From contig CM055266.1 in NCBI GenBank assembly GCA_029237695.1, forward strand, positions 12,789,805 through 12,853,804: a stretch of 64,000 bases of DNA, written 5' to 3'. Under the pieces are notes generated by a model, which saw only the letters and a list, made by a program, of their open reading frames with translations, had not been told where the DNA came from and searched no databases. The translations under genes were made by a program, and so were the position numbers. This document shows positions 1 to 64,000 of the stretch, in pieces. Position 1 is the stretch's first letter, and each line of letters starts with the position of its first letter. This DNA comes from Conchocele bisecta. Its lineage: Eukaryota > Mollusca > Bivalvia > Lucinida > Thyasiridae.

Positions 1-189
1 TAATGGTCAGTTTGTGACATTTTACCTTAAATAGTGGCCGGAGTGGTCAGACCATGTGATTTACCCCTCATCAAAATCCGGACAAATAAGGACAATATAA
101 AAGAATACGTACGTTGAATCAGATGCATTCTGGAAGTTTCAGTACTTGTTGTTGTTGTTAGTAAGAAATCAATATATGCGACATCAAGG

Positions 190-600
190 GAAACGAAACT
201 TATAATGAATTAACCCCAGCGTTAAGTTTTCGAAACAGAGCATTTTCTATGTCCGTGGCATTGACCTTGGGGTGATCAGGCACCATACGCTTTCCGTAGA
301 ATGATGCGGGATGATGTTGCAAATGTATCAATGCAATATTAAAGCATTCCATTAAGGGAAACAAAACTTATAATGAATTAACCCCAGTGTTAAGTTTTCG
401 AAACAGAGCATTTTCTATGTCCGTGGCATTGACCTTGGGTGTGATCAGGCACCATACACTTTCCGTAGAATGATGCGGGATGATGTTGCAAATGCATCTA
501 TGAAATATTAAATCATTCCATGAAAGGAAACAGAAGTGCAGATTAACCCCAACGTTAAGTTTTGTAACGGACGGACAGACGGACGGACGGGCAGACAACT
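190..600. repeat. Tandem repeat, about 168-bp unit, ending in GGAC simple repeat
   Basis: Two near-identical units (about 190-357 and 358-525) share the blocks TTATAATGAATTAACCCC, GTTAAGTTTTCGAAACAGAG and GATGATGTTGCAAATG. A third truncated unit begins at 527 and runs into a GGACGGAC simple repeat at 571-597. The short open frames here are not codon-like and lie on repeat units. Confidence 0.8.
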
Positions 601-889
601 TTTGGATCCCTATATCCCATTTTCGCTATGCGAAGGGATAAAAATCACTGTTAATTATCACAGCTGGAAATCAATAATAATTGTCAATTTAAGTGCCGAC
701 ACAGACACAACGTCACACAAGCCTAAAAGCCGTCACCGTTCGCTACCGATTAGCTAATATTTAACTCACTTTTGTAGAAGAAACTGGATTGGTCAGTAAG
801 CGTGGCTTACATAATGCGTGGGCCCAGGTACCCCTAAATATGTAAAAACTAGAAAATGTCTTCATAGAACACGGATGCCCCACATATCG

Positions 890-1745
890 CTTTGATAACA
901 AATGTGGAGTTGTCAGAGGACAACGAAGCGTGCCCGGTGGCAGCAAAGGAACCGAGGGCACATTTGAACATGGATTTGCCACAGCGCAGTAGCAATGCGT
1001 GTGTGAAATATGAAGCAAATCCAAGCAAGGAAACAGAAAATATAGGCCATTATTTACCCGAGCGACCCAAGCAAGGAAACAAGGCCATTTACCCCAGCGT
1101 TCGAGCGTTAAGGTTTCGAGATGCACAATTTTGTGACCTTGACCCTGGGCTTAGAAGGGGCGGCACGGACGTGGATTTGCCACAGTGCAGTAGAGGACCA
1201 TTGGAGCAATGCGTGTGTAAAATATGAAGCAAATCCAAGCAAGGAAACAGAAAATATAGGCCATTATTTACCCGAGCGATTGAGCGTTAAGGTTTCGAGA
1301 TGCACAAAGTATGTGACCTTGTCCCTGGGCTTGGAAGGGGCGGCACGGACGTGGATTTGCCACAGCGCACTAGAGGACCCTTGGAGTAATGCGTGTGTGA
1401 AATATGAAGCAAATCCAAGCCAGGTATGTGACCTTGTCCCTGGGCTTAGAAGGGGGGCGCGGACGTGGATTTGCCACAGCGCAGTAGAGGACAATTGGAG
1501 CAATGAGTGTGTGAAATATGAAGCAAATCCAAGCAAGGAAACAGAAAATATAGGCCATTATTTCCCCGAGCGACTGAGCGTTAAGGTTTCGAGATGCACA
1601 AAGTATGTGACCTTGTCCCTGGGCTTAGAAGGGGCGGCACGGACGTGGATTTGCCACAGCGCAGTAGAGGACCCTTGGAGCAATGCGTTTCTTTGAAATA
1701 TGAAGCAAATCCAAGCAAGGAAACATAAAATATAGGCCATTATAA
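890..1745. repeat. Tandem repeat, about five diverged units
   Basis: The block GAAATATGAAGCAAATCCAA recurs at about 1005, 1224, 1405, 1516 and 1697, and GACGTGGATTTGCCACAGCG-type blocks recur between. Unit lengths vary (about 110-220 bp), so some units carry internal deletions. The open frames on both strands are by-products of the repeat: the same peptide block recurs in each unit, with no domain. Confidence 0.85.
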
Positions 1746-1751
1746 TTTTTG

Positions 1752-1835
1752 AAGACGGACAGACGGACAGACAGACGGACGCCTACCACTGAAAAGTGTT
1801 ATTAACGTACGTACGTACGAACGCACGTACATAAC
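1752..1835. repeat. Simple repeats GGACAGAC and ACGTACGT
   Basis: A GGACAGAC-type run is followed after about 30 bp by repeated ACGTACGT. Between here and 2660 (about 800 bp) no gene or other repeat was recognised. Confidence 0.8.
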
Positions 1836-2659
1836 GTACATGGACTAACGATATGTCTCCTCTTGTCTATCGGCGAGGGGATAACAAGCTTTCCGTTACT
1901 CTGTAATATGTCTCTGCCTAATCTTACAAAACGAGCATGTTCACTGGAGAAGACCGGAGCAAAGCGTGTCACTTTCAACATGCCCTTGTATAGCTATAAT
2001 ATATCCGAAAGATGATACATGTACCCGTGATCTCATTCAGACACACAGTTAACTAATATCACATAATAGAATCCATTCGTGGTACACTGTATTGTGCACT
2101 CTATGCACAATATCTGAGTGTGCAAACTACAGATACGAGTGGACCCATTTGTATCAGCACATTTGGCAAAGCGAGTCGCTGGCTAAGGCATGTTGGCCCA
2201 CTATGTGTGCGAATCTTTCAGCGTGTTTAAGATCCATCTTGTATCCACGCACAGAACAATCTGAAACGTGATGCCGTTGAATGGATTATACCGCCTGTTT
2301 CACGAAGCATGCCCAATTTTACTGCCAAATAAACAAGGAAAAAACAATACCTTTTTCGATAATATTAAATTGTAATATTAAACTTAACATTGAGAATACA
2401 TTTTATGTAAAATTTTGTCAAATTACGAACAAATATTTCTCTATAAGATTTTAACATTGGGGAAAAGAGCTGTGCTGGAGAACCTGGAGAAGGAATACAA
2501 CCCAAAACACCCCCCGCCCCCCTCCAAAAAAATACAAGAATTCCGTCACTGAAGCGGTGTCGCGCCCGCCCAGGCAATTGACCGTAACATGACCATGGAC
2601 ATGTGCTAACGTAATAATCACAAAAACCGTCAGAGCAGTGCATGTTTAAAACACGAACA

Positions 2660-3375
2660 GGAACTTTTTGACATAAAAACATGGCAAAGTATTTCCACAA
2701 CCATGTGAAGGTAAAACATGTCAAGGTCATGTTAATGGCGGCGTCAGTGTGTTCCAAATGCTTACATGTATCAAGTGTCCACATGTTGAAACACTCCATC
2801 AAGTAATATTAATGTTATATGATGATGAAGAAACTTGTACAAACTTTTTGACGCAAGCAATAGCTAAGTGTTTCCCCAAAAATGTGAAGGTATAAAAGGA
2901 GAAAGTCATGTTAATGGCATCATGGGTGTGTTCCAAATGCTTACATGTATCAAGTGTCCAACCATTGGAGCAATCCATCAAGTAAGATTAATGTTATACG
3001 ATGATGAAGAAACGCGTACAAACTTTTTGACGCAAAAACTGGTGTGTTTCCGCAAACAAGTGAAGATAAAAAAAGGTCAAAGTCATGTTCATGGCGGCAT
3101 GAGGGTTTCCGACTGATCAGGTGTATCAAGTGCAATCCGTTACGTAATATTAAAGTTATATCATGATGAAGACACTTGTACAATGTATTTGAGGCGAAGA
3201 AGTGTTTACGCAAAGATGTGGAGGTAAAAACGGTCAAGGTCGTTTTTATGGCGGCATGAGTGTGTTCCAAATGCTCACATGTATCAAGTGTCCAAATATT
3301 GAAGCTATCCGTCAAAAAGAGAAAAGAGAAGTAATATTAAAGTTGTACAATGATGACGAAGCTTGTGCAAACTTT
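2660..3375. repeat. Tandem repeat, four units of about 170-180 bp
   Basis: Each unit carries CAAACTTTTTGACGCAA or a variant, GTGTGTTCCAAATGCTTACA, and a GATGATGAAGAAAC end. Units start near 2665, 2846, 3026 and 3190 and diverge progressively. Open frames on both strands repeat the same peptide (for example WTLDTCKHLEHT) once per unit and are not real genes. Confidence 0.85.
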
Positions 3376-4400
3376 TGAACATTTACACGTAGGACGACGA
3401 CGACGAAGGAAAATGATCTTGGAAATGATCTCACTAAAATAACAAAAGTTAAATTTTTAAAATCCGTCTACTATTCTTCAAATTAGAAAAAAACGTCCTT
3501 CGTTAATTTATACCATAGGCATCTTCACTCATAGGGATTTAATGATATGGGGAAATTGTTTTGTTTTTTTTCCGCAATAAAATCAATATTGGACCACATT
3601 TCATGAAGTAAAAAGAAGGCTCATTCTCATATTTTGATAAAATTGATATTATCGAAAAAAATATAGTTTACATTGTTTATATAGCCGTGAAATTTGGGCT
3701 GGTTTTCAGAAACAGGTAGTAACGTCAAAGATTGGGTATTTTACCGACGGTGAAATGTGACAGTGTAAATTAGGTGTGGTATAGGTTTCTGGAAGGAGAC
3801 GATGAGCTGTGTTTGGTTTAGGGAAGTGGTGGCTGGAAGTTGGGTGGATGACAGAAATGTATGATACGTTTGAGTAATATGTTTAGCAACGTTGTCAACA
3901 TGGATAACTGTGGAAGTATGGAGGGACTGACGCGCGTACGCATTGACGAATAGTGACCTGCTTTACCCGATCCTCTTTGCCCGACCTTCTACATTGCAAT
4001 CAATGCCATCAGGAACAGAAACGTGACAATACAGATCACCATATCGTACACTGTGACTGTGATGTAATACAATATGCCATTGATAAATCAGGTGACGATG
4101 CAATAATTGGCGTGACTCTCTGTGGCTGGGTACAATATAACCTGTATTGTCTGGGCCGCGGCTACGTGTATCCAGTCTAGAACCTGTATATGGCCACATC
4201 GCTAACTACATGAAGAGCTCATGCACAATGAGGCATGTAACTGTAAACCTCAATTGTGTTACATCCTGATATCAACACATATAATCTGCACGTAGCAGCA
4301 AGATGTTGATGGTTTATCAAAATTTAAGATTATCCATAATAATTGTACTTGGTTGCATACATCGAATCCAAACATACATATGGCACCAATACAATATAAT
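3376..4400. other. AT-rich DNA, no gene recognised
   Basis: Only short open frames without domain, splice context or start signal are present. I see no tandem array or inverted-repeat element in this stretch. Confidence 0.5.
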
Positions 4401-4404
4401 TGGT

Positions 4405-4700
4405 TGCTTGAGCGTAGAATGCAGGAAATGGCTTCCGCAATTCCAAAATTATTCCCCCTACCCAACTCCCTCGCACCGCTCAGTCGACGAACGAGCACAT
4501 CACGATTTTATTAGATTTTTTTTTTTTAAGAAATATTGAGCGTAGAATGCAGGGAATGGCTTACTCAATTCAAAATTTTCCGGGGGGCATGCCCCCGGAC
4601 CCCCCAAGCAAACTCCCTCGCCCAGCTCAGTCGACGAACGAGCATACCTCGTTCACGTTCCATGTGGCCCCCCCCCCCTTGGTGAAATCCTTGATCCGCC
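4405..4700 (+). repeat. Duplicated dispersed repeat with proline-rich shadow frame
   Basis: TTGAGCGTAGAATGCAG(G)AAATGGC and CAGTCGACGAACGAGCA occur twice, at about 4408-4500 and 4538-4645. The second copy also contains a palindromic CCGGGGGGCATGCCCCCGG and a C tract. This looks like the end of a dispersed transposable element. Its class cannot be decided here. Confidence 0.6.
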
Positions 4701-5159
4701 ACTGCTATGCCCATGGATATGGTACAACCGTACTAATAGAATAAGATAATACGATATGCTCTAAATGTACCAACATTATAAGTATGCGATATTTAACTAG
4801 TATTATATATATACAAATATGTAACCGTCAGAAAAGTGCTACTGTACGGACAAGAGCATGCACAATGCAGCGGCGTTTTCTGGATGGAATTCCATATCCC
4901 AGGATGCAAGATAGGGTGACATAATTATTGTTTTCGTCCATTCTTTAGATATGGCATTTTTTTCGGGCAGAATAAACATTCATTTACCTTCACCGGACGT
5001 GTTAATTGAAATTATTATATCAAACTTGAGTTGTCACTTTGATATCGGGGGTGAAAACAATTATTTATTCCTCTGTTTATTTGTTGATGTGCAATGATTA
5101 TACTTTATAATATGTCGATATAATATTTATTTCGGGGAGGCAGTTAGTTGATATAAGTA

Positions 5160-5345
5160 ATTTAAAAATGTCCTGCCTCATTTGCATATCAAAATAGCCT
5201 GATACAACCGCGCGTCTCTATCAGTAAATTAAATATTACTAAGTGATTATATATGTATAGCGAGCACTCGTAATTGTAAGAACTGGTTGAATAGTTACAC
5301 AATTATACACTTATTCAATTCCTATACAGAACATGTTGTGCCTAA
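5160..5345 (-). mobile_element. Copy of the TTAA-MITE family, inverted
   Basis: In reverse complement this stretch shares the GCATATGAAAATAGCCTGAT-type block and the variant of AATTATACACTTATTCAATTCC seen in the copies at 6500, 21983 and 26002. The termini are lost or diverged. Confidence 0.55.
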
Positions 5346-5544
5346 TACGAACAGATGGGTCTCCAACTTTAATATGTACAAAATATGCCCACCTTACGCG
5401 TTTAATTTTTGTTTTCCAAATTACATTTTTGACAACACTGTTTGTATAAGAATGTTAATACCTTGCACATGTACCCCTCGTCCGAACAACCAAGACCAAG
5501 GTCACCGATGTTAGCGGCGGCTATGAGCAGGTGAAAATAAATTT

Positions 5545-5757
5545 AAGGATTGTGTTCATCCTTAACGACATCCCTGTCTATCTTGTTTGGACTTGCGTGC
5601 ATTGTTTCCTTTCCTGTATGTGAGAGTTGAAATCCGGTTATACCCGTTATAAGAGTACTAAGATTAGTGCTAATCCTATTACGTTTGAGGGTGGGCCCGG
5701 CCTTAAATGACTGTTGATATACCATTAAACGCCATTAAACAAACTAACAAACACGGT
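5545..5757 (+). mobile_element. SINE-like copy (ATCCTTAACG...CCATTAAACGCC family)
   Basis: Shares with the copies at 11536-11883 and 20985-21365 the order TTCATCCTTAACG, GAGAGTTGAA, TATACCC, GTTGATA, then a CCGTTAAACACC-like tail that degenerates to ATTAAACAAACTAACAAAC. No tRNA-like head was found. The family assignment rests only on similarity within this window. Confidence 0.6.
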
Positions 5758-6048
5758 TACCGAGGAGTTGTGTTCATATTGTGCGGATATATGCCACGCG
5801 AGATTTAGTTTCATGAAACAAAGTCATTTTCTTATGTACGCTACTGAATACTTGCAACTCGCAAATATTTGAATAATTTCAGCCGTTCTGAAGATGGAAC
5901 TCACAAGTATGAATTTGTACCTTTTTCAACTCACAAGTCAAAATATGCACAAGTATATATGTGAGAGTCCGTCCGTCCGTCCATTTTGTCAGTGACGCTG
6001 CCTTGATATACTATATAATATAATAATATGTATATCTAAAAAGATAAT

Positions 6049-6121
6049 AGCGGACGATTTGACCAAATAGTGGACGAATTGACAAATAGCGGGCGATTTG
6101 AACAAATAGCGGACGGTTTGA
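6049..6121. repeat. Short tandem repeat, about 20-bp unit, four copies
   Basis: The unit AGCGGACGATTTGACCAAAT varies over four copies. It ends next to TTTGACTATTG. No gene lies within several hundred bases. Confidence 0.75.
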
Positions 6122-6499
6122 CTATTGTTTTTACTAGGTTAGCTACTTTGGAGCTACCTAGTATAGCAGTCATAGAGATGGAATGTCAACTATTTCTACT
6201 TTAAAACTACCATTATGAGTGTCGAATTTGTAATGTTTCATTACCAAATTTTACTGAATGTAAACTAAAGAATAAAGCACACAGTCTTAATTATATTTTT
6301 TTTTATTTACATTATAGTCAATGTTTTGTCCTACTGTCCCATTAAACAATAGATAACGGAACTGTCACCATAGGTATCGCACTAGTTTGGTCGAAGGAAT
6401 CCTTGCGGCCATTATGGCGACTTGTGAGGCCATATAAAGTTAATTTATTGAATATCATCAGACTTTTGGGGGAAAATACGGCGGTGTGTGTGTCTTATT

Positions 6500-6957
6500 A
6501 TTTTTTTGACACTATTCCACCAGTTCTAAAATTACGAGGGCCCGCTATACAGATATAATCATTTAGTAACATTTATTTTACAGATAGTGACGCGCGGTGG
6601 TATCAGGCTATTTTCATATGCAAATGAGGCATGATATTTCAAGATTTAATTATTTATACAAATTAAATGCGTCAACTAAACAAATAGTATTTTTGACAAT
6701 TTATAAAGTACATGTATAATCATTGCGCATCAAAAAATAAATACAGATACTAACTAGTAATGTTGGTTAACCTTTTAAGGAAACACGGTTATCGCCCCTG
6801 ATTAGTGTGCATGTTTACGTCAGATATAAAATGTATAATAATACAAATCAATACGTGGGGAAATGGTGAATGAATGTTTATTTTGTCAGGAAGTGTCCCA
6901 GATGATGTCTCTGATGTATATAACATTTTGTGTTTACCGAGTGGGCATGTACCTTTA
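6500..6957. mobile_element. TTAA-MITE family copy
   Basis: Contains ACTATTCCACCAGTTCTAAA, GACGCGCGGTGGTATCAGGC and CATATGCAAATGAGGCATGA, shared with the copies at 21983 and 26002. The right end GTGGGCATGTACCTTTAA at about 6940-6957 matches the inverted terminus of the complete copy at 21983-22685. The left terminus is not recognisable. From here to 7790 nothing else was recognised apart from a C tract at 7049. Confidence 0.65.
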
Positions 6958-7579
6958 ATGTGCCAGGCGGACACACTATCCAAACACTATACAAAATGGA
7001 ATGCAGCATTGTAAGGGTTAGTCCTGCATACAGACATGAAAACTGGCGCCCCCCCCCCCCCCTATCGTTTTTTACCGCGACTATTATGGAACATCTGATT
7101 GGCCAACTGAACGTATGAACCCATTAATTAGATAACCGACTCTGACTGGCACGTGGGTCAGACTGAACTGATCATGTAGTATAATTTCGGCGGCATGTCT
7201 CGCTTTCCGTTTTGACAGCGGAACATTGGATTCTACTCAAGCATGTATACGTTGTTTAGATTTGCTTAGGGTCAACCCTACATACAAGTACTATGATAAT
7301 CGTAAATGTACCTACATGTATATATGCTGTCAGGTTGGCGTAATTTGCGCGTGATGAATTTCATATGGGCTCTATATTTATGGGGCAATTACTAAAATTG
7401 AATTTTCTTACTAGTTTGCACTGTTTCCAATCATGACTTGTGACGTAATGTTTGTCATACATGTATATAGTATGGTCACCTTTTAACTCGTTTGTATATT
7501 TTCAGACCATATGATAAAATATGGAAAAACGGGGCGTATGTATTATGCCACCTGTGTAGTATGCACATTCGTGTAATCT

Positions 7580-7745
7580 GATCAGGTCTACACCGTTCGC
7601 TATTCCATGAATGAAACGCCCGTCATGTTTCTAACAAGCAGCATACATTGTATATCGTCATTAGACTAAGTATGTGTTATATTTGATCAGGAACTACACT
7701 AGTCATAACTCACATAAGTCCAATGTTGCCAGTCACAGTCACATT
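7580..7745. repeat. Dispersed GATCAGG(T/A)CTACAC motif cluster
   Basis: TGATCAGGTCTACACCGTTC, TTTCTAACAAGCAGCATA and a second GATCAGGAACTACAC occur in one 165-bp block, followed by CAGTCACAGTCACAT. The same ordered blocks recur at 27953-28153, 28690-28830 and 34785-34960, so this is a dispersed element rather than a local coincidence. Confidence 0.55.
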
Positions 7746-7793
7746 TATGTTCTTATTTCGTTTGAAATAGCTTTTTAAATCACTAACAAACTA

Positions 7794-7949
7794 CAGTCGA
7801 ACCTCCCCTAACAGCCACCTCTCAGCCGATAATTTACATAAAACATAGACAATTGCCTCTGATTATTTAACTTGCGTACAACAGTCACCTCTCTACAACA
7901 GCCAGTGTTGTGCCTTCCCATGACTGGTTGTTATAGAGAGCTAGCACTG
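7794..7949. mobile_element. 156-bp TA-flanked MITE (Tc1/mariner or pogo type)
   Basis: Begins CAGTCGAACCTCCCCTAACA directly after TA and ends TAGCACTG directly before TA. TA target duplication and CAGT termini are known for the Tc1/mariner superfamily, including pogo/Tigger. Only the first few bases of the inverted repeat match well, and the element has no coding capacity. Confidence 0.6.
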
Positions 7950-8229
7950 TAATGAATATATTAATAAGGATGTGTGTCTAAAATTGATTCCTTAGTGTAA
8001 GAGTCGTGTCAGTTCCTGTTTATTGAACGTGCCGCAATTATGATGTAATTCAGAGAGACCGTTAATTCGACAGATTGTTGGAACATTAACATAGTGACAA
8101 TTAACCTGCCAATAGGAACAATGACATGTAGTAAACATTTGGAGGCGAACAAACTTGTAGAGCATTTCATTTTATGCAATGTTGTATAGTGATTGAGACG
8201 TTGGTCTGAGAATATAACGACAAGTTTCG

Positions 8230-8466
8230 TAAGTGCGTTTATGAAAGTTTGCATAGCTATTGAAATATTATGCAAATTGTCATAGCTACTAATGTTTGTC
8301 AGAGAACGGAAATACGTTTTAGAAACATTTTCAAAGCAACTAATATTTGTCTGAAAACAGTAATGTTATGAAAATGTTCATGGCGACTTCAATATGTATG
8401 ATGGATAGAATGGTTTATGAACATTTTCATAGTGAGAGGTATATTACATTTTATGAATATTTTCAT
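8230..8466. repeat. Diverged array of TTTATGAACATTTTCATAG units (left part)
   Basis: Blocks such as GTTTATGAACATTTTCATAG and GTGAGAGGTATATTACATTT recur with 40-60 bp spacing. The array stops exactly at the left edge of the element at 8467 and resumes at 10298, so the element was inserted into it. Confidence 0.75.
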
Positions 8467-8939
8467 AGGTTAGACACCACCAAATAGTTTTACTATATAA
8501 TTTAACCGAATGCCATCCAATAAGGCCAGTCTCTCCTACTTTCACTATTCGTATGGATGCTGTGGGACCCACTTGTACATGACCTGCAGCCAGTCTGTAC
8601 TGGTTCTGCATGAACTAAACAATAGGTTCACTTACTCCTAAGAAAGAAAAATCCAACCTTGTCATATCCTCCAATATTGTGTACATTTTTTGGCCACGGA
8701 AACTCCGTTTACATCAAGTGACCAACAGGGTCAGTGTTTTCTTTTAAATGCTACAAATATGCTGAAAACTGGTGTTGAAGGCACCCCAAAATGTTCCTCA
8801 AGTGAAACTGGGTAGTAATGGATCAAGATTTGCAAGCAAACGGTGTCTGTGACCTCAAAACACCCGCACTATTTTTTTATACCGGACTACTTTTGCATAC
8901 ACCCTGGGCGGTTTCGCACCATTTGGTGTCTTCTAACCT
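8467..8939. repeat. Left terminal direct repeat of the 8467-10297 element
   Basis: Starts AGGTTAGACACCACC and ends TTCTAACCT. Its sequence is repeated at 9825-10297. The short frame reading MSVTSKHPHYFF occurs in both copies simply because the repeats match. Confidence 0.85.
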
Positions 8940-9824
8940 ATAAGTGTACCAGTCCCACTACAAATCAGTCTACAATATTCACTATTCAAAAACTAGCTTC
9001 TATTCCTGGATACAGTACCAAGTTTGGAGCAAATATCTCAAATGGTTGTCACACAGCAGCTGTGTAACTCCACCATGTGACTGTCCACATTCTGCCTTAA
9101 ATTGAGCTACTACAGAACTATGGAGAATTTTAATAGATGATGAATTAAAAGCACAAATCTCCATAAAATCACATAACATTACCCTAAATAGTGTTATAGC
9201 TAACCATTCTACATATACAGACTCATCACTGAAACTATACCAACATGTATGCCACTCTGGAATGGTCGACAGACAAAAGGGTACTGGCTTGGAACGGTCA
9301 GTCAAGAAATTTGCTTTATAACACAGGAGGAAAGGAAAAACAATGTTTTCTGAGTACTAGTGTATTGATACTATACCGATATGCGAAAACAATACACTTA
9401 CGCCTAATTTTGGCAATTTGGTGGAACAGCGTCGCGATGTCGCGCCACTTTCCAGAACTTCTTAATTGTCCATCAGCATGCCAATATCAATGAATAAAAA
9501 TGAAAAACACACTATGATCACTGTTTTGCTGTATATTACTGTCATATTCCAAGCCCAATCACCTACAGGTAATTTGCATACACTGGTTTATTATATTTGA
9601 CTAAATAAAGCTGAGAAATCAAGATTTTAGAAGATTTTGAAGCCGATAACTGTCCGTCTGAGATACAAAAAGAACAAATATGTTGCATCGCGGAGTCCGC
9701 TCGATTATTCTTGTCGCAGTAACTTTAAATTATGTTCCCAGAGACATAGCTACAAGAAACATAAACTTCCAACTTCAAATTCTACAAACAAACATATCTC
9801 ACATAGGGCCTAGGCACACCTTAT
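8940..9824. other. Interior of the 8467-10297 element, non-coding
   Basis: 885 bp beginning ATAAGTG and ending CACCTTAT, a short inverted match. The open frames (up to 101 codons) show no reverse transcriptase, integrase, protease or gag motif. I cannot assign a function. Confidence 0.5.
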
Positions 9825-10297
9825 AGGTTAGACACCACCAAATAGTTTTACTATATAATTTAACCGAATGCCATCCAATAAGGCCAGTCTCTCCTACTTT
9901 CACTATTCGTATGGATGCTGTGGGACCCACTTGTACATGACCTGCAGCCAGTCTGTACTGGTTCTGCATGAACTAAACAATAGGTTCACTTACTCCTAAG
10001 AAAGAAAAATCCAACCTTGTCATATCCTCCAATATTGTGTACATTTTTTGGCCACGGAAACTCCGTTTACATCAAGTGACCAACAGGGTCAGTGTTTTCT
10101 TTTAAATGCTACAAATATGCTGAAAACTGGTGTTGAAGGCACCCCAAAATGTTCCTCAAGTGAAACTGGGTAGTAATGGATCAAGATTTGCAAGCAAACG
10201 GTGTCTGTGACCTCAAAACACCCGCACTATTTTTTTATACCGGACTACTTTTGCATACACCCTGGGCGGTTTCGCACCATTTGGTGTCTTCTAACCT
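9825..10297. repeat. Right terminal direct repeat of the 8467-10297 element
   Basis: Second copy of the 473-bp repeat. It ends CTAACCT at 10297, directly followed by TCATAGAGATATGG, where the interrupted array resumes. Confidence 0.85.
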
Positions 10298-10440
10298 TCA
10301 TAGAGATATGGATATTACGCTTTATGAAACTGTTCATAGCGAGAGGGATATTACATGTTATAAACATTTTCATAGTGACAAAGATAGTACGGTTTATGAT
10401 GCAATGTGCATAGTGAGAGCGATAGTACATTTTATGACGT
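10298..10440. repeat. Array of TTTATGAACATTTTCATAG units (right part)
   Basis: TTATGAAACTGTTCATAGCG, TATAAACATTTTCATAGTG and TTTATGATGCAATG continue the array that was cut at 8466. Confidence 0.75.
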
Positions 10441-10978
10441 GGATGTTCAACTTGTCAAACTGGGCAAGTAGCTTGAACATTTAAAGTTAACCCTTTCAAC
10501 ACTACATACCTCTACCATAATGTTTGCAAACAGTGTAGATCACGAAGAGCCGGCTCGTAACGAGCCATCTTATCAGGATCTGCACAATGTGTGGATATTG
10601 TTCTTATTTCTAAACCAATACCCTTTCCTGATAAATGGAATAATCTAACAAAAACATGGGAGGGTCCATTCCACACTGGTCAGAAATTACATTTGACTGG
10701 TGGTTCAGCCTGTGACATTGAATATGACCTTCACTGACCTTGCAGTCATAGTTGAATCTACGTAGATCCTGCCCAGCCGTGCTCATATCGAGATGGATGA
10801 ACGCTTCACTGATGCCGGTCAATACCTTTCTCTGAAGTAAAATATGGTCCTTGTTACAGCGAGAGAAAATATTACCATAATAACCATACATGTTCGGACA
10901 CGGTTTATTCTACAAAGATTGTGCCAGTAGTTAGGGTTAGTATGGTTGTACTGGTGCATCACAATGACAATGTACATA

Positions 10979-11176
10979 TGAGACACGCTGTGTGATTGTG
11001 TACATTAGAACATGTGCCATATCTCATGATATTTACACAATTTACAAATATTTTCCGTAAATGACGTTGAAAGATGATGAAATTTCGACGTCGTTTACAG
11101 AATTATCACAGTTTCTGTAAAGATATTTCATGAAAATCACATATGTTCTTAGGTAAAAAATCACATGGCGTGTCTC
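10979..11176. mobile_element. 198-bp MITE with TGAGACACGC inverted ends
   Basis: Starts TGAGACACGCTGTGTGATT and ends AATCACATGGCGTGTCTCA, an inverted pair with few mismatches. TA precedes and follows it, the target duplication expected of Tc1/mariner-type elements. A partial further copy (TGAGACACGCTAAGTG with TTTACCTAAGAAAATGTGTG) lies at about 12316-12355. Confidence 0.7.
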
Positions 11177-11339
11177 ATATTTGGGTGCAGTTTGTTTTGG
11201 TTGGGAATCTCCCTATTTAAAGTGGTTTGTTTCCCCCCAAACAAATGGTGTCCGAATATTTAGGTTTGTTACGGTAGTAGATTTTTATCCAATCGTCTTT
11301 GAAATAAAAATAAATAAAATAAAGATTACAGTCGTACCT

Positions 11340-12060
11340 CTAAATTCACGGATACTGGTCAGCAGACTTGAAACCGAGGCCCCATCGCTTTTGACCTTGG
11401 CTGGGACACAGATAGGCCGTTAAACACCAATAAATCAAATCCCACCATACGCATGAAAACGGTCTTTCATAGTATTTCCATTCCACTGATATTGTTTTTG
11501 CCGTTCAATACATCAATCAATTCTGTTTGTGTCAGTTGTGGTTGTTTGGAGCATGCGATGTGTAATTTAATGATCAGGATTCATCCTTAACGGAATCCCG
11601 ACCAGAGGCATTTGGTCTTTGGCTTTCTTATATTTGAGAGTTGAATCTGTTTATACCCCTTATTTAGGAGTAATTACTTTTTTGGGAAGGGGCCAAGTGA
11701 TTGTGTGGTATGTACCTGGCACCAGGTCAGGTTATTCTAATTGCAGGGCTGAATATATATTTATCTCGATGTAAATATTGAGTTTCAATTTTGGGATTTT
11801 CACGACAATGCAGCAGGTTAAATGCGGGGCCGAACCCGATGACCTTCGCTGTTGATAGACCGTTAAACACCAATAAACAAAAATGTTCGTGTCAGAAAAC
11901 TACTGTCCGGTGAACAGTGTAGACCCTGATCTGATCGCAGTCGTCAGACATGTTTTCTTCTGAGCCAACGACAATCAATTAATTCAATCTCAGCCGACAG
12001 CAAAGAATGAGTGAATTCGCCCAGTACACCGCATCCCTTGACGTGGAACGAAGGTAGTGT
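11340..12060. repeat. Dispersed repeat, occupied copy (paralogue at 23540-23990)
   Basis: Shares long blocks with 23540-23990: GACTTGAAACCGAGGCCC, GGGACACAGATAGGCCGTTA, CATAGTATTTC, TACATCAATCAATT and CTGAGCCAACGACAATCAAT. This copy carries a 348-bp insertion at 11536-11883 that the other lacks. Confidence 0.8.
11536..11883 (+). mobile_element. SINE-like insertion with 12-bp target duplication
   Basis: The insert is bounded by TGTTTGTGTCAG (11524-11535) and TGTTCGTGTCAG (11884-11895). The paralogous site at about 23788 has this block once. It contains ATCCTTAACGGAATCCC, GAGAGTTGAATC, GGGGCCAAGTGATT and ends CCGTTAAACACCAATAAACAAAAA. A long target duplication and an A-rich 3' end point to retroposition by a LINE-type machinery. 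No tRNA-like head was found, so the promoter class is open. Confidence 0.8.
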
Positions 12061-12597
12061 AGGTACGGTTGGTGGACCCAATTTCTCCAGTCACAGCCAC
12101 ATAATATATATTATATGATCAGTCAGTTTAAGGTTTTATACTTTTCAATCAGGAACAGCATATTAGAGATAAATTGCAAAGAAACATATGAAGGTACAAA
12201 TGTGTTGGTGTCCAGTTTAATGAGGTTCCGCTGTAACCAGGTGTATGGCTGTAATATTATCCACGACTTGTTTGTGTACTGTGCAATCATGAACAGACAG
12301 TACACGTATAGATAAATGAGACACGCTAAGTGTTTTTACCTAAGAAAATGTGTGATGTTTCATCTTACAAATATATTTACAACAAGTGTGCCGTAAGTCA
12401 CAAAATACGCCCGTCGAATATGGGCCAGACAGCGAAGTTGCAGAAATGTGAAGCTGTCACCACCAAGGCAAGAAACATTAATGATAATTTGAAACTCTAT
12501 AGCATTATTTCTTCATCTCGTCATGCTCGTTGTGCTAAACATGTATACTAATTTAAGCAGAGATGTGTAAAGTAGAAATGATATAGAATTTGATACA

Positions 12598-13620
12598 ACA
12601 ATGTAGAAACAATGGCTAAGTTAAAAAGGTGATATTTTTTATAAAACAATATGTTTTCGGCATAAAAAGACCAAGGTTCACATCTTCCAATATGTGTAGA
12701 AGACGTGTGCATAGTTTCAGATCGATCGACTGAACGGATTCAGAGGAGCTGTGTACACAAACTATGTACCCTATATACAATTGTATAGAAAAATGTAGAA
12801 AAAATGGCTAAGTTAAAAAGGTGATATTTTCTGCATAAAAACACCACTGTTCACATCTTCAATATGTGTAGAAGACGTGTGTATAGTTTCAGATCAATCG
12901 ACTGAACAGATTAAGATGAGTTGTGTACACAAACTCGGTACCCTATATACAATTGTATAGAAAACTATAGAAAAAATGGCTAAGTTAAAAAGGTAATATT
13001 TAAAAAAAAAAATGTTTTCGGCATAAAAACACCAAGGTGCACATCTTCAATATGTGTAGAAGACGTGTGTATAGTTTCAGAACGATCGGCTGAACGGTTT
13101 CAGAGGAGTTGTGTACACAAACTCGGTACCCTATATACAATTGTATAGACAAATGTAGAACAAATGGCTAAGTTAAAAGGTGATATTTTTGATAAAAAAA
13201 CATGTTTTCGGCATAAAAACACCAAGGTGCACATCTTCAATATGTGTAGAAGACGTGTGTATAGTTTCAGAACGATCGGCTGAACTGTTTCAGAGGAGTT
13301 GTGTACACAAACTCGGTACCCTATATACAATTGTATAGAAAAATATAGAAAACAATGGCTGAGTTAAAAAGGAGATATTTTGATAAAAAATATGTTTTCG
13401 GCATAAAATCACCAAGGTGCACATCTTCCATATGTGTAGAAGACGTGTGTATAGTTTCAGAACGATCGGCTGAACGGTTTCAGAGGAGTTGTGTACACAA
13501 ACTCGGTACCCTATATACAATTGTATAGACAAATGTAGAAAAAATGGCTGTGTTAAAAAGGTGATATTTTCGATAAAAAATATGTTTTCGGCATAAAAAC
13601 ACCAAGGTGCACATTTTCAA
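12598..13620. repeat. Satellite, about 189-bp unit, 5.4 copies
   Basis: Units begin near 12598, 12786, 12961, 13149, 13338 and 13527 (the last truncated). Each holds AATGGCTAAGTTAAAAAGG, TATGTTTTCGGCATAAAA, CAATATGTGTAGAAGACGTG and CTCGGTACCCTATATACAAT. Spacing is 175-189 bp. The minus-strand frames reading YIGYRVCVHNSSETVQ recur once per unit and are repeat by-products. Confidence 0.95.
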
Positions 13621-13621
13621 T

Positions 13622-13679
13622 ACAACAAAATATCTTGGTTTGTAAAAACGGTCGTATAAAAACCAAGATATTTTGTTGT
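13622..13679. repeat. Hairpin with 20-bp perfect arms
   Basis: ACAACAAAATATCTTGGTTT at 13622-13641 is the exact reverse complement of 13660-13679, with an 18-nt loop. It sits exactly where the 189-bp satellite breaks off and just before a tRNA-like block. A second hairpin of the same style (TATTTACAAAAA with TTTTTGTAAATA) is at about 13812-13852. Confidence 0.9.
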
Positions 13680-13687
13680 GTTTTTGT

Positions 13688-13738
13688 CACAGGGTTTACC
13701 GTACCATCGCTCTAACCGACTGAGCTACCGGGCACGAA
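13688..13738 (-). repeat. tRNA-like 5' half (A box, D arm), probable SINE head
   Basis: Read on the minus strand it gives GTGCCCGGTAGCTCAGTCGG followed by TTAGAGC. This is a canonical pol III A box with a 4-bp D stem (GCTC/GAGC) and an anticodon-like arm with loop ACGGTAA. The T arm and B box are absent: the sequence continues into the hairpin at 13622-13679. It is not a complete tRNA gene. The best reading is a tRNA-derived SINE head or a truncated tRNA pseudogene. Confidence 0.6.
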
Positions 13739-13859
13739 TACACACTTCCTCCACATAGTGAGTTACGTACCATGACATTTTTTACCTAAGAAGATGTGTG
13801 ATTTTTTATCTTACAAAAAGATATTTACAAAAACCAAGATTTTTTTTGTAAATAATAAC

Positions 13860-15309
13860 GTGCCCTCCACCAGGTATTTATTATACACGAAAACGAGGCT
13901 TATGATAATACACCTGGTTTACATATTGTTGAACTCATCGACTGACCTCCAGCAGCTTACTATATAGTCTATCATTTATACCAGTATTGTCCGAGCGGTC
14001 AGTTTAATATGTTTACATGTACATAGTGATTATCTTGTGGTCAGTTTTCGTTTCACATTATAGTATATGGAGGTATGCCTATCATATATTTACCGCGTTG
14101 TAAAGGCGTTCGTCCGTGCGCTCAGCGTACGTTTCAAGACGGTGTCCGTCCGTCCGTCCGTCCGTGCGTCCGCACAATATTATACGTGATTAGCGAAAAT
14201 GAGTGGCGAACATAGTAGGTCATAATGGCGAGCAGTGTAGCTCCTTACCATACATCAGATCAGAATGCGCAGACGCGAGTGACGGGGATTTCCCAATTAA
14301 GTTTAGTGAACGAGGAAGTCGCGTGATCTTCAGTCTGTCGTCCGATTGCAGTTTGTCATACCAAAGGTAACGACATACAATACGAAACAATAATGTAAGC
14401 ACATTTTCCGTATGGAGAAGCATATCGCCTTCCGTATCGTGATTTAATCTGACACCGTAAATGTAACACGAGTTGTTTTATTGTTTAGACCACTCGATAC
14501 TTACCTCTCCAAACCAAAACACACTCTCCAAACCTACCCTATAATATCCAATATAGACATATAGCTCCCAATACCCCATACCTATTATATATTCCATATA
14601 TATATTATAAGCACATAAATAGTATTTGCACTGTTTACTTTTCGACATTTAGGACCGTATGTGGTGTCTGTTGCAATTATATTGCTGTGACTAACGTCTC
14701 GTAGAATCTCGTTCGGATTTGAATTTCGGGCATGATCTACGAGATCGCGGCGCATTCCTCCGTGAGACGCGAGCCACAGCAGTCACAAATTTAAATGTGT
14801 TTCGTAAATTTGTTTTCACACTATTCCAGGTAAGCACTTATGTCTTTTGCTATTTTATGAACATGTATTATTTCACATAATTTATTCCCTTGCATTGACG
14901 TAATGATGGCGTACGACAAAGTAAATTATGTTTTCATTTATTCTTTGCCGGCCACGGGCCCGTCTGTTGTCACACACTGACATTGTGCATGAAGACACCC
15001 CCGCTCATGAGAGAATAATATCGGTCATTATTAGCGGATAGTATTTGTACTATTAGCGGCGGAACATCCTGTGAGTAGATTTACCTGTTCCATGCGTGCC
15101 CATATTTATTCCCCCGGCCTTATCAAGTTTAATGCCATATATAATCCTCTCATTGAGACGATTCTACCTGAACATAACTTGAACCTACCACTAGCGAATT
15201 GTAAATACTTGTATCCCATCGTTATTACATGTAGGCCCCGTCCGATAAATACACCTTTGTGACATACGTCTGCAGTGTAGATCCTGATCATAATGTGCAT
15301 TCCCACATA
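13860..15309. other. AT-rich DNA, no gene recognised
   Basis: Contains a TCCGTCCG simple repeat at 14145-14165 and a block at about 14750-14830 (ATTCCTCCGTGAGACGCGAG, TGTTTTCACACTA) shared with 20745-20820, so a dispersed repeat. No exon could be supported. Confidence 0.45.
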
Positions 15310-16008
15310 TAGTAGGTGTGTTAATTGACTTTTTACTTCATGCACAGAAATCAATAAAATAATTTTCAACAATATCCGTTCATGAAAACATGACCGAAAT
15401 TCAAAATGGCCGCCATTTTTCGATAAAATACGTCTAAATTGAACGTAAATATTGACTGAAATATGCTGACGCCATGAAATTTGTCTCCACTAACATGCAA
15501 TGGATATCGTGTGATGTATAATAAAATTCCGATACAGTGAAACCAGATTGTTAAATCCAAGATGGCCGCCCTTTGTCGTTCTGCATTAACTAAATATTCT
15601 GTAACAGTTTGCATATGCAGCAAAACGATATGTTATTACTGAGGAATTTGTGTACTTATTCTTGAAAGCACCTATCATGTTTAGTTTATATTTAAAAATG
15701 GATAATAACAAAGAAAACACACACTAATCAGTTAGTAAACTTTATAAAACATAATTTGACGACATAATGACTTGAATTACAAATCGGTTGGAATGTACAT
15801 AGCCTGTAATATATTAGCTGACATGAAAAGGTCCATGTGACACTGTAGCCAATAAACATGTATTTTACTATGATATCTGCTGAACCTGATAATTCCAACA
15901 CTGACATTAGCCATGTACGCTGCATGTGTACACAATATAATGAAACAATTATGAGGATGTACGCATAGATGACTGGAATGATAAACCAGATATATACATA
16001 GGCCAACC

Positions 16009-16755
16009 GTATGGAAGCGTCCTGGTGCCAATGCTGAAATATTTGTATCTCCTAATTAGGAGATACTAAGTCCTAATTAGGAGATACTAAGTCATAATTA
16101 GGAGTTAGTAAGTCCTAATTAGGATATGATAAGTCCTAATTAGGATGTATTAAGTCCTAATTAGGAGATAATAAGTCCTAATTAGGAGTTAGTAAGTCCT
16201 AATTAGGAGATGATAAGTCCTAATTATGATATACTAAGTCCTAATTAGGAGATACTAAGTCCTAATTAGGAGTTAATAAGTCCTAATTAGGAGATACTAT
16301 GTCCTAATTAGGAGATACTAAGTCCCAATTAGGAGATACTTACTAACTCATAATTAGGACTTACTATCTCCTAATTAGGACTTAGTATCTCCTAATCAGG
16401 ACTTAGTGTCTCATAATTATGATTTATTATCTCCTAATTAGGACTTACTAAATCCTAATTAGGACTTATTATCTCCTAATTAGGACTTACTAACTCCTAA
16501 TTAGGACTTACTATCTCCTAATTAGGACTTATTAACTCCTAATTAGGACTTACTGTCCTAATTAGGAATTAGTATCTCCTAATTAGGACTTACTAACTCC
16601 TAATTAGGACTCAGTATCTCCTAATTAGGACTTATCATCTCCTAATTAGGACTTACTAACTCCTAATTAGAACTTACTAACTCCTAATTTGGACTTAGTA
16701 TCTCCTAATTAGGAGATAAAAATATTTCAGCATTGACACCAGGACGCTTCCATAC
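16009..16755. mobile_element. Hairpin MITE packed with TCCTAATTAGGA palindromes
   Basis: The outer ends are inverted copies: GTATGGAAGCGTCCTGGTG and CAATGCTGAAATATTT at the left, and their reverse complements at the right edge. Between them about 30 copies of the perfect palindrome TCCTAATTAGGA alternate with 8-10 nt spacers. Spacer orientation flips near 16340 (GAGATACTAAG on the left, CTTAGTATCTC on the right), so the whole unit could fold into one long hairpin. It is nested in the 15310-20305 element. It has no coding capacity. Confidence 0.9.
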
Positions 16756-16884
16756 AACTGGGGTATAACAGCTACATGTAACGATAAAATGTAATCACAT
16801 AATTTCGCACTTTTAAATTGTTCTGTCTTATGCTATTCTATACCAGAGTAACACTATTATTCTCACTGTATATTTATCCATTGC

Positions 16885-19649
16885 CTAATGTGTGTATGTT
16901 ACCGTGTGCGAGCATAAACCTTTGCATCTGCAAAGATGCATACATGGTTGGTGGTGCAAGCAGCACTTACACGGAGCCTTACATTCTGTCTTACATTGAC
17001 ACACAACAAGCTGTGACAAGTCCCGTGAATTTGAGTCACTTTGGCCTGCCATATCTGATTTTCGCCGAGGCTGTGAAAGAGAGGCCTTAAACAGTTGTAG
17101 CTTAGTGTGTTGTACTGGGGCAGTGAATGCCACATCTTGAGAGTTGACGCGTTTGTCCATGTACTCTTCGTATCGCTTCAATCCAATGTTTGTCACATTC
17201 CACACACTGTCTGTCACATCTGGTGGCATTATGATCGACTCGTCGAGACTGAGCAACTCACCACTGTCTTCCAGGAAGGGATTTCAAAGCTATCCACCAG
17301 TGCTAGAACATCGCACTGGAAAAATAAGCATGCAATTAGATACATGTATACATTGATTAATCACGTATTGATGTCTGATCGATGTGCATAAGCATACAAT
17401 TAGATACATGTATACATTGATTAATCACGTATTGATGTCTGATCGATGTGCAAAATATCTGAAACTCACCTTGTAGTCTTCTTGGAATTTATGATATTGT
17501 TCATGGTGTCTCCGTTCGTCAGATTCCTTTGGACCCTCACATTCTCTGATAAGCCGAGCCATCTCTGAGCATACTACCTGTTCGCGTCGAACAGTGCGTG
17601 TATCGTCCAGGTTCTCGATTACACCAGCCATGTTCTTAAGCCAATCTAGGAGCTGTTCATGCATTTGGTCGCGCGGATTCTTCGGGAATGCTCTTTGGGA
17701 TTTCTGTCCCATGAAGTGCCCATTTTGGAACTGGTCATATATGGCAGGGTGGCGTTCTGACAGTGTTGCCATGTCACGAAGATGGATTGGCAGGTTTCGA
17801 GGTTTCGAGCATAGTGGCTGTGGTCGAGCGCGAAGACCCATGGCAACAGCGAATCAATAGATTCCATGTACAGCGAGAAGTCAGCTGTACGACATGACTT
17901 GACGAACTGCAAAAAAAGCAGCACAACTGTGTTCAGTGGACATGTATGTCATCTAAAGCATTTGCATGTTGTTGAAAACAATAATCATTAGGTAGAATAG
18001 CAAAATCATGAGTAATGTAATTATATATGCAGAATATCTAGGACTAACCTGTAGGATCAGTAGATCTAATTCCATGGACTTGAACCAGTAGTCTGCCTGA
18101 GGCTGTGAAGTACGTAGACGAGTGATCCATTCGTCATAGATCAGCGGAATGGGGTTGTATGTCTGTGATCCATCAGAATTACCGTCAGAACGTGTCGTCT
18201 TCTCTACGTAAAGATCATACGCCTTTTTTAGGAGTACGTAGAGGGCGGCCACTGACACCTGGTGCATATACCTGGTTCGGCAGATGTGATGAACACCGAT
18301 AAATGATTGTGCCTTGCCGCTGGTAGAGATTTCACTGTTTGTAAGTGCTGTAGTCCATCCACTACCATCCTGCCAGTCCCCAGACAGGGTCCACATCATC
18401 TTCTCGGTGTGCATCGCACCTAATGTCACCAGGTACGCATTCTCGCCATTCAATGTATCAGGGTACTTCCATTAAAGTTTCTTCGCTAATGTGAATAATG
18501 TTTGATCGGCAACCATTACAGGTGTCTGGCCAGGGTTTATGTGGTTGATGGCCTGGCGAATAACCTTCATTCCATGCCAAACCATGGCCGAGCTTTTGAG
18601 AGACTCAATGCACAGTGGTAGCATGTACGATTGTGTAAGAGGAGTTACAGGCGGCTCTGTGATACTGGCGTAATATGCAGCCCATGCAATCCATTCGTCC
18701 TTTTCTATTGCTTGTGTTGATAGATGATTCCTAACATTCTTCAGCCACTCATAGCATTCATCAATTTTGCTAGACAGAACACTGGTTTCCGGGCGAGGAT
18801 GACTGTCTGTTGGCAAGCTAGGAACATAAAGTACGTCATTGGTTGACAGCGATACATCCAGATCCATATTCGTGTAATTTACCGGTAATGGTCTTACATC
18901 TTTTTTCCCCATTTCTTCTGGGTTAAGGATGTCGGTCAGATTATTGTCGATTTGCTGATGGTCTGATGAGAAATGTTGGTGTATACCGATACTGGTTCCG
19001 TGTAAAGCAGACTTTGCTAGTGTAGACGATGGGTTATGGTCAATGTTGTCAAAGGCGCCAGTGCTAAATATGCTTTTGACACACTGAGGTGGTACTACGA
19101 CACCAATCCTATCCCAGTGGTGGCCAATAATTGAATTGGCAATGTCAGTGCTAACCACACGCAATCGATCATATGAGATACACAGTCCACGTTGGTGCAT
19201 AGTGTTAATTAGAGATGCACGTCCAGTTTGTACATGAAGTTTCATGGCTATGTATATTGCTGCTGGTGCTTCTCTATATTTCATGTGACGCAAAAGACTG
19301 TCAGGTTTCTTGGATCTGCGTCCAACCATGTTGTATATAATTTGCTGACCAAGGGATGTTGCAATTTTCATTTTTTCGGATTCTGGTGGTGGTTGATCTA
19401 TACCTGGTCCATTTGTGTCATTTGGAAAAACGATCTCAATATCGGCGGAATGGAATCCGCTTCACATGATGATGGAAATGAGCCTGTGAAGGACTGCGTT
19501 CGTTGAATACATTCGCGTCGAAGGATCTTTGCAGCTTTGTGAATGACTGACACTTCAGTCATTGTGTTCTCCTTCATTTCACCGACATTTGTTGTTGTTG
19601 TATGTTCAAATTCCAGCCACTGACTTTTAAGGACATTTTTTACAATCAA
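16885..19649 (-). pseudogene. Broken intron-containing gene of an unnamed multicopy element family
   Basis: Minus-strand coding blocks, in order: 19649-19398, 19371-18049, 17906-17470 and 17315-16885. Introns at 18048-17907 and 17469-17316 have GT donors (GTTAGT, GTGAGT) and acceptors TTTTTTTGCAG and ATTTTTCCAG, and both are phase 0. Readable segments include FDNIDHNPSST, FALDHSHYARNL and a cysteine-rich end (CQCKTECKAPCKCC). Breaks are a stop and frame change near 19371-19420, a stop at about 18477, a duplicated 8-mer (GGTTTCGA twice, about 17790-17806) that shifts frame, and a frame change near 17285. I recognise the type as a protein common in many copies in invertebrate genomes, but I cannot name its reaction. 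The position inside inverted ends suggests a mobile-element gene. Confidence 0.7.
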
Positions 19650-20305
19650 AAAGACTGAGAGACGTTTTCACCACTTACCTTGGTTGATTTCTACAAGGTT
19701 AAAATAACATAAGAATATGGGTAATGGGCGAATGTTGTATAGTGTCGTACATCAAACATCATTCTATCGAATATTGTTCCCGATGTTGGCAGTCATCAGT
19801 AAAAAATCGATAAAAATCCGGTTTTTCTGTCAAGGTCAATAGACTTGTAGTGTTAAAGTTGTTCCACGGATTTTTTTATATACCACTTCATGTTAGTGGA
19901 GACAAATGTCATGGCGTCAGCATATTTCAGTCAATATTTAAGTTCAATTTAGACGTTTTGTTATCGACAAATGGCGGCCATTTTGAATTTCGGTCATGTT
20001 TTCATGAACGGATATTGTTGAAAATTATTTTATTGATTTCTGTGCGTGCCAGTTTATGGGAATATACACCAAAATCATGTTTCTTGCATGATCAGGTACA
20101 AAGTTATGCCAATTTTAAGATTTGACCTATATTCCCGGCGGCCATCTTGGATTTCCATGGATATCGGGAGTTGAAAATGAGATAGAGCATGTGTCTTTGG
20201 ATAAAAAGTTTTCTATTGTCTTACGGAACTTCCATACCAAAGGGGACCTTTGCATCAGAAAGTGAAGTCAACACCCTCTTTTGTGCAGTTAACACACCTA
20301 CATGT

Positions 20306-20984
20306 ACTAATAATTATATACTATGCGGGCAAAGAGATTAAACACATACACGAGGTAATATCAGTAGTTAAATATTAACCAACGCAAATCATGATCAGAC
20401 TGTGCGAATGCGCGAATGCACAGGCTCATATGGGGTTACGTTGGTCGCACACGTCGTAATGTCTATTTTGTCGGTCGACGTCATTATTATTGGTGGCTGA
20501 ACGATTATTATATTAACCTGTTATCTACAATCTATAAGGAGACGATTCTGTGCAATTTCATTCATACTTCTTCATTTATTATAAACACTACGTTCGTTCA
20601 TGTATGTGTTCACTAATGTACAATGTAGATGGATCGTAGTTTGTGTCAGCCATTCATGAAATATAAAACTACAGTTGTATTGTTCATGAATGTGTATGCA
20701 TCACCTTACGTGAATATACATCTACACTGTTTGTGAGATGTTGGGCATTCCGCCGTGAGACGCCAGCCAGAGTAGTTATAAATGTACATGTGTTCGTAAA
20801 TGTGTTTTCACACTAATTCAGATCACGGGTCGAGTCCAGTAAATCCCCCCCCCCCATTACACTGTAACATAAAACAAATGTATATAAATCTATGAATATA
20901 CCTTATATATATATGTTTGTTATGCGTGGGTGGTGGTCGGGCGAATGAGACGGCGTAAATTAACGGTATGGGTTCCTCCTTATA
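20306..20984. other. Intergenic DNA, no gene recognised
   Basis: Holds the dispersed block shared with 14750-14830 (CATTCCGCCGTGAGACGC at about 20747) and a C tract at 20847. No coding or splice evidence. Confidence 0.45.
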
Positions 20985-21365
20985 GGAATCACGATTTGCC
21001 TGGTTAGGCCCTCATGTACGTTTTTATCTTTGGCTCTTTAATTACCTGGGAATTGAATTGGGTTATTGCCCATTATAAAAGTAGTAAGATTATTACTGAT
21101 CCAATTGCTTTTGGGAGGGGCCAAGTGATTCTGGTGTGGCGAGGACCTGGCATCAGATCAGGATTATTCTTATTTCAAGGCTTAATATAGTTTTGTTATT
21201 GTCAATATTTAGTTCTGATTTTGGGATTTTTTCCCCATTTGTACATGTACTTGAACATGTACATGCACTTGTACTGGTAATATATGGGATTTAGTACTAA
21301 ACCCATTGACTCGGCTTTAAATTACCTTAGCTGTTGATAGGCCGTTAAACCCTAACAAAAAAAAA
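20985..21365 (+). mobile_element. SINE-like copy, same family as 11536-11883
   Basis: Shares GGCTCTTTAATTACCTGGGA-type, TTATAAAAGTAGTAAGATTA, GGGAGGGGCCAAGTGATT, CAATATTTAGTT(C)TGATTTTGG and the GTTGATAGGCCGTTAAACCC end, then an A run. It is longer than the 11536 copy because of a local duplication of GTACATG-type sequence near 21240-21270. Confidence 0.7.
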
Positions 21366-21419
21366 AGTTTGTTATGCATACGCCGCACGCCCGCCCGTCT
21401 ATCCGTCCGTCCCAACCTC

Positions 21420-21705
21420 GTATTATTGCGGACATATTCGGGCGTGTCTAAGACACGAATAGGTCAGACATATTCTGGTACAGGTGAGCTGCGAATGTGT
21501 CCGCAAGATAATATGAGTTGAAATCTACCAGAACAGTGTTTATACATGCATCTATGGCAATTTTAGTCGGAATTCGTATCTGTTTCATGTCCGTCTATCC
21601 GTCAATTCTAATATAACTTATTTACCGTATAACCGATCCGGCGGACATATTCGGATGCATGTTAGCTGCGAATATGTCCGCAAGATAATATGAGTTGAAA
21701 TCTGA
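21420..21705. repeat. Duplicated CGGACATATTCGG block
   Basis: GCGGACATATTCGG, TGAGCTGCGAATGTGTCCGC and CAAGATAATATGAGTTGAAA occur at about 21433-21525 and again at 21642-21702. An inverted relative lies at 25800-25910 (GTCCGAATATGTCCGCAATA). Each block is partly self-complementary. Confidence 0.7.
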
Positions 21706-21982
21706 CCTAATACCAACAGTATACATGATAATCAAGTGTGATCATCATCTAAAGTGTACAAACAAACGTTCGGATAACCTTTCATATACTTCGCATGTTA
21801 TATCCACAGGCATTTGGCGTGTTTCGGCTTTCGTCGGTACTTCTTTTTATCAACGGCGCGTTGATACTGTATACATTACAATGATTACTTCCCTTTAGAT
21901 TAACATAACGCCATTTGCTTTGTTGTTTATAACTTTATAGTAAGGTATGTAGCTTCTGGTCGGACCCAAGCTCGTATTTTAA

Positions 21983-22685
21983 AGGTACATGCCCACGCAG
22001 TAGGCACAAAATGTTCTTTATATGAATTAAATAAGTGTATAATTATGTCACTATTCCACCTGTTCTAAAAATTACGAGTGCCCGCTATACAAATATAATC
22101 ATTTATTAATTATCAATTTACTGTTAGCGACGCTCGGCGGTAACAGTCTATTTTGATAATGTGCGGGGACGACGACTTTCACATCACGGCTTGCGGTGCG
22201 CATGCGCAGTATACTACGCACGCCAGTAGGCTTCCCAATATGTAAACAAGAATATCAACATGTCGAAACGTCCAGGACGGAAATTGTATGAAACGGCGTC
22301 GGCCAAAAAAAAGGCGAAATGTCTGAGGGACAGGCAGTACAGAGAGAGTGGTTAATATTGGCGACCAGATCACCAAATGGAAAGAGTCACGTGGAGATTT
22401 AGATTTGGTCTCGAACAGAGATTTTTCTTCTCAACTTCCGATACTTCACTGCGCATGTCAAAGATGTGATATGATTGACCGTGTCACGTGACGTGTGTTG
22501 GTAGAAATAGCACGAGGTCGGAAAATACCCTTTCTGGTCGCGGCATATAAAATGCGATTCAACACCAATTAACACGCGCCGTAATTAAAAATAACTCGTT
22601 AGTGAGTAGACAAATGGCTCATATAAGGCATGACAGAAAATGAAAAGTAGTAGTACAGTGTAACCTGCTGCGTGGGCATGTACCT
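21983..22685. mobile_element. 703-bp MITE flanked by TTAA
   Basis: Starts AGGTACATGCCCACGCAG and ends CTGCGTGGGCATGTACCT, an exact inverted pair that extends further with one mismatch. TTAA lies at 21979-21982 and 22686-22689. TTAA duplication is the established hallmark of piggyBac-type transposition. The interior has no transposase. Related partial copies lie at 5160, 6500 and 26002. Confidence 0.85.
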
Positions 22686-22689
22686 TTAA

Positions 22690-23539
22690 CTAAGTAACAT
22701 GTTTTTAATACATTTCTATACAATCTATTTACCGGTACATGTATTTCTGCAGGACAACAACAATTCTCGAATAAACATGTGAACTTGCCACCACAATATT
22801 GACGTTAGGGCGTTAAAGTATTTCAGTTGTTATGATACGAAGTCGTGTCCGACCTAGGAAAACCAGCTATAATTTAATATTATTTGCAAAATTATGTTCT
22901 ATCTTGCTGAGATAACAATAATTCTCATCGAACATGTGCACTTTCCGACAAAATATTTATGTTTAAAGTACTAATGCAATCGGTGAATGTCTTAAGAATC
23001 GATGTCGTGTCCAACCAAATTTACAAATCTTGTTGTTCATATACGAGCCGCGGTTGGGAAAAGGTACCTGATTGCAAAAATGAACTTATCGAGTAAACGT
23101 CGCTTCCATTTACGCTTTTGACATAGCTGACGTCGTTGTTGACAACTTGTTATGTAGTTTCTTCGGATTTTCTTGGGGATTTGTTGTTCTATACATTTTG
23201 TGAATGGAAATTGAACGAGGAATCCAAAAATCGATCTTGCGCTTTGCAGAAACAATGTTTTCGACCTCCATTTCGAAATTCAAATGGCCCCCATATTTAA
23301 CTAGTTTTGCTATATATCCGCACTTAAGTAACATATACTATTGGTTTAAATGTGAAAATCACATACTTGTAGAGATAATACTTTATCAGGAAGTCAAATA
23401 TAATATAAGAGAGAGTAGTATGTAGACTAGCCGTCAAGATGGCCACCACGTTATACATATAGGTATCTGTGGGCATATCAGTTGAACTATTGTTGAGGAA
23501 GTTGAGTATACCATAATAACCGTAAATATGACATACCCG
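22690..23539. other. AT-rich DNA, no gene recognised
   Basis: Two similar blocks (ACAATAATTCTC(A/G) ... AACATGTG at about 22750 and 22915) suggest an old duplication. The open frames have no domain. Confidence 0.45.
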
Positions 23540-23990
23540 AATTTGGATGAGACTTGAAACCGAGGCCCGATAGCTTTTGACCTTGGTTGGGACACAGATA
23601 GGCCGTTAAACACCAATAAATCAAATCCCACCATAGGCATGAAAACATTCTTTCATAGTATTTCATTTCACTGATATTTCAGATTTGACTTCAAACCAAT
23701 GGTGTCTCACTTCGTATGACCTTAGTTGTTGCTGGGACGTTAAACCTTTTCACATTGTTTTTTGCCGTTGAATACATCAATCAATTATGTTCGTGTCAGA
23801 AAGCTACTGTCTGGTGAATGGTGTAGATCCTGATCTGATCGCAGTGGTCAGAAATATTTTCTTCTGAGCCAACGACAATCAATTAATCCAATCTCAGCTG
23901 ACAGCATGAGGGCCATTATTGGCGACCCGAGACACCCATTCACCGACGCCCAGTACACCCACCTCCCTTGACGTGGCCAAGTCGACCGTC
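23540..23990. repeat. Dispersed repeat, empty-site copy
   Basis: Paralogue of 11340-12060 without the SINE-like insert. It reads continuously through TACATCAATCAATTATGTTC and GTGTCAGAAAGCTACTGTC where the other copy is interrupted. Confidence 0.8.
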
Positions 23991-25997
23991 CATAGTTAAG
24001 TGATTTATGGCACGTGCTTAACACCACGGCGGTGTGACTGATATCAATTAGGATGGAAGGATGGACGGATGGATAAATTAAGATTATTGCCTTTTAATAT
24101 ACGAATACATATATATACATTTGTTGCAACCAGAGCAACCTTCTATTAATTATGCTGGTATGGTTACATCACACGTACGTGTAACAGTTAGTTAGCTATC
24201 GTATATTTAGGGGTGGGAATTGGTTCAAGAACCATCCATACCAGGGCATACAATGTGCCCAGAAAAATGTTCAAGCCAATGGACGTTGGCCCGTTTTCTT
24301 TTCCGAATTTAATATATGTTGCAATGCAGCCGAAATAGAAGCTATACATTAAGGAGGTTATGCGACGGTTAATTTAACATAGCTAGTTCATTCTCCTTTC
24401 GCACTATGCCAGTATGTCAGACTGAGTATGAGTGCTCATGATATATGGAGACTCAGCCGATACAGTGTTTTCCTATAATATGATGATGCTATTTGAGGGT
24501 TGTTCAGGCAAAGTAGATCTAACAGGGAAGGCTCTATATGGGATTTGGTTATGCAAGATATGATATGATATGTTTTGGGGTCCAGCTACGGTCGTTTCAC
24601 GGCTAGTCGTATACAAAAAGTTATTATTCGACTTCAGTTGCGGATAAATAGCGTTTATCTGTTATTTGGTTAGATGACAATTCGTTACATTCATTCTGAA
24701 GACGAGTTGAAAGAGAAAAGATAATACACGGCGGTGCGGCATTTGCCCACATATATATGCCTATTATTGAGATGCAGTAAGTGACATGTGTGTATAAGTA
24801 CCCACCTCACACCAGCAAGTAGTGCCTTCTTCAGTAGTGTCCGTGCAGAGCTGTGATCGGACAGCTACCGGGTGACGGATGCCAGCGTTTTACTGCCGGT
24901 CTAAAACAGCATCTCTACTATTGATGCTATGACACTCGGCGCACTTTCCTGCTTGGCGTCCCAATACTAATCCTCAGCAAGGCAATCCCTGCCGGACAGA
25001 CTTTACCAGGCCAGTTCCGATATGCAATGATATTATTAGAATAGATCTAATGGTATAAACCTGTTAACTCACCGGGTCTGTGTGGCCACGGGGTGGAAAC
25101 ACTCAGCTGTGTTGAACAGGTCTGCTTCGGTCAGTAGTCAGGTGCATAAGAGGCCGCTTCAAGGCTTGAACCTACAACGGGGAGTATTCGGCGAGAAAAT
25201 CATGCTCACGGAAATCCACAACCGACGCCTGTGTGTAACTAAGGGGTTCATTGGCTCAGCTAAAGTATGGGAACCAATCAGAGGCCATGTTATATAAATG
25301 GCGTCAGCTGATAGACCAAGACTGTCATAAATACCGTAAAGGGTGTATCTGATCGTAAAGGAGCGTACTAGGATTACAACAATATAGTATAGACCCATTG
25401 GGGGATCCTATATCTTATATTTATATTAATATCATGGTACTAGTAGGTAATATATTTTCCGGACGTGCTTGTCGTGTGTTATTGGGTCCCGGGTTTTACA
25501 TGTATATATGTGTATTTCCATATCCCGTTCATGTGCAGACCGTATCGTTCGATTCCCAGTGCTGGTCCCCGATAGAGTGATTTCCCAACATGAAATACCT
25601 ACTGGGGTAGTACCGGTCTAGCACAGTCACAAAGATTGGTTGTTCTAATAGTTATAGTATAGTATGTTAGAAGACTGAGTATATGGGTCGGATATGGCTC
25701 AATTCGTACGTGTAATGACGGACGCCGTTCCAAATGTCTAAAAAAGCCAATGGTGAACTGATTTGCAATGACCTCTCTTTACAAACACATGCTTGCACCT
25801 GACGTATTCGTGTCTTAGACACGTCCGAATATGTCCGCAATAATACGACGACGTATTGGTTATACGGTAAATAAGTTAGAGTAGAATTGACGAATGGACG
25901 GACATGAAACAGATATGAATTCCGACTAAAATGGCCCTAGATACATATTCTTGTCCGGATATAACCACATGCATTCGGCGTGTTTCTGTTTTCTTCG
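23991..25997. other. No supportable gene; weak SINE-like B box near 25553
   Basis: About 2 kb without a recognised gene. GTTCGATTCCCAGTGCTGG at about 25547-25565 resembles a tRNA B box but has no matching A box at the right distance. The inverted relative of the 21420 repeat is at 25800-25910. Open frames at 25082-25297 and 25398-25580 show no domain. Confidence 0.4.
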
Positions 25998-26001
25998 TTA
26001 A

Positions 26002-26640
26002 AGGTACATGCCCACTCAGTAGGCACAAATGTTCTTTATAGGAATTAAATAAATGTATAATTGTATCACATTCCACCAGTTTTAAAAATTACCCGATATA
26101 ATCATTTAGTTATACATTGTATTTATTTTACTGATTGTGACTCGCGGTGGTATGAGGCTATTTTCATATACACATGAGGCATGACATTATTTTAATTATT
26201 TATACTAATTAAATGCATCATCTGAAAAAATATATATTTTCGACAAAGTATGATCATTGCATAAGTAAATATAGATTATAAACAGTAATATATGTTAACA
26301 TTTTAAGGAAACACAGTTATCGCCCCTGATGTCAGTGTGGAAATTTAAGTCTGATATTAAATGTATAATAATGAAAATCACTACGTAGGGTAATGGGAAT
26401 TAATGTTTAGTGTGCCAGAAAATGTCCCAGACGATGTCTCTGACGATGTCTCTGATATAAAGAACCGTGTGTGCCTACTGTGTGGGCAGGTACATGCCCA
26501 CTCAATAGGCACAAACTGCTCTTTATACCTGTATAGCACTTGTTTATAACTGGTGGAATAGTGACACAATTATACACATATTTAATTTCTGTAAATAACA
26601 GTTTGTGCCTACTGAGTAGGCATATACCTGTAACCTACAT
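26002..26640. mobile_element. TTAA-MITE family copy, left end intact
   Basis: TTAA at 25998-26001 is followed by AGGTACATGCCCACTCAGTA, matching the complete copy at 21983. Interior blocks (ATTCCACCAG, CGCGGTGGTATGAGGC, CACATGAGGCATGACA) match the copy at 6500. Two further terminus-like blocks near 26475-26515 and 26600-26630 suggest rearrangement or a nested second copy. From 26640 to 27040 nothing else was recognised. Confidence 0.65.
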
Positions 26641-27039
26641 CATAGTTAATATTGTAAATGCCCTACGGGTAAAGAAACCAACTGTTCACTGTACCGGATC
26701 TGTGCCGTGATGAGGAGTAGTCTGGTCCTCGAGTAAACGGCATTGACTAGTATTGATATGCTGGCTGGGAACAGGGCATTGTAAGCAAGTGTAGATCCTG
26801 ATTATTGTACATGGTTACACCGACATATTAGGGTCTACTTGTTTTGCTGAAATTAGACAAGCAACTTCATGATTGATTTCCGAACAGCTGCCATAGTAAT
26901 GTAAAGCAGGGTAATACTGCAGTGTTTTTCTTTCGCGGTTTTCTTTATGTATGTTACCCGACTGCAATATTGTAGTCTGATGTGGTTCCGTACCGCTACT
27001 GTTACACATGCCCAATTTCGATTTTTCACAGGTTTAATA

Positions 27040-27860
27040 ATACTTCCATTGTTCAACATTTGACCTAATTATTAACACACATGGTGACATTTTGGTTAGC
27101 CGGAGGCGATAATTTGACAGCAAACTGAAACTCAAAGTCTGAAGGATCTGGCGCTCGGACAATATGGTGGCGGGACCTCCCCCGTCGTCCCAGCCCCACG
27201 GACAGTCGGGCACGCGAACAAGCATATCACGTCCAAAATAAATCGTTGGCAGCCCTCAATCGCAGAATGGGGGCGCCGACGGAACTATGGCGCTCTGACA
27301 GTATGGCGACTGGACCTCCTGCTGCTGCCGGCACGCGAACAAGCATATCGCGTGCCGAGTCGGGCGAGGAGAGTACTTCTCTCGTCGGCCCGCCCCTCCA
27401 AGACGATTTGCTTACGACGTCATCTCCCAAAACCTGCGGGTGGGCATTGGACCGCTCTCAAGGCCACCGCGATCGGTTCGGCAAAGACTGTTGACAATAA
27501 AAACACACTCCCACAACGAAAGCTGAGGCTAGCGTGGTATTCATCCCTTCGACGACATTGACTGCAGACCTATACTTGTGTGCATGACCTGTCCGTGTAT
27601 CTCTCTCATGCTGGAAAATATAGACACTCCAGGTCATCCTAAAAGATGCCGGGTCAGCCGCCCCGGACGGCAGCTCAGGATATAGCTTTTCGGTAGCCAT
27701 GTTCTCTGTAAATCGAGCTCGATTAATGTTTTGGGGAGCGGATTCGCTCTGAAATCTACAACACTTCCGGCTGCGACTTCAATTGGCGTGTCGAAGATAG
27801 TTAATGCACGACCTATGGGTGCCAATTGGCTCTTCCACGCCACTATATGACACACCCGGT
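27040..27860 (-). pseudogene. GC-rich coding fossil, unrecognised
   Basis: Much higher GC than its surroundings and codon-like on the minus strand. The blocks are 27855-27690 (reads GSVVDFRANPLPKTLIELDL), a frame change near 27695, then 27700-27458 (reads LNVVEGM-like VNVVEGMNTTLASAFVVGVC and QQSLPNRSRWP), then 27430-27227 (LVRVPAAAGGPVAILSERH). A second diverged copy of that last block follows at 27225-27140 (LVRVPDCPWGW, ILSERQ). The hydrophobic, Gly/Ser-rich stretches resemble structural-type proteins of Maverick-like elements in style, but I have no domain to prove that. It is disrupted and truncated. Confidence 0.45.
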
Positions 27861-27952
27861 TAGAAAAACGCTTGTAGAGCGGGAAATACTCTCGGCTACA
27901 ACTTCAATACCTTGTTATAATGATATCTTATCGCTACATATTCATTTCCATA

Positions 27953-28153
27953 TGTGATGTGACTGGAGAAATGGTGCTTGTGGACTGTGTGACCAGTGTA
28001 GCCCCAATCAACCGCGCAGTCTGATCAGGGCCTGCATCCGTAATGCTTCTAACAATCAATATAGATCGTTACCAAGCTGCATGAGTGCGCTATTTCCGCT
28101 ACATTGGTTACAAACCCCATTCGCCCCATTTCTCCAGTGACTGCCACATATCA
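27953..28153. mobile_element. 200-bp MITE with TGACTGGAGAAATGG-type inverted ends
   Basis: The left end (TGTGACTGGAGAAATGG) and right end (CCATTTCTCCAGTGACTGCC) are inverted. The interior has GTGTAGCCCC, CTGATCAGG and CTTCTAACAATCAATATAGA. Partial relatives occur at 7580-7745, 12070-12105, 28690-28830 and 34785-34960. It ends about 20 bp before the first supported exon of the host gene. Confidence 0.65.
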
Positions 28154-28172
28154 TGTCTACGCTACACCACAG

Positions 28173-28301
28173 ATGGGCATGGGCAGACAGCCTCGGCTAC
28201 AGGAGCTGCCGTGGGAGGGTCAGTAGCGGCACTGATTGTCATCGCTCTCGTTGTCGGCCTCGTTGTCCTCCACAGGAAAGGATACTCCATCCTGAAGCCA
28301 T
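28173..28301 (+). other. Host exon: transmembrane segment
   Basis: Acceptor CACCACAG, donor GTGAGT. Encodes GHGQTASATG, then a 20-residue hydrophobic helix, then HRKGYSILKP. It ends in phase 1. An alternative acceptor at about 28135 (TTTCTCCAG) lies inside the MITE end and is less likely. Confidence 0.75.
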
Positions 28302-31300
28302 GTGAGTTATGTGTTTTACATGCGGGGTACTCCATCATGGAGCCATGATATTTATTTGTTATACATGCGGGGTACTCCATTATGAAGCCATGATATTTAT
28401 GTGTTATACATGCGGGATTCTCCATCATGAAGCCATGATATTTATGTGTTATACATACGGGATACTCCATCATGAAGCCATGATATTTATGTGTTATACA
28501 TACGGGATACTCCATCATGAAGCCATGCGAGTATTGTGTTACACATGTGGGATACTCCATCATGAAGCCATGATATTTATGTGTTATACATACGGGATAC
28601 TCCATCATGAAGCCGTGCGAGTATTGTGTTACACATGTGGGATACTCCATCATGAAGCCATGCGAGTATTGTGTTACACATGTGGGATACGATCAGGACC
28701 AGCACTATTTGTACTTCTATCAATGAAACACCAGGCATGCTTCTAACAAGCAACATAGACCGTTGTAAAGCTACAGGACGGTGTGCTATTTTACCAGAAG
28801 TTATACTAATCACAAGTCATATAGGCCTCATTAAGCACGTCTCATTACTTTTTTTTGTATTGTAAATTCCACAGGTAAGAAGAAGAACAATTACAGGTGA
28901 GTCCAGTAGACAATGTCAATGTTTCCTTAAATACCAGCGGCCTTTCTCCAAACGACAACACAGATACTCGCTAAAACAACGTGTAAATTGCACGGATTTG
29001 ATTTTGGGGTTTGCACTCGATGATTTATGGAACGAGAACAGTATATTCACTATTTCTTGGCCGCTATAGTATTAATATTATGTCGATAAAACATAGTGTC
29101 TTCCTATATGATTCAAATATGACGAATAATTAAATGCGACTTTAAAAAATTTAATACCTGTCAGATTCGAAAGCGTTTCGCATCATTTTAGGCTTGGTAA
29201 TTATAGAACATTTACCTTTCATTTCAGCCAACATATGTATGACACCACTATGGAGGCCCATGGTCAACATGGTAGGTAACACACATGGTACAGCCGAGAT
29301 GATGTAGAGCCACTAGGTCCCTGGATGTCACTGGACGAGACAAAATTACATTGTGTGCGACCAGCATAGCATGTCCATACGATGGCGGTAAATGTAGTAA
29401 CGTCCATCATTGTTTCAACCGAAATGTATTCCAATATGTGACGACTGGACATGTACACTTTATTTCCTTAATAAATCATAATCTAACGATATACCGATCA
29501 ATGTTTAACCAGTATTTATTTTCGAAAACGATAACTTTTGTCACAAAGCTGGCGTCGTTCGTGTTGTCGTTCGGACATCTGTTCATTCTCATGTTCAATG
29601 CATACATCTTATATTCAAAAACAGGTTGATATATATTTGGTGATATATATTAGCTTTGTCACAACGTCCAGCTTGCATAACCCAGCGACTCAACGACTAC
29701 GTGTCATATGTTAAGGACACTTGATCATAACTTCCTTCTTGCGCCAGTCAACACAGACCACTTAATGAAATAACAGGTGTAGCATTGCTATGCAACTAAA
29801 TCATTCATTAACGATTTCATCCCACAACTGTTAGCATGTTAATAAGCATTGGCCCGGACATCCGCATGTCAACATTCACCATGAGCCACACACCTGTATG
29901 TGTGCTTAAACAATATATTCTGCTAGAATGACGTGCTATTTAATCATGCTTAGCAGGACTCTGGTGTCGTCAAACAAACCAAGTTGGACACGGTGGTCAT
30001 GGGTACGCGTCATTAAGTGCTAAACTGTCAAGATGTATTCTGTATAGTGGTATGTTGATAGTTCATCCATCTTGAAAGTATCGGAATTCTTAACGATAAG
30101 ATCATCGTATAAACATAAATTGATATATACACCATGTGTTACATAATAGTGTTTCTCTGGTTTGTATTTATAAATCATAACAGTTTAATGTTTTGTAATG
30201 AATTATACCTATGCATGGTTGATCTAATTGGTAAGATAATGCCAATGGATATCAATTGGCTATATTACATGTCAGTAAGACTGGATACATTTGTTGATAA
30301 ACGTTTATATATATATAACTGGAAACGTGCTTAACACCAATGTATGATCGTATTAAATTTACCAGATATGTTGAATAATCATGAACTGACGTCACCACAT
30401 ACTATTGAAAGTGGGTATTGTTTGGGAAGTTCTTGGAGCCTTGCTAAGCTCACATATTGGTAAAAACACGTTGATATGTGGCATATGATGTCTACGTAAG
30501 AAGTATAGAGGCGGAGCTATTGTACAACTTCTGTAAAATCCTAAAATACAAAATCAGTCCTCGATTTGAGAGATGAGAAGTAACATCTCTGAAATGTAGT
30601 GTAACAAGCAACGAGTGGATTTTGGCCACAAAGTTGATGAATGTTAAGCATATTATCAGACCATTGCCGAAACATCATGAACGTCACTTGTTGTTTAGAA
30701 AGTATATAGTGCTTAATACCTCCCGTATAAATGTATCATACCATACATACTCTATACATGTAGTATATCACACGTGACATCTGATATACGAGTACATGTA
30801 ATATATCATATATCCTATATATACGTAGTATATCACACATCCTTTTATACGTGTAGTATACCACATATCCTATATATGTGTAGTATATCATACATATTAT
30901 ATACATATACTACACACGAGATACATGTAATGTAGGACACTATATTTATATTTGTAGTATACAACACATCCAATTTACATGTAGTATATCACACTTACTT
31001 TACACATGTAGTATATCAAACATCATAATTTATATACATGTTGTATATCATAAATATATATACATGTAGTCAATCATACATCCTATATACATATACTACA
31101 TCACACATCCAATATACATGAAGTATATCACACATCCTATATACTTGTAGTATATCACACATCCAATATATATGAAGTATATCACACTTCCTATATACGT
31201 GTAGTGTATCAGATTTATCATACATCCTAATATACATTTAGTAATACGAACTATATACAGGTAGTATATCACACATCCAATATGCATGTAGTTAATTATA

Positions 31301-34300
31301 CATCCTATATATATATATATATGTATTAATTATATCACACATCCATGTTGTATTGTCAATTCCACAGGTAAGAAGAAAAACAAGTACAGGTGAGTGCAGT
31401 AGACGATGTCCATGTTTCCTTTAATGACAACGGCTTTTCTCCAAACGACAACACAGACGCTCGCTAAAACAACGTGTATATATAATAGATTTAATTTCGG
31501 GCTTGTACTTGATACTTAATGGACAGAAAACAGTATATTTCACTATTTCTTTGGCGTATGCCGCTATAATCTTACAATATGTATTGATAAAACATGTTTG
31601 TCTTAATTTATAATTTAAATATGACAAATAATTAAATTTGACATTAAACATTTAATGCCTGTCAGGTTCAAAAGAGTTTCGCATCATTTTAGGCTTGATA
31701 GTTATAGAACATTTACCTTTCATTTCAGCGATCATACGTATGACAACACTATGGCAGCCCATGATCAAGATGGTAGGTAACACACATCTAACAGCCGAGA
31801 TTATGTACAGCCATGAGGTCCCTGGATGTCATTGGATGAGACAATCTTACACTGTGTGCTACCAGCATAGCCTGTGCATACGCTGGTTGTCCACTTGTAT
31901 CACTCACCACAAACAACTCGTTCGTGGCATTGTCCTATTTTTTCGTCGGCTGGAATGACTGGGCAGATTCTCAAGAACTACTTGTCATGTGTCAAGGACA
32001 CTTGATCATAACTTCCTTCTTGCATAATTCACCACAACCCACTTGATGACATAACAGTTGTAGCAATGTTATGCAACTAAATCTTTCATTATTTATTTAC
32101 TTCCACAACAGTTGGTCTGTTAATGAGCATTGCACAGTACATCCACATTACATCATTCACTATGACCCACACACCTGTATTTGTGCTTAAACATTATGTT
32201 CGGCTAGAATGAAATGCTGTTCAATTGCACTTAGCAGGAATCCGGTGTGGTCAATCAAATCAGGCTGGAAAAGGTCGTCATGTTTACGGGTCATTGAGTG
32301 CAAAACTCTCAAGATATATTCTGTAATGGTCATTGTTGATCATTTTCAATAATCTTAAAGTATCGGAATTCTTAACGATAAGAACACCCTCCAAACGACA
32401 ATTGATATGTTACATAATAGTGTTTCTCTGGCTTGTATTTCTAAATCATAAATATTTTCCCATGAATTAGACCTATGCATGGTTCATCTAATTGGTAACA
32501 TAATGCCCATGAATATAAATTAGATGTGTTCACATGCAAGCGTCTGTCAGTAACACTGCATACACTTGTTGATAAACGTATATATATATAACTGTAAGCG
32601 TGTTTAACACCAAAGTATGGTCGTAGTAAAGTTACTAGATATGTTGAATAATCATGAACTGACGTCATCACATAATACTGAAAGTTGGCATTGCTTGGGC
32701 AGGTCTTGGAGCGTTTCCCAGATCACAGATTGGTAAATATACATTTAGTACGGGGCGCCATGCAGGACAGGTTAATTATGTGTACAAAATTGAGTTTTGT
32801 AACACTAAAAATCACAAAATTCAATTCTGTGTCACAAAATTCAATTCTGTGTCACAAAATTCAATTCTGTCAATTCTGTGTCACAAAATTGAATTCTGTG
32901 TCACAAAATTGAATTCTGTGTCACAAAATTCAATTCTGTGTCACAAAATTCAATTTTGTCAAGACAGAATTCATTTTTGTCCACAAAAATTAGTTGCGTA
33001 TGTCATCTCTACGTTGATTGGTTGAGATCGGTCTTAGTCCATTTTACTAGATGGTGGAGTACACTTGCAGGTTTAAATATTTCAATGCGAAAATATAACC
33101 CAATATATCAATATTATACTTCTTTATGGACAGTTATTTTGGTTATATTATGATTACAAATGAGTGGTCACACCATATAAGCATATATACTTTGAAAGAG
33201 AAATAAGAAAAATATTCAGAATTTTCCCTCAATTATGTAAACAGGGTCAAACATAAAGTAGCCGGGATATAGCTAGACCTGAGAGCATGCCCATATATAG
33301 AGAATACCAGGCTAGTGTATTTTGATATCAAGTTTATCAGGCAAGGCTAGGAAACGCGTAGGAATTCCGAGGCTTGCCGAGGAATTCCTACCGTTTCCGA
33401 ACCGAGCCTGATAAACTTGATATTAAAATACACTAGCCTGGTATTCTATTTATCAGGTAACGTTTTATGCTCGAAAATGACATTAGATGACGTCGTATTC
33501 TAACAGTAGATCTAACCTTGTGAAACAAATGGTATTGGATCTGTGTCTACTAGTTGCGAAGTTACGTGTTCGCAACTATGTGTCTACATGCATTATTTAC
33601 AGTATACACCATCTTAGTACATGTATCCATGGTATCTACACAAATACTACAAATGGTTTCCTCAAATGGCCCAATACACACATTCTGTTTATAAACACAG
33701 ACAGCAGTCAGAACACAGGCCACAGCGCGTGTATTATTGATTTAACTGGGGCAAATGTACCTTGCGATACACACTAAATGACGTCAGTACTCGCGGGAGA
33801 TCTACATGTACATGAATTATGTGTACAATTATAACGCAAATGAGTTTAAATACGAATGGGTTTGTCATCGTTTGACTGTTTGGAGATAGTTGAAGCAAAA
33901 TGGCAGAATGAGAAATGAATCATCGGCAGAATGAGAAATAAATCATCGACATTGAATGTGTAGATCGGCGACCGTGACCCATTTCTCCAGTGCAGTTTCT
34001 GACCAATGGTAGTCCTTCTTACATGCGTGTGCAGAATTGACAGAATTGAATTTTGTGACACAGAATTGAATTCTGTGGCACAGAATTGAATTCTGTGACA
34101 CAAAAGTGAATTTTGTGACACAGAATTGAATTTTGTGGCACAAAAATGAATTTTGTTGACAAAATTGAGCCATGTCCCACTTGGCGCCCCGTATTTAGAT
34201 GTGGCATATGATGTCTACGTCAGAAGTATAGAGGCGGAGCTATTGTACAAATTCTGTAAAATCCTAAAATACAAAATCAGTCCTGGATTTGAGAGATGAC

Positions 34301-37300
34301 AAGTAACTGCTCCGAGATGTAGTTGTTAATCAGGACACAATTTACATCAGTGTCGCATATGTAACATATCTATATGTCCCACCCATCGACTAGTCTGTGC
34401 ATTTTATAGAGAATCCCAGGCTCGTGTCTTTCGATGTCAGGTAACATTTTGGCTACATACTGAGTAATTATGGGTTTTTTTATGAAAATAACGCGGACTT
34501 TTATCGACAACGTAATTCCACTGACGTAATCCGGTAACGTCATGTGACTATGCAATTTAAATTTTCAATTTGTTGTAACCCGGACATTGGTATCAGGTCA
34601 ATGCAATATGTTATCAGTCAGTACCGGTACGCATTCGACCAGTACAAAGTTCGTTCCCTGATAAATTAACGTACACGTACGTGGCCTACTAACGATATGC
34701 AAAACTGTGAACGAAGTGTTACTTGTGTTTCAGCAATGTCCCAAGTCCAGGCTACGTCCACGGTACAACATGCATGGTATGTAAACAAATATGTGGCTAT
34801 GACTGGGGAAAACAGGCTTATGGGATTGTGACCAGTGTAGCTCCTGATCAAATAGCACTGCCATGTAGCCAGATAACGATTCTATATTGATTGTTAGAAA
34901 CATAACGGGGGTTTCCTTGATGGAATGGCGAACAGTGCAGAACCTGATAAGGCTGATCTCAAGGTTGATCTGGATCTAGCAATATCGTACTGCCAATAAG
35001 TGTATTTTCGTTTGTTTCCAAATACTTGAATACTGTGTTTATAAGCAAGAAGCATGATTGACTGCTTAGGCTCAGCCAAGGCAAGTACTTGATTGCGAGC
35101 TGAGATTGCCATAGATGTTCAAAAACGTTGACGACAGGGAAAGATTAACGAAGGTAGCAGTGTAATCAAGAGTTGATCAGTATACTCATCGATTATTCCC
35201 CAGTGCCTGTCACGCCAGGGTGACACTGTGATAGTTTATTGTTGGGACGGAACACCAAGTACGTTGTGGAAAGAGACAACAAGGTATACAGTTACAATGA
35301 TGATGTATTTATAAATGAAATATACACAAATAATGAATGTTCAAGACAGTACGGACAACGTCATCTCGAGGGTTCACCAAGGCACAGTCAAACAGCCAAG
35401 GCACAGTCACGATTCTGGAACAGGTAAGTATCGCATAACAATGTTCATCACGTTCAAGCTGCTAAATTTGAGTTTCTGTTATCTAACTCACGTTTCCACC
35501 ATGATGACGGTGACGTTATATGACGTCGTTAAGTTACATTAAATTATAGTATAAACGACTACTTGGGCGGATGGGGCGAATACATCACATGGGTGGACGT
35601 CATTTGAGATCCATCTCATCCTTTGACGGAATGACGTCACCGGAATAATACCCCGCTCGTTACGCCCTGGTGCACACGGAGCAGATTCCCCGCTGGTACA
35701 CGGTGTCGTGTAGTGGACCCCAGAATAGTATCAGTGCAGTGTACTGGTTCTACGCAATAACACCAGATGGAAGTGCCGTCGCTGATTGCTTGCTGGCTGG
35801 CTGACTGGCTGGGACTACAAAACACCAACGGTGTTGTTACCAGAATGTAACGTGTTATAGTCTCCATAATAGTAGTGCACATGAAATCATTATTATGATT
35901 ACATGGCTATACTAAACAACCTCGTAAATTACAATGATGAATCATCATAAATTGCAATGTACACACAGATATTTTCACTAGTTGGAAGAAGGGGGCTCAT
36001 GGAATTTATATGTCGGAGAATGCGATATAACACATTAATGAACAGCCACTATATCTAGTGTACCCAACGATATATATATTCACAGCCATACATGCGAATA
36101 TCGACGTCATTCAGTTATTTACCATTAGTAAACAAATATGTAATTGCGACCCGGCCTTACCCTGATCAGACTGCCCGTGGCCAACTGCGCTAATTTAATA
36201 AAGAGCAACTACGCCAAGATTTTCCTGTGCAGACTCACAATATTACATTACTAATGATAAACACTATAGACTCTAATCAGACTGTAGGATTCCACAGGCT
36301 GACCTAAAGCATCAGTGATTGAAATAAATTACACTTCACATCATGTCCTTATTACAGCTTACTGACGTATAGATCAGTGCATTTAGAGCATAACTGTATA
36401 CAAACTAAATTAACAAGAAGTATTACCAGCATGTGAATAAGAGTGTAAACAAATATTTATTTTTCTTCAGAAGAAGAATTTTCAAGAGAAATGTGAGAAA
36501 AAAATATGAGAATCGAAAGTATTGTTGTTGTTATTTCTCCGAAAGGTTGTTGGGAGCGAGATATTTTCTCGAAATATGAGAAAATATGAGAGGAAAATGA
36601 GAAATTATGTTTCGATTTGTAATAGGGTGATTGAGAAACACCCACCACCAGCGTTGATAGTTGAAATGAATAGCCTATAAGCAAGTGTTTAGTTTTAAAT
36701 TTTCAATAGAAGAAAAAAAAGTATATTCGCTAATATATAGGAACTATAAAAATATGCCTGCGAGAAATTTCTTCGGACGAAGAAAAATGAGAAAAGTTGT
36801 GGATGAGAAAAATATTCCGCCTCAACTGATTTATAGCGGTGTAGAAAAGCTTCCAATAACTAGAGATCAATTGCGAAAACAAGCGGACGATCTCAACATA
36901 CCATACAGTAAACGCCTAAGAGTTCCTGGGTTGACAAAACTAATTTAAATTTCAAGTGAAAGAAACGAAAACTAGTAGTTATTCAAACATTGAGTTAAAC
37001 CACATTTTCAAATCTTGTTTTAAACCTTGGTTTAAAACAAGATTTGAAAATTTTGCCATAAGTTGAAAACTAAGAGCAGAAGCCACATCTCTAGGATTGA
37101 CATACAGTAAACGCCTAAGACTTCCAGGGTTGGCAAAGAAGATAAACGAGGCTAAAACACAGCTTTCATGACTAGGTTTACCAGAGCTTACAAGCGAGGT
37201 GCATTCAATAACATAGACATTGCTGATAACGTTGGGCATATACTTGTGGAAGAGAGTGTTATGAGTCTGCGTGCCAATGCTATCGCGCAGAGAAAGACCA

Positions 37301-40300
37301 CACAGAAAGTGGAACAGGTACCGAAAAGGAAGTTGAACCGAAAGTTGGTGAACGCAATAGCCGACGAAGGTGAGAAGATATTAGGCAGCCACGACGAAAG
37401 TAAGGAACAAGTGGAGAAAGGTAGGATAACCATAGAGCTTTATTTTCGTAAGGCCATAGACGGGACAATATCTGAAAGGATAGTTGACAAGTTGTCTCCG
37501 ATGCTGACGAGCAACTTCTATCTGAGATACTCTTACTCTTACAAGCTAGCACACATAGACGAGAAAGACAGTCGCGGTAGAGCGCAAACTATAATATTTC
37601 ACAAATACATCGGAGGTAGTCAATGGATGAGTTCTTACGAGGAGGTAGGTACATGGGTGGAGAGACAAGAAGAAACGCGTATGAACCTGGATAAGGTAGA
37701 CAGACCAAGCACGAAATGGACGTTTGTCCGGTGGGTAGAAGTATTCTTAAAATTGGTTTTGGGTGGCAGGAGGATGAAAGACACAGGGTTAGCTTCGACA
37801 GTAGCATCCGGAGAACCTATTCCGGATTGGTTGAGGAACAAGAAGGGTATGTACTCGTTAGACAAATACAACGACGATATGTGTCTTTTCAGATGTCTAG
37901 CTATTCATTTGGAAGATGTTCGAGCGGACAGGTGTTGTGGTATGGCACGAGGTATGGCTAACGAGTATTACGCGAAAAACGAGAAAACCGCGAGTGAACC
38001 GGTTCCTTTCGAGGACATGAAGAAAGTGGAGGAATGTTTCAGTGTATGAATAGAAGTGTACGATCCAACGGAAGAAGGAGTGTGGTATTTGAGAAAGACA
38101 CCAGCACACTACGAGGAAGAAGGAGAGAATAAGATGACGAGCGATTGTTCAATGACCACCAGTTCCTGATAATAAACATAAAGAATCTAACACAAATATA
38201 CTGCTGCTATGACGGCAGACAGAGATTCACCAACGCTAGCAACATGAAGAGGCACGCTGCAACATGCATGAGGGGAGAGACCGAAGTCGTGTGCAAAGGT
38301 AAGATGATAGATAGGCCAAAGTCAGCGTTTGAAAAAGCCTTCTATCCAAGATCGCACGCCAGCAAAATGTCTATAGACTGGATAAAATATTTAGAAGTCA
38401 AACACATACACACAGCCAGGTGCGGACACGGAGGAGAAAGGTGGGTCGCAGGGGCTCTGGTCGACGGATACTGTAGGGAGACAAATACCGTGTACCAATT
38501 CCACGGTTGTCACTGGCACGGATGTCAAATCCACACAATGCGCATGGTTAAAAGTATCAAAAGACTCTCGATAGCGACGCGGCAATAATCACAGCTGGCT
38601 ACACACTCGTGGTTATTTGGGAGTGCGAGTATAAAATTCTAAAGAACTTTGAAGATTTTAAACGACGTGATCCACAAGCAGAACAGACGGTCCCGGAGAC
38701 CGAGTGGTACACGCAACAAATAGTGTACGACTTTGAAGCTTATCTAGACGCCAACGGAGGTGAGATAAAAACTGAAGACGTAGAGTACGAGGTTGCCCAC
38801 GTCCCTATAAGTGTTTCAGTAGGCGACAGTCTCTCAGGAACGACAACACACATTTGCGAGAGAGATCCTGACGTTTTGGTATCAAAAGTTATTGAGAGAG
38901 TTGAAAAGCAGAGGTAAAAATATCAAAAACGATGTGCACCGCAAGTACATGACGACTGATATGGACAAACTCCCGGAACCACAAGTCAAAGCTATTAAGA
39001 TGTGGATAGAACAGGTTCCCGTGGTAGGATTCAACTGTGCACCGCAAGTACATGACGACTGATATGGACAAACTCCCGGAACCACAAGTCAAAGCTATTA
39101 AGAGGTGGATAGAACAGGTTCCCGTGGTAGGATTCAACTCCTGTAGATACGACATACACATGATAAAGAAACATCTCGTCGGTAGACTGGCCGACACAAC
39201 CGATACTGTCATGGTCGGTAAGAAGACAAACACGACGATATTTATGTTCACTCAGGAATTCAGGTTTCTAGACATTGCTCTGTACATGGGACCTGGAACT
39301 AGTTACAAGTGGATCAAGGCATACGACTGTTCGATGCACAAGTATTTCTTTCCATACGAGTGGTTCGACTCCCCGGAAAAGTTGGACTTCGATGGTTTAC
39401 CAACCATCTAACACTAGTACTCCAAGTTGCGAGGCGGATACCTGCTTACAGAGAGCGAGATAGAAGCGTGCAACGCGATCTACAAAGAGCAAAACATGAA
39501 AACATTCGCGGAATGGCTGCGATACTACAACGTCCTGGGCGTCGCACCGTTCCTGGAAGCGTTGGGAAAAATGTGTAACTTTTACAAAGACAGAGGAGTC
39601 GATGTTCTGAAAGACGCAGTAACGTTGCCAGGTGTGTCTCTGCAATATTTGTTGCGAGGAACCATCAAGGAGGACGCTAAAAGCTACAGAACAAAGGAAA
39701 ACGCAGCCGCATACGCAAAATGCCCACCACTGTACGCACCCGAAAAGGAAACTTACGACATGCTGCAGGGAGCTCTTGTCGGAGGACCGTCTATAGTCTT
39801 TTCGAAATACGCGGAAGCCGGAGTATCTAACATCCGGACGGATAAAAATAATAAATGCGGAGTGGTGCTCGGTTACGACGCTAACGCACTGTACCTGTCG
39901 ACTCTGAGGAAAGTGATGCCTTGTGGTAAAGAAATCATCCGACACGTTGGAGAACCTACAAACCAGATGGTCGTGGACAGATTCTCGCAAACAAATTTGA
40001 AGTCCGAGTGGTTCGGATTTGCCGAGGTGGATATCGAGGTGCCGAAAAATTTACGGAAACACTTTTCGGAGATGTTGCCACTGTTGAAAAACAGGGTCGT
40101 CGAAGAAGAAGAGGTTCCAGATCATATGTTGAATTACCTAGCGAATACAGGTAGGAACAATGGGGATGGCAAGAAACTAGTCGGACCTCTTTCCGCCAAG
40201 AATACGCTGATGTACGCACGCTACTGAAGTGGTATCTGCGACACGGATTGGAGATAACTGTGGTGTACAGAATGTTGGATTACCAAGAAGGAAAGCCGTT

Positions 40301-43300
40301 CGAATGGTTCGTAGACGAAATAACTGCGGCACGTAGAACCGGAGATGTCGACAGTAGCATAGGCCGTTGTAGCCGAGATATTCAAGTTGGTAGGCAACTC
40401 TTGTTGCGGAAAGATGATCGAATCTTCCGAGCGCCATCAAAACACAACGTATACCAAGAACGAGAGCTTCGTGGACAAAGCTTTTAGATCCGCATTCTTC
40501 GAAGATATCGAGGAGATTGGAGACTCTTACGAGATATCTAGCAGGAAACCGAGAACAGTGTCTAGACCGTTTCACTGCGGGATAGCAGTTTATCAATTGG
40601 CAAAGTTGAGAATGTTAGAGTTCTACTACGACTTTCTAGACAAATACGTTGACCGAAGCGAGTTGATACAGATGGATACTGCCAGTATGTATATAGGAAT
40701 TTTCAGCAACAGCCTTGATTCAATGGTCGACTCTTTCGCAAAAGAGAAACGAGATTGGCTCGCTTGTGACAAGTGGAGCAACCGCGAACCTGGACTCTTC
40801 AATATGGAGTTCAGCGGAGACCGAGCGATTGCCCTGTCTAGCAAGTGTTATATTGTCGAGGACCTGTCGAAAAACTCCACGAAACATTCTGCCAAAGGTA
40901 TGTCCAAGAGAACAAACAGTATGAACTGGGAAAGATACAAGAAAGCGTTGGATGGTGGTAAAGACATCGGAAAAAACAGAGTTTTCAGAATGAACAGCGG
41001 AGTTATGAAGACTTACTCGCAGACAAAGTTGGGACTATCCGCATACTACGATAAGAGAAGGGTTTTACCAGACGGTATCCACACGGAACCACTAAGTTAG
41101 ATTAACTAAGATTTAAACCGATCTAATGTGTAGTTTTGATAAGTCACGTAAGACTATTTTGGTGAGGTTATTTGTCAGACATTGTCACTACGCCACAGCG
41201 ATTATGACACCCACTGGCCACCATAACGCTAAAGATGTGCAACACACCAGCGAGTTATCGTTATATATAGAGCGACTCGTCGCATGTGCCTTAAAATTAA
41301 ACCAATAAGCCACCACTCGTTATATCGGCTGATTTTTGACACAGTTTAACGGCGGTCGGATAGGAACGCCGCTGTCATGTATCTACCTTATCCGACCACC
41401 GCTTGCCTATATCGGGGGCACCCACACAAAAAAAGCTGGTCATATCTAAATGGGAAACATGTTTATATCAGCAGACGACAATGTTCCAAGTACACGGGTA
41501 ATGAACATGTGTATATATAGCCGAGTGTATTTTTGTCTTATCGAGCTTACACCGACGGCAATTACACCGCTTATTTATAGCCGAGTGTATTTTCCCTTAT
41601 CAAGGTTACGTGATTACGTTTAATTTTAAAACACATGCGACAAAGTATCGAGTCGCTCTCTATATATATGACGATAACTCGCTGGTGTATTACACAGCTT
41701 TAAGCGATAGGTAACCACGGCGGTGTATTGGTTTAATTTTAAACCACATGCTACAAAGTATCGAGTCACTATATATATACACATCTTTAGCGATATGGTG
41801 GCCAGTGGATGACATAATCACGTGAGAGTAACGAGGATCCGAACAAGTTTTATGTTCCATATGCCGGCGCCGACGGAACTGCTGGACTGTATGCCGCTAA
41901 GGCGGGCGCTCCCCGGCTGGTGCACCCCACTATCCAAGTTCGCGGCGGAACAGGCTTTCAAACTTCCCCGATATTTTTGAACAATAAAGGCTGCCCAAGA
42001 TTACTACCATGGAGGCCGTGAACGGGTGGAAAGCAACACCGATGCAGTTTTGGCAGAATCAGCTCAACTTCGCCGTATGGTGCGCAAGAGCCGGATGCGG
42101 GGTTTCCTCTCAGGACCATTTGGCCGCGGAGGATCCCTTCTTGAGGGCCGTCTACGACTTTCACGCGTACCATACTATTAGGCGGATTCTCAAAGAACAG
42201 AAAACCTCTCTGCCGCAGGACGACGGCTGGAATCCCATTTCCTACGCACACGACCGTAGGGCGTTGGAAATACTGTGTTTTCCAGCATTTCCTAGCAGCA
42301 CTGGCCTCGGGGACGTTCTCATTCGAGGCCACGGGATTTGGTCGCATACGGATTTTAGGCACGATCACTCCGGTGACCACATCGTCAGTCGGAACGCCGG
42401 GAATTTTGACCCCGCGACGATGACCTTCGGGCCGGAAGTGTCTGGTGGTCGGCACTGTGGCGTCCCATCCTGTGATTGGCTACCTCCGAAACGAGCTCAC
42501 GTCGATTACATACAGCAGGCTGCTGCGGTCGACGACGCGTGGGGTACATTTATGTCAGATAAGAGTCTGGGGTTCACGCAGGCCGGGGTTCCTCGCCGCC
42601 TCAACGACTCCATTCGCATAACGTCTGGGCCTTCCTCGGTGCACAGGCTCAAGAGCGCAGTGCTATGCTGGGCACGGGAACGGCGTTCGATACCCAGAAA
42701 CAGTTCTTGGCAAATGTCGAGGACGCCATCTCATCTCCGGTGGACCTCCCGGCGGCAATCCAGCGGTATCAAGACGTTTTGCAGTATGCCGGCACCCCAG
42801 TAGACTATGTATTTGGAATAGGTCTGTATATGGCGCCGAGAAATATGATACTACGAGACGACCGGGTTGACGGTTACAATAATCAGATGGTAATCGCCAC
42901 CGTCAAACAAAAGATCGGCCATAACGGGAACGTGAATGCGGATATCATCCGGACGTTTTTGATAATATAGATAGCAAGAAGGAGACGAGACCCCCAATCT
43001 GGCAGCGCGGCAGCCACCTTTTCTGCTAATTTAGCCAGGAGACTGGCGGGGGCTTTCAGTTGCTTTTTTGCCCACTCCTTGGCTCCACCGGCCGGCGCGG
43101 GTGCTGGCGCGGGTGCAGCCGCCGCACCACTACCACCACCCGTGATGGCTAGAACTAGGGTCGATATAGTCATGCCGAGAGCTGTGAGGATGCTTACTAT
43201 CGTGACGCCCTGCTCTCTGAACAGAGTGCGAAAACACTCACCGAGTGTCGTGTCCTCGTGCAGGACCCTCGAGATTGTTTCGCGGATCCGACTTATTTGG

Positions 43301-46300
43301 GAGCGGAGCGCCTCATGGTTAGTCGAGGCAACCTCGAAGCGAGCTTCTCTTTCAACTTGCAACGACCGCAGGCGTTCGGTGATCCGCTCAATAGATTCTC
43401 TATCGTCACGGGCTTCTTCCAGTTTTCTTTCTTCTAGTGCGATATGTTCATCCAGCGCCGTGAGTTTGGCGAGGTTAAGGATCAGTTCGCCCCGGGCTGT
43501 TTGCATAGCCTTATCGAGTCCCCAGAGTTCGCGAAGGTTTAACGGTGGGTCATACATCGTGCTGAGTATTCCGTATATCTCGCTTTCGCTGAACGTGGTC
43601 TCCATAGTGTGAATAGTGTCGGTGGCTACACGAGGGTCCTCGCTGAGCTCGGCCATTTGTATAGCGGCGGCCGTCTTCACCATCGTTTCGTCGGTATACT
43701 GGAGGGCTTTTACCATTTGATCAGGCAGCTGCAACCGGTCGCCGATCACTCCAAGAGCTCGAGCGAGGAGTACTCCATATCGGTTCACGGAAGAGGCGCT
43801 GAGGATCCGGGCCGGTCGTTCTTGAACGTCAGCAACTTCCAGTTCTTGCCCCATTTTACCCACATGTCTCCTCTTTCAGTGCTGCGGAAATCCAACGTGG
43901 CCTTGCTACCGTGTTTAGACACCTCACCTACCACCGTTTCACCCGAGACTCCGTTTCTCCGGGAGGCTCCAGCTCATCATTGGAGATTCCCGCAGGAATC
44001 TCGGTACCGCCCGCCTATTCCTGATTCTCGGGTGGGGCCAACCACATATCGTCAACATTGCCAGCAGCTGAAGTTCCTAGCAGCTCTACGAAGGTCGTTT
44101 CGTCATCATCGAGGTAATCGTCGCGGTCGCTCGTAGTGCGATCAAATTCGTCCATGTTAATGTCGTGACCAGCCATCGTTTCGATGTATTGAACAAAAAC
44201 CGATACAGGTTTAATACAGTTTAAACTATGTCTTCGAATCAATATGGGCGCAAACTCAATCCATACCACAGACTGCGGGAGCCTCTTGGGGCAAAAGGCG
44301 TGAGACAGAGCGTTGTTATTACGAACAAACCATCGACGATCGACCATAACCAGCAGCTCTTGGACCGCTTCCCCAACCTCGGAGCTAACGACGTCATTTT
44401 ACCGGGAACTTTTCACCTCGCTTTCACTATTTCGCTGACGTCGACAGACGCGGACCGAACCGTCGTTCAGAACCTGGGTCGCGCCATCGTCAAGAAGACC
44501 ATAATAAAGATGTCTGGTAATGAGGTGATGTCGATCGACGATAGCGACGTCTACCATTGCTATCAGGACCTGTGGAAGACAGCGCAAGAGCGCGAACACG
44601 CGGTCTACTATCAGGGTATTGACACCAGCCGAAATAGGAACGTAACGAGACTTAGAATCGGGGCTGGTGACAAGGTAGATAACGTCGCGAGCGACAACGC
44701 GATCGCGACCGCTTACGGCTACCGCTTTTACATCCCGCTCGACTTTAAGTTGCCGGAGAGCCACATGCCATATTATCAGAGTGCTTTTGCCGACCGCCTC
44801 GAATACGAACTAACGTTCAACGACTACGGCCGAGTTCTCATAGCCACTGACATGGCGTCGACGTATACGATCGACAATGTGTCGCTGGAGTACAACATGG
44901 TCACGATGCCCGAACTCGCGCGATTGATCAGAACCCAGTACGCCGGGCGCATTGTCATACTTTACGATCGAGTTCTTCGCTATCGCAAGACGACGAAATA
45001 CAAAACCGACACATCGTGTAATATTAATGTCAACGTCCCTGCCCGCTCGATGAACGGTATACTGATGCTGTTCGAGGAGGCTCGGATCGCATTCGGGGCT
45101 AGAAAAACAGACACATTATATAACCCCAAGGAGTCGCCAATCAGCTCTACAGCCAGCGCTCACCAGCAGTGGCACGAAGTCAAAAAGCAGTTTGCTGCCG
45201 TCTCTAAGCGCGCCCCGAAGGTTGCCGCGGTTGTCAAAGACCTGCAGCTCTCGGACGTCTCCATCGCAGAGTTCCTGACTTCCAAGTACGCGCTATGGCT
45301 AGACATGCGAATGCGACGACAAACTGCACGGTAGTGGACGCCAAGTTGAGAACGTGAGCGAGGGTGTGACGATCCAGATAGCCAAAGAGGCGGACGGCAA
45401 AGCGCATTGAACGTGTACATATATATAATCACAGATGCACAACTCAACATCGAAGATGGTCGATATGTCTCAGCATTCTACTGAAAAACCTCTGGGTTTT
45501 ACGAAGGATGCCCACTCTGCCATAATATGTGGGCAGACAGGATGTGGAAAAACGGTTTTCATCTTGGACTTTCTCGAGCGCTTCTACCGCGATGCCTTTC
45601 CACACATTGTGATCCTGTGTCCCACTGGGCGGCACAACAAGGCTTATCAGCTGCGCCCGTGGATATGGAACGACCCTGAGGTATACGTCGTTAACCCCGG
45701 CGACAGGCTTCATGATTGGCAGCGTGGTTTCTACCATGTATTTCAGGGCGAGCCCATCTTATACGTGATTGACGACTGCTCGGCCAAGGCGGCGATGACC
45801 AAAAAGGAAGACGGGCTCTCCGAGCTCGCATTTTATGGCCGGTATGCGGGGCAAAGCGTATGGATCTCCACTCAGAAGAACAAAGCCGTCCTCAAGGATC
45901 TGCGCGAGCAAACGAAATGGGCCGCCCTCTTCCACTGGAAGGACCGAGACTCATTCGATGACTGTCATCGAGAGAACGACGTTATCCCAACGTGCGAGGA
46001 GCGGCTGGAGGCTCGACAGATGCATTCGGAAACTAAGCAGGCCAAGCTTCTGTTAAATACTGATCAACTGCTTACAAAGTAATAATTGCTAAGCAATTAT
46101 TAAGCGCAGCTTAGATTGAGCTTAGCGATTGTTAGTAACTGTTGAACAATTGTTAACAAATGCTGAACAAATGCTTAAAACTGTTCAACAAATGTTTAAC
46201 AAATGCTGAACAATTATTAACAAATGCTGAACAAATGCTGAACAATGTTTAACAAATGCTTAACAAATGCTGAACAAACGCTGAACAAATGCTGAACAAT

Positions 46301-48371
46301 ACTTAACAAATGCTTAACAATGGTTAACAATTGTTAACAAATGCTGAACAATGCTTAACAATTGTTAACAAATGCTGAACAAATGCTTAACACTGCTTAA
46401 CAAAAATGATTAACATTGCTTAACAAATGCTGAACAAATGCTGAACATATGTTGAACAAATGCTTAACAATTGCTGAACAATCTGGGAATCAATTTGTTG
46501 CTCTGCTGTGAGCATAACGGTGATCATAAGTATCGGGTGGTGCACTTGGCAATATGTTAGACTTATGAGGCTAGTCAGAATAGCACTCAAAATGAACTGC
46601 GACGAACTTCTCGATCAGCTAATGGAAGAAACAGTCGTGCCGACTGTCGGTACGACTACCGACACGGCTGGAACTGTGGGAACGACTGCCGACACGGCTG
46701 GAACTGTAGGACCTACTGCCGGCACCACTGCCTACATGGCTGTCGGCACGTCAGAAATCGCTGCACACTGGTTACAGGGGAGGGGGGGGGGGGGGCAGGC
46801 CGAGCAGTATCTGAGGCGACTTCTCATAGTCAATCAAGTGGATAAGATGCCACACGCAGAGATTGAGAAATGGTATGCCCGATATGGATCGCGGCTAGGC
46901 GCGGTGATGACGAAAACCCTAGGGGCGGCAGCCATTCAGCTATACGCAGCCGCAGCGAGTACGTTTCTGCCAATCCAGAATCAATCGAGATTGGTCGACG
47001 ACCTCGAGACTGACCCTTTTGCCGGACACACGCTATGAACAGCTTGCTGCGTGATTTACCACAAGTTTGGCATTTTCTTAGCACCGCTGACAACTGCGTT
47101 GACCACAGCTAAGCACTGTCAATTTGGACATACATGCCCACGAACTATTAGCTCAGAAAATGATGACAGAAGACGCACCTGCGAGAGTGACGGAGCGCTT
47201 TCCACAGAACTATCAGAGATTGTGCCGCAGAAACAATCTCCGATTGCACCTCAGGAGCAAGCTTCGGTTGCACGACACAAAAACCCAAAACGACAGGCAG
47301 CTGGGCGGGCAGCGGCTGCTGCCCGAAAAGATAAACAAGATAAAATACTCGCCGAATTTCGAGAAGCTAAACAGTCGTTAGTTGTTCCAGCCGCTGTTGA
47401 AACAGCAAAACACCCGATAGCGGTTCCAGCGGAACATCCGAAGGCAGCTGCGGTTCAATCTCCGACAGTTCCTGTGGAACGGGCTCCGACCTGGATCATC
47501 CCGTGGGTGGTTGGTGGTGGTCTGGCAGTTACAAGCACCCTGTGTGTGTTCCCACTGCGGAACTACCTTTCGCGACAACCAGCTGCGGTTCCGAAGGAAG
47601 TTCCGAAACCGATTGCGCCCCATTTAAACACTGCTCGTGATCCCTTTTATATGCAATAACTGTATAGCTATCATTATATGTAATGGCTGAATACGATGGT
47701 AAAATAATAGTGAATGCGGTTTATCACGCCGTGGTGATATCGAGCCTCCGTATCGGGTTTGCTAGACTATCAAAGATGGTCTTCGGAGGGCCCGCTCACA
47801 AGTTGGACATGATTGCGAGAGACGTAGGTCTCGTGACCTTAGATGTAGCGGCCGCAGTTGGGACCCGACATTATCTAGTTAAAGCTGGAATTGTACCTGC
47901 TAATATATGGAAATAATGGCTTCGATCACAATGCTCGTATGTGGTGCGGTGGTGAACGCATTGGCGTTCAGCGGTAAAAACATTATATTCTCGAATCTGC
48001 GAAGCTCGGACGTAGTTAACGAGCGCAAGCGTCACGATTTAGCTGTAGAACAACTCCAGAGCGCACACGCAGCATGGTCACGAAAACGAACCGCCCGTCT
48101 GGACTGGATCAACGAAGATCTTCGCCGCGAGAATCACGCCGTGCAAACTTTCCGGAGCGTTGACACCGCCATCCCCGAGTACGCGAGGGCATATCCTCAG
48201 AAAAGTCTCGCGCCGTTGGATCCCGAGCCCCCGCTTTCAGACTTCTATGTGCCGTCAGAGGCCCAAAAAGACCGCGAGATCGCGTTCGTCGTCATGGGAA
48301 TGGTTGCGACAGGTCTCGTCAGCTACTATATTGCAAAGCAATAATTGCGTAGCAATTAAGCATTTCAACTT

Positions 48372-48427
<56 letters not shown>

Positions 48428-51400
48428 CGATGTTAGTTGACGAGCTTTATTTCGCTCTGCTTGATGAAGGCTACACGGTCCTTAAACACCGTTTAGCTGG
48501 CGCAAAGGGTCTGATCTGTCTGGCCCAGGATTCTCTCGAGACGTGGCGCGAGGACGAAAACACGGCCGCCCTTTTCGCAAAGCGGATGTTAGATTCCTCT
48601 GAGTACCTTTTGAACTTAACCAGCAGCTGCAGTAAAACTTCTAACAAAGGTTTAGTATTGACGACGCAGTTACCGGACGATCTGGCGAGGTCATGTTGGA
48701 GACTGTTCGATCTTCTTGAAGACCTTGCATACGATGGACACGCACAAGCTTGATAGAAAACAATCGGTGCGCCGAGCGCGCAAGCTAGCGAACACATACT
48801 ATAGCCCCATCGGCTACTAGAAGGGACTCGCGGCCATCAAGAACATGGCCGCTGCTGCCAAGGTTTACGAAAACACCGCCAAGGAATGGCTCAAGAAGCA
48901 GGCCATCTGGCAGATCTATTTACTCGCGCCGCACTGTATTCCACGCCCGGAATTCGACGTGTCGGTGCCGAACGAAGTCCACCAAGCAGACCTCCGGTTT
49001 CACCCTCACGATCGCGTCGGTCGCAAGACGTACAAGTACGCCCTGACAGTCGTTGACGTAGCGAGTCGCTATAAGGAGGCTGAACCGCTGGCCACGAAGG
49101 AGTCCAAGGAGGTGGCCGAGGCTCTTTTCCGCATATACAAGTGGAGCCATCTCAAATGGCCGAATCTTCTCCAGGTCGATCCTGGCCGCGAGTTGTTCGG
49201 ACACCAATATGCCAAAGAGCTTGTAGACCATCATACGCGATCGACCGAGTGGGTGACCAGGTCGCCCGCCGTGGTCTCTGCACTGAACGGCGAGGTGACC
49301 AGATTGATCGGCAAGAAGCCCCGTGAATGCCATCAAGGCGAAAAAGGTGACGCACAAACCCTCTGCCGTCTCGCGCGGGCGGCCCGTTGGTTTAGCGAAG
49401 CAATGGCTTCCATCGGCATGTTGCCGTCCGATACCTCAATCAGCGCGGAGAGCTTGAGGGCGGCAGCCGCCGCGCGACTGATCCCGTGTGGTCTCTCAAT
49501 GTATATCATCTGGATCGATATATTACCAAACCCGATGAGCCCGTGCTCTACTACATCGACAGTGGTCCATCGCGCGGGTTTGTTCGAGAATAACATCTTG
49601 CTGTGCCTTCTGGCACCCAACTTCACCCGGACCGCCCGTCGTCATAGTCTATTAATAGAAATATTTCGTGTAGGGTTAGAACGTACGTGTATGACGGTTG
49701 TGATAAACTATTCACCAGTGGTCTGACCTTATATAGACATAAGCTTTTGAAATGTAGTGGAAAGGCGGCGCGGGATGAGAGAAATAACGAATGGGTCGAC
49801 GCGCAGGGAGTTGTGTTTCGAAAGTAGTTTACTCTAATTTCGGAGAAATAAAAACAACAATACTTTCCACTCTCATCTTTTTTTCTCACATTTATCGTGT
49901 GAGAAAATTATTCTTCCCAAGAAAAAATCCTCAGAAATTTGTTTACACTCTTATTCAAATGGTGGTAATACTTTTTGTTTATTCAGTTTATATACAATTT
50001 CGAGGGGTGTGGGACCGTAGAGTGTAGGGGCACTATGTAGGTTGGTGGTATCATTTTAACTCCCTATATACTACTACTGTTACGGGTTAAAATTGGCAAT
50101 ATTCTAATGTATTGTACATGGCGCAGGACTGATATTGGACTGAATCGTAATATAAAATGCATGGCTAAATGTTAGTAAACATTTCAATCGTGTTCGTCCT
50201 TCGTTTACAAATAGAATAAATTGCTACTGCAAATAGTCGGAGTGACATGCAAAACACACATGAGAATAATATGCCATTACAATACTCACATAATTCTCCC
50301 ACATGCGAGACCTGTACTCGTTATCATGTACACGTTATTAATGATTCTGTTCGATTTGATTAAGGAGATAATCTACACCAGCGGATACATGCCATACGGC
50401 TTTTATTAACCAAGCATTTGGTCGAAATGGGTCAAAATAAACGAAATAAGGCAGTATTATCGAGGATGCGATACTAATGCGGTGAATTGCCAGTCTTGAC
50501 GTTATTTGCAGCATTTGAAAGTAAATAATAAACATATGTACTTACCAGTTCACAGTGACAGCTTGTGTCACTAAGTGATCACAAGAATGATTGAATGTCC
50601 GAATGTGCAAGAATATGGATACGATAGTTTATATACATACTATAGTGCATACGTTTCCTTTCACAGTTGGCTTACAATTTTGCGTAGGTGGAATAATGTT
50701 GTAACAGTCAGTCTAGCTCATGAGATATCTGGCGAATTAATCTGAAATAATTCAGTCATCAGTAGATATGACCTACTCGGTATTTAGGCTAGCATCAAAC
50801 AGTGTAAATCACTCGTATGTAACCGGTGTAAAATACAATACTGGTGGTACTTGCACGGTTCGGATAAAGCGCTATTGTCTCCAAAGGTGTATTCCACGGG
50901 AGCGATATTTCACACACGAAGACCTATTCGATACTCATTACAAGACTATTCGCTCATTGTGTTATAGTATTGTGTAACTCGTGTTACAAATGATGGATGA
51001 TAGAGAAGACAGTCGGCTACAATTCGTGACATCATGTATGCCAGAGCCAAATCCAACACACATCCCATATAAATGTAGAATGTCACACATTCTTTTTACA
51101 TGTATATCACACATTACAATTATATACATGTAGTATATAATAGTCATAATTATATACATGTAGTCATATATATATGTAGTATATAGTAATCATATATATA
51201 CGTAGTATCACACTTCCTAATACATATAGTACATAATACTTCCTATATACATGTAGTATATAATAGAATAATTTATACCGCAACCATTGCTCCATGTACC
51301 ATAATAAAGGGGGTTGAATAAATGTTGTTTATAACTGAAGTAACCCAATATATCTGAAGTAAGTACCGATTTTGCCTTTATTTGTTCACCTTTGACCCCT

Positions 51401-53729
51401 AATCGCGGCCTCTGATTGGTCATTATCAACATCAAATTCAAGATGGCGGCGGATTATAAAATCTAAATGGCTATACATTCAGCTGACTTGTGTCCATTTT
51501 TACAGTATATGCGACATAACCAAAGACACGGACATGTCAGCTCCATTGTAATGCTTATTATGACAACTATGGAGTCTAAAGCCAGCCAGTATTGAAGCTC
51601 ATCGTAAATAAATTGAAGATTTAATCCGATACAATGTTTTTGAATCTACCTAGCGTGGAAGCCGCCATTTTGCTTTGAATGACGTCGCTTGCTTTGTGAC
51701 GTATTGCGAGGGAATGACGTCAAAAACATGATGTCACGCACGTTCAAACAATTAAGTCCAGTATGCAGTATCAATTAAATATATGATTAGTGCCGTCGAA
51801 CATAAATATATTCGGTTTCGCCATGACAACTTTATTGGGGTTCGCTAAAGCTCGCCCCAATAATACTGTCTATGGCTCAACCGAATATATTTTATATTCG
51901 ACGGCACAAACCATATATTTACTATAATACAAGTGGTATATAATGATCATATATATGTAGTATATCACACTTCCTATATACATATAGTACATCATACATC
52001 CTATATACATGTAGTATGATTATAATAGTCATAAATACATGTAGTATATAATAATCATATAATTATATATTGTATGTACACTTGACACTTCCTATACATA
52101 TAGTATATCATACATCCTATATACATTTCGTATATCATACATCCTAAATACATGAAGCGTATCATACATCCTATATACATGTAGTATATCATACATCATA
52201 TATATATTTAATATATTACACTTACTATATACATGCAGTACATCACACAGCCTATATAATTGTAGTATATCATACATCCTATATACATATAGTATATCAT
52301 ACATCCTATATACATATAGATGTTCATACATCATATATATATTTAGTATATCACACATCTTATATGAAGGAAGTATATGATACATCCTATAGACATTTAG
52401 TATATCAGACACCAAATATACATGTAACAGTAGTGCATCACATCCAATATACATGACTTATATCACACATCCTATATATATGTAGTATATCACACATCCC
52501 AGATACATGTAGTATATAACCCCACTCTATATATATGTAGTATAAAACCCACCATATATACATGTAGTATATCACACATCCTATATACATGTAATATAGC
52601 ACACATCCTATGCACATGTAGTATATCACATTTCCTATATACATGTAGTATATCACACATCCAATATACATGTAGTATATCACACATCCAATATACATGT
52701 AGTATATCACACATCCAATATACATGTAGTATATCACACATCCAATATACATGTAGTATATCACACATCCAATATACATGTAGTATATCACACATCCTAT
52801 ACAGTAATAATATTCACACATCCTATGCACATGTAGTATACACATTTCCTATATACATGTAGTATATCACACATCCAATATACATGTAGTATATCACACA
52901 TCCAATATACATGTAGTATATCACACATCCAATATACATGTAGTATATCACACATCCAATATACATGTAGTATATCACACATCGAATATACACGTAGTAT
53001 ATCACACATCCAGTATACCTGTAATATATCACACATCCAATATGCATGTAGTATATCACACTTCCAATATACATGTAGTATATCACACATCCTATATATA
53101 TATGTAGTATATCTTTATTCTGTTTTAGCCAAGCCGCCATCTTAACGTACGAGTCGTTGACCCCCACACGTGTTACGAGTCTCACAACTTACGAAGAGCT
53201 GAATGTTTCTGGTATGTTGACGCCCCCATTTATCAGGTACTGAACAGAGCTTTGTATTTGCCAAATAAATATCGACTGAAAACGAATAACCATATAGTGC
53301 ACGGACAACCTGCCCATATCCGGGTCACGAATGGTTCAAAGTTGACACTTTACTGTTTAAATTGCGTCATATAAAAGTCGAAGTTCTATTAAAGCTTTGT
53401 TTTTGCTCATTATGTGCCACACAACTGATGAACAAAACACCTTCCTCTTGTATGTTTATGCCACGTTTAGCCTTCTCTGATAAACTTGATATCTGGTATG
53501 TGGGATACATCTGTTAACCCTTATTTTAATTAACAGTCGGAAAGCCCAGCCCAGCCCGCCCTTTGCAACTTGGTATGCATCTTCTTTATGATGTGTTCAT
53601 TCGAAAAAAAAATTGTCGGCAACCGGACATGGATTATGGCATCTTTTGAAACATAGATTTTCACAAAGTTGTCTTGTAATGCATCACGTTTCAAACTTAA
53701 TCGCCGCAGGCTTCACCCTTGGAATGTAG
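28173..53729 (+). CDS. Single-pass membrane protein, 3' part of a host gene (eight exons)
   Basis: Exons: 28173-28301, 28875-28896, 29228-29271, 31368-31389, 31729-31772, 34734-34776, 53129-53211, 53537-53572, and the stop-codon exon from 53710 (TAG at 53727-53729); the cassette pair is counted once in 'eight' as an alternative. All have AG acceptors and GT donors (GTGAGT, GTAGGT, GTATGT), and all joins keep one frame. The first exon encodes a Gly/Ala/Val-rich transmembrane helix (SVAALIVIALVVGLVVL) followed by HRK. The tail then contains YDTTM, YDNTM and YEEL. YEEL resembles SH2-docking motifs, which suggests a signalling or adhesion receptor, but no extracellular domain is in the window. 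The fossil Maverick fills the intron before 53129. Which exons are used together is not known from sequence alone. Confidence 0.7.
28281..28690. repeat. 45-bp minisatellite derived from the exon/intron boundary
   Basis: The unit GATACTCCATC(A/C)TGAAGCCAT followed by (G/A)(C/T)GAGTATTGTGTTACACAT or a variant repeats about nine times. The first unit is the 3' end of the host exon plus the first bases of its intron, including the GTGAGT donor. Later units carry GCGAGT or GATATT at the donor position. Long open frames on both strands follow from the 45-bp (15-codon) period and are not genes. Confidence 0.9.
28690..28830. repeat. Dispersed GATCAGGACC...CTTCTAACAAGCAACATAGA copy
   Basis: Same ordered blocks as 7580-7745 and 27953-28153, directly following the minisatellite. 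Confidence 0.55.
28875..28896 (+). other. Host microexon A, 22 nt
   Basis: The acceptor is TTCCACAG and the donor GTGAGT. It encodes KKKNNY between split codons (phase 1 in, phase 2 out). Its first bases are GTAAGA and its last are TTACAG, so both edges also read as AG|GT junctions. Confidence 0.7.
29228..29271 (+). other. Host exon A2, 44 nt
   Basis: Acceptor CATTTCAG, donor GTAGGT. Encodes QHMYDTTMEAHGQH in frame (phase 2 in, phase 1 out). With microexon A it totals 66 nt, so the pair is a frame-neutral cassette. Confidence 0.75.
30730..31345. repeat. Degenerate 27-bp minisatellite, first array
   Basis: Variants of ACATGTAGTATATCACACATCC recur imperfectly up to 20 bp before microexon B. 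The same family forms the larger array at 51075-53105, again directly before an exon. Confidence 0.85.
31368..31389 (+). other. Host microexon B, 22 nt
   Basis: Copy of microexon A: acceptor TTCCACAG, donor GTGAGT, encodes KKKNKY. Length and phases are conserved. Confidence 0.7.
31729..31772 (+). other. Host exon B2, 44 nt
   Basis: Acceptor CATTTCAG, donor GTAGGT. Encodes DHTYDNTMAAHDQD. Length, phases and the Tyr-Asp-x-Thr-Met motif are kept relative to A2, although other residues have diverged. Confidence 0.75.
32749..34193. mobile_element. 1.45-kb inverted-repeat element with TTTAG target duplication
   Basis: Ends are TACGGGGCGCCA and TGGCGCCCCGTA. TTTAG lies at 32744-32748 and 34194-34198. 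Just inside the ends are opposing arrays of CACAAAATTCAATTCTGTGT units (about 32780-32965 and 34033-34165) whose units are themselves near-palindromes. The interior also holds a 41-bp-arm foldback (33302-33446). No transposase is visible. Paralogous DNA at about 30462-30475 shows the empty site. Confidence 0.9.
33302..33446. repeat. Foldback element, 41-bp arms with one mismatch
   Basis: GAATACCAGGCTAGTGTATT at the left arm start matches the reverse complement of the right arm end. The arms run 33302-33342 and 33406-33446. The central spacer contains GGAATTCC(G/T)A in both orientations. Half copies or decayed copies lie at 34405-34560, 54070-54365, 54663-54775 and 60045-60165, linked by TATCAGGTAACATTTT and GGTAACGTCATGTGA. 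Confidence 0.85.
34405..34560. repeat. Foldback-family fragment
   Basis: Contains AGAGAATCCCAGGCTCGTGT, TCAGGTAACATTTTGGCTAC and ACGTAATCCGGTAACGTCATG, shared with 54080-54365 and 60050-60165. Confidence 0.65.
34734..34776 (+). other. Host exon C, 43 nt
   Basis: Acceptor TGTGTTTCAG, donor GTATGT. Encodes MSQVQATSTVQHA in frame (phase 1 in, phase 2 out). The out-phase matches exon D, which lies 18.3 kb downstream. Confidence 0.65.
35345..35423 (+). other. Possible extra exon before a GTAAGT donor
   Basis: GGAACAG|GTAAGTATC at 35417-35432 is a near-perfect donor, and the upstream frame STDNVISRVHQG is open. The only acceptor (GTTCAAG) has a poor pyrimidine tract, and the phases (1 in, 1 out) do not fit between exons C and D. 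It may be an alternative exon or a decoy. Confidence 0.25.
35430..36390. other. Host intron DNA left of the Maverick, no gene
   Basis: AT-rich. Only short frames without domains. Nothing else recognised. Confidence 0.5.
36393..36544 (+). repeat. Maverick left terminal inverted repeat
   Basis: Matches the reverse complement of 49838-49998 at roughly 75-80 percent by eye, including AAGTATTACCA, TGAATAAGAGTGTAAACAAA and GAAAGTATTGTTGTT. Outward similarity continues to about TGTATA(C/T)AAACT. AGTATTACC at 36419 could be the original tip, since Maverick ends usually begin AG. Confidence 0.9.
36754..36948 (+). CDS. Small SAP-like protein, truncated copy
   Basis: 65 codons from ATG at 36754. It is basic at the start (FFGRRKMRK), then carries ITRDQLRKQADDLNIPYSKR, a helix-loop-helix pattern like SAP DNA-binding motifs. 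Its last coding block is repeated at 37101-37140, where a related frame continues to a TGA at 37169 that overlaps the polymerase ATG as ATGA. The original gene was therefore probably longer and lay directly upstream of the polymerase, and an internal duplication with a hairpin cut it. The SAP call is by pattern only. Confidence 0.45.
   Translation: MPARNFFGRRKMRKVVDEKNIPPQLIYSGVEKLPITRDQLRKQADDLNIPYSKRLRVPGLTKLI
37005..37050. repeat. Perfect 22-bp-arm hairpin with 2-nt loop
   Basis: TTTTCAAATCTTGTTTTAAA and two further bases are followed by TT and then the exact reverse complement. It lies between the two copies of the TACAGTAAACGCCTAAGA block, so it arose with the local duplication upstream of the polymerase. 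Confidence 0.95.
37168..41100 (+). pseudogene. Protein-primed family B DNA polymerase, inactivated
   Basis: About 1300 codons, the size expected for Maverick polymerases, which replicate the element from a terminal protein. Order: a basic N-terminal region; LFRCLAIHL (about 37887); a CC...H...C finger-like block (38202-38266); HGCHWHGC (38502-38525); exonuclease motif YDFEAY (38726-38743); VVGFNSCRYD (about 39127); motif A YDANALYLS (39874-39900); motif B GNSCCGKM (40393-40416); motif C at 40672, where the expected second Asp is Ala (MDTAS). Breaks: TGA at 38047; frame changes near 38130, 38570 and 38917; a 103-bp tandem duplication at 38934-39139; TAA at 39409 and TAG at 39415; frame changes near 40200 and 40370. 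The catalytic change alone should abolish synthesis. Confidence 0.9.
38934..39139. repeat. 103-bp tandem duplication inside the polymerase
   Basis: 38934-39036 and 39037-39139 are identical except one base (AAGATGTGG versus AAGAGGTGG). As 103 is not a multiple of three, it shifts the frame. The near identity shows it is much younger than the rest of the decay, or an assembly duplication. Confidence 0.95.
41101..41832. promoter_or_regulatory. Inverted-repeat-rich region between polymerase and structural genes
   Basis: About 730 bp without a gene. The arm at 41207-41310 (ACTGGCCACCATAACGCTAA, TTAAAATTAAACCAATAA) recurs inverted twice, at 41618-41713 and 41730-41810. A separate hairpin has arms CGGCGGTCGGATA (41350-41362) and TATCCGACCACCG (41389-41401). 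TATAGCCGAGTGTATTTT is directly repeated (41516 and 41576). The layout resembles an origin or bidirectional control region, but that role is inference. Confidence 0.6.
41833..42021 (+). pseudogene. Short Gly/Ala-rich ORF without ATG
   Basis: 62 sense codons to TGA at 42019, open from a TAA at 41815. Reads FYVPYAGADGTAGLYAAKAG and then VRGGTGFQ. There is no ATG in frame; the start has probably been lost. The stop overlaps the next gene's ATG (42009) in another frame, the tight packing typical of this element. The product is unknown, possibly a small virion-type protein. Confidence 0.5.
42009..42970 (+). pseudogene. Structural-type Maverick protein, one frameshift
   Basis: Starts ATG 42009 and reads in one frame to about 42620 (WQNQLNFAVWCARAGCG, RGHGIWSHTDF, RAHVDYIQQAAAVDDAWGTF). 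It continues in the +2 frame (WAFLGAQAQERSAMLG, VDYVFGIGLYMAPRNM) to TAG at 42968. The join needs a single missing base near CGCATAACGTC at 42616-42626. The total would be about 320 codons. The central NDSIR segment and the tail are well preserved. The position before the capsid candidate suggests a minor virion protein. No named domain could be assigned. Its end overlaps the convergent gene at 42883. Confidence 0.6.
42883..44176 (-). pseudogene. Long coiled-coil protein with hydrophobic segment, broken
   Basis: The longest open part is 43863-42883. It contains a long charged helix (about 43520-43260, rich in E, R, L: LEERKLEEARDDRESIERI) and a hydrophobic helix (VTIVSILTALGMTISTLVLA). Then comes an Ala/Pro/Gly run and an amphipathic end (LAKLAEKVAAALPDW). 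The likely true start is ATG 44176, giving an acidic N-terminus (DEFDRTTSDRDDYLDDDET). An in-frame TAG at 44015 and two frame changes (near 43930 and 43790) separate the pieces, while an intervening frame (reads GEVSKHGSKATLDF) stays codon-like. It is the only large minus-strand gene of the element, divergent from the capsid candidate. Role unknown; membrane or virion-core protein is possible. Confidence 0.6.
44177..44227. promoter_or_regulatory. 51-bp divergent promoter interval
   Basis: The whole spacer between ATG 44176 (minus) and ATG 44228 (plus). AT-rich, with TTTAATACAGTTTAAAC directly before the plus start. Both transcripts must start in or beyond this interval. Confidence 0.45.
44228..45484 (+). 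pseudogene. Candidate major capsid protein, C-terminal frameshifts
   Basis: Open from ATG 44228 to 45334 (368 codons), with MSSNQYGRKLNPYHRLRE and a beta-rich body (GYRFYIPLDF, ADRLEYELTFNDYGRVL, YTIDNVSLEYNMV). Codon-like sequence continues past that stop in another frame (HGSGRQVENVSEGVTIQI, from about 45313) and in a third frame (DAQLNIEDG) to TGA at 45482. Two frameshifts near 45311 and 45405 therefore cut the end, giving about 418 codons in all. Size, beta-strand character and the position just before the packaging ATPase fit a jelly-roll capsid protein, as in Mavericks. I identify it by context and pattern, not by a catalytic motif. Confidence 0.6.
45456..46082 (+). CDS. Packaging ATPase (FtsK/HerA, A32-like), intact
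   Basis: Open, with a good Walker A GQTGCGKT (45531-45554) and Walker B ILYVIDDC (to 45779), followed by a WISTQKNKAVLKDLREQT segment with the expected sensor/Arg region. ATG 45456 or 45465 is the likely start; ATG 45435 would add residues that overlap the capsid end. About 208 residues, the usual size for these genome-packaging ATPases, which drive DNA into a capsid. It is one of few undamaged genes in the element. It overlaps the capsid candidate by about 29 bp and ends in a hairpin that starts at its own stop codon. Confidence 0.88.
   Translation: MVDMSQHSTEKPLGFTKDAHSAIICGQTGCGKTVFILDFLERFYRDAFPHIVILCPTGRHNKAYQLRPWIWNDPEVYVVNPGDRLHDWQRGFYHVFQGEPILYVIDDCSAKAAMTKKEDGLSELAFYGRYAGQSVWISTQKNKAVLKDLREQTKWAALFHWKDRDSFDDCHRENDVIPTCEERLEARQMHSETKQAKLLLNTDQLLTK
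46080..46102. terminator. Perfect 11-bp-arm hairpin starting at the ATPase stop codon
   Basis: TAATAATTGCT, one A, then AGCAATTATTA. The first three bases are the TAA stop. Hairpins at gene ends act as 3' processing signals in mimiviruses; that role here is inference. Confidence 0.7.
46103..46490. repeat. Degenerate AACAAATGCTGAACAATG repeat
   Basis: Alternating AACAAATGCTGAACAA and AACAAATGCTTAACAA units with several TTGTTAACAA palindromes. It fills the gap between ATPase and the next gene and has no coding potential. Confidence 0.9.
46592..47659 (+). pseudogene. Membrane-anchored structural-type protein, one stop codon
   Basis: From ATG 46592 (MNCDELLDQLMEE). It has a Thr/Gly-rich repeat (TAGTVGTTADTAGTVG), a G tract at 46781-46793, and an alpha-helical block (KWYARYGSRLGAVMTKTLGA). 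An in-frame TGA at 47036 follows, and the same frame then continues (YHKFGIFLAPLTTALTTAKH), through a basic Ala/Lys region, to a transmembrane helix (IIPWVVGGGLAVTSTLCVF) and TAA 47657. Removing the single stop would give about 355 codons in one frame, so one point change explains the break. The G tract may be miscounted. Role unknown. Confidence 0.6.
47683..47916 (+). CDS. Small hydrophobic Maverick protein
   Basis: 77 codons, open, ATG start. Alternates charged and hydrophobic helices (VVISSLRIGFARL, VGLVTLDVAAAVG) and ends YLVKAGIVPANIW. It lies 23 bp after the preceding gene, and its stop overlaps the next ATG region. I know of similar small proteins in related elements but no function. 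Confidence 0.6.
   Translation: MAEYDGKIIVNAVYHAVVISSLRIGFARLSKMVFGGPAHKLDMIARDVGLVTLDVAAAVGTRHYLVKAGIVPANIWK
47916..48344 (+). CDS. Small protein with N- and C-terminal hydrophobic helices
   Basis: 142 codons from ATG 47916 (MASITMLVCGAVVNALAFSG); ATG 47907 is possible but overlaps the previous stop. N-terminal hydrophobic helix, a charged coiled-coil-like middle (RKRHDLAVEQLQSAHAAWSR), a Pro-rich stretch (LAPLDPEPPLSDFY), then a C-terminal helix (IAFVVMGMVATGLVSYYIA). Probably a membrane-associated virion protein. Its stop codon begins a hairpin at 48342. Open and apparently intact. Confidence 0.65.
   Translation: MASITMLVCGAVVNALAFSGKNIIFSNLRSSDVVNERKRHDLAVEQLQSAHAAWSRKRTARLDWINEDLRRENHAVQTFRSVDTAIPEYARAYPQKSLAPLDPEPPLSDFYVPSEAQKDREIAFVVMGMVATGLVSYYIAKQ
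48342..48358. terminator. 7-bp-arm hairpin starting at a stop codon
   Basis: TAATTGC, GTA, GCAATTA. The leading TAA is the stop of the gene ending at 48344. It repeats the design and core (TAATTGC/GCAATTA) of the hairpin at 46080. Confidence 0.65.
48377..48426. repeat. (TA)n microsatellite
   Basis: About 24 TA units directly upstream of the next ATG (48430). It may have replaced or expanded within a promoter. Confidence 0.95.
48430..48753 (+). CDS. Small helical protein, unrecognised
   Basis: 107 codons, open. Amphipathic helices (LVDELYFALLDEGYTVLKHR, RSCWRLFDLLEDLAYDG). No domain assigned. Its last 20 bp overlap the integrase start at 48734, as expected in this compact element. Confidence 0.5.
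   Translation: MLVDELYFALLDEGYTVLKHRLAGAKGLICLAQDSLETWREDENTAALFAKRMLDSSEYLLNLTSSCSKTSNKGLVLTTQLPDDLARSCWRLFDLLEDLAYDGHAQA
48734..49640 (+). pseudogene. Retrovirus-type (rve) integrase, inactivated
   Basis: Maverick integrases use a D,D-35-E centre to insert the element. Seen here: ATG 48734 (MDTHKLDRKQSVRRARK), in-frame TAG at 48818, then the catalytic core with HQAD (48980), TVVDVASRYKEAEPLATKES and QVDPGRE (49171-49191). After DPGRE the text jumps to LFGHQYA and STEWVTR. The usual stretch with the third acidic residue (E followed by FN-like residues) is absent, an apparent in-frame deletion of a few dozen codons. A frame change near 49340-49420 follows. A chromo-like C-terminal block (VWSLNVYHLDR, EPVLYYIDSG) is then read in another frame to 49593. 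Confidence 0.88.
49838..49998 (-). repeat. Maverick right terminal inverted repeat
   Basis: Reverse complement of the left end (see 36393-36544). It carries an 8-12-bp insertion around TTTCTTGGGAAG relative to the left and ends near TATACAATTT. Confidence 0.9.
49999..51074. other. Host intron DNA right of the Maverick, no gene
   Basis: AT-rich. Short frames at 50221-50409 and 50768-50977 have no domain. Nothing else recognised. Confidence 0.5.
51075..53105. repeat. 27-bp minisatellite, main array with spacers
   Basis: Unit ACATGTAGTATATCACACATCC plus AATAT or TATAT. It is highly regular at 52440-53105 and degenerate at 51075-51260 and 51940-52440. Because 27 nt is nine codons, every frame stays open over long stretches and gives repeated MCDILHVYW peptides; these are artefacts. 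It ends 23 bp before host exon D. Confidence 0.95.
51790..51907. repeat. Foldback with GTGCCGTCGAA ends and GC-rich tip
   Basis: GTGCCGTCGAACATAAATAT pairs with the sequence ending ATATTCGACGGCAC at 51907. The tip contains TTGGGGTTCGC and GCTCGCCCCAA. It interrupts the minisatellite zone. Confidence 0.85.
53129..53211 (+). other. Host exon D, 83 nt, YEEL motif
   Basis: Acceptor TTCTGTTTTAG, donor GTATGT. Encodes LTYESLTPTRVTSLTTYEEL in frame (phase 2 in, phase 1 out). Two tyrosines lie in acidic context, suggesting kinase and SH2 docking. This is the most convincing exon of the gene by codon use. Confidence 0.75.
53537..53572 (+). other. Host exon E, 36 nt
   Basis: Acceptor TTAACAG, donor GTATGC. 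Encodes GKPSPARPLQL, phase 1 in and out. Confidence 0.5.
53710..53729 (+). other. Host exon F with stop codon
   Basis: Acceptor CGCCGCAG. Encodes FTLGM then TAG (53727-53729), in phase with exon E. The untranslated part may continue; a GTATGA follows at 53735, so a further UTR splice is possible. Confidence 0.45.
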
Positions 53730-53789
53730 CTTCGGTATGATATATAAATGCGCAACATTAGTTTCGATGTTTCATTCGACTAACAACTC

Positions 53790-54365
53790 TGAAATGTAGT
53801 GTACTAACCAAGGGGGGAGGCGGCTTTTGGCAGCGAGGGTGATGCAATTTTAGTGTATTATCAGAATATTACAGAGGCATCATGTAGGGCACTACTTGTT
53901 TAGAAGCTATGTAGTAAAAGTTAAGCAGGACTTCTTTATAAATCCCCCTTGTAGTTTATTTATGGTTAATCAGGACTTTGGACATGTGTTGCACAATTCA
54001 CATCAGTGTCGATCATGTCACCGCAACAGCTTAGAAGGTGTAATACAAGTATATGTCCCACCCATCGAATAGTCTGCGCATTCTATAGAGAATCCCAGGC
54101 TCGTGTCTTTTGATATCAAGTGTATCAGGCTAGAAAACGCATTGGAAGAGGAATTCCGTTTCCAATCAGAGTCTGATATATGTGATATACAAATACACTA
54201 GCATGGTATGATATGTATCAGGTAACCAGCATGGTATGCTAGGCCTACTTATCAGGTAACATGTTTGGCTACATAATGATCAATTATGGCGTTTTTTTAT
54301 GAAAATAACTCGGACTTGTATCCATCATGCAATTCCACTGACGTAATCCGGTAAGTAATAGTTAC
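53790..54365. repeat. Third relative of the duplicated intron DNA plus foldback fragment
   Basis: CTCTGAAATGTAGTGTA, GTATTATCAGA and CACTTGTTTAGAA-type blocks relate 53790-53940 to the region near 30590-30710. 54060-54365 is a decayed foldback-family copy (AGAGAATCCCAGGCTCGTGT, ACGTAATCCGGTAA). Confidence 0.6.
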
Positions 54366-54662
54366 TGCCCTATTCGAGTAGGGCAGTAACTGACTTACAC
54401 ATCTACTTACTGACTACAGTTGGCTAGTATTCAGTGGAAACTTTGAATTTCCATTTGACATTAAAGGAACTGTCTATACAGTTATGACAGCCGATCAATA
54501 ACATCCATGTAAGCATGCTTCCAGTGGGATTATGCGTGTCCCATTGACACATTTCGCATTTTTGTTTGTATTTGACGTCTAACGTATACGTATACGAAGC
54601 AAGCACTCACTATGCTGTATAATATGAATCAGAACATGCTTGCATAAATTATACTAATTCAC

Positions 54663-54775
54663 AGAGAATACCAGGCTAGTGTAGTTTGAAATACCAGTGT
54701 ATCAGGCAAGACTGAGCCGTTTCCGAGAGCCGAGCCTCATTATCTTGATATCGAAAGACACTAGACTAGATGTTA
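54663..54775. repeat. Foldback-family copy interrupted by the LINE
   Basis: GAATACCAGGCTAGTGTA starts the left arm, and GCCTCATTATCTTGATATCG begins the right arm, which breaks off at ACACTAG where LINE sequence starts. Confidence 0.65.
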
Positions 54776-56725
54776 TTATAAGGAACACATTATCTTTTTT
54801 CCAATTTGGGAACTCATTACGAAAATGGGTAGATGTTTTATACAGAAACTCTAAACTAGCGGTACTTCAGTGTGGCCACCTCTCTTCATTGTTTATTGGA
54901 TTGAAAGTAAACTTTGAGAAGACACATGTTATATGGATCGATAAAAAGAAATTCAGCTCTGACACAATTAAAACAAAATTTAAAATAGCCTGGGGACAAA
55001 CTGACTTCAAACTTTTCCATGTTGATTTAAATAAAATGATGGACCTTAACTTTAACCCGAATATAGTCAAACTTCAAAAATCAATTAACCACTGGAAACG
55101 TAGAATACTTACACCATTAGGTAGACTTACAGTAATTAAAACCTTATTAGTACCAACATTAAACCACATGTTCATATCATTACCGAACCCAAACGACAAA
55201 ATCCTAAAGAAAATAAATAGTATGTTATATGAGTTCTTATGGCTAGGCCCTGCAATAATTAAAAGTTCAGTAGTTACAAAAAGCTATATAGAAGGAGGAC
55301 TAAGAATGATAAATCTTTCCGCATTTGTTAAATCATTAAAACTAAGTTGGATTAGAAGGACAATAGTGAACAATGGCAAATGGATAGATATACTAAACAA
55401 ATATGTTGATGTTGGGCGATTATTTTCCATGGGAACAAAATATATTGAATAAAAGTATGTAAACAATAATCCATTTTGGAAAGATGTTTTTAGAGCATAT
55501 ACAGAATTAAACTCAAAAACAGATTTAACAAACCAAGATAATTTATTAGCCAACAGTTTTTTTTACAACACAAACATCAAAATGGGTGGCACAACAATTT
55601 ATTTCAAAACTGTATATGAAAAAGGAATTAGATTCATAAATGACATGTTAGATGGAGACAATAAGATTTTTACATTGGAACAGTTTAAACAGAATACAGG
55701 CATAAACATTAATTATCTTCTTTACCACGGTCTGTCATCTTCATTGAAATCACTATTCCAAAAACATCAACTATTAATAACACAAAAGTTAGAACAACAT
55801 ATTATACCATCACCTTTGAGAACAATTCTAAGATCATGCAAAGGGTATAAGGATACTAAACAAAAACACAGAAACACCTACCGGAAAACTAAAATGGAAT
55901 GCTATATACGAATTTAGTGCAAACAATTGGAAATCTATATACCAAGCACCATTTAGAACTACCAACAGTTCAAGGTTAAGATGGTTACATGTTAGAATAA
56001 ATCATAATATATAAGTGACAAATACCTTCTTATACAGGATAGGAGCTGTTAATAACAATTTATGTAATCTATGTAGTTCGGATACAGAAACCATTAGACA
56101 TATTTTTGGCAGTGTCCCCAAACAGAAAAATTGCTAACTAATTTGACAGAATTGCTAAGAAATAATAACATAACAATAGAACTAACAGAAAAATCTTTCC
56201 TATTTAGGCTTTTCGAAAATATGACGTCTGAAGTAGTTAAAATTATTTGTATGGAAACAAAAGCATATATATACCGATCAAGAACAATAAAACAGAATAT
56301 ATTTCATTGCACTAAAATCAAGACTGACAGAAACATACAAAATTCATCGTCAAATTGGGTACGACAACAATACATTAGATCCATTTGACGCAATATGGGA
56401 CAATAATTACAAAATTATATTCATGAATGCACAACACCCTTGAATGAATAGCTAATAAACAATGATAATATTAAATAGAATTGCATGTCAACTTAACAAT
56501 AACTTACTATAATCAACCAGCCACCAACCTTCCATGTATTTTACTTGATTGATAATTGCATCACATTTTTTTTCCCTTGTTGTATGTATGTTTGGACATG
56601 TTTTAATTATGTTAATTACGTGTATATTGTATGATCTTGGTCGCCCTCTTTAACCCTTGCTGTGCTGTATTAAGTATTGTCGTCTGGTGTTTTTTTTTAT
56701 GTTTTCGTTAATTCTTAATAAAGAC
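54776..56725 (+). pseudogene. 5'-truncated LINE, reverse transcriptase C-terminal part
   Basis: The open part to 55450 reads GLKVNFEKTHVIW, LTPLGRLTVIKTLLVPTLNH and INSMLYEFLWLG. This is the post-catalytic region (thumb and connection) of non-LTR retrotransposon reverse transcriptases. Later blocks (55582-55917, other frames to 56440) end in a CNLCSSDTETIRHIF zinc-knuckle pattern like zf-RVT. Catalytic YADD-type motifs lie upstream and are missing. TAA at 55450 and several frame changes mark decay. A 3' UTR with AATAAA at about 56717 follows. Clade is probably L1/Tx1-like, by pattern only. Confidence 0.8.
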
Positions 56726-56859
56726 ACGTTTTGACAGCACACGACAATCGTCTCCATTGTAGTGTTTGGGCCACCAATAAACCCCCCTCCCCCCTGTGGT
56801 ACATAACGCCACTATGATTTTAAAATTCAGTAGTCAATTGTCTGTTATTTCAGAAGGTC

Positions 56860-57320
56860 TGCCATTAAAAAGCCGCTGGATGAACAAATGGCGGCCATTT
56901 TCCAAGATGGCCGTCAAAAACAATTGTTTTGGTTTACAGGACTAGCTTTATCGCCTGTTAACCGGTATTAGGACCGATTTAAATTTTCTAAATCGTTCTT
57001 ATCTACTCCCTTATTAAATACAAAACAGTGTGTGATACATTCAAAATCAATTTATTTTACCAAATGGCCGCCATTTTCAAAATGGCCGCTAAAAAGTGTG
57101 TTTTTGCGAAAAGTTTGCACTGTAACTGCTGTTAAGTGTTATTGGAACCGCTATTAACATTGTAACTTATACCTTGTAATGCATATCAATATGCATATCA
57201 ATTATGTAATACATATTGACTTAACAGCATGATATAAATAGTGGAAATTTTCAAAATGGCCGCCAAAAAGGGCGTTTTTTCAACAATTGTCTATGTTAAC
57301 AATTTTCCATGTTAACTGAT
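56860..57320. repeat. Three diverged units with AAATGGC(G/C)GCCATTTTC palindromes
   Basis: The palindromic block recurs at about 56886, 57063 and 57244, each followed by AA(G/A)ATGGCCG(T/C)(C/T)AAAAA. The period is 175-185 bp. The same core lies in the ends of the 15310-20305 element (15402, 19971), so these units may be MITE-like relatives. Confidence 0.7.
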
Positions 57321-57431
57321 GATAAGTGGCATCTGAACCACTTTTTACACCGCAAATTAATGCCATGTGATGGATATCAATATACATGACAATTGCGTAA
57401 TATAATGTGTGTTTTACGCAGGGGTAAGTTC

Positions 57432-57449
57432 TCCATATTTGGCCCATGG
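57432..57449. repeat. 18-bp direct repeat, left copy (partner 59771-59788)
   Basis: TCCATATTTGGCCCATGG is identical at 57432-57449 and 59771-59788. The pair brackets the gene fragment and the G tract like a long target duplication. Confidence 0.8.
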
Positions 57450-57549
57450 CCTAATCTTATGACATATGCGACCTATGGATGTCTTGACTTACACATGTAT
57501 TGAAATGCAGTCTGTTCTGGATCTAAGATATTCAATAGAAATGACACTT

Positions 57550-59335
57550 CATAATATAGATTGAATAGCGAACAGCATGTGCCATTATCATACTGTCACA
57601 ATCTGGCGTTACGCTGGTCTCAAATGTATTTCGGTACATTTTGTCAGTCAACGTCACAAATTAGCTGCCAGGTGCAGACTGAAGTCTGTTTGTAGAAAGA
57701 TCTGCCAGCTTCCATGCGCCAATAAAGCAACTAAAACTCAAAACATTTGCAACGCTTGCAAAATCGGTGACATTTACGAGTCCACAGCGAATGCCAAAGG
57801 AACTAGTAGCAGAACGGAATGTATTTGGACAGCTCGTTTCCATTGCACTCAGGAACAACATTGACATGGCTAAGGTCTTCAGTTACCCGTTAGGTCCAGT
57901 TCCATGGTCGCTTGCAACAGCTGATGGATCACCGGCAAGGACTGACAAAGCGAAATTGATGCACCAACTGGAAGGGCAGACGCATATGGTTTACAGGCCT
58001 CCGCTAGAATAGGTGAGCTACATCATTGACGGAAATGCAATTCTACATATGCAAACTGCTTTGCCCAACACATTTGCAGATTTGGCGGAGAGTCTATATC
58101 ACCAAATGCCGAAAGCAGAACGCGTGGATTTTGTAACAAACACGTACCATCCTCTGTCAATTAAAACCAATGAACGACAACGAAGAGGTACCACAAATAC
58201 CTACTTGATCAAGGGACCGCTGACAGATGTTCCACGTAACTGGAAGCAGTCCTCTCGAACGATGTCAACAAGACACAATTGTGAAAACTCCTACTTAATG
58301 AATTGATGCAAGATAAATACACACACAAGGTGAAGGGAAGCACAATTGTGTTTGTGTGTGAAACCAAATGCGTCAAATTACTAGTATGTATGGCATATCA
58401 ACACACACTGACGAAATAGAAGAACTGAATTCGTCACAAGAGGAAGCAGACACACGACTGGTATTGCATTGTTTGCACCATGCATCGCATTTATCGGAGA
58501 ACAATACAATTGTTGTCAGATCTCCAGATACCGACGTGTTTGTACTGTTACTCAGGTATACACAGCTGGTGAAACAGCGTGTGCTGTTTGACACCGATGT
58601 CGGCAACAAACGACGACTGCTTGACATACACGGTATCATTGCTGAGGTTGGTACGCAGCTGTGTTTGGCATTGCCAGCACTTCATGCATTCATCGGCTGT
58701 GACAGCACGAGTGCTTTCGTTCGTCGTGGAAAGGTGTCACCGCTAAAACTACTTCAGAAGCACCCAGAATTCATTGATACATTCATGCAGTTGGGTTTGT
58801 CCCCTTCTGTAGAACCACAACTCTTCGAAGACCTTGTGTGTGTCTGATGTACAGGAGTACTAGTACGAGTATTAGTATTAGTATTACAGACATAAACAAA
58901 CTGCGCATGGAGCTATTCCTGCAAAAGTTCAGTCCAAAGTCAGGAGAGATGCTGTCAAGTTACAATGGCGCTGATCTTAGCATTCTGCCACCATGCAGGT
59001 CATCGTTGAGAATGTATATAATGAGAGCTAATCACCAAACCCTCATTTGGTGCAGCACTGACCAATCGAATGCATGCATACCGCCACCAAATAGCCGTAG
59101 GTGGGAGATCATAAACGGAACACTAGAGTGCAAATGGACAGAGGGGGATTACCTGCCAACTGAAATGATAGATCTACTGGTAGAAGAAGAGGAAGAAGTG
59201 GATACGGTGGATGTTGATGAAACAAATGCCCATGAGCCCGACAGCTTACTAGATAGCATGTGCAGTAAGCATAAGAAAAACAGGAACTATAGTTTGCACA
59301 TGTTTCATGAGCACATGCATGTATATTTTCCATAG
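57550..59335 (+). pseudogene. Intronless fragment of a multicopy gene with nuclease-like acidic motifs
   Basis: Blocks: 57767-58012 (MAKVFSYPLGPVPWSLATAD), stop TAG at 58010, 58013-58250 (IIDGNAILHMQTALP), frame changes and a stop near 58255-58370, 58368-58847 (SQEEADTRLVLHCLHHA, VVRSPDTDVFVLLL, FIGCDSTSAFVRRGK), then 58838-59335 (WCSTDQSNACIPPP). The spaced Asp/Glu residues (IDGN, EEADT, SPDTD, GCDST) resemble PIN/FEN-type nuclease cores, a pattern call only. The family occurs in many copies in invertebrates, but I cannot name its function. No intron signals are needed to link the blocks, unlike the gene at 16885-19649. Confidence 0.6.
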
Positions 59336-59660
59336 TTACAATTTATAAATACCGTATGGGAAGAGATGTGTGGCAATACATGTGCTACCATTGAAATGGA
59401 GTGGGTGGGGTAATTAAATATGCAAAATAATTGCTTTAAAGGACCGGACGGTCCTAAATTCTACTTAAATGCAAAGTATTGCTATAAAAATCTCTCAAAA
59501 CCTGCAAAAAAACAGCAGTTTCCGTGTTTAATTTTGTCACATTTTTACAAAAAGTGTGATTTTTTAATATGGCAAAATGTTGCTGGGTGGTATACTTCAA
59601 AATGGTGCAATACACTCGTAATTGATTATAGTTATCAGAAAAATATTTCTGCTTATGTAC

Positions 59661-59672
59661 AGGGGGGGGGGT

Positions 59673-59715
<43 letters not shown>

Positions 59716-59718
59716 CGG

Positions 59719-59763
<45 letters not shown>
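59661..59763. repeat. Poly(G) tract, about 100 bp
   Basis: Almost pure G with single T, C and A interruptions. All coding frames here are polyglycine or polyproline artefacts. It ends a few bases before the 18-bp direct repeat. Assembly error in length is likely. Confidence 0.95.
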
Positions 59764-59764
<1 letters not shown>

Positions 59765-60159
59765 GGGGTTTCCATATTTGGCCCATGGTCTGAGGCGATT
59801 CTCATATGCTGTCACAACAAGTTTTTTTGTTTTTTCCAGTAATAAAAATGATTGAAAGTAAAAAATAGGCAGACGAGAATTTTTGTTTAGCGCACAGTAA
59901 GGGTTAACTTCTTGAATTGTAAGATGCACATGTATTATATTATTGTACGGTTTGTGGGGGATGGCTCCCCGACCTACCACAGACCTATTACGGGGAGAAT
60001 AAAAATATGTCTAAACTGAAAAAAAATAAAAAAATATATATATTTTATTATCTGGTAACATTTTATGCTAGCCAATAATAAAACAATTTTTGTTGACAAG
60101 AACTCCGACTTGTTTACGTTACGTGTCTGATTAGTCTGACGTCGTTCGGTAACGTCATG

Positions 60160-60475
60160 TGATATCGTTCGCTGGGTGTCCTACTTAGATAGGTACCACT
60201 GTAACAATAAATAGCAGCTCTATGCGAAGCTTGTGCCCTCGCTGTCCGCCTTGATAATACTAAAAAGGTCCTCGATGACCTTGACCTTGGGCGGTCGTAC
60301 TGGCAGCCTTGATAATGAAATAAGGACTTTAACATTATTGCCTTACAACATTTTCTTATTACAAACAAAGTGAACATAAGTCCTCAATGACCTTGACATT
60401 GGGCGGTCGGATGTGGGTAGCATGCATAACAAAGCACGATCACATTGTGGCCAAATATTATCATAATCGCTGAAG
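60160..60475. repeat. Duplicated block with GACCTTGAC(C/A)TTGGGCGGTCG
   Basis: TCCTCGATGACCTTGACCTT and TCCTCAATGACCTTGACATT are followed by GGGCGGTCG at about 60268-60297 and 60381-60409. The stretch just before is a foldback-family fragment (60045-60165). Confidence 0.7.
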
Positions 60476-62034
60476 CGGTTCGTGAGTTTTTGATAAATGA
60501 AAGTTGTTACTATGCATGTACGTACGTACGCAGTGTGCTATATCCCCGCTTGCCTATGAACGAACTACAATCATTGCCATATAAATGAAACGCAATGGGG
60601 TCCCCATGGTGTACGGTTTAGACGTGAATACATAGCCCACCACGTTCACGTTCAGCAGTTCTCTGTCAAAACATCGACGAAGTGATAAGCGCCCGGCCAT
60701 GTAGAATATATTTGTAATTGAAGGACCTCTCATCGCATGGTGCAGTGCGTACAACTGTACCTTCACGTGCAGCATATGAATGCATATATATATTATTTGG
60801 TGGCCAGTTATAAAATTCATTTACGAGGGGTGTTCAACACTTAATTTTCCAACACATACATGATCCCAATACAATGACATTACATTATAGGCGAATAGTA
60901 TTAGACATAAAATCGCCAAAGATCGGAAAAATCTAAGCCAAAGCTGAATTGTTCAGTCCCCACGAATCCCACTGGAGCCAGAATGCCAACACAATATGTA
61001 AGAGTTACATTTTCTTCACAACATATATGAATTGATTTTAATTGTCTTGGGAGTTACATTCACTATTATTAAATAGTTACATTCACTATAATTATTAAAG
61101 CTTCAATAATGTTATATTTGAAATAATATGGCGTCCAAGATGGCCGCACAAACTCGAAAACGTTGTCCAATAATTGAATATGCATACAGGAGGCCGCATC
61201 CAGCATGTTGAGCCCGCCTGCCTAGTTGCTTGCAGTTGCTTGTCCGAGGGTTTATTGATAGTCCCAATATGTAATGATCGTATCATGGTGTATTTATGTG
61301 GTTAGATATACATATATATGGTACGTTTAAGTCAAATTTCGTAAAACCGTTAAGGCAATGTACTTTGATATTGACATTGTATAGGAAGGCCAAATGTATG
61401 GTTCAAGGAATCATGTATGGATAGTAACAAAAAGAAGGTTGACGTTTCATGTTGACACGACTTTGCGTTGCACATCTACGTATAATGTAGTTGAAAAACA
61501 AACTTAGAAATGTTCTAAACGTTATAACACAATCTGATTATGATTGGAGAGTTATAAGTGATGCACATATCGGACGGACCCTCCCACGGGCGGACGTACA
61601 TGTGACATCATGACCACTATGTCCCGCTTTCCACGATGGGCTCGACAAGCAATTACTTTAGCATATGTCTATCTTCTGGAAATTATTCATATTAACTATA
61701 AATTTGATGAAATAAAACATATTGCAAAGCAGTATGTAAGATCCATCTAATTCAACATGGCCTCCAATGTGACACAACCTGCCAATTTGCCTAATATATA
61801 ATATATCAGTAACAAACGGTCTATAATGCTTCAGAATTATCTTCCATTTACCGTAATTACATTTATACACGAGTAAATTGTAGACATAACGTATACATTT
61901 CATGCGAAATAACTAATTATTTGTGAGGATTAATGTGAAGTGTTGCATGCCAGCCTATATGTGTATGCATATATGCCTATTTTCAATTGTTTATATTATG
62001 ATATTGTCAGATCTTATAGTTTAAGATATATATA
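60476..62034. other. AT-rich DNA, no gene recognised
   Basis: Only short frames without domain or splice context. AAGATGGCCGCACAAACTCG at 61137 is a lone relative of the GGCCGCC palindromic repeats. Confidence 0.45.
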
Positions 62035-62260
62035 CAGTCGAGCACCAGTACCTCGAATATCAATATCTCGATGATATCCCCTATCTCGATGATTTGCTAA
62101 AGTCCCGAATTATATCCTTATTTGTTTAATATAAATATTATCTACTATCTCGAACATGCCCTATCTCGTATATGTTCAATATCTCGACTATTCATTATGT
62201 TCCCTTTTTATAAATAATACATTAAACATCACTTTACTATCTCGATCACATAAACGCTTG
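62035..62260. mobile_element. Tigger/pogo-like element end
   Basis: Directly after TA it starts CAGTCGAGCACCAGTACCTC and then repeats TATCTCGATGAT(A/T)-type blocks (five or more TATCTCGA). This is the style of Tigger/pogo terminal regions. No transposase or opposite end was found, so it is a solo or truncated end. Confidence 0.6.
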
Positions 62261-62539
62261 GGTAAATCACCTATTATCAAACAAAACTAAATAAATTCAC
62301 ACCTGTCTCAAGTTTCTTTGCTTAATTGGTCCACCTCGATTTGTTTCCGTGTTTGAAACGATTCATTAAGCCTATCACGCTGGTCATTTAAGCAATTCAC
62401 TGAGAGTTGTGACGCCACCTGTTGGGTAGTTTACTACCTTTGGTCATTAATTAATTGGTGATTAAAATTCGTCAGTAGATTAATTAATTTGGAAGACAAA
62501 GACCGACAGATAAGTATTACACGAAAGGCACGACAAAGC

Positions 62540-63024
62540 CTGGAATCATTATATCAAGAAATCCAACGAACTGGAACAATATACCAGAATAAATAGCATA
62601 CGATTGAACGGACCAGGTCTACCAATTGAAGATACCAAGGAAACTGCTGCACAGACCACGACCACGGCTGTAGGTCTGCTGAACAGTAAAATGGGCCTTA
62701 ACATAACTGAAAAGGAAATAGACATCGCACACGCACATATAATTGGGCTCATGCGCAGAGGTGAACCACGAGGGATTATGTAAAATTTACATCTCGTCTG
62801 TCTAAGATTGCAGCGTTGAAAGATAGGCGGACTAAACTACGTGATACCGGCATTTTTTACAGGAGGATCTAACTCGGTTGAACGCAAAGGTCCTCAAAGC
62901 GGTACGAGAAAGCCCAGAAACCGAAGCTGCGTGGACTTTTGAAGGCCAAATTTATGCCTATGACAAGGCAAATGGCAATGTAAACAAAATCAATTTTGAA
63001 GAATACGAACATTGGCTTCATTAG
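62540..63024 (+). pseudogene. LINE ORF1-like fragment
   Basis: Blocks in shifting frames: RLNGPGLPIEDTKETAAQTT, SKMGLNITEKEIDIAHAH, then another frame (FTSRLSKIAALKDRR, LRDTGIF), then a third (LNAKVLKAVRESPETEAAWT, ending at TAG 63022). The order of a helical segment, ITEKEIDIAH, RGIM and the SRLSKIAALKDRR block resembles the RNA-binding domain of L1-type ORF1 proteins, which coat the retrotransposon RNA. At least three frame breaks. It may belong to the same LINE family as 54776-56725. Confidence 0.55.
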
Positions 63025-63564
63025 ACACCTACCTATCCTTAGTATAATAGTTTTGCTCGACACCATGGCCATACCGTCAAACATCGTCTCTCGTTTAATA
63101 ACGTCATAAGCACGTGACGTGACGTCATGACGTCATAATATGTGCACTGACGTACAAGTCATCACGGAACATATTGGTGAAAGTTTCAATAATTTATCAC
63201 TTTCCGTTTTCTGCTCCCACTCAATTTAACTTACACCCGTAAACGTAAATGTGACGGCAAAATGTGACATTTTACGGCGACGTTAGACAATTTGAATCGT
63301 CGTTTTCCCGACGTCGTTTGTCGCTTTTCACGACGTTGTCATTAAGCCCGGTTTTCGTATGGCGCGGCCCATTTATATTTTTACGTTATATATACATTTA
63401 TCTCATTCAAATGAAATTTTCAATTTTATACGCTATGCAGACATTAATAAATGTAGTAATTTTGAAAATCGACAGGATGCAGTTGTCATAAAACATCAGT
63501 TTGTCAGTTCATGTCGTATATATTTGGGCACTTGCCTGAGAACAGGAAAAATGGCGAACGAACG

Positions 63565-63780
63565 GTGTTGACTCAGATCAGAGTGTACATCCATACACTC
63601 TGGTCTGGCTGAGCGCTGTTCAGCTCGCTAGTCATGTGTTAATTACGTAGATCCTGATCAAACTGTGAATCCGCACATTCGGAACGGGGTCTGCGCTACT
63701 CAGCGCGTCAGTCATGTGCGAATGGCGTTCTGATCAGACTGTGCATTTGTACACTCAGATCGGGTTCTGCTATATCAAGA
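63565..63780. repeat. Repeated GATCAG/GTGTACAT blocks with TGATCAG motif
   Basis: CAGATCAGAGTGTACATCC, CTGATCAAACTGTGAATCC and CTGATCAGACTGTGCATTTG recur at about 70-bp spacing with GTCAGTCATGTG between. Same short motif family as at 7580 and 34840. The remaining 220 bp to the window end show nothing recognisable. Confidence 0.65.
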
Positions 63781-64000
63781 GCGTGAACCAATCAATACAA
63801 TAATCTTCCCAGTTCGTGGATATTGGCTTATGTCAAAATATATTCGTACATACGATGGTATGACTCCATACTGACTATCAATGCTCTAGGACCCATTTGT
63901 TTAGCAGACATCCAATTATGGTTTTATATATGTCGATATATATATATGCATGTATGTCCGAGTTAACAAACCGCTTATATACACTCCATGTGATACTGAA

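What the first reader, a model, noticed from the sequence alone, without database searches (positions are those of the whole stretch)
36393..49998. Fossil Maverick/Polinton sitting in an intron of a host receptor-like gene
The element is delimited by about 150-bp inverted ends and lies wholly between host exons C (34734-34776) and D (53129-53211), whose phases match. It carries polymerase, integrase, ATPase and capsid-type genes. Survival of the host frame across it suggests the host gene tolerates an 18-kb intron.
Basis: partly seen in the sequence, partly recalled or inferred. Interest (0 to 1): 0.85.

Follow-up and report, generated by a model that had tools for sequence, protein, structure and literature searches.

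The report
Old Polinton nested inside an intron
A decayed virus-like mobile element (a Polinton) sits inside another transposon inside an intron of one copy of a large animal receptor-like gene family; the nesting is ordinary genome biology, with an unusual gene order and a repeated tyrosine-motif exon as side points.

Summary
The element is real: a decayed Polinton/Maverick with polymerase, integrase, ATPase and capsid-type genes. The left end lacks about 82 bp. It did not enter the intron directly: it lies inside another repeat (35208-51040). A related gene at C6:103.09M has exon C and the intron flanks without that 15.8-kb block, which carries an 8-bp duplication; a second related intron was uninformative. 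Exon D matches 39 other places; of 20 read, 20 keep length and splice edges, 19 are open. So "Polinton in an intron of a receptor-like gene" holds; transcription was not tested. Unexpected: of 30 sisters probed, 22 show the polymerase right of the capsid gene on the other strand and none shows the window's order; one further copy does. Module flips are already published for vertebrate Mavericks. A new member of a known kind; modest interest.

The parts
28138..28301 (+). candidate host exon with a transmembrane stretch; 3' end runs into a 45-bp tandem repeat
   Evidence: open frame with AG/GT edges, sequence; phase does not fit exon B directly; inference
29228..29271 (+). duplicate of exon B within an 83% tandem duplication (28855-29385 / 31348-31886)
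   Evidence: exon limits read by analogy with exon B
31729..31772 (+). host exon B (44 nt), phase fits exon C
   Evidence: limits read by eye
34734..34776 (+). host exon C (43 nt)
   Evidence: AG/GT edges; aligned without gaps in one related gene at C6:103.09M
35200..35207 (.). left copy of the 8-bp target duplication of the outer insertion (CCAGTGCC)
35208..36397 (+). left part of an outer repeat (39 other places scored, 86-92%)
36393..36397 (.). left copy of Polinton target duplication ACTGT
36398..50075 (+). Polinton/Maverick, left terminus lacking its outer ~82 bp
36398..36544 (+). left terminal inverted repeat, truncated (similarity to the right repeat runs from 36392)
37156..41100 (+). 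protein-primed B-family DNA polymerase gene, broken into several frames, with a 103-bp tandem duplication at 38933-39139
41200..41819 (.). imperfect hairpin region of unknown nature at the polymerase/capsid-module junction
41958..42970 (+). gene whose 5' part is missing compared with sister copies, frames broken
   Evidence: inference
42883..43875 (-). open frame of 330 aa (stop to stop), function unknown
44228..45334 (+). major-capsid-type protein gene, shortened at its 3' end and with a 12-residue gap
45438..46082 (+). A32-like packaging ATPase
   Evidence: Pox_A32 24.1 bits, cut-off 22.8
48821..49649 (+). retroviral-type integrase, frame lost in the C-terminal part (by eye)
   Evidence: rve E 1.3e-5, below curated cut-off; DNA match to sisters ends at 49229-49649
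49838..50075 (-). right terminal inverted repeat, complete, ending ACTACT
50076..50080 (.). right copy of Polinton target duplication ACTGT
50076..51040 (+). right part of the outer repeat
   Evidence: absent from the related empty intron; copies elsewhere not tested (search not answered)
51041..51048 (.). right copy of the 8-bp target duplication (CCAGAGCC)
51949..53113 (+). 27-bp minisatellite of the host intron, shared with two related genes
53129..53211 (+). host exon D (83 nt), encodes YESL-x10-YEEL

Best explanation
Three layers. (1) A member of a large gene family with a tyrosine-motif exon has an intron between exons C and D. (2) An outer transposable repeat (about 2.15 kb in total) inserted there and duplicated 8 bp. 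(3) A Polinton inserted into that repeat through its integrase, duplicating ACTGT, and then decayed. Its outermost ~82 left bases were lost, most simply by a small deletion between AACTGT at the target and AATTGT in the inverted repeat. The Polinton belongs to a minority lineage in which the polymerase module lies on the same strand as the capsid-integrase module. The intron can presumably be spliced as before. Shown: homology, termini, both duplications, the empty intron in one related gene, exon conservation. Inferred: order of events, mechanism of the left loss, splicing.
For: Capsid-type protein has 1006 relatives and a polymerase piece 927, with PF03175 on many of the 120 listed. Family termini are AGTAGT/ACTACT; of nine end pairs, five have an exact 5-bp duplication and three match at 4 of 5 bases by eye; one more exact one was read by eye. 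ACTGT on both sides here. 28 of 28 left-flank matches stop at 36397 while the query runs on to 36760. The related intron at C6:103.09M joins 35207 directly to 51049, with one copy of the 8-bp word, and neither related intron fetched matches the element. Exon D: 20 of 20 read copies keep AG/GT and 83 nt, 19 of 20 open. Exon C aligned without gaps in the one related gene read.
Against: No transcript. Continuity of the outer repeat across the Polinton site in other copies could not be tested. The two 8-bp words differ at one base. The empty site is a related gene (86-87% in the flanks), not the same locus in another animal; that gene also lacks 34835-35073, and the second related intron fetched (C6:100.03M) matched only the minisatellite, so the empty site is seen in 1 of 2. 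One of nine left termini could not be placed. The transmembrane exon does not join exon B in phase.
Confidence: 0.85

Rival explanations
1. Polinton inserted directly into the intron, with the flanking repeat an unrelated later insertion that cut off its left end.
For: Left terminus is truncated where the repeat ends; no outer terminus found elsewhere in the window.
Against: ACTGT on both sides, and an 8-bp duplication enclosing repeat plus Polinton plus 965 bp on the right, all absent in the related intron.
Confidence: 0.08
2. Left end was already short when the element integrated, so the integrase used an internal end.
For: Target duplication of normal length sits directly at the short end.
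Against: AACTGT (target) and AATTGT (internal repeat) are near identical, so a small deletion after insertion explains the same picture.
Confidence: 0.2
3. The window element is a chimera of two copies rather than a lineage with its own gene order.
For: Sister left arm missing and a gene at 41958 cut; 0 of 30 sisters probed share the order.
Against: Both ends share an inverted-repeat interior not found in the three sister ends compared but found in other copies; C1:195.5M has the same order.
Confidence: 0.25
4. The host locus is a dead copy of the gene family, so the Polinton sits in a pseudogene.
For: Window exon D differs from the majority codons by 4 amino-acid changes and 1 silent change; exon B is duplicated.
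Against: Exons C and D open, splice edges kept, both YxxL motifs kept.
Confidence: 0.35

Closest known systems
Vertebrate Mavericks (PMC8097293; section 7 read, passages)
   Same: (AGT)2//(ACT)2 end motif, pPolB, integrase, ATPase, capsid genes, most copies degraded; module orientation known to vary (cane toad, Xenopus tropicalis)
   Different: 5-bp instead of 6-bp target duplication; two module orders seen among related copies of one genome; protease not recognised
Polintons as described in PMC11071308 (passages only)
   Same: pPolB, RVE integrase, packaging ATPase, capsid-type protein
   Different: protease and minor capsid not identified; copy decayed
Bivalve Maverick load, Mercenaria genome paper (PMC8905726, passages only)
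   Same: thousands of Maverick copies (7091 in its table); genome size implied by the table about 1.86 Gb (my division)
   Different: species of the window is not identified

Membership tests
Polinton/Maverick | protein-primed B-family DNA polymerase | tested here: met
   piece 40363-41100: 927 relatives, PF03175 on many of the 120 listed; Pfam on the window pieces themselves gave no match
Polinton/Maverick | retroviral-type integrase | tested here: met
   rve E 1.3e-5 (25.9 bits, below curated 32.6) and PHROG transposase E 3.3e-4
Polinton/Maverick | A32/FtsK-type packaging ATPase | tested here: met
   Pox_A32 24.1 bits over cut-off 22.8
[quoted passage not shown]
   Capsid_N 17.4 bits under cut-off 24; relative P0063 named major capsid protein; model too poor, pLDDT 45; no solved relative
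Polinton/Maverick | Ulp1/adenain-type protease | tested here: inconclusive
   none among the frames scanned with Pfam, some sister left-arm frames included; not every frame was scanned
Polinton/Maverick | minor capsid protein | tested here: inconclusive
   several unassigned frames
Polinton/Maverick | terminal inverted repeats with conserved end motif | tested here: met
   AGTAGT/ACTACT; window has it on the right only
Polinton/Maverick | short fixed-length target duplication (6 bp in vertebrate Mavericks) | tested here: met
   fixed length, but 5 bp: exact in 5 of 9 pairs and here; a difference in length from vertebrates
ITAM-like receptor tail | two YxxL/I motifs 6-12 residues apart (recalled definition) | tested here: met
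   YESL-x10-YEEL in window; both motifs kept in 16 of 20 copies read, counted by eye
ITAM-like receptor tail | membrane protein signalling through a tyrosine kinase | not testable with these tools
   only a predicted transmembrane exon, phase to exon B unresolved

The most novel reading that the evidence does not exclude
Within one Polinton family of one animal genome, two module orders coexist: polymerase at the right end on the opposite strand (majority) and polymerase at the left on the same strand (window, C1:195.5M). The second looks derived, since it cuts a gene that is longer in sisters, yet it is found at more than one site. A virus-like genome flipped a module and stayed mobile.
Probability: 0.5. 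Interest if true: 0.45.

Novelty: new member of a known kind. Interest (0 to 1): 0.33.

Why it matters
Mostly as a clean layered example: host intron, outer repeat, Polinton. The coexistence of two module orders in close relatives could show how Polintons rearrange. The host gene family, with 40 matched places in the genome (own included) for an exon that encodes two YxxL motifs, may be worth more attention than the transposon.

Tried and rejected
C4:9.1M shares both junction sequences, but they lie 28.9 kb apart; the probe on its polymerase side (L104) did not match and a neighbouring probe (L105) showed a capsid-module piece in the other direction, so it is not counted as one element. Led nowhere: viral-contig scan with the ATPase, structure model of the capsid protein, solved structures, Pfam in host stretches on the + strand (nothing above cut-off, upstream of the window: a tandem repeat scoring as Phasin_2), one literature search on ITAM in bivalves (listing only). 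No claim is made that the two-order finding is absent from print; one search on Polinton inversion and gene order listed 3 papers, none opened.

Dating: no absolute date is given. Inverted repeats differ at 18 of 153 ungapped positions and the nearest capsid copies are 88% identical, so the copy is not young, but rates are unknown.

Error noted: the printed intron length for the related gene (5528) and the printed 'without' length rest on rough arithmetic and a failed text search; from the alignment and coordinates the related intron is about 5.5 kb.
Full report
What the sequence shows. The window lies at C2:12789805-12853804 of a 1.89-Gb genome in 1196 contigs. Named relatives of the capsid-type protein among the 120 listed include one from the sea slug Elysia and two from Thiodiazotropha bins (symbionts of lucinid clams, recalled). 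This suggests a mollusc, but the species is not identified. The inverted ends are real and far above chance.

Element identity. The frame at 44228-45334 has 1006 relatives at E 0.001 or better; the 120 listed are 59-68% identical and mostly about 430 aa long. The window copy lacks 12 residues inside and its C-terminal part. The piece 40363-41100 has 927 relatives, with the polymerase domain PF03175 on many of the 120 listed; the polymerase pieces of the window itself gave no Pfam match. The ATPase frame passes the Pox_A32 cut-off and the integrase frame matches rve below its cut-off. Polymerase and integrase are split over several frames, and a 103-bp tandem duplication, one base different, lies in the polymerase gene. 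In the genome 39 other capsid copies at 85-88% were scored, out of 5044 first-look candidates. This is a decayed member of an abundant Polinton family.

True ends. In vertebrate Mavericks the commonest end motif is also (AGT)2//(ACT)2 (PMC8097293, section 7). I picked nine pairs of ends. Five have an exact 5-bp duplication, three match at 4 of 5 bases (by eye), and in one the left terminus could not be placed. One further sister has an exact 5-bp duplication, read by eye. The published vertebrate length is 6 bp. On the left of the window, 28 of 28 matches to the flank stop at 36397, while the 11 matches to the inverted repeat begin at 36395 or later. ACTGT stands on both sides, 36393-36397 and 50076-50080. 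The left end starts about 82 bp inside the normal inverted repeat. The target word AACTGT and the internal word AATTGT are nearly the same, so a small deletion between them is the simplest cause; this is inference.

Nesting. The stretch 35208-36397 is the left part of a repeat scored at 39 other places (86-92%); 31 of the 39 matches end at 36397, though that query ran only 3 bases further, so one search is the better evidence for the edge. I fetched 5.5 kb beside exon D in two related genes. In the one at C6:103.09M the intron runs from exon C, without 34835-35073, to 35207 and then straight on at 51049. The word CCAGTGCC at the joint occurs as CCAGTGCC and CCAGAGCC around 35208-51040 in the window. 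The other, at C6:100.03M, matched only the minisatellite, so it neither supports nor opposes. Neither matched the Polinton. So the intron received an outer element with an 8-bp duplication, and the Polinton is inside it. Whether other copies of the outer repeat run on into 50081 could not be tested; six tries did not complete.

Host gene. Exon C (34734-34776) and exon D (53129-53211) have splice edges and matching phase. Exon D with its flanks matches 39 other places, 25 of them on C6, from only 44 first-look candidates. Of 20 of the 39 that I read, 20 keep AG and GT and the 83-nt length, and 19 are open; one has a stop. Against the majority codons the 20 show 48 amino-acid changing and 26 silent codon changes (65% changing, 74% expected without selection), so constraint is mild. 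The window's own exon has 4 changing and 1 silent change, which fits relaxed selection but is a small number. Exon D encodes YESL-x10-YEEL, an ITAM-like arrangement (definition recalled); both motifs are kept in 16 of the 20 (by eye). A transmembrane exon lies at 28138-28301 and a duplicated exon B at 29228-29271 and 31729-31772, but the transmembrane exon does not join exon B in phase. On the + strand of 6401-36391 Pfam gave nothing above cut-off; 1-6400 and the - strand were not scanned.

Gene order. I probed 30 of the 39 other capsid copies. In 10 of 10 whose ends were fetched, the polymerase lies to the right of the capsid gene on the opposite strand, and in 9 of these the integrase is seen before it; no polymerase was found on the left (nearer left pieces were fetched for 7 of the 10). 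In 20 further copies tested with one 800-base probe a side, 12 show it on the right and reversed, 8 show no polymerase in either probe, and none on the left. The window has the other order, and so does C1:195.5M: polymerase forward, capsid forward, integrase end next to the terminus. A 1.5-kb stretch read between its polymerase and capsid gene does not match the window, so the two share the order, not necessarily the same junction. Both window ends share an inverted-repeat interior that the three sister ends compared lack but other copies have. In sisters 3.0-4.4 kb of left arm precedes the capsid module (C12, C3b, C9, C10) and holds the start of a gene that is cut in the window at about 41961 (inference). 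So the window order looks derived. Polymerase matches are patchy and mostly 72-86% identical in seven of the ten sisters but mostly 87-93% in C8, C12 and C3b, while integrase pieces are mostly 84-92% in the nine that show it; this suggests exchange of polymerase modules. Variable module orientation is already described in vertebrate Mavericks.

Verdict. Ordinary in kind: a decayed Polinton nested in another repeat in an intron.

Noticed in passing
53129-53211 and 39 places in G000: Exon encoding two YxxL motifs ten residues apart, repeated in a large gene family, 25 of 39 places on contig C6; looks like an expanded ITAM-like receptor family.
   Followed up: partly
28855-29385 and 31348-31886: Tandem duplication (83%) that doubles exon B; 44 nt is not a multiple of three, so both copies cannot be used in a row.
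   Followed up: no
window coordinate about 70615-73058 (L012-L013), minus strand: A second, different Polinton polymerase (70-82% identical pieces) close by.
   Followed up: no
L028 (C3a right end); C7:70.90M: A short palindromic piece with Polinton-like AGTAGT termini, like a small non-autonomous derivative; a pair of ends about 1.05 kb apart at C7:70.90M has a perfect 5-bp duplication.
   Followed up: partly
8465-8939 and 9823-10297: 475-bp direct repeat, 100% identical, 1.4 kb apart.
   Followed up: no
28280-28690: 45-bp tandem array made from the end of the transmembrane exon including its splice donor.
   Followed up: no
46128-46482: Minisatellite between ATPase and the next frame of the Polinton.
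   Followed up: no
L011 (upstream of the window): Tandem-repeat stretch that triggers Phasin_2 and Apolipoprotein matches.
   Followed up: no
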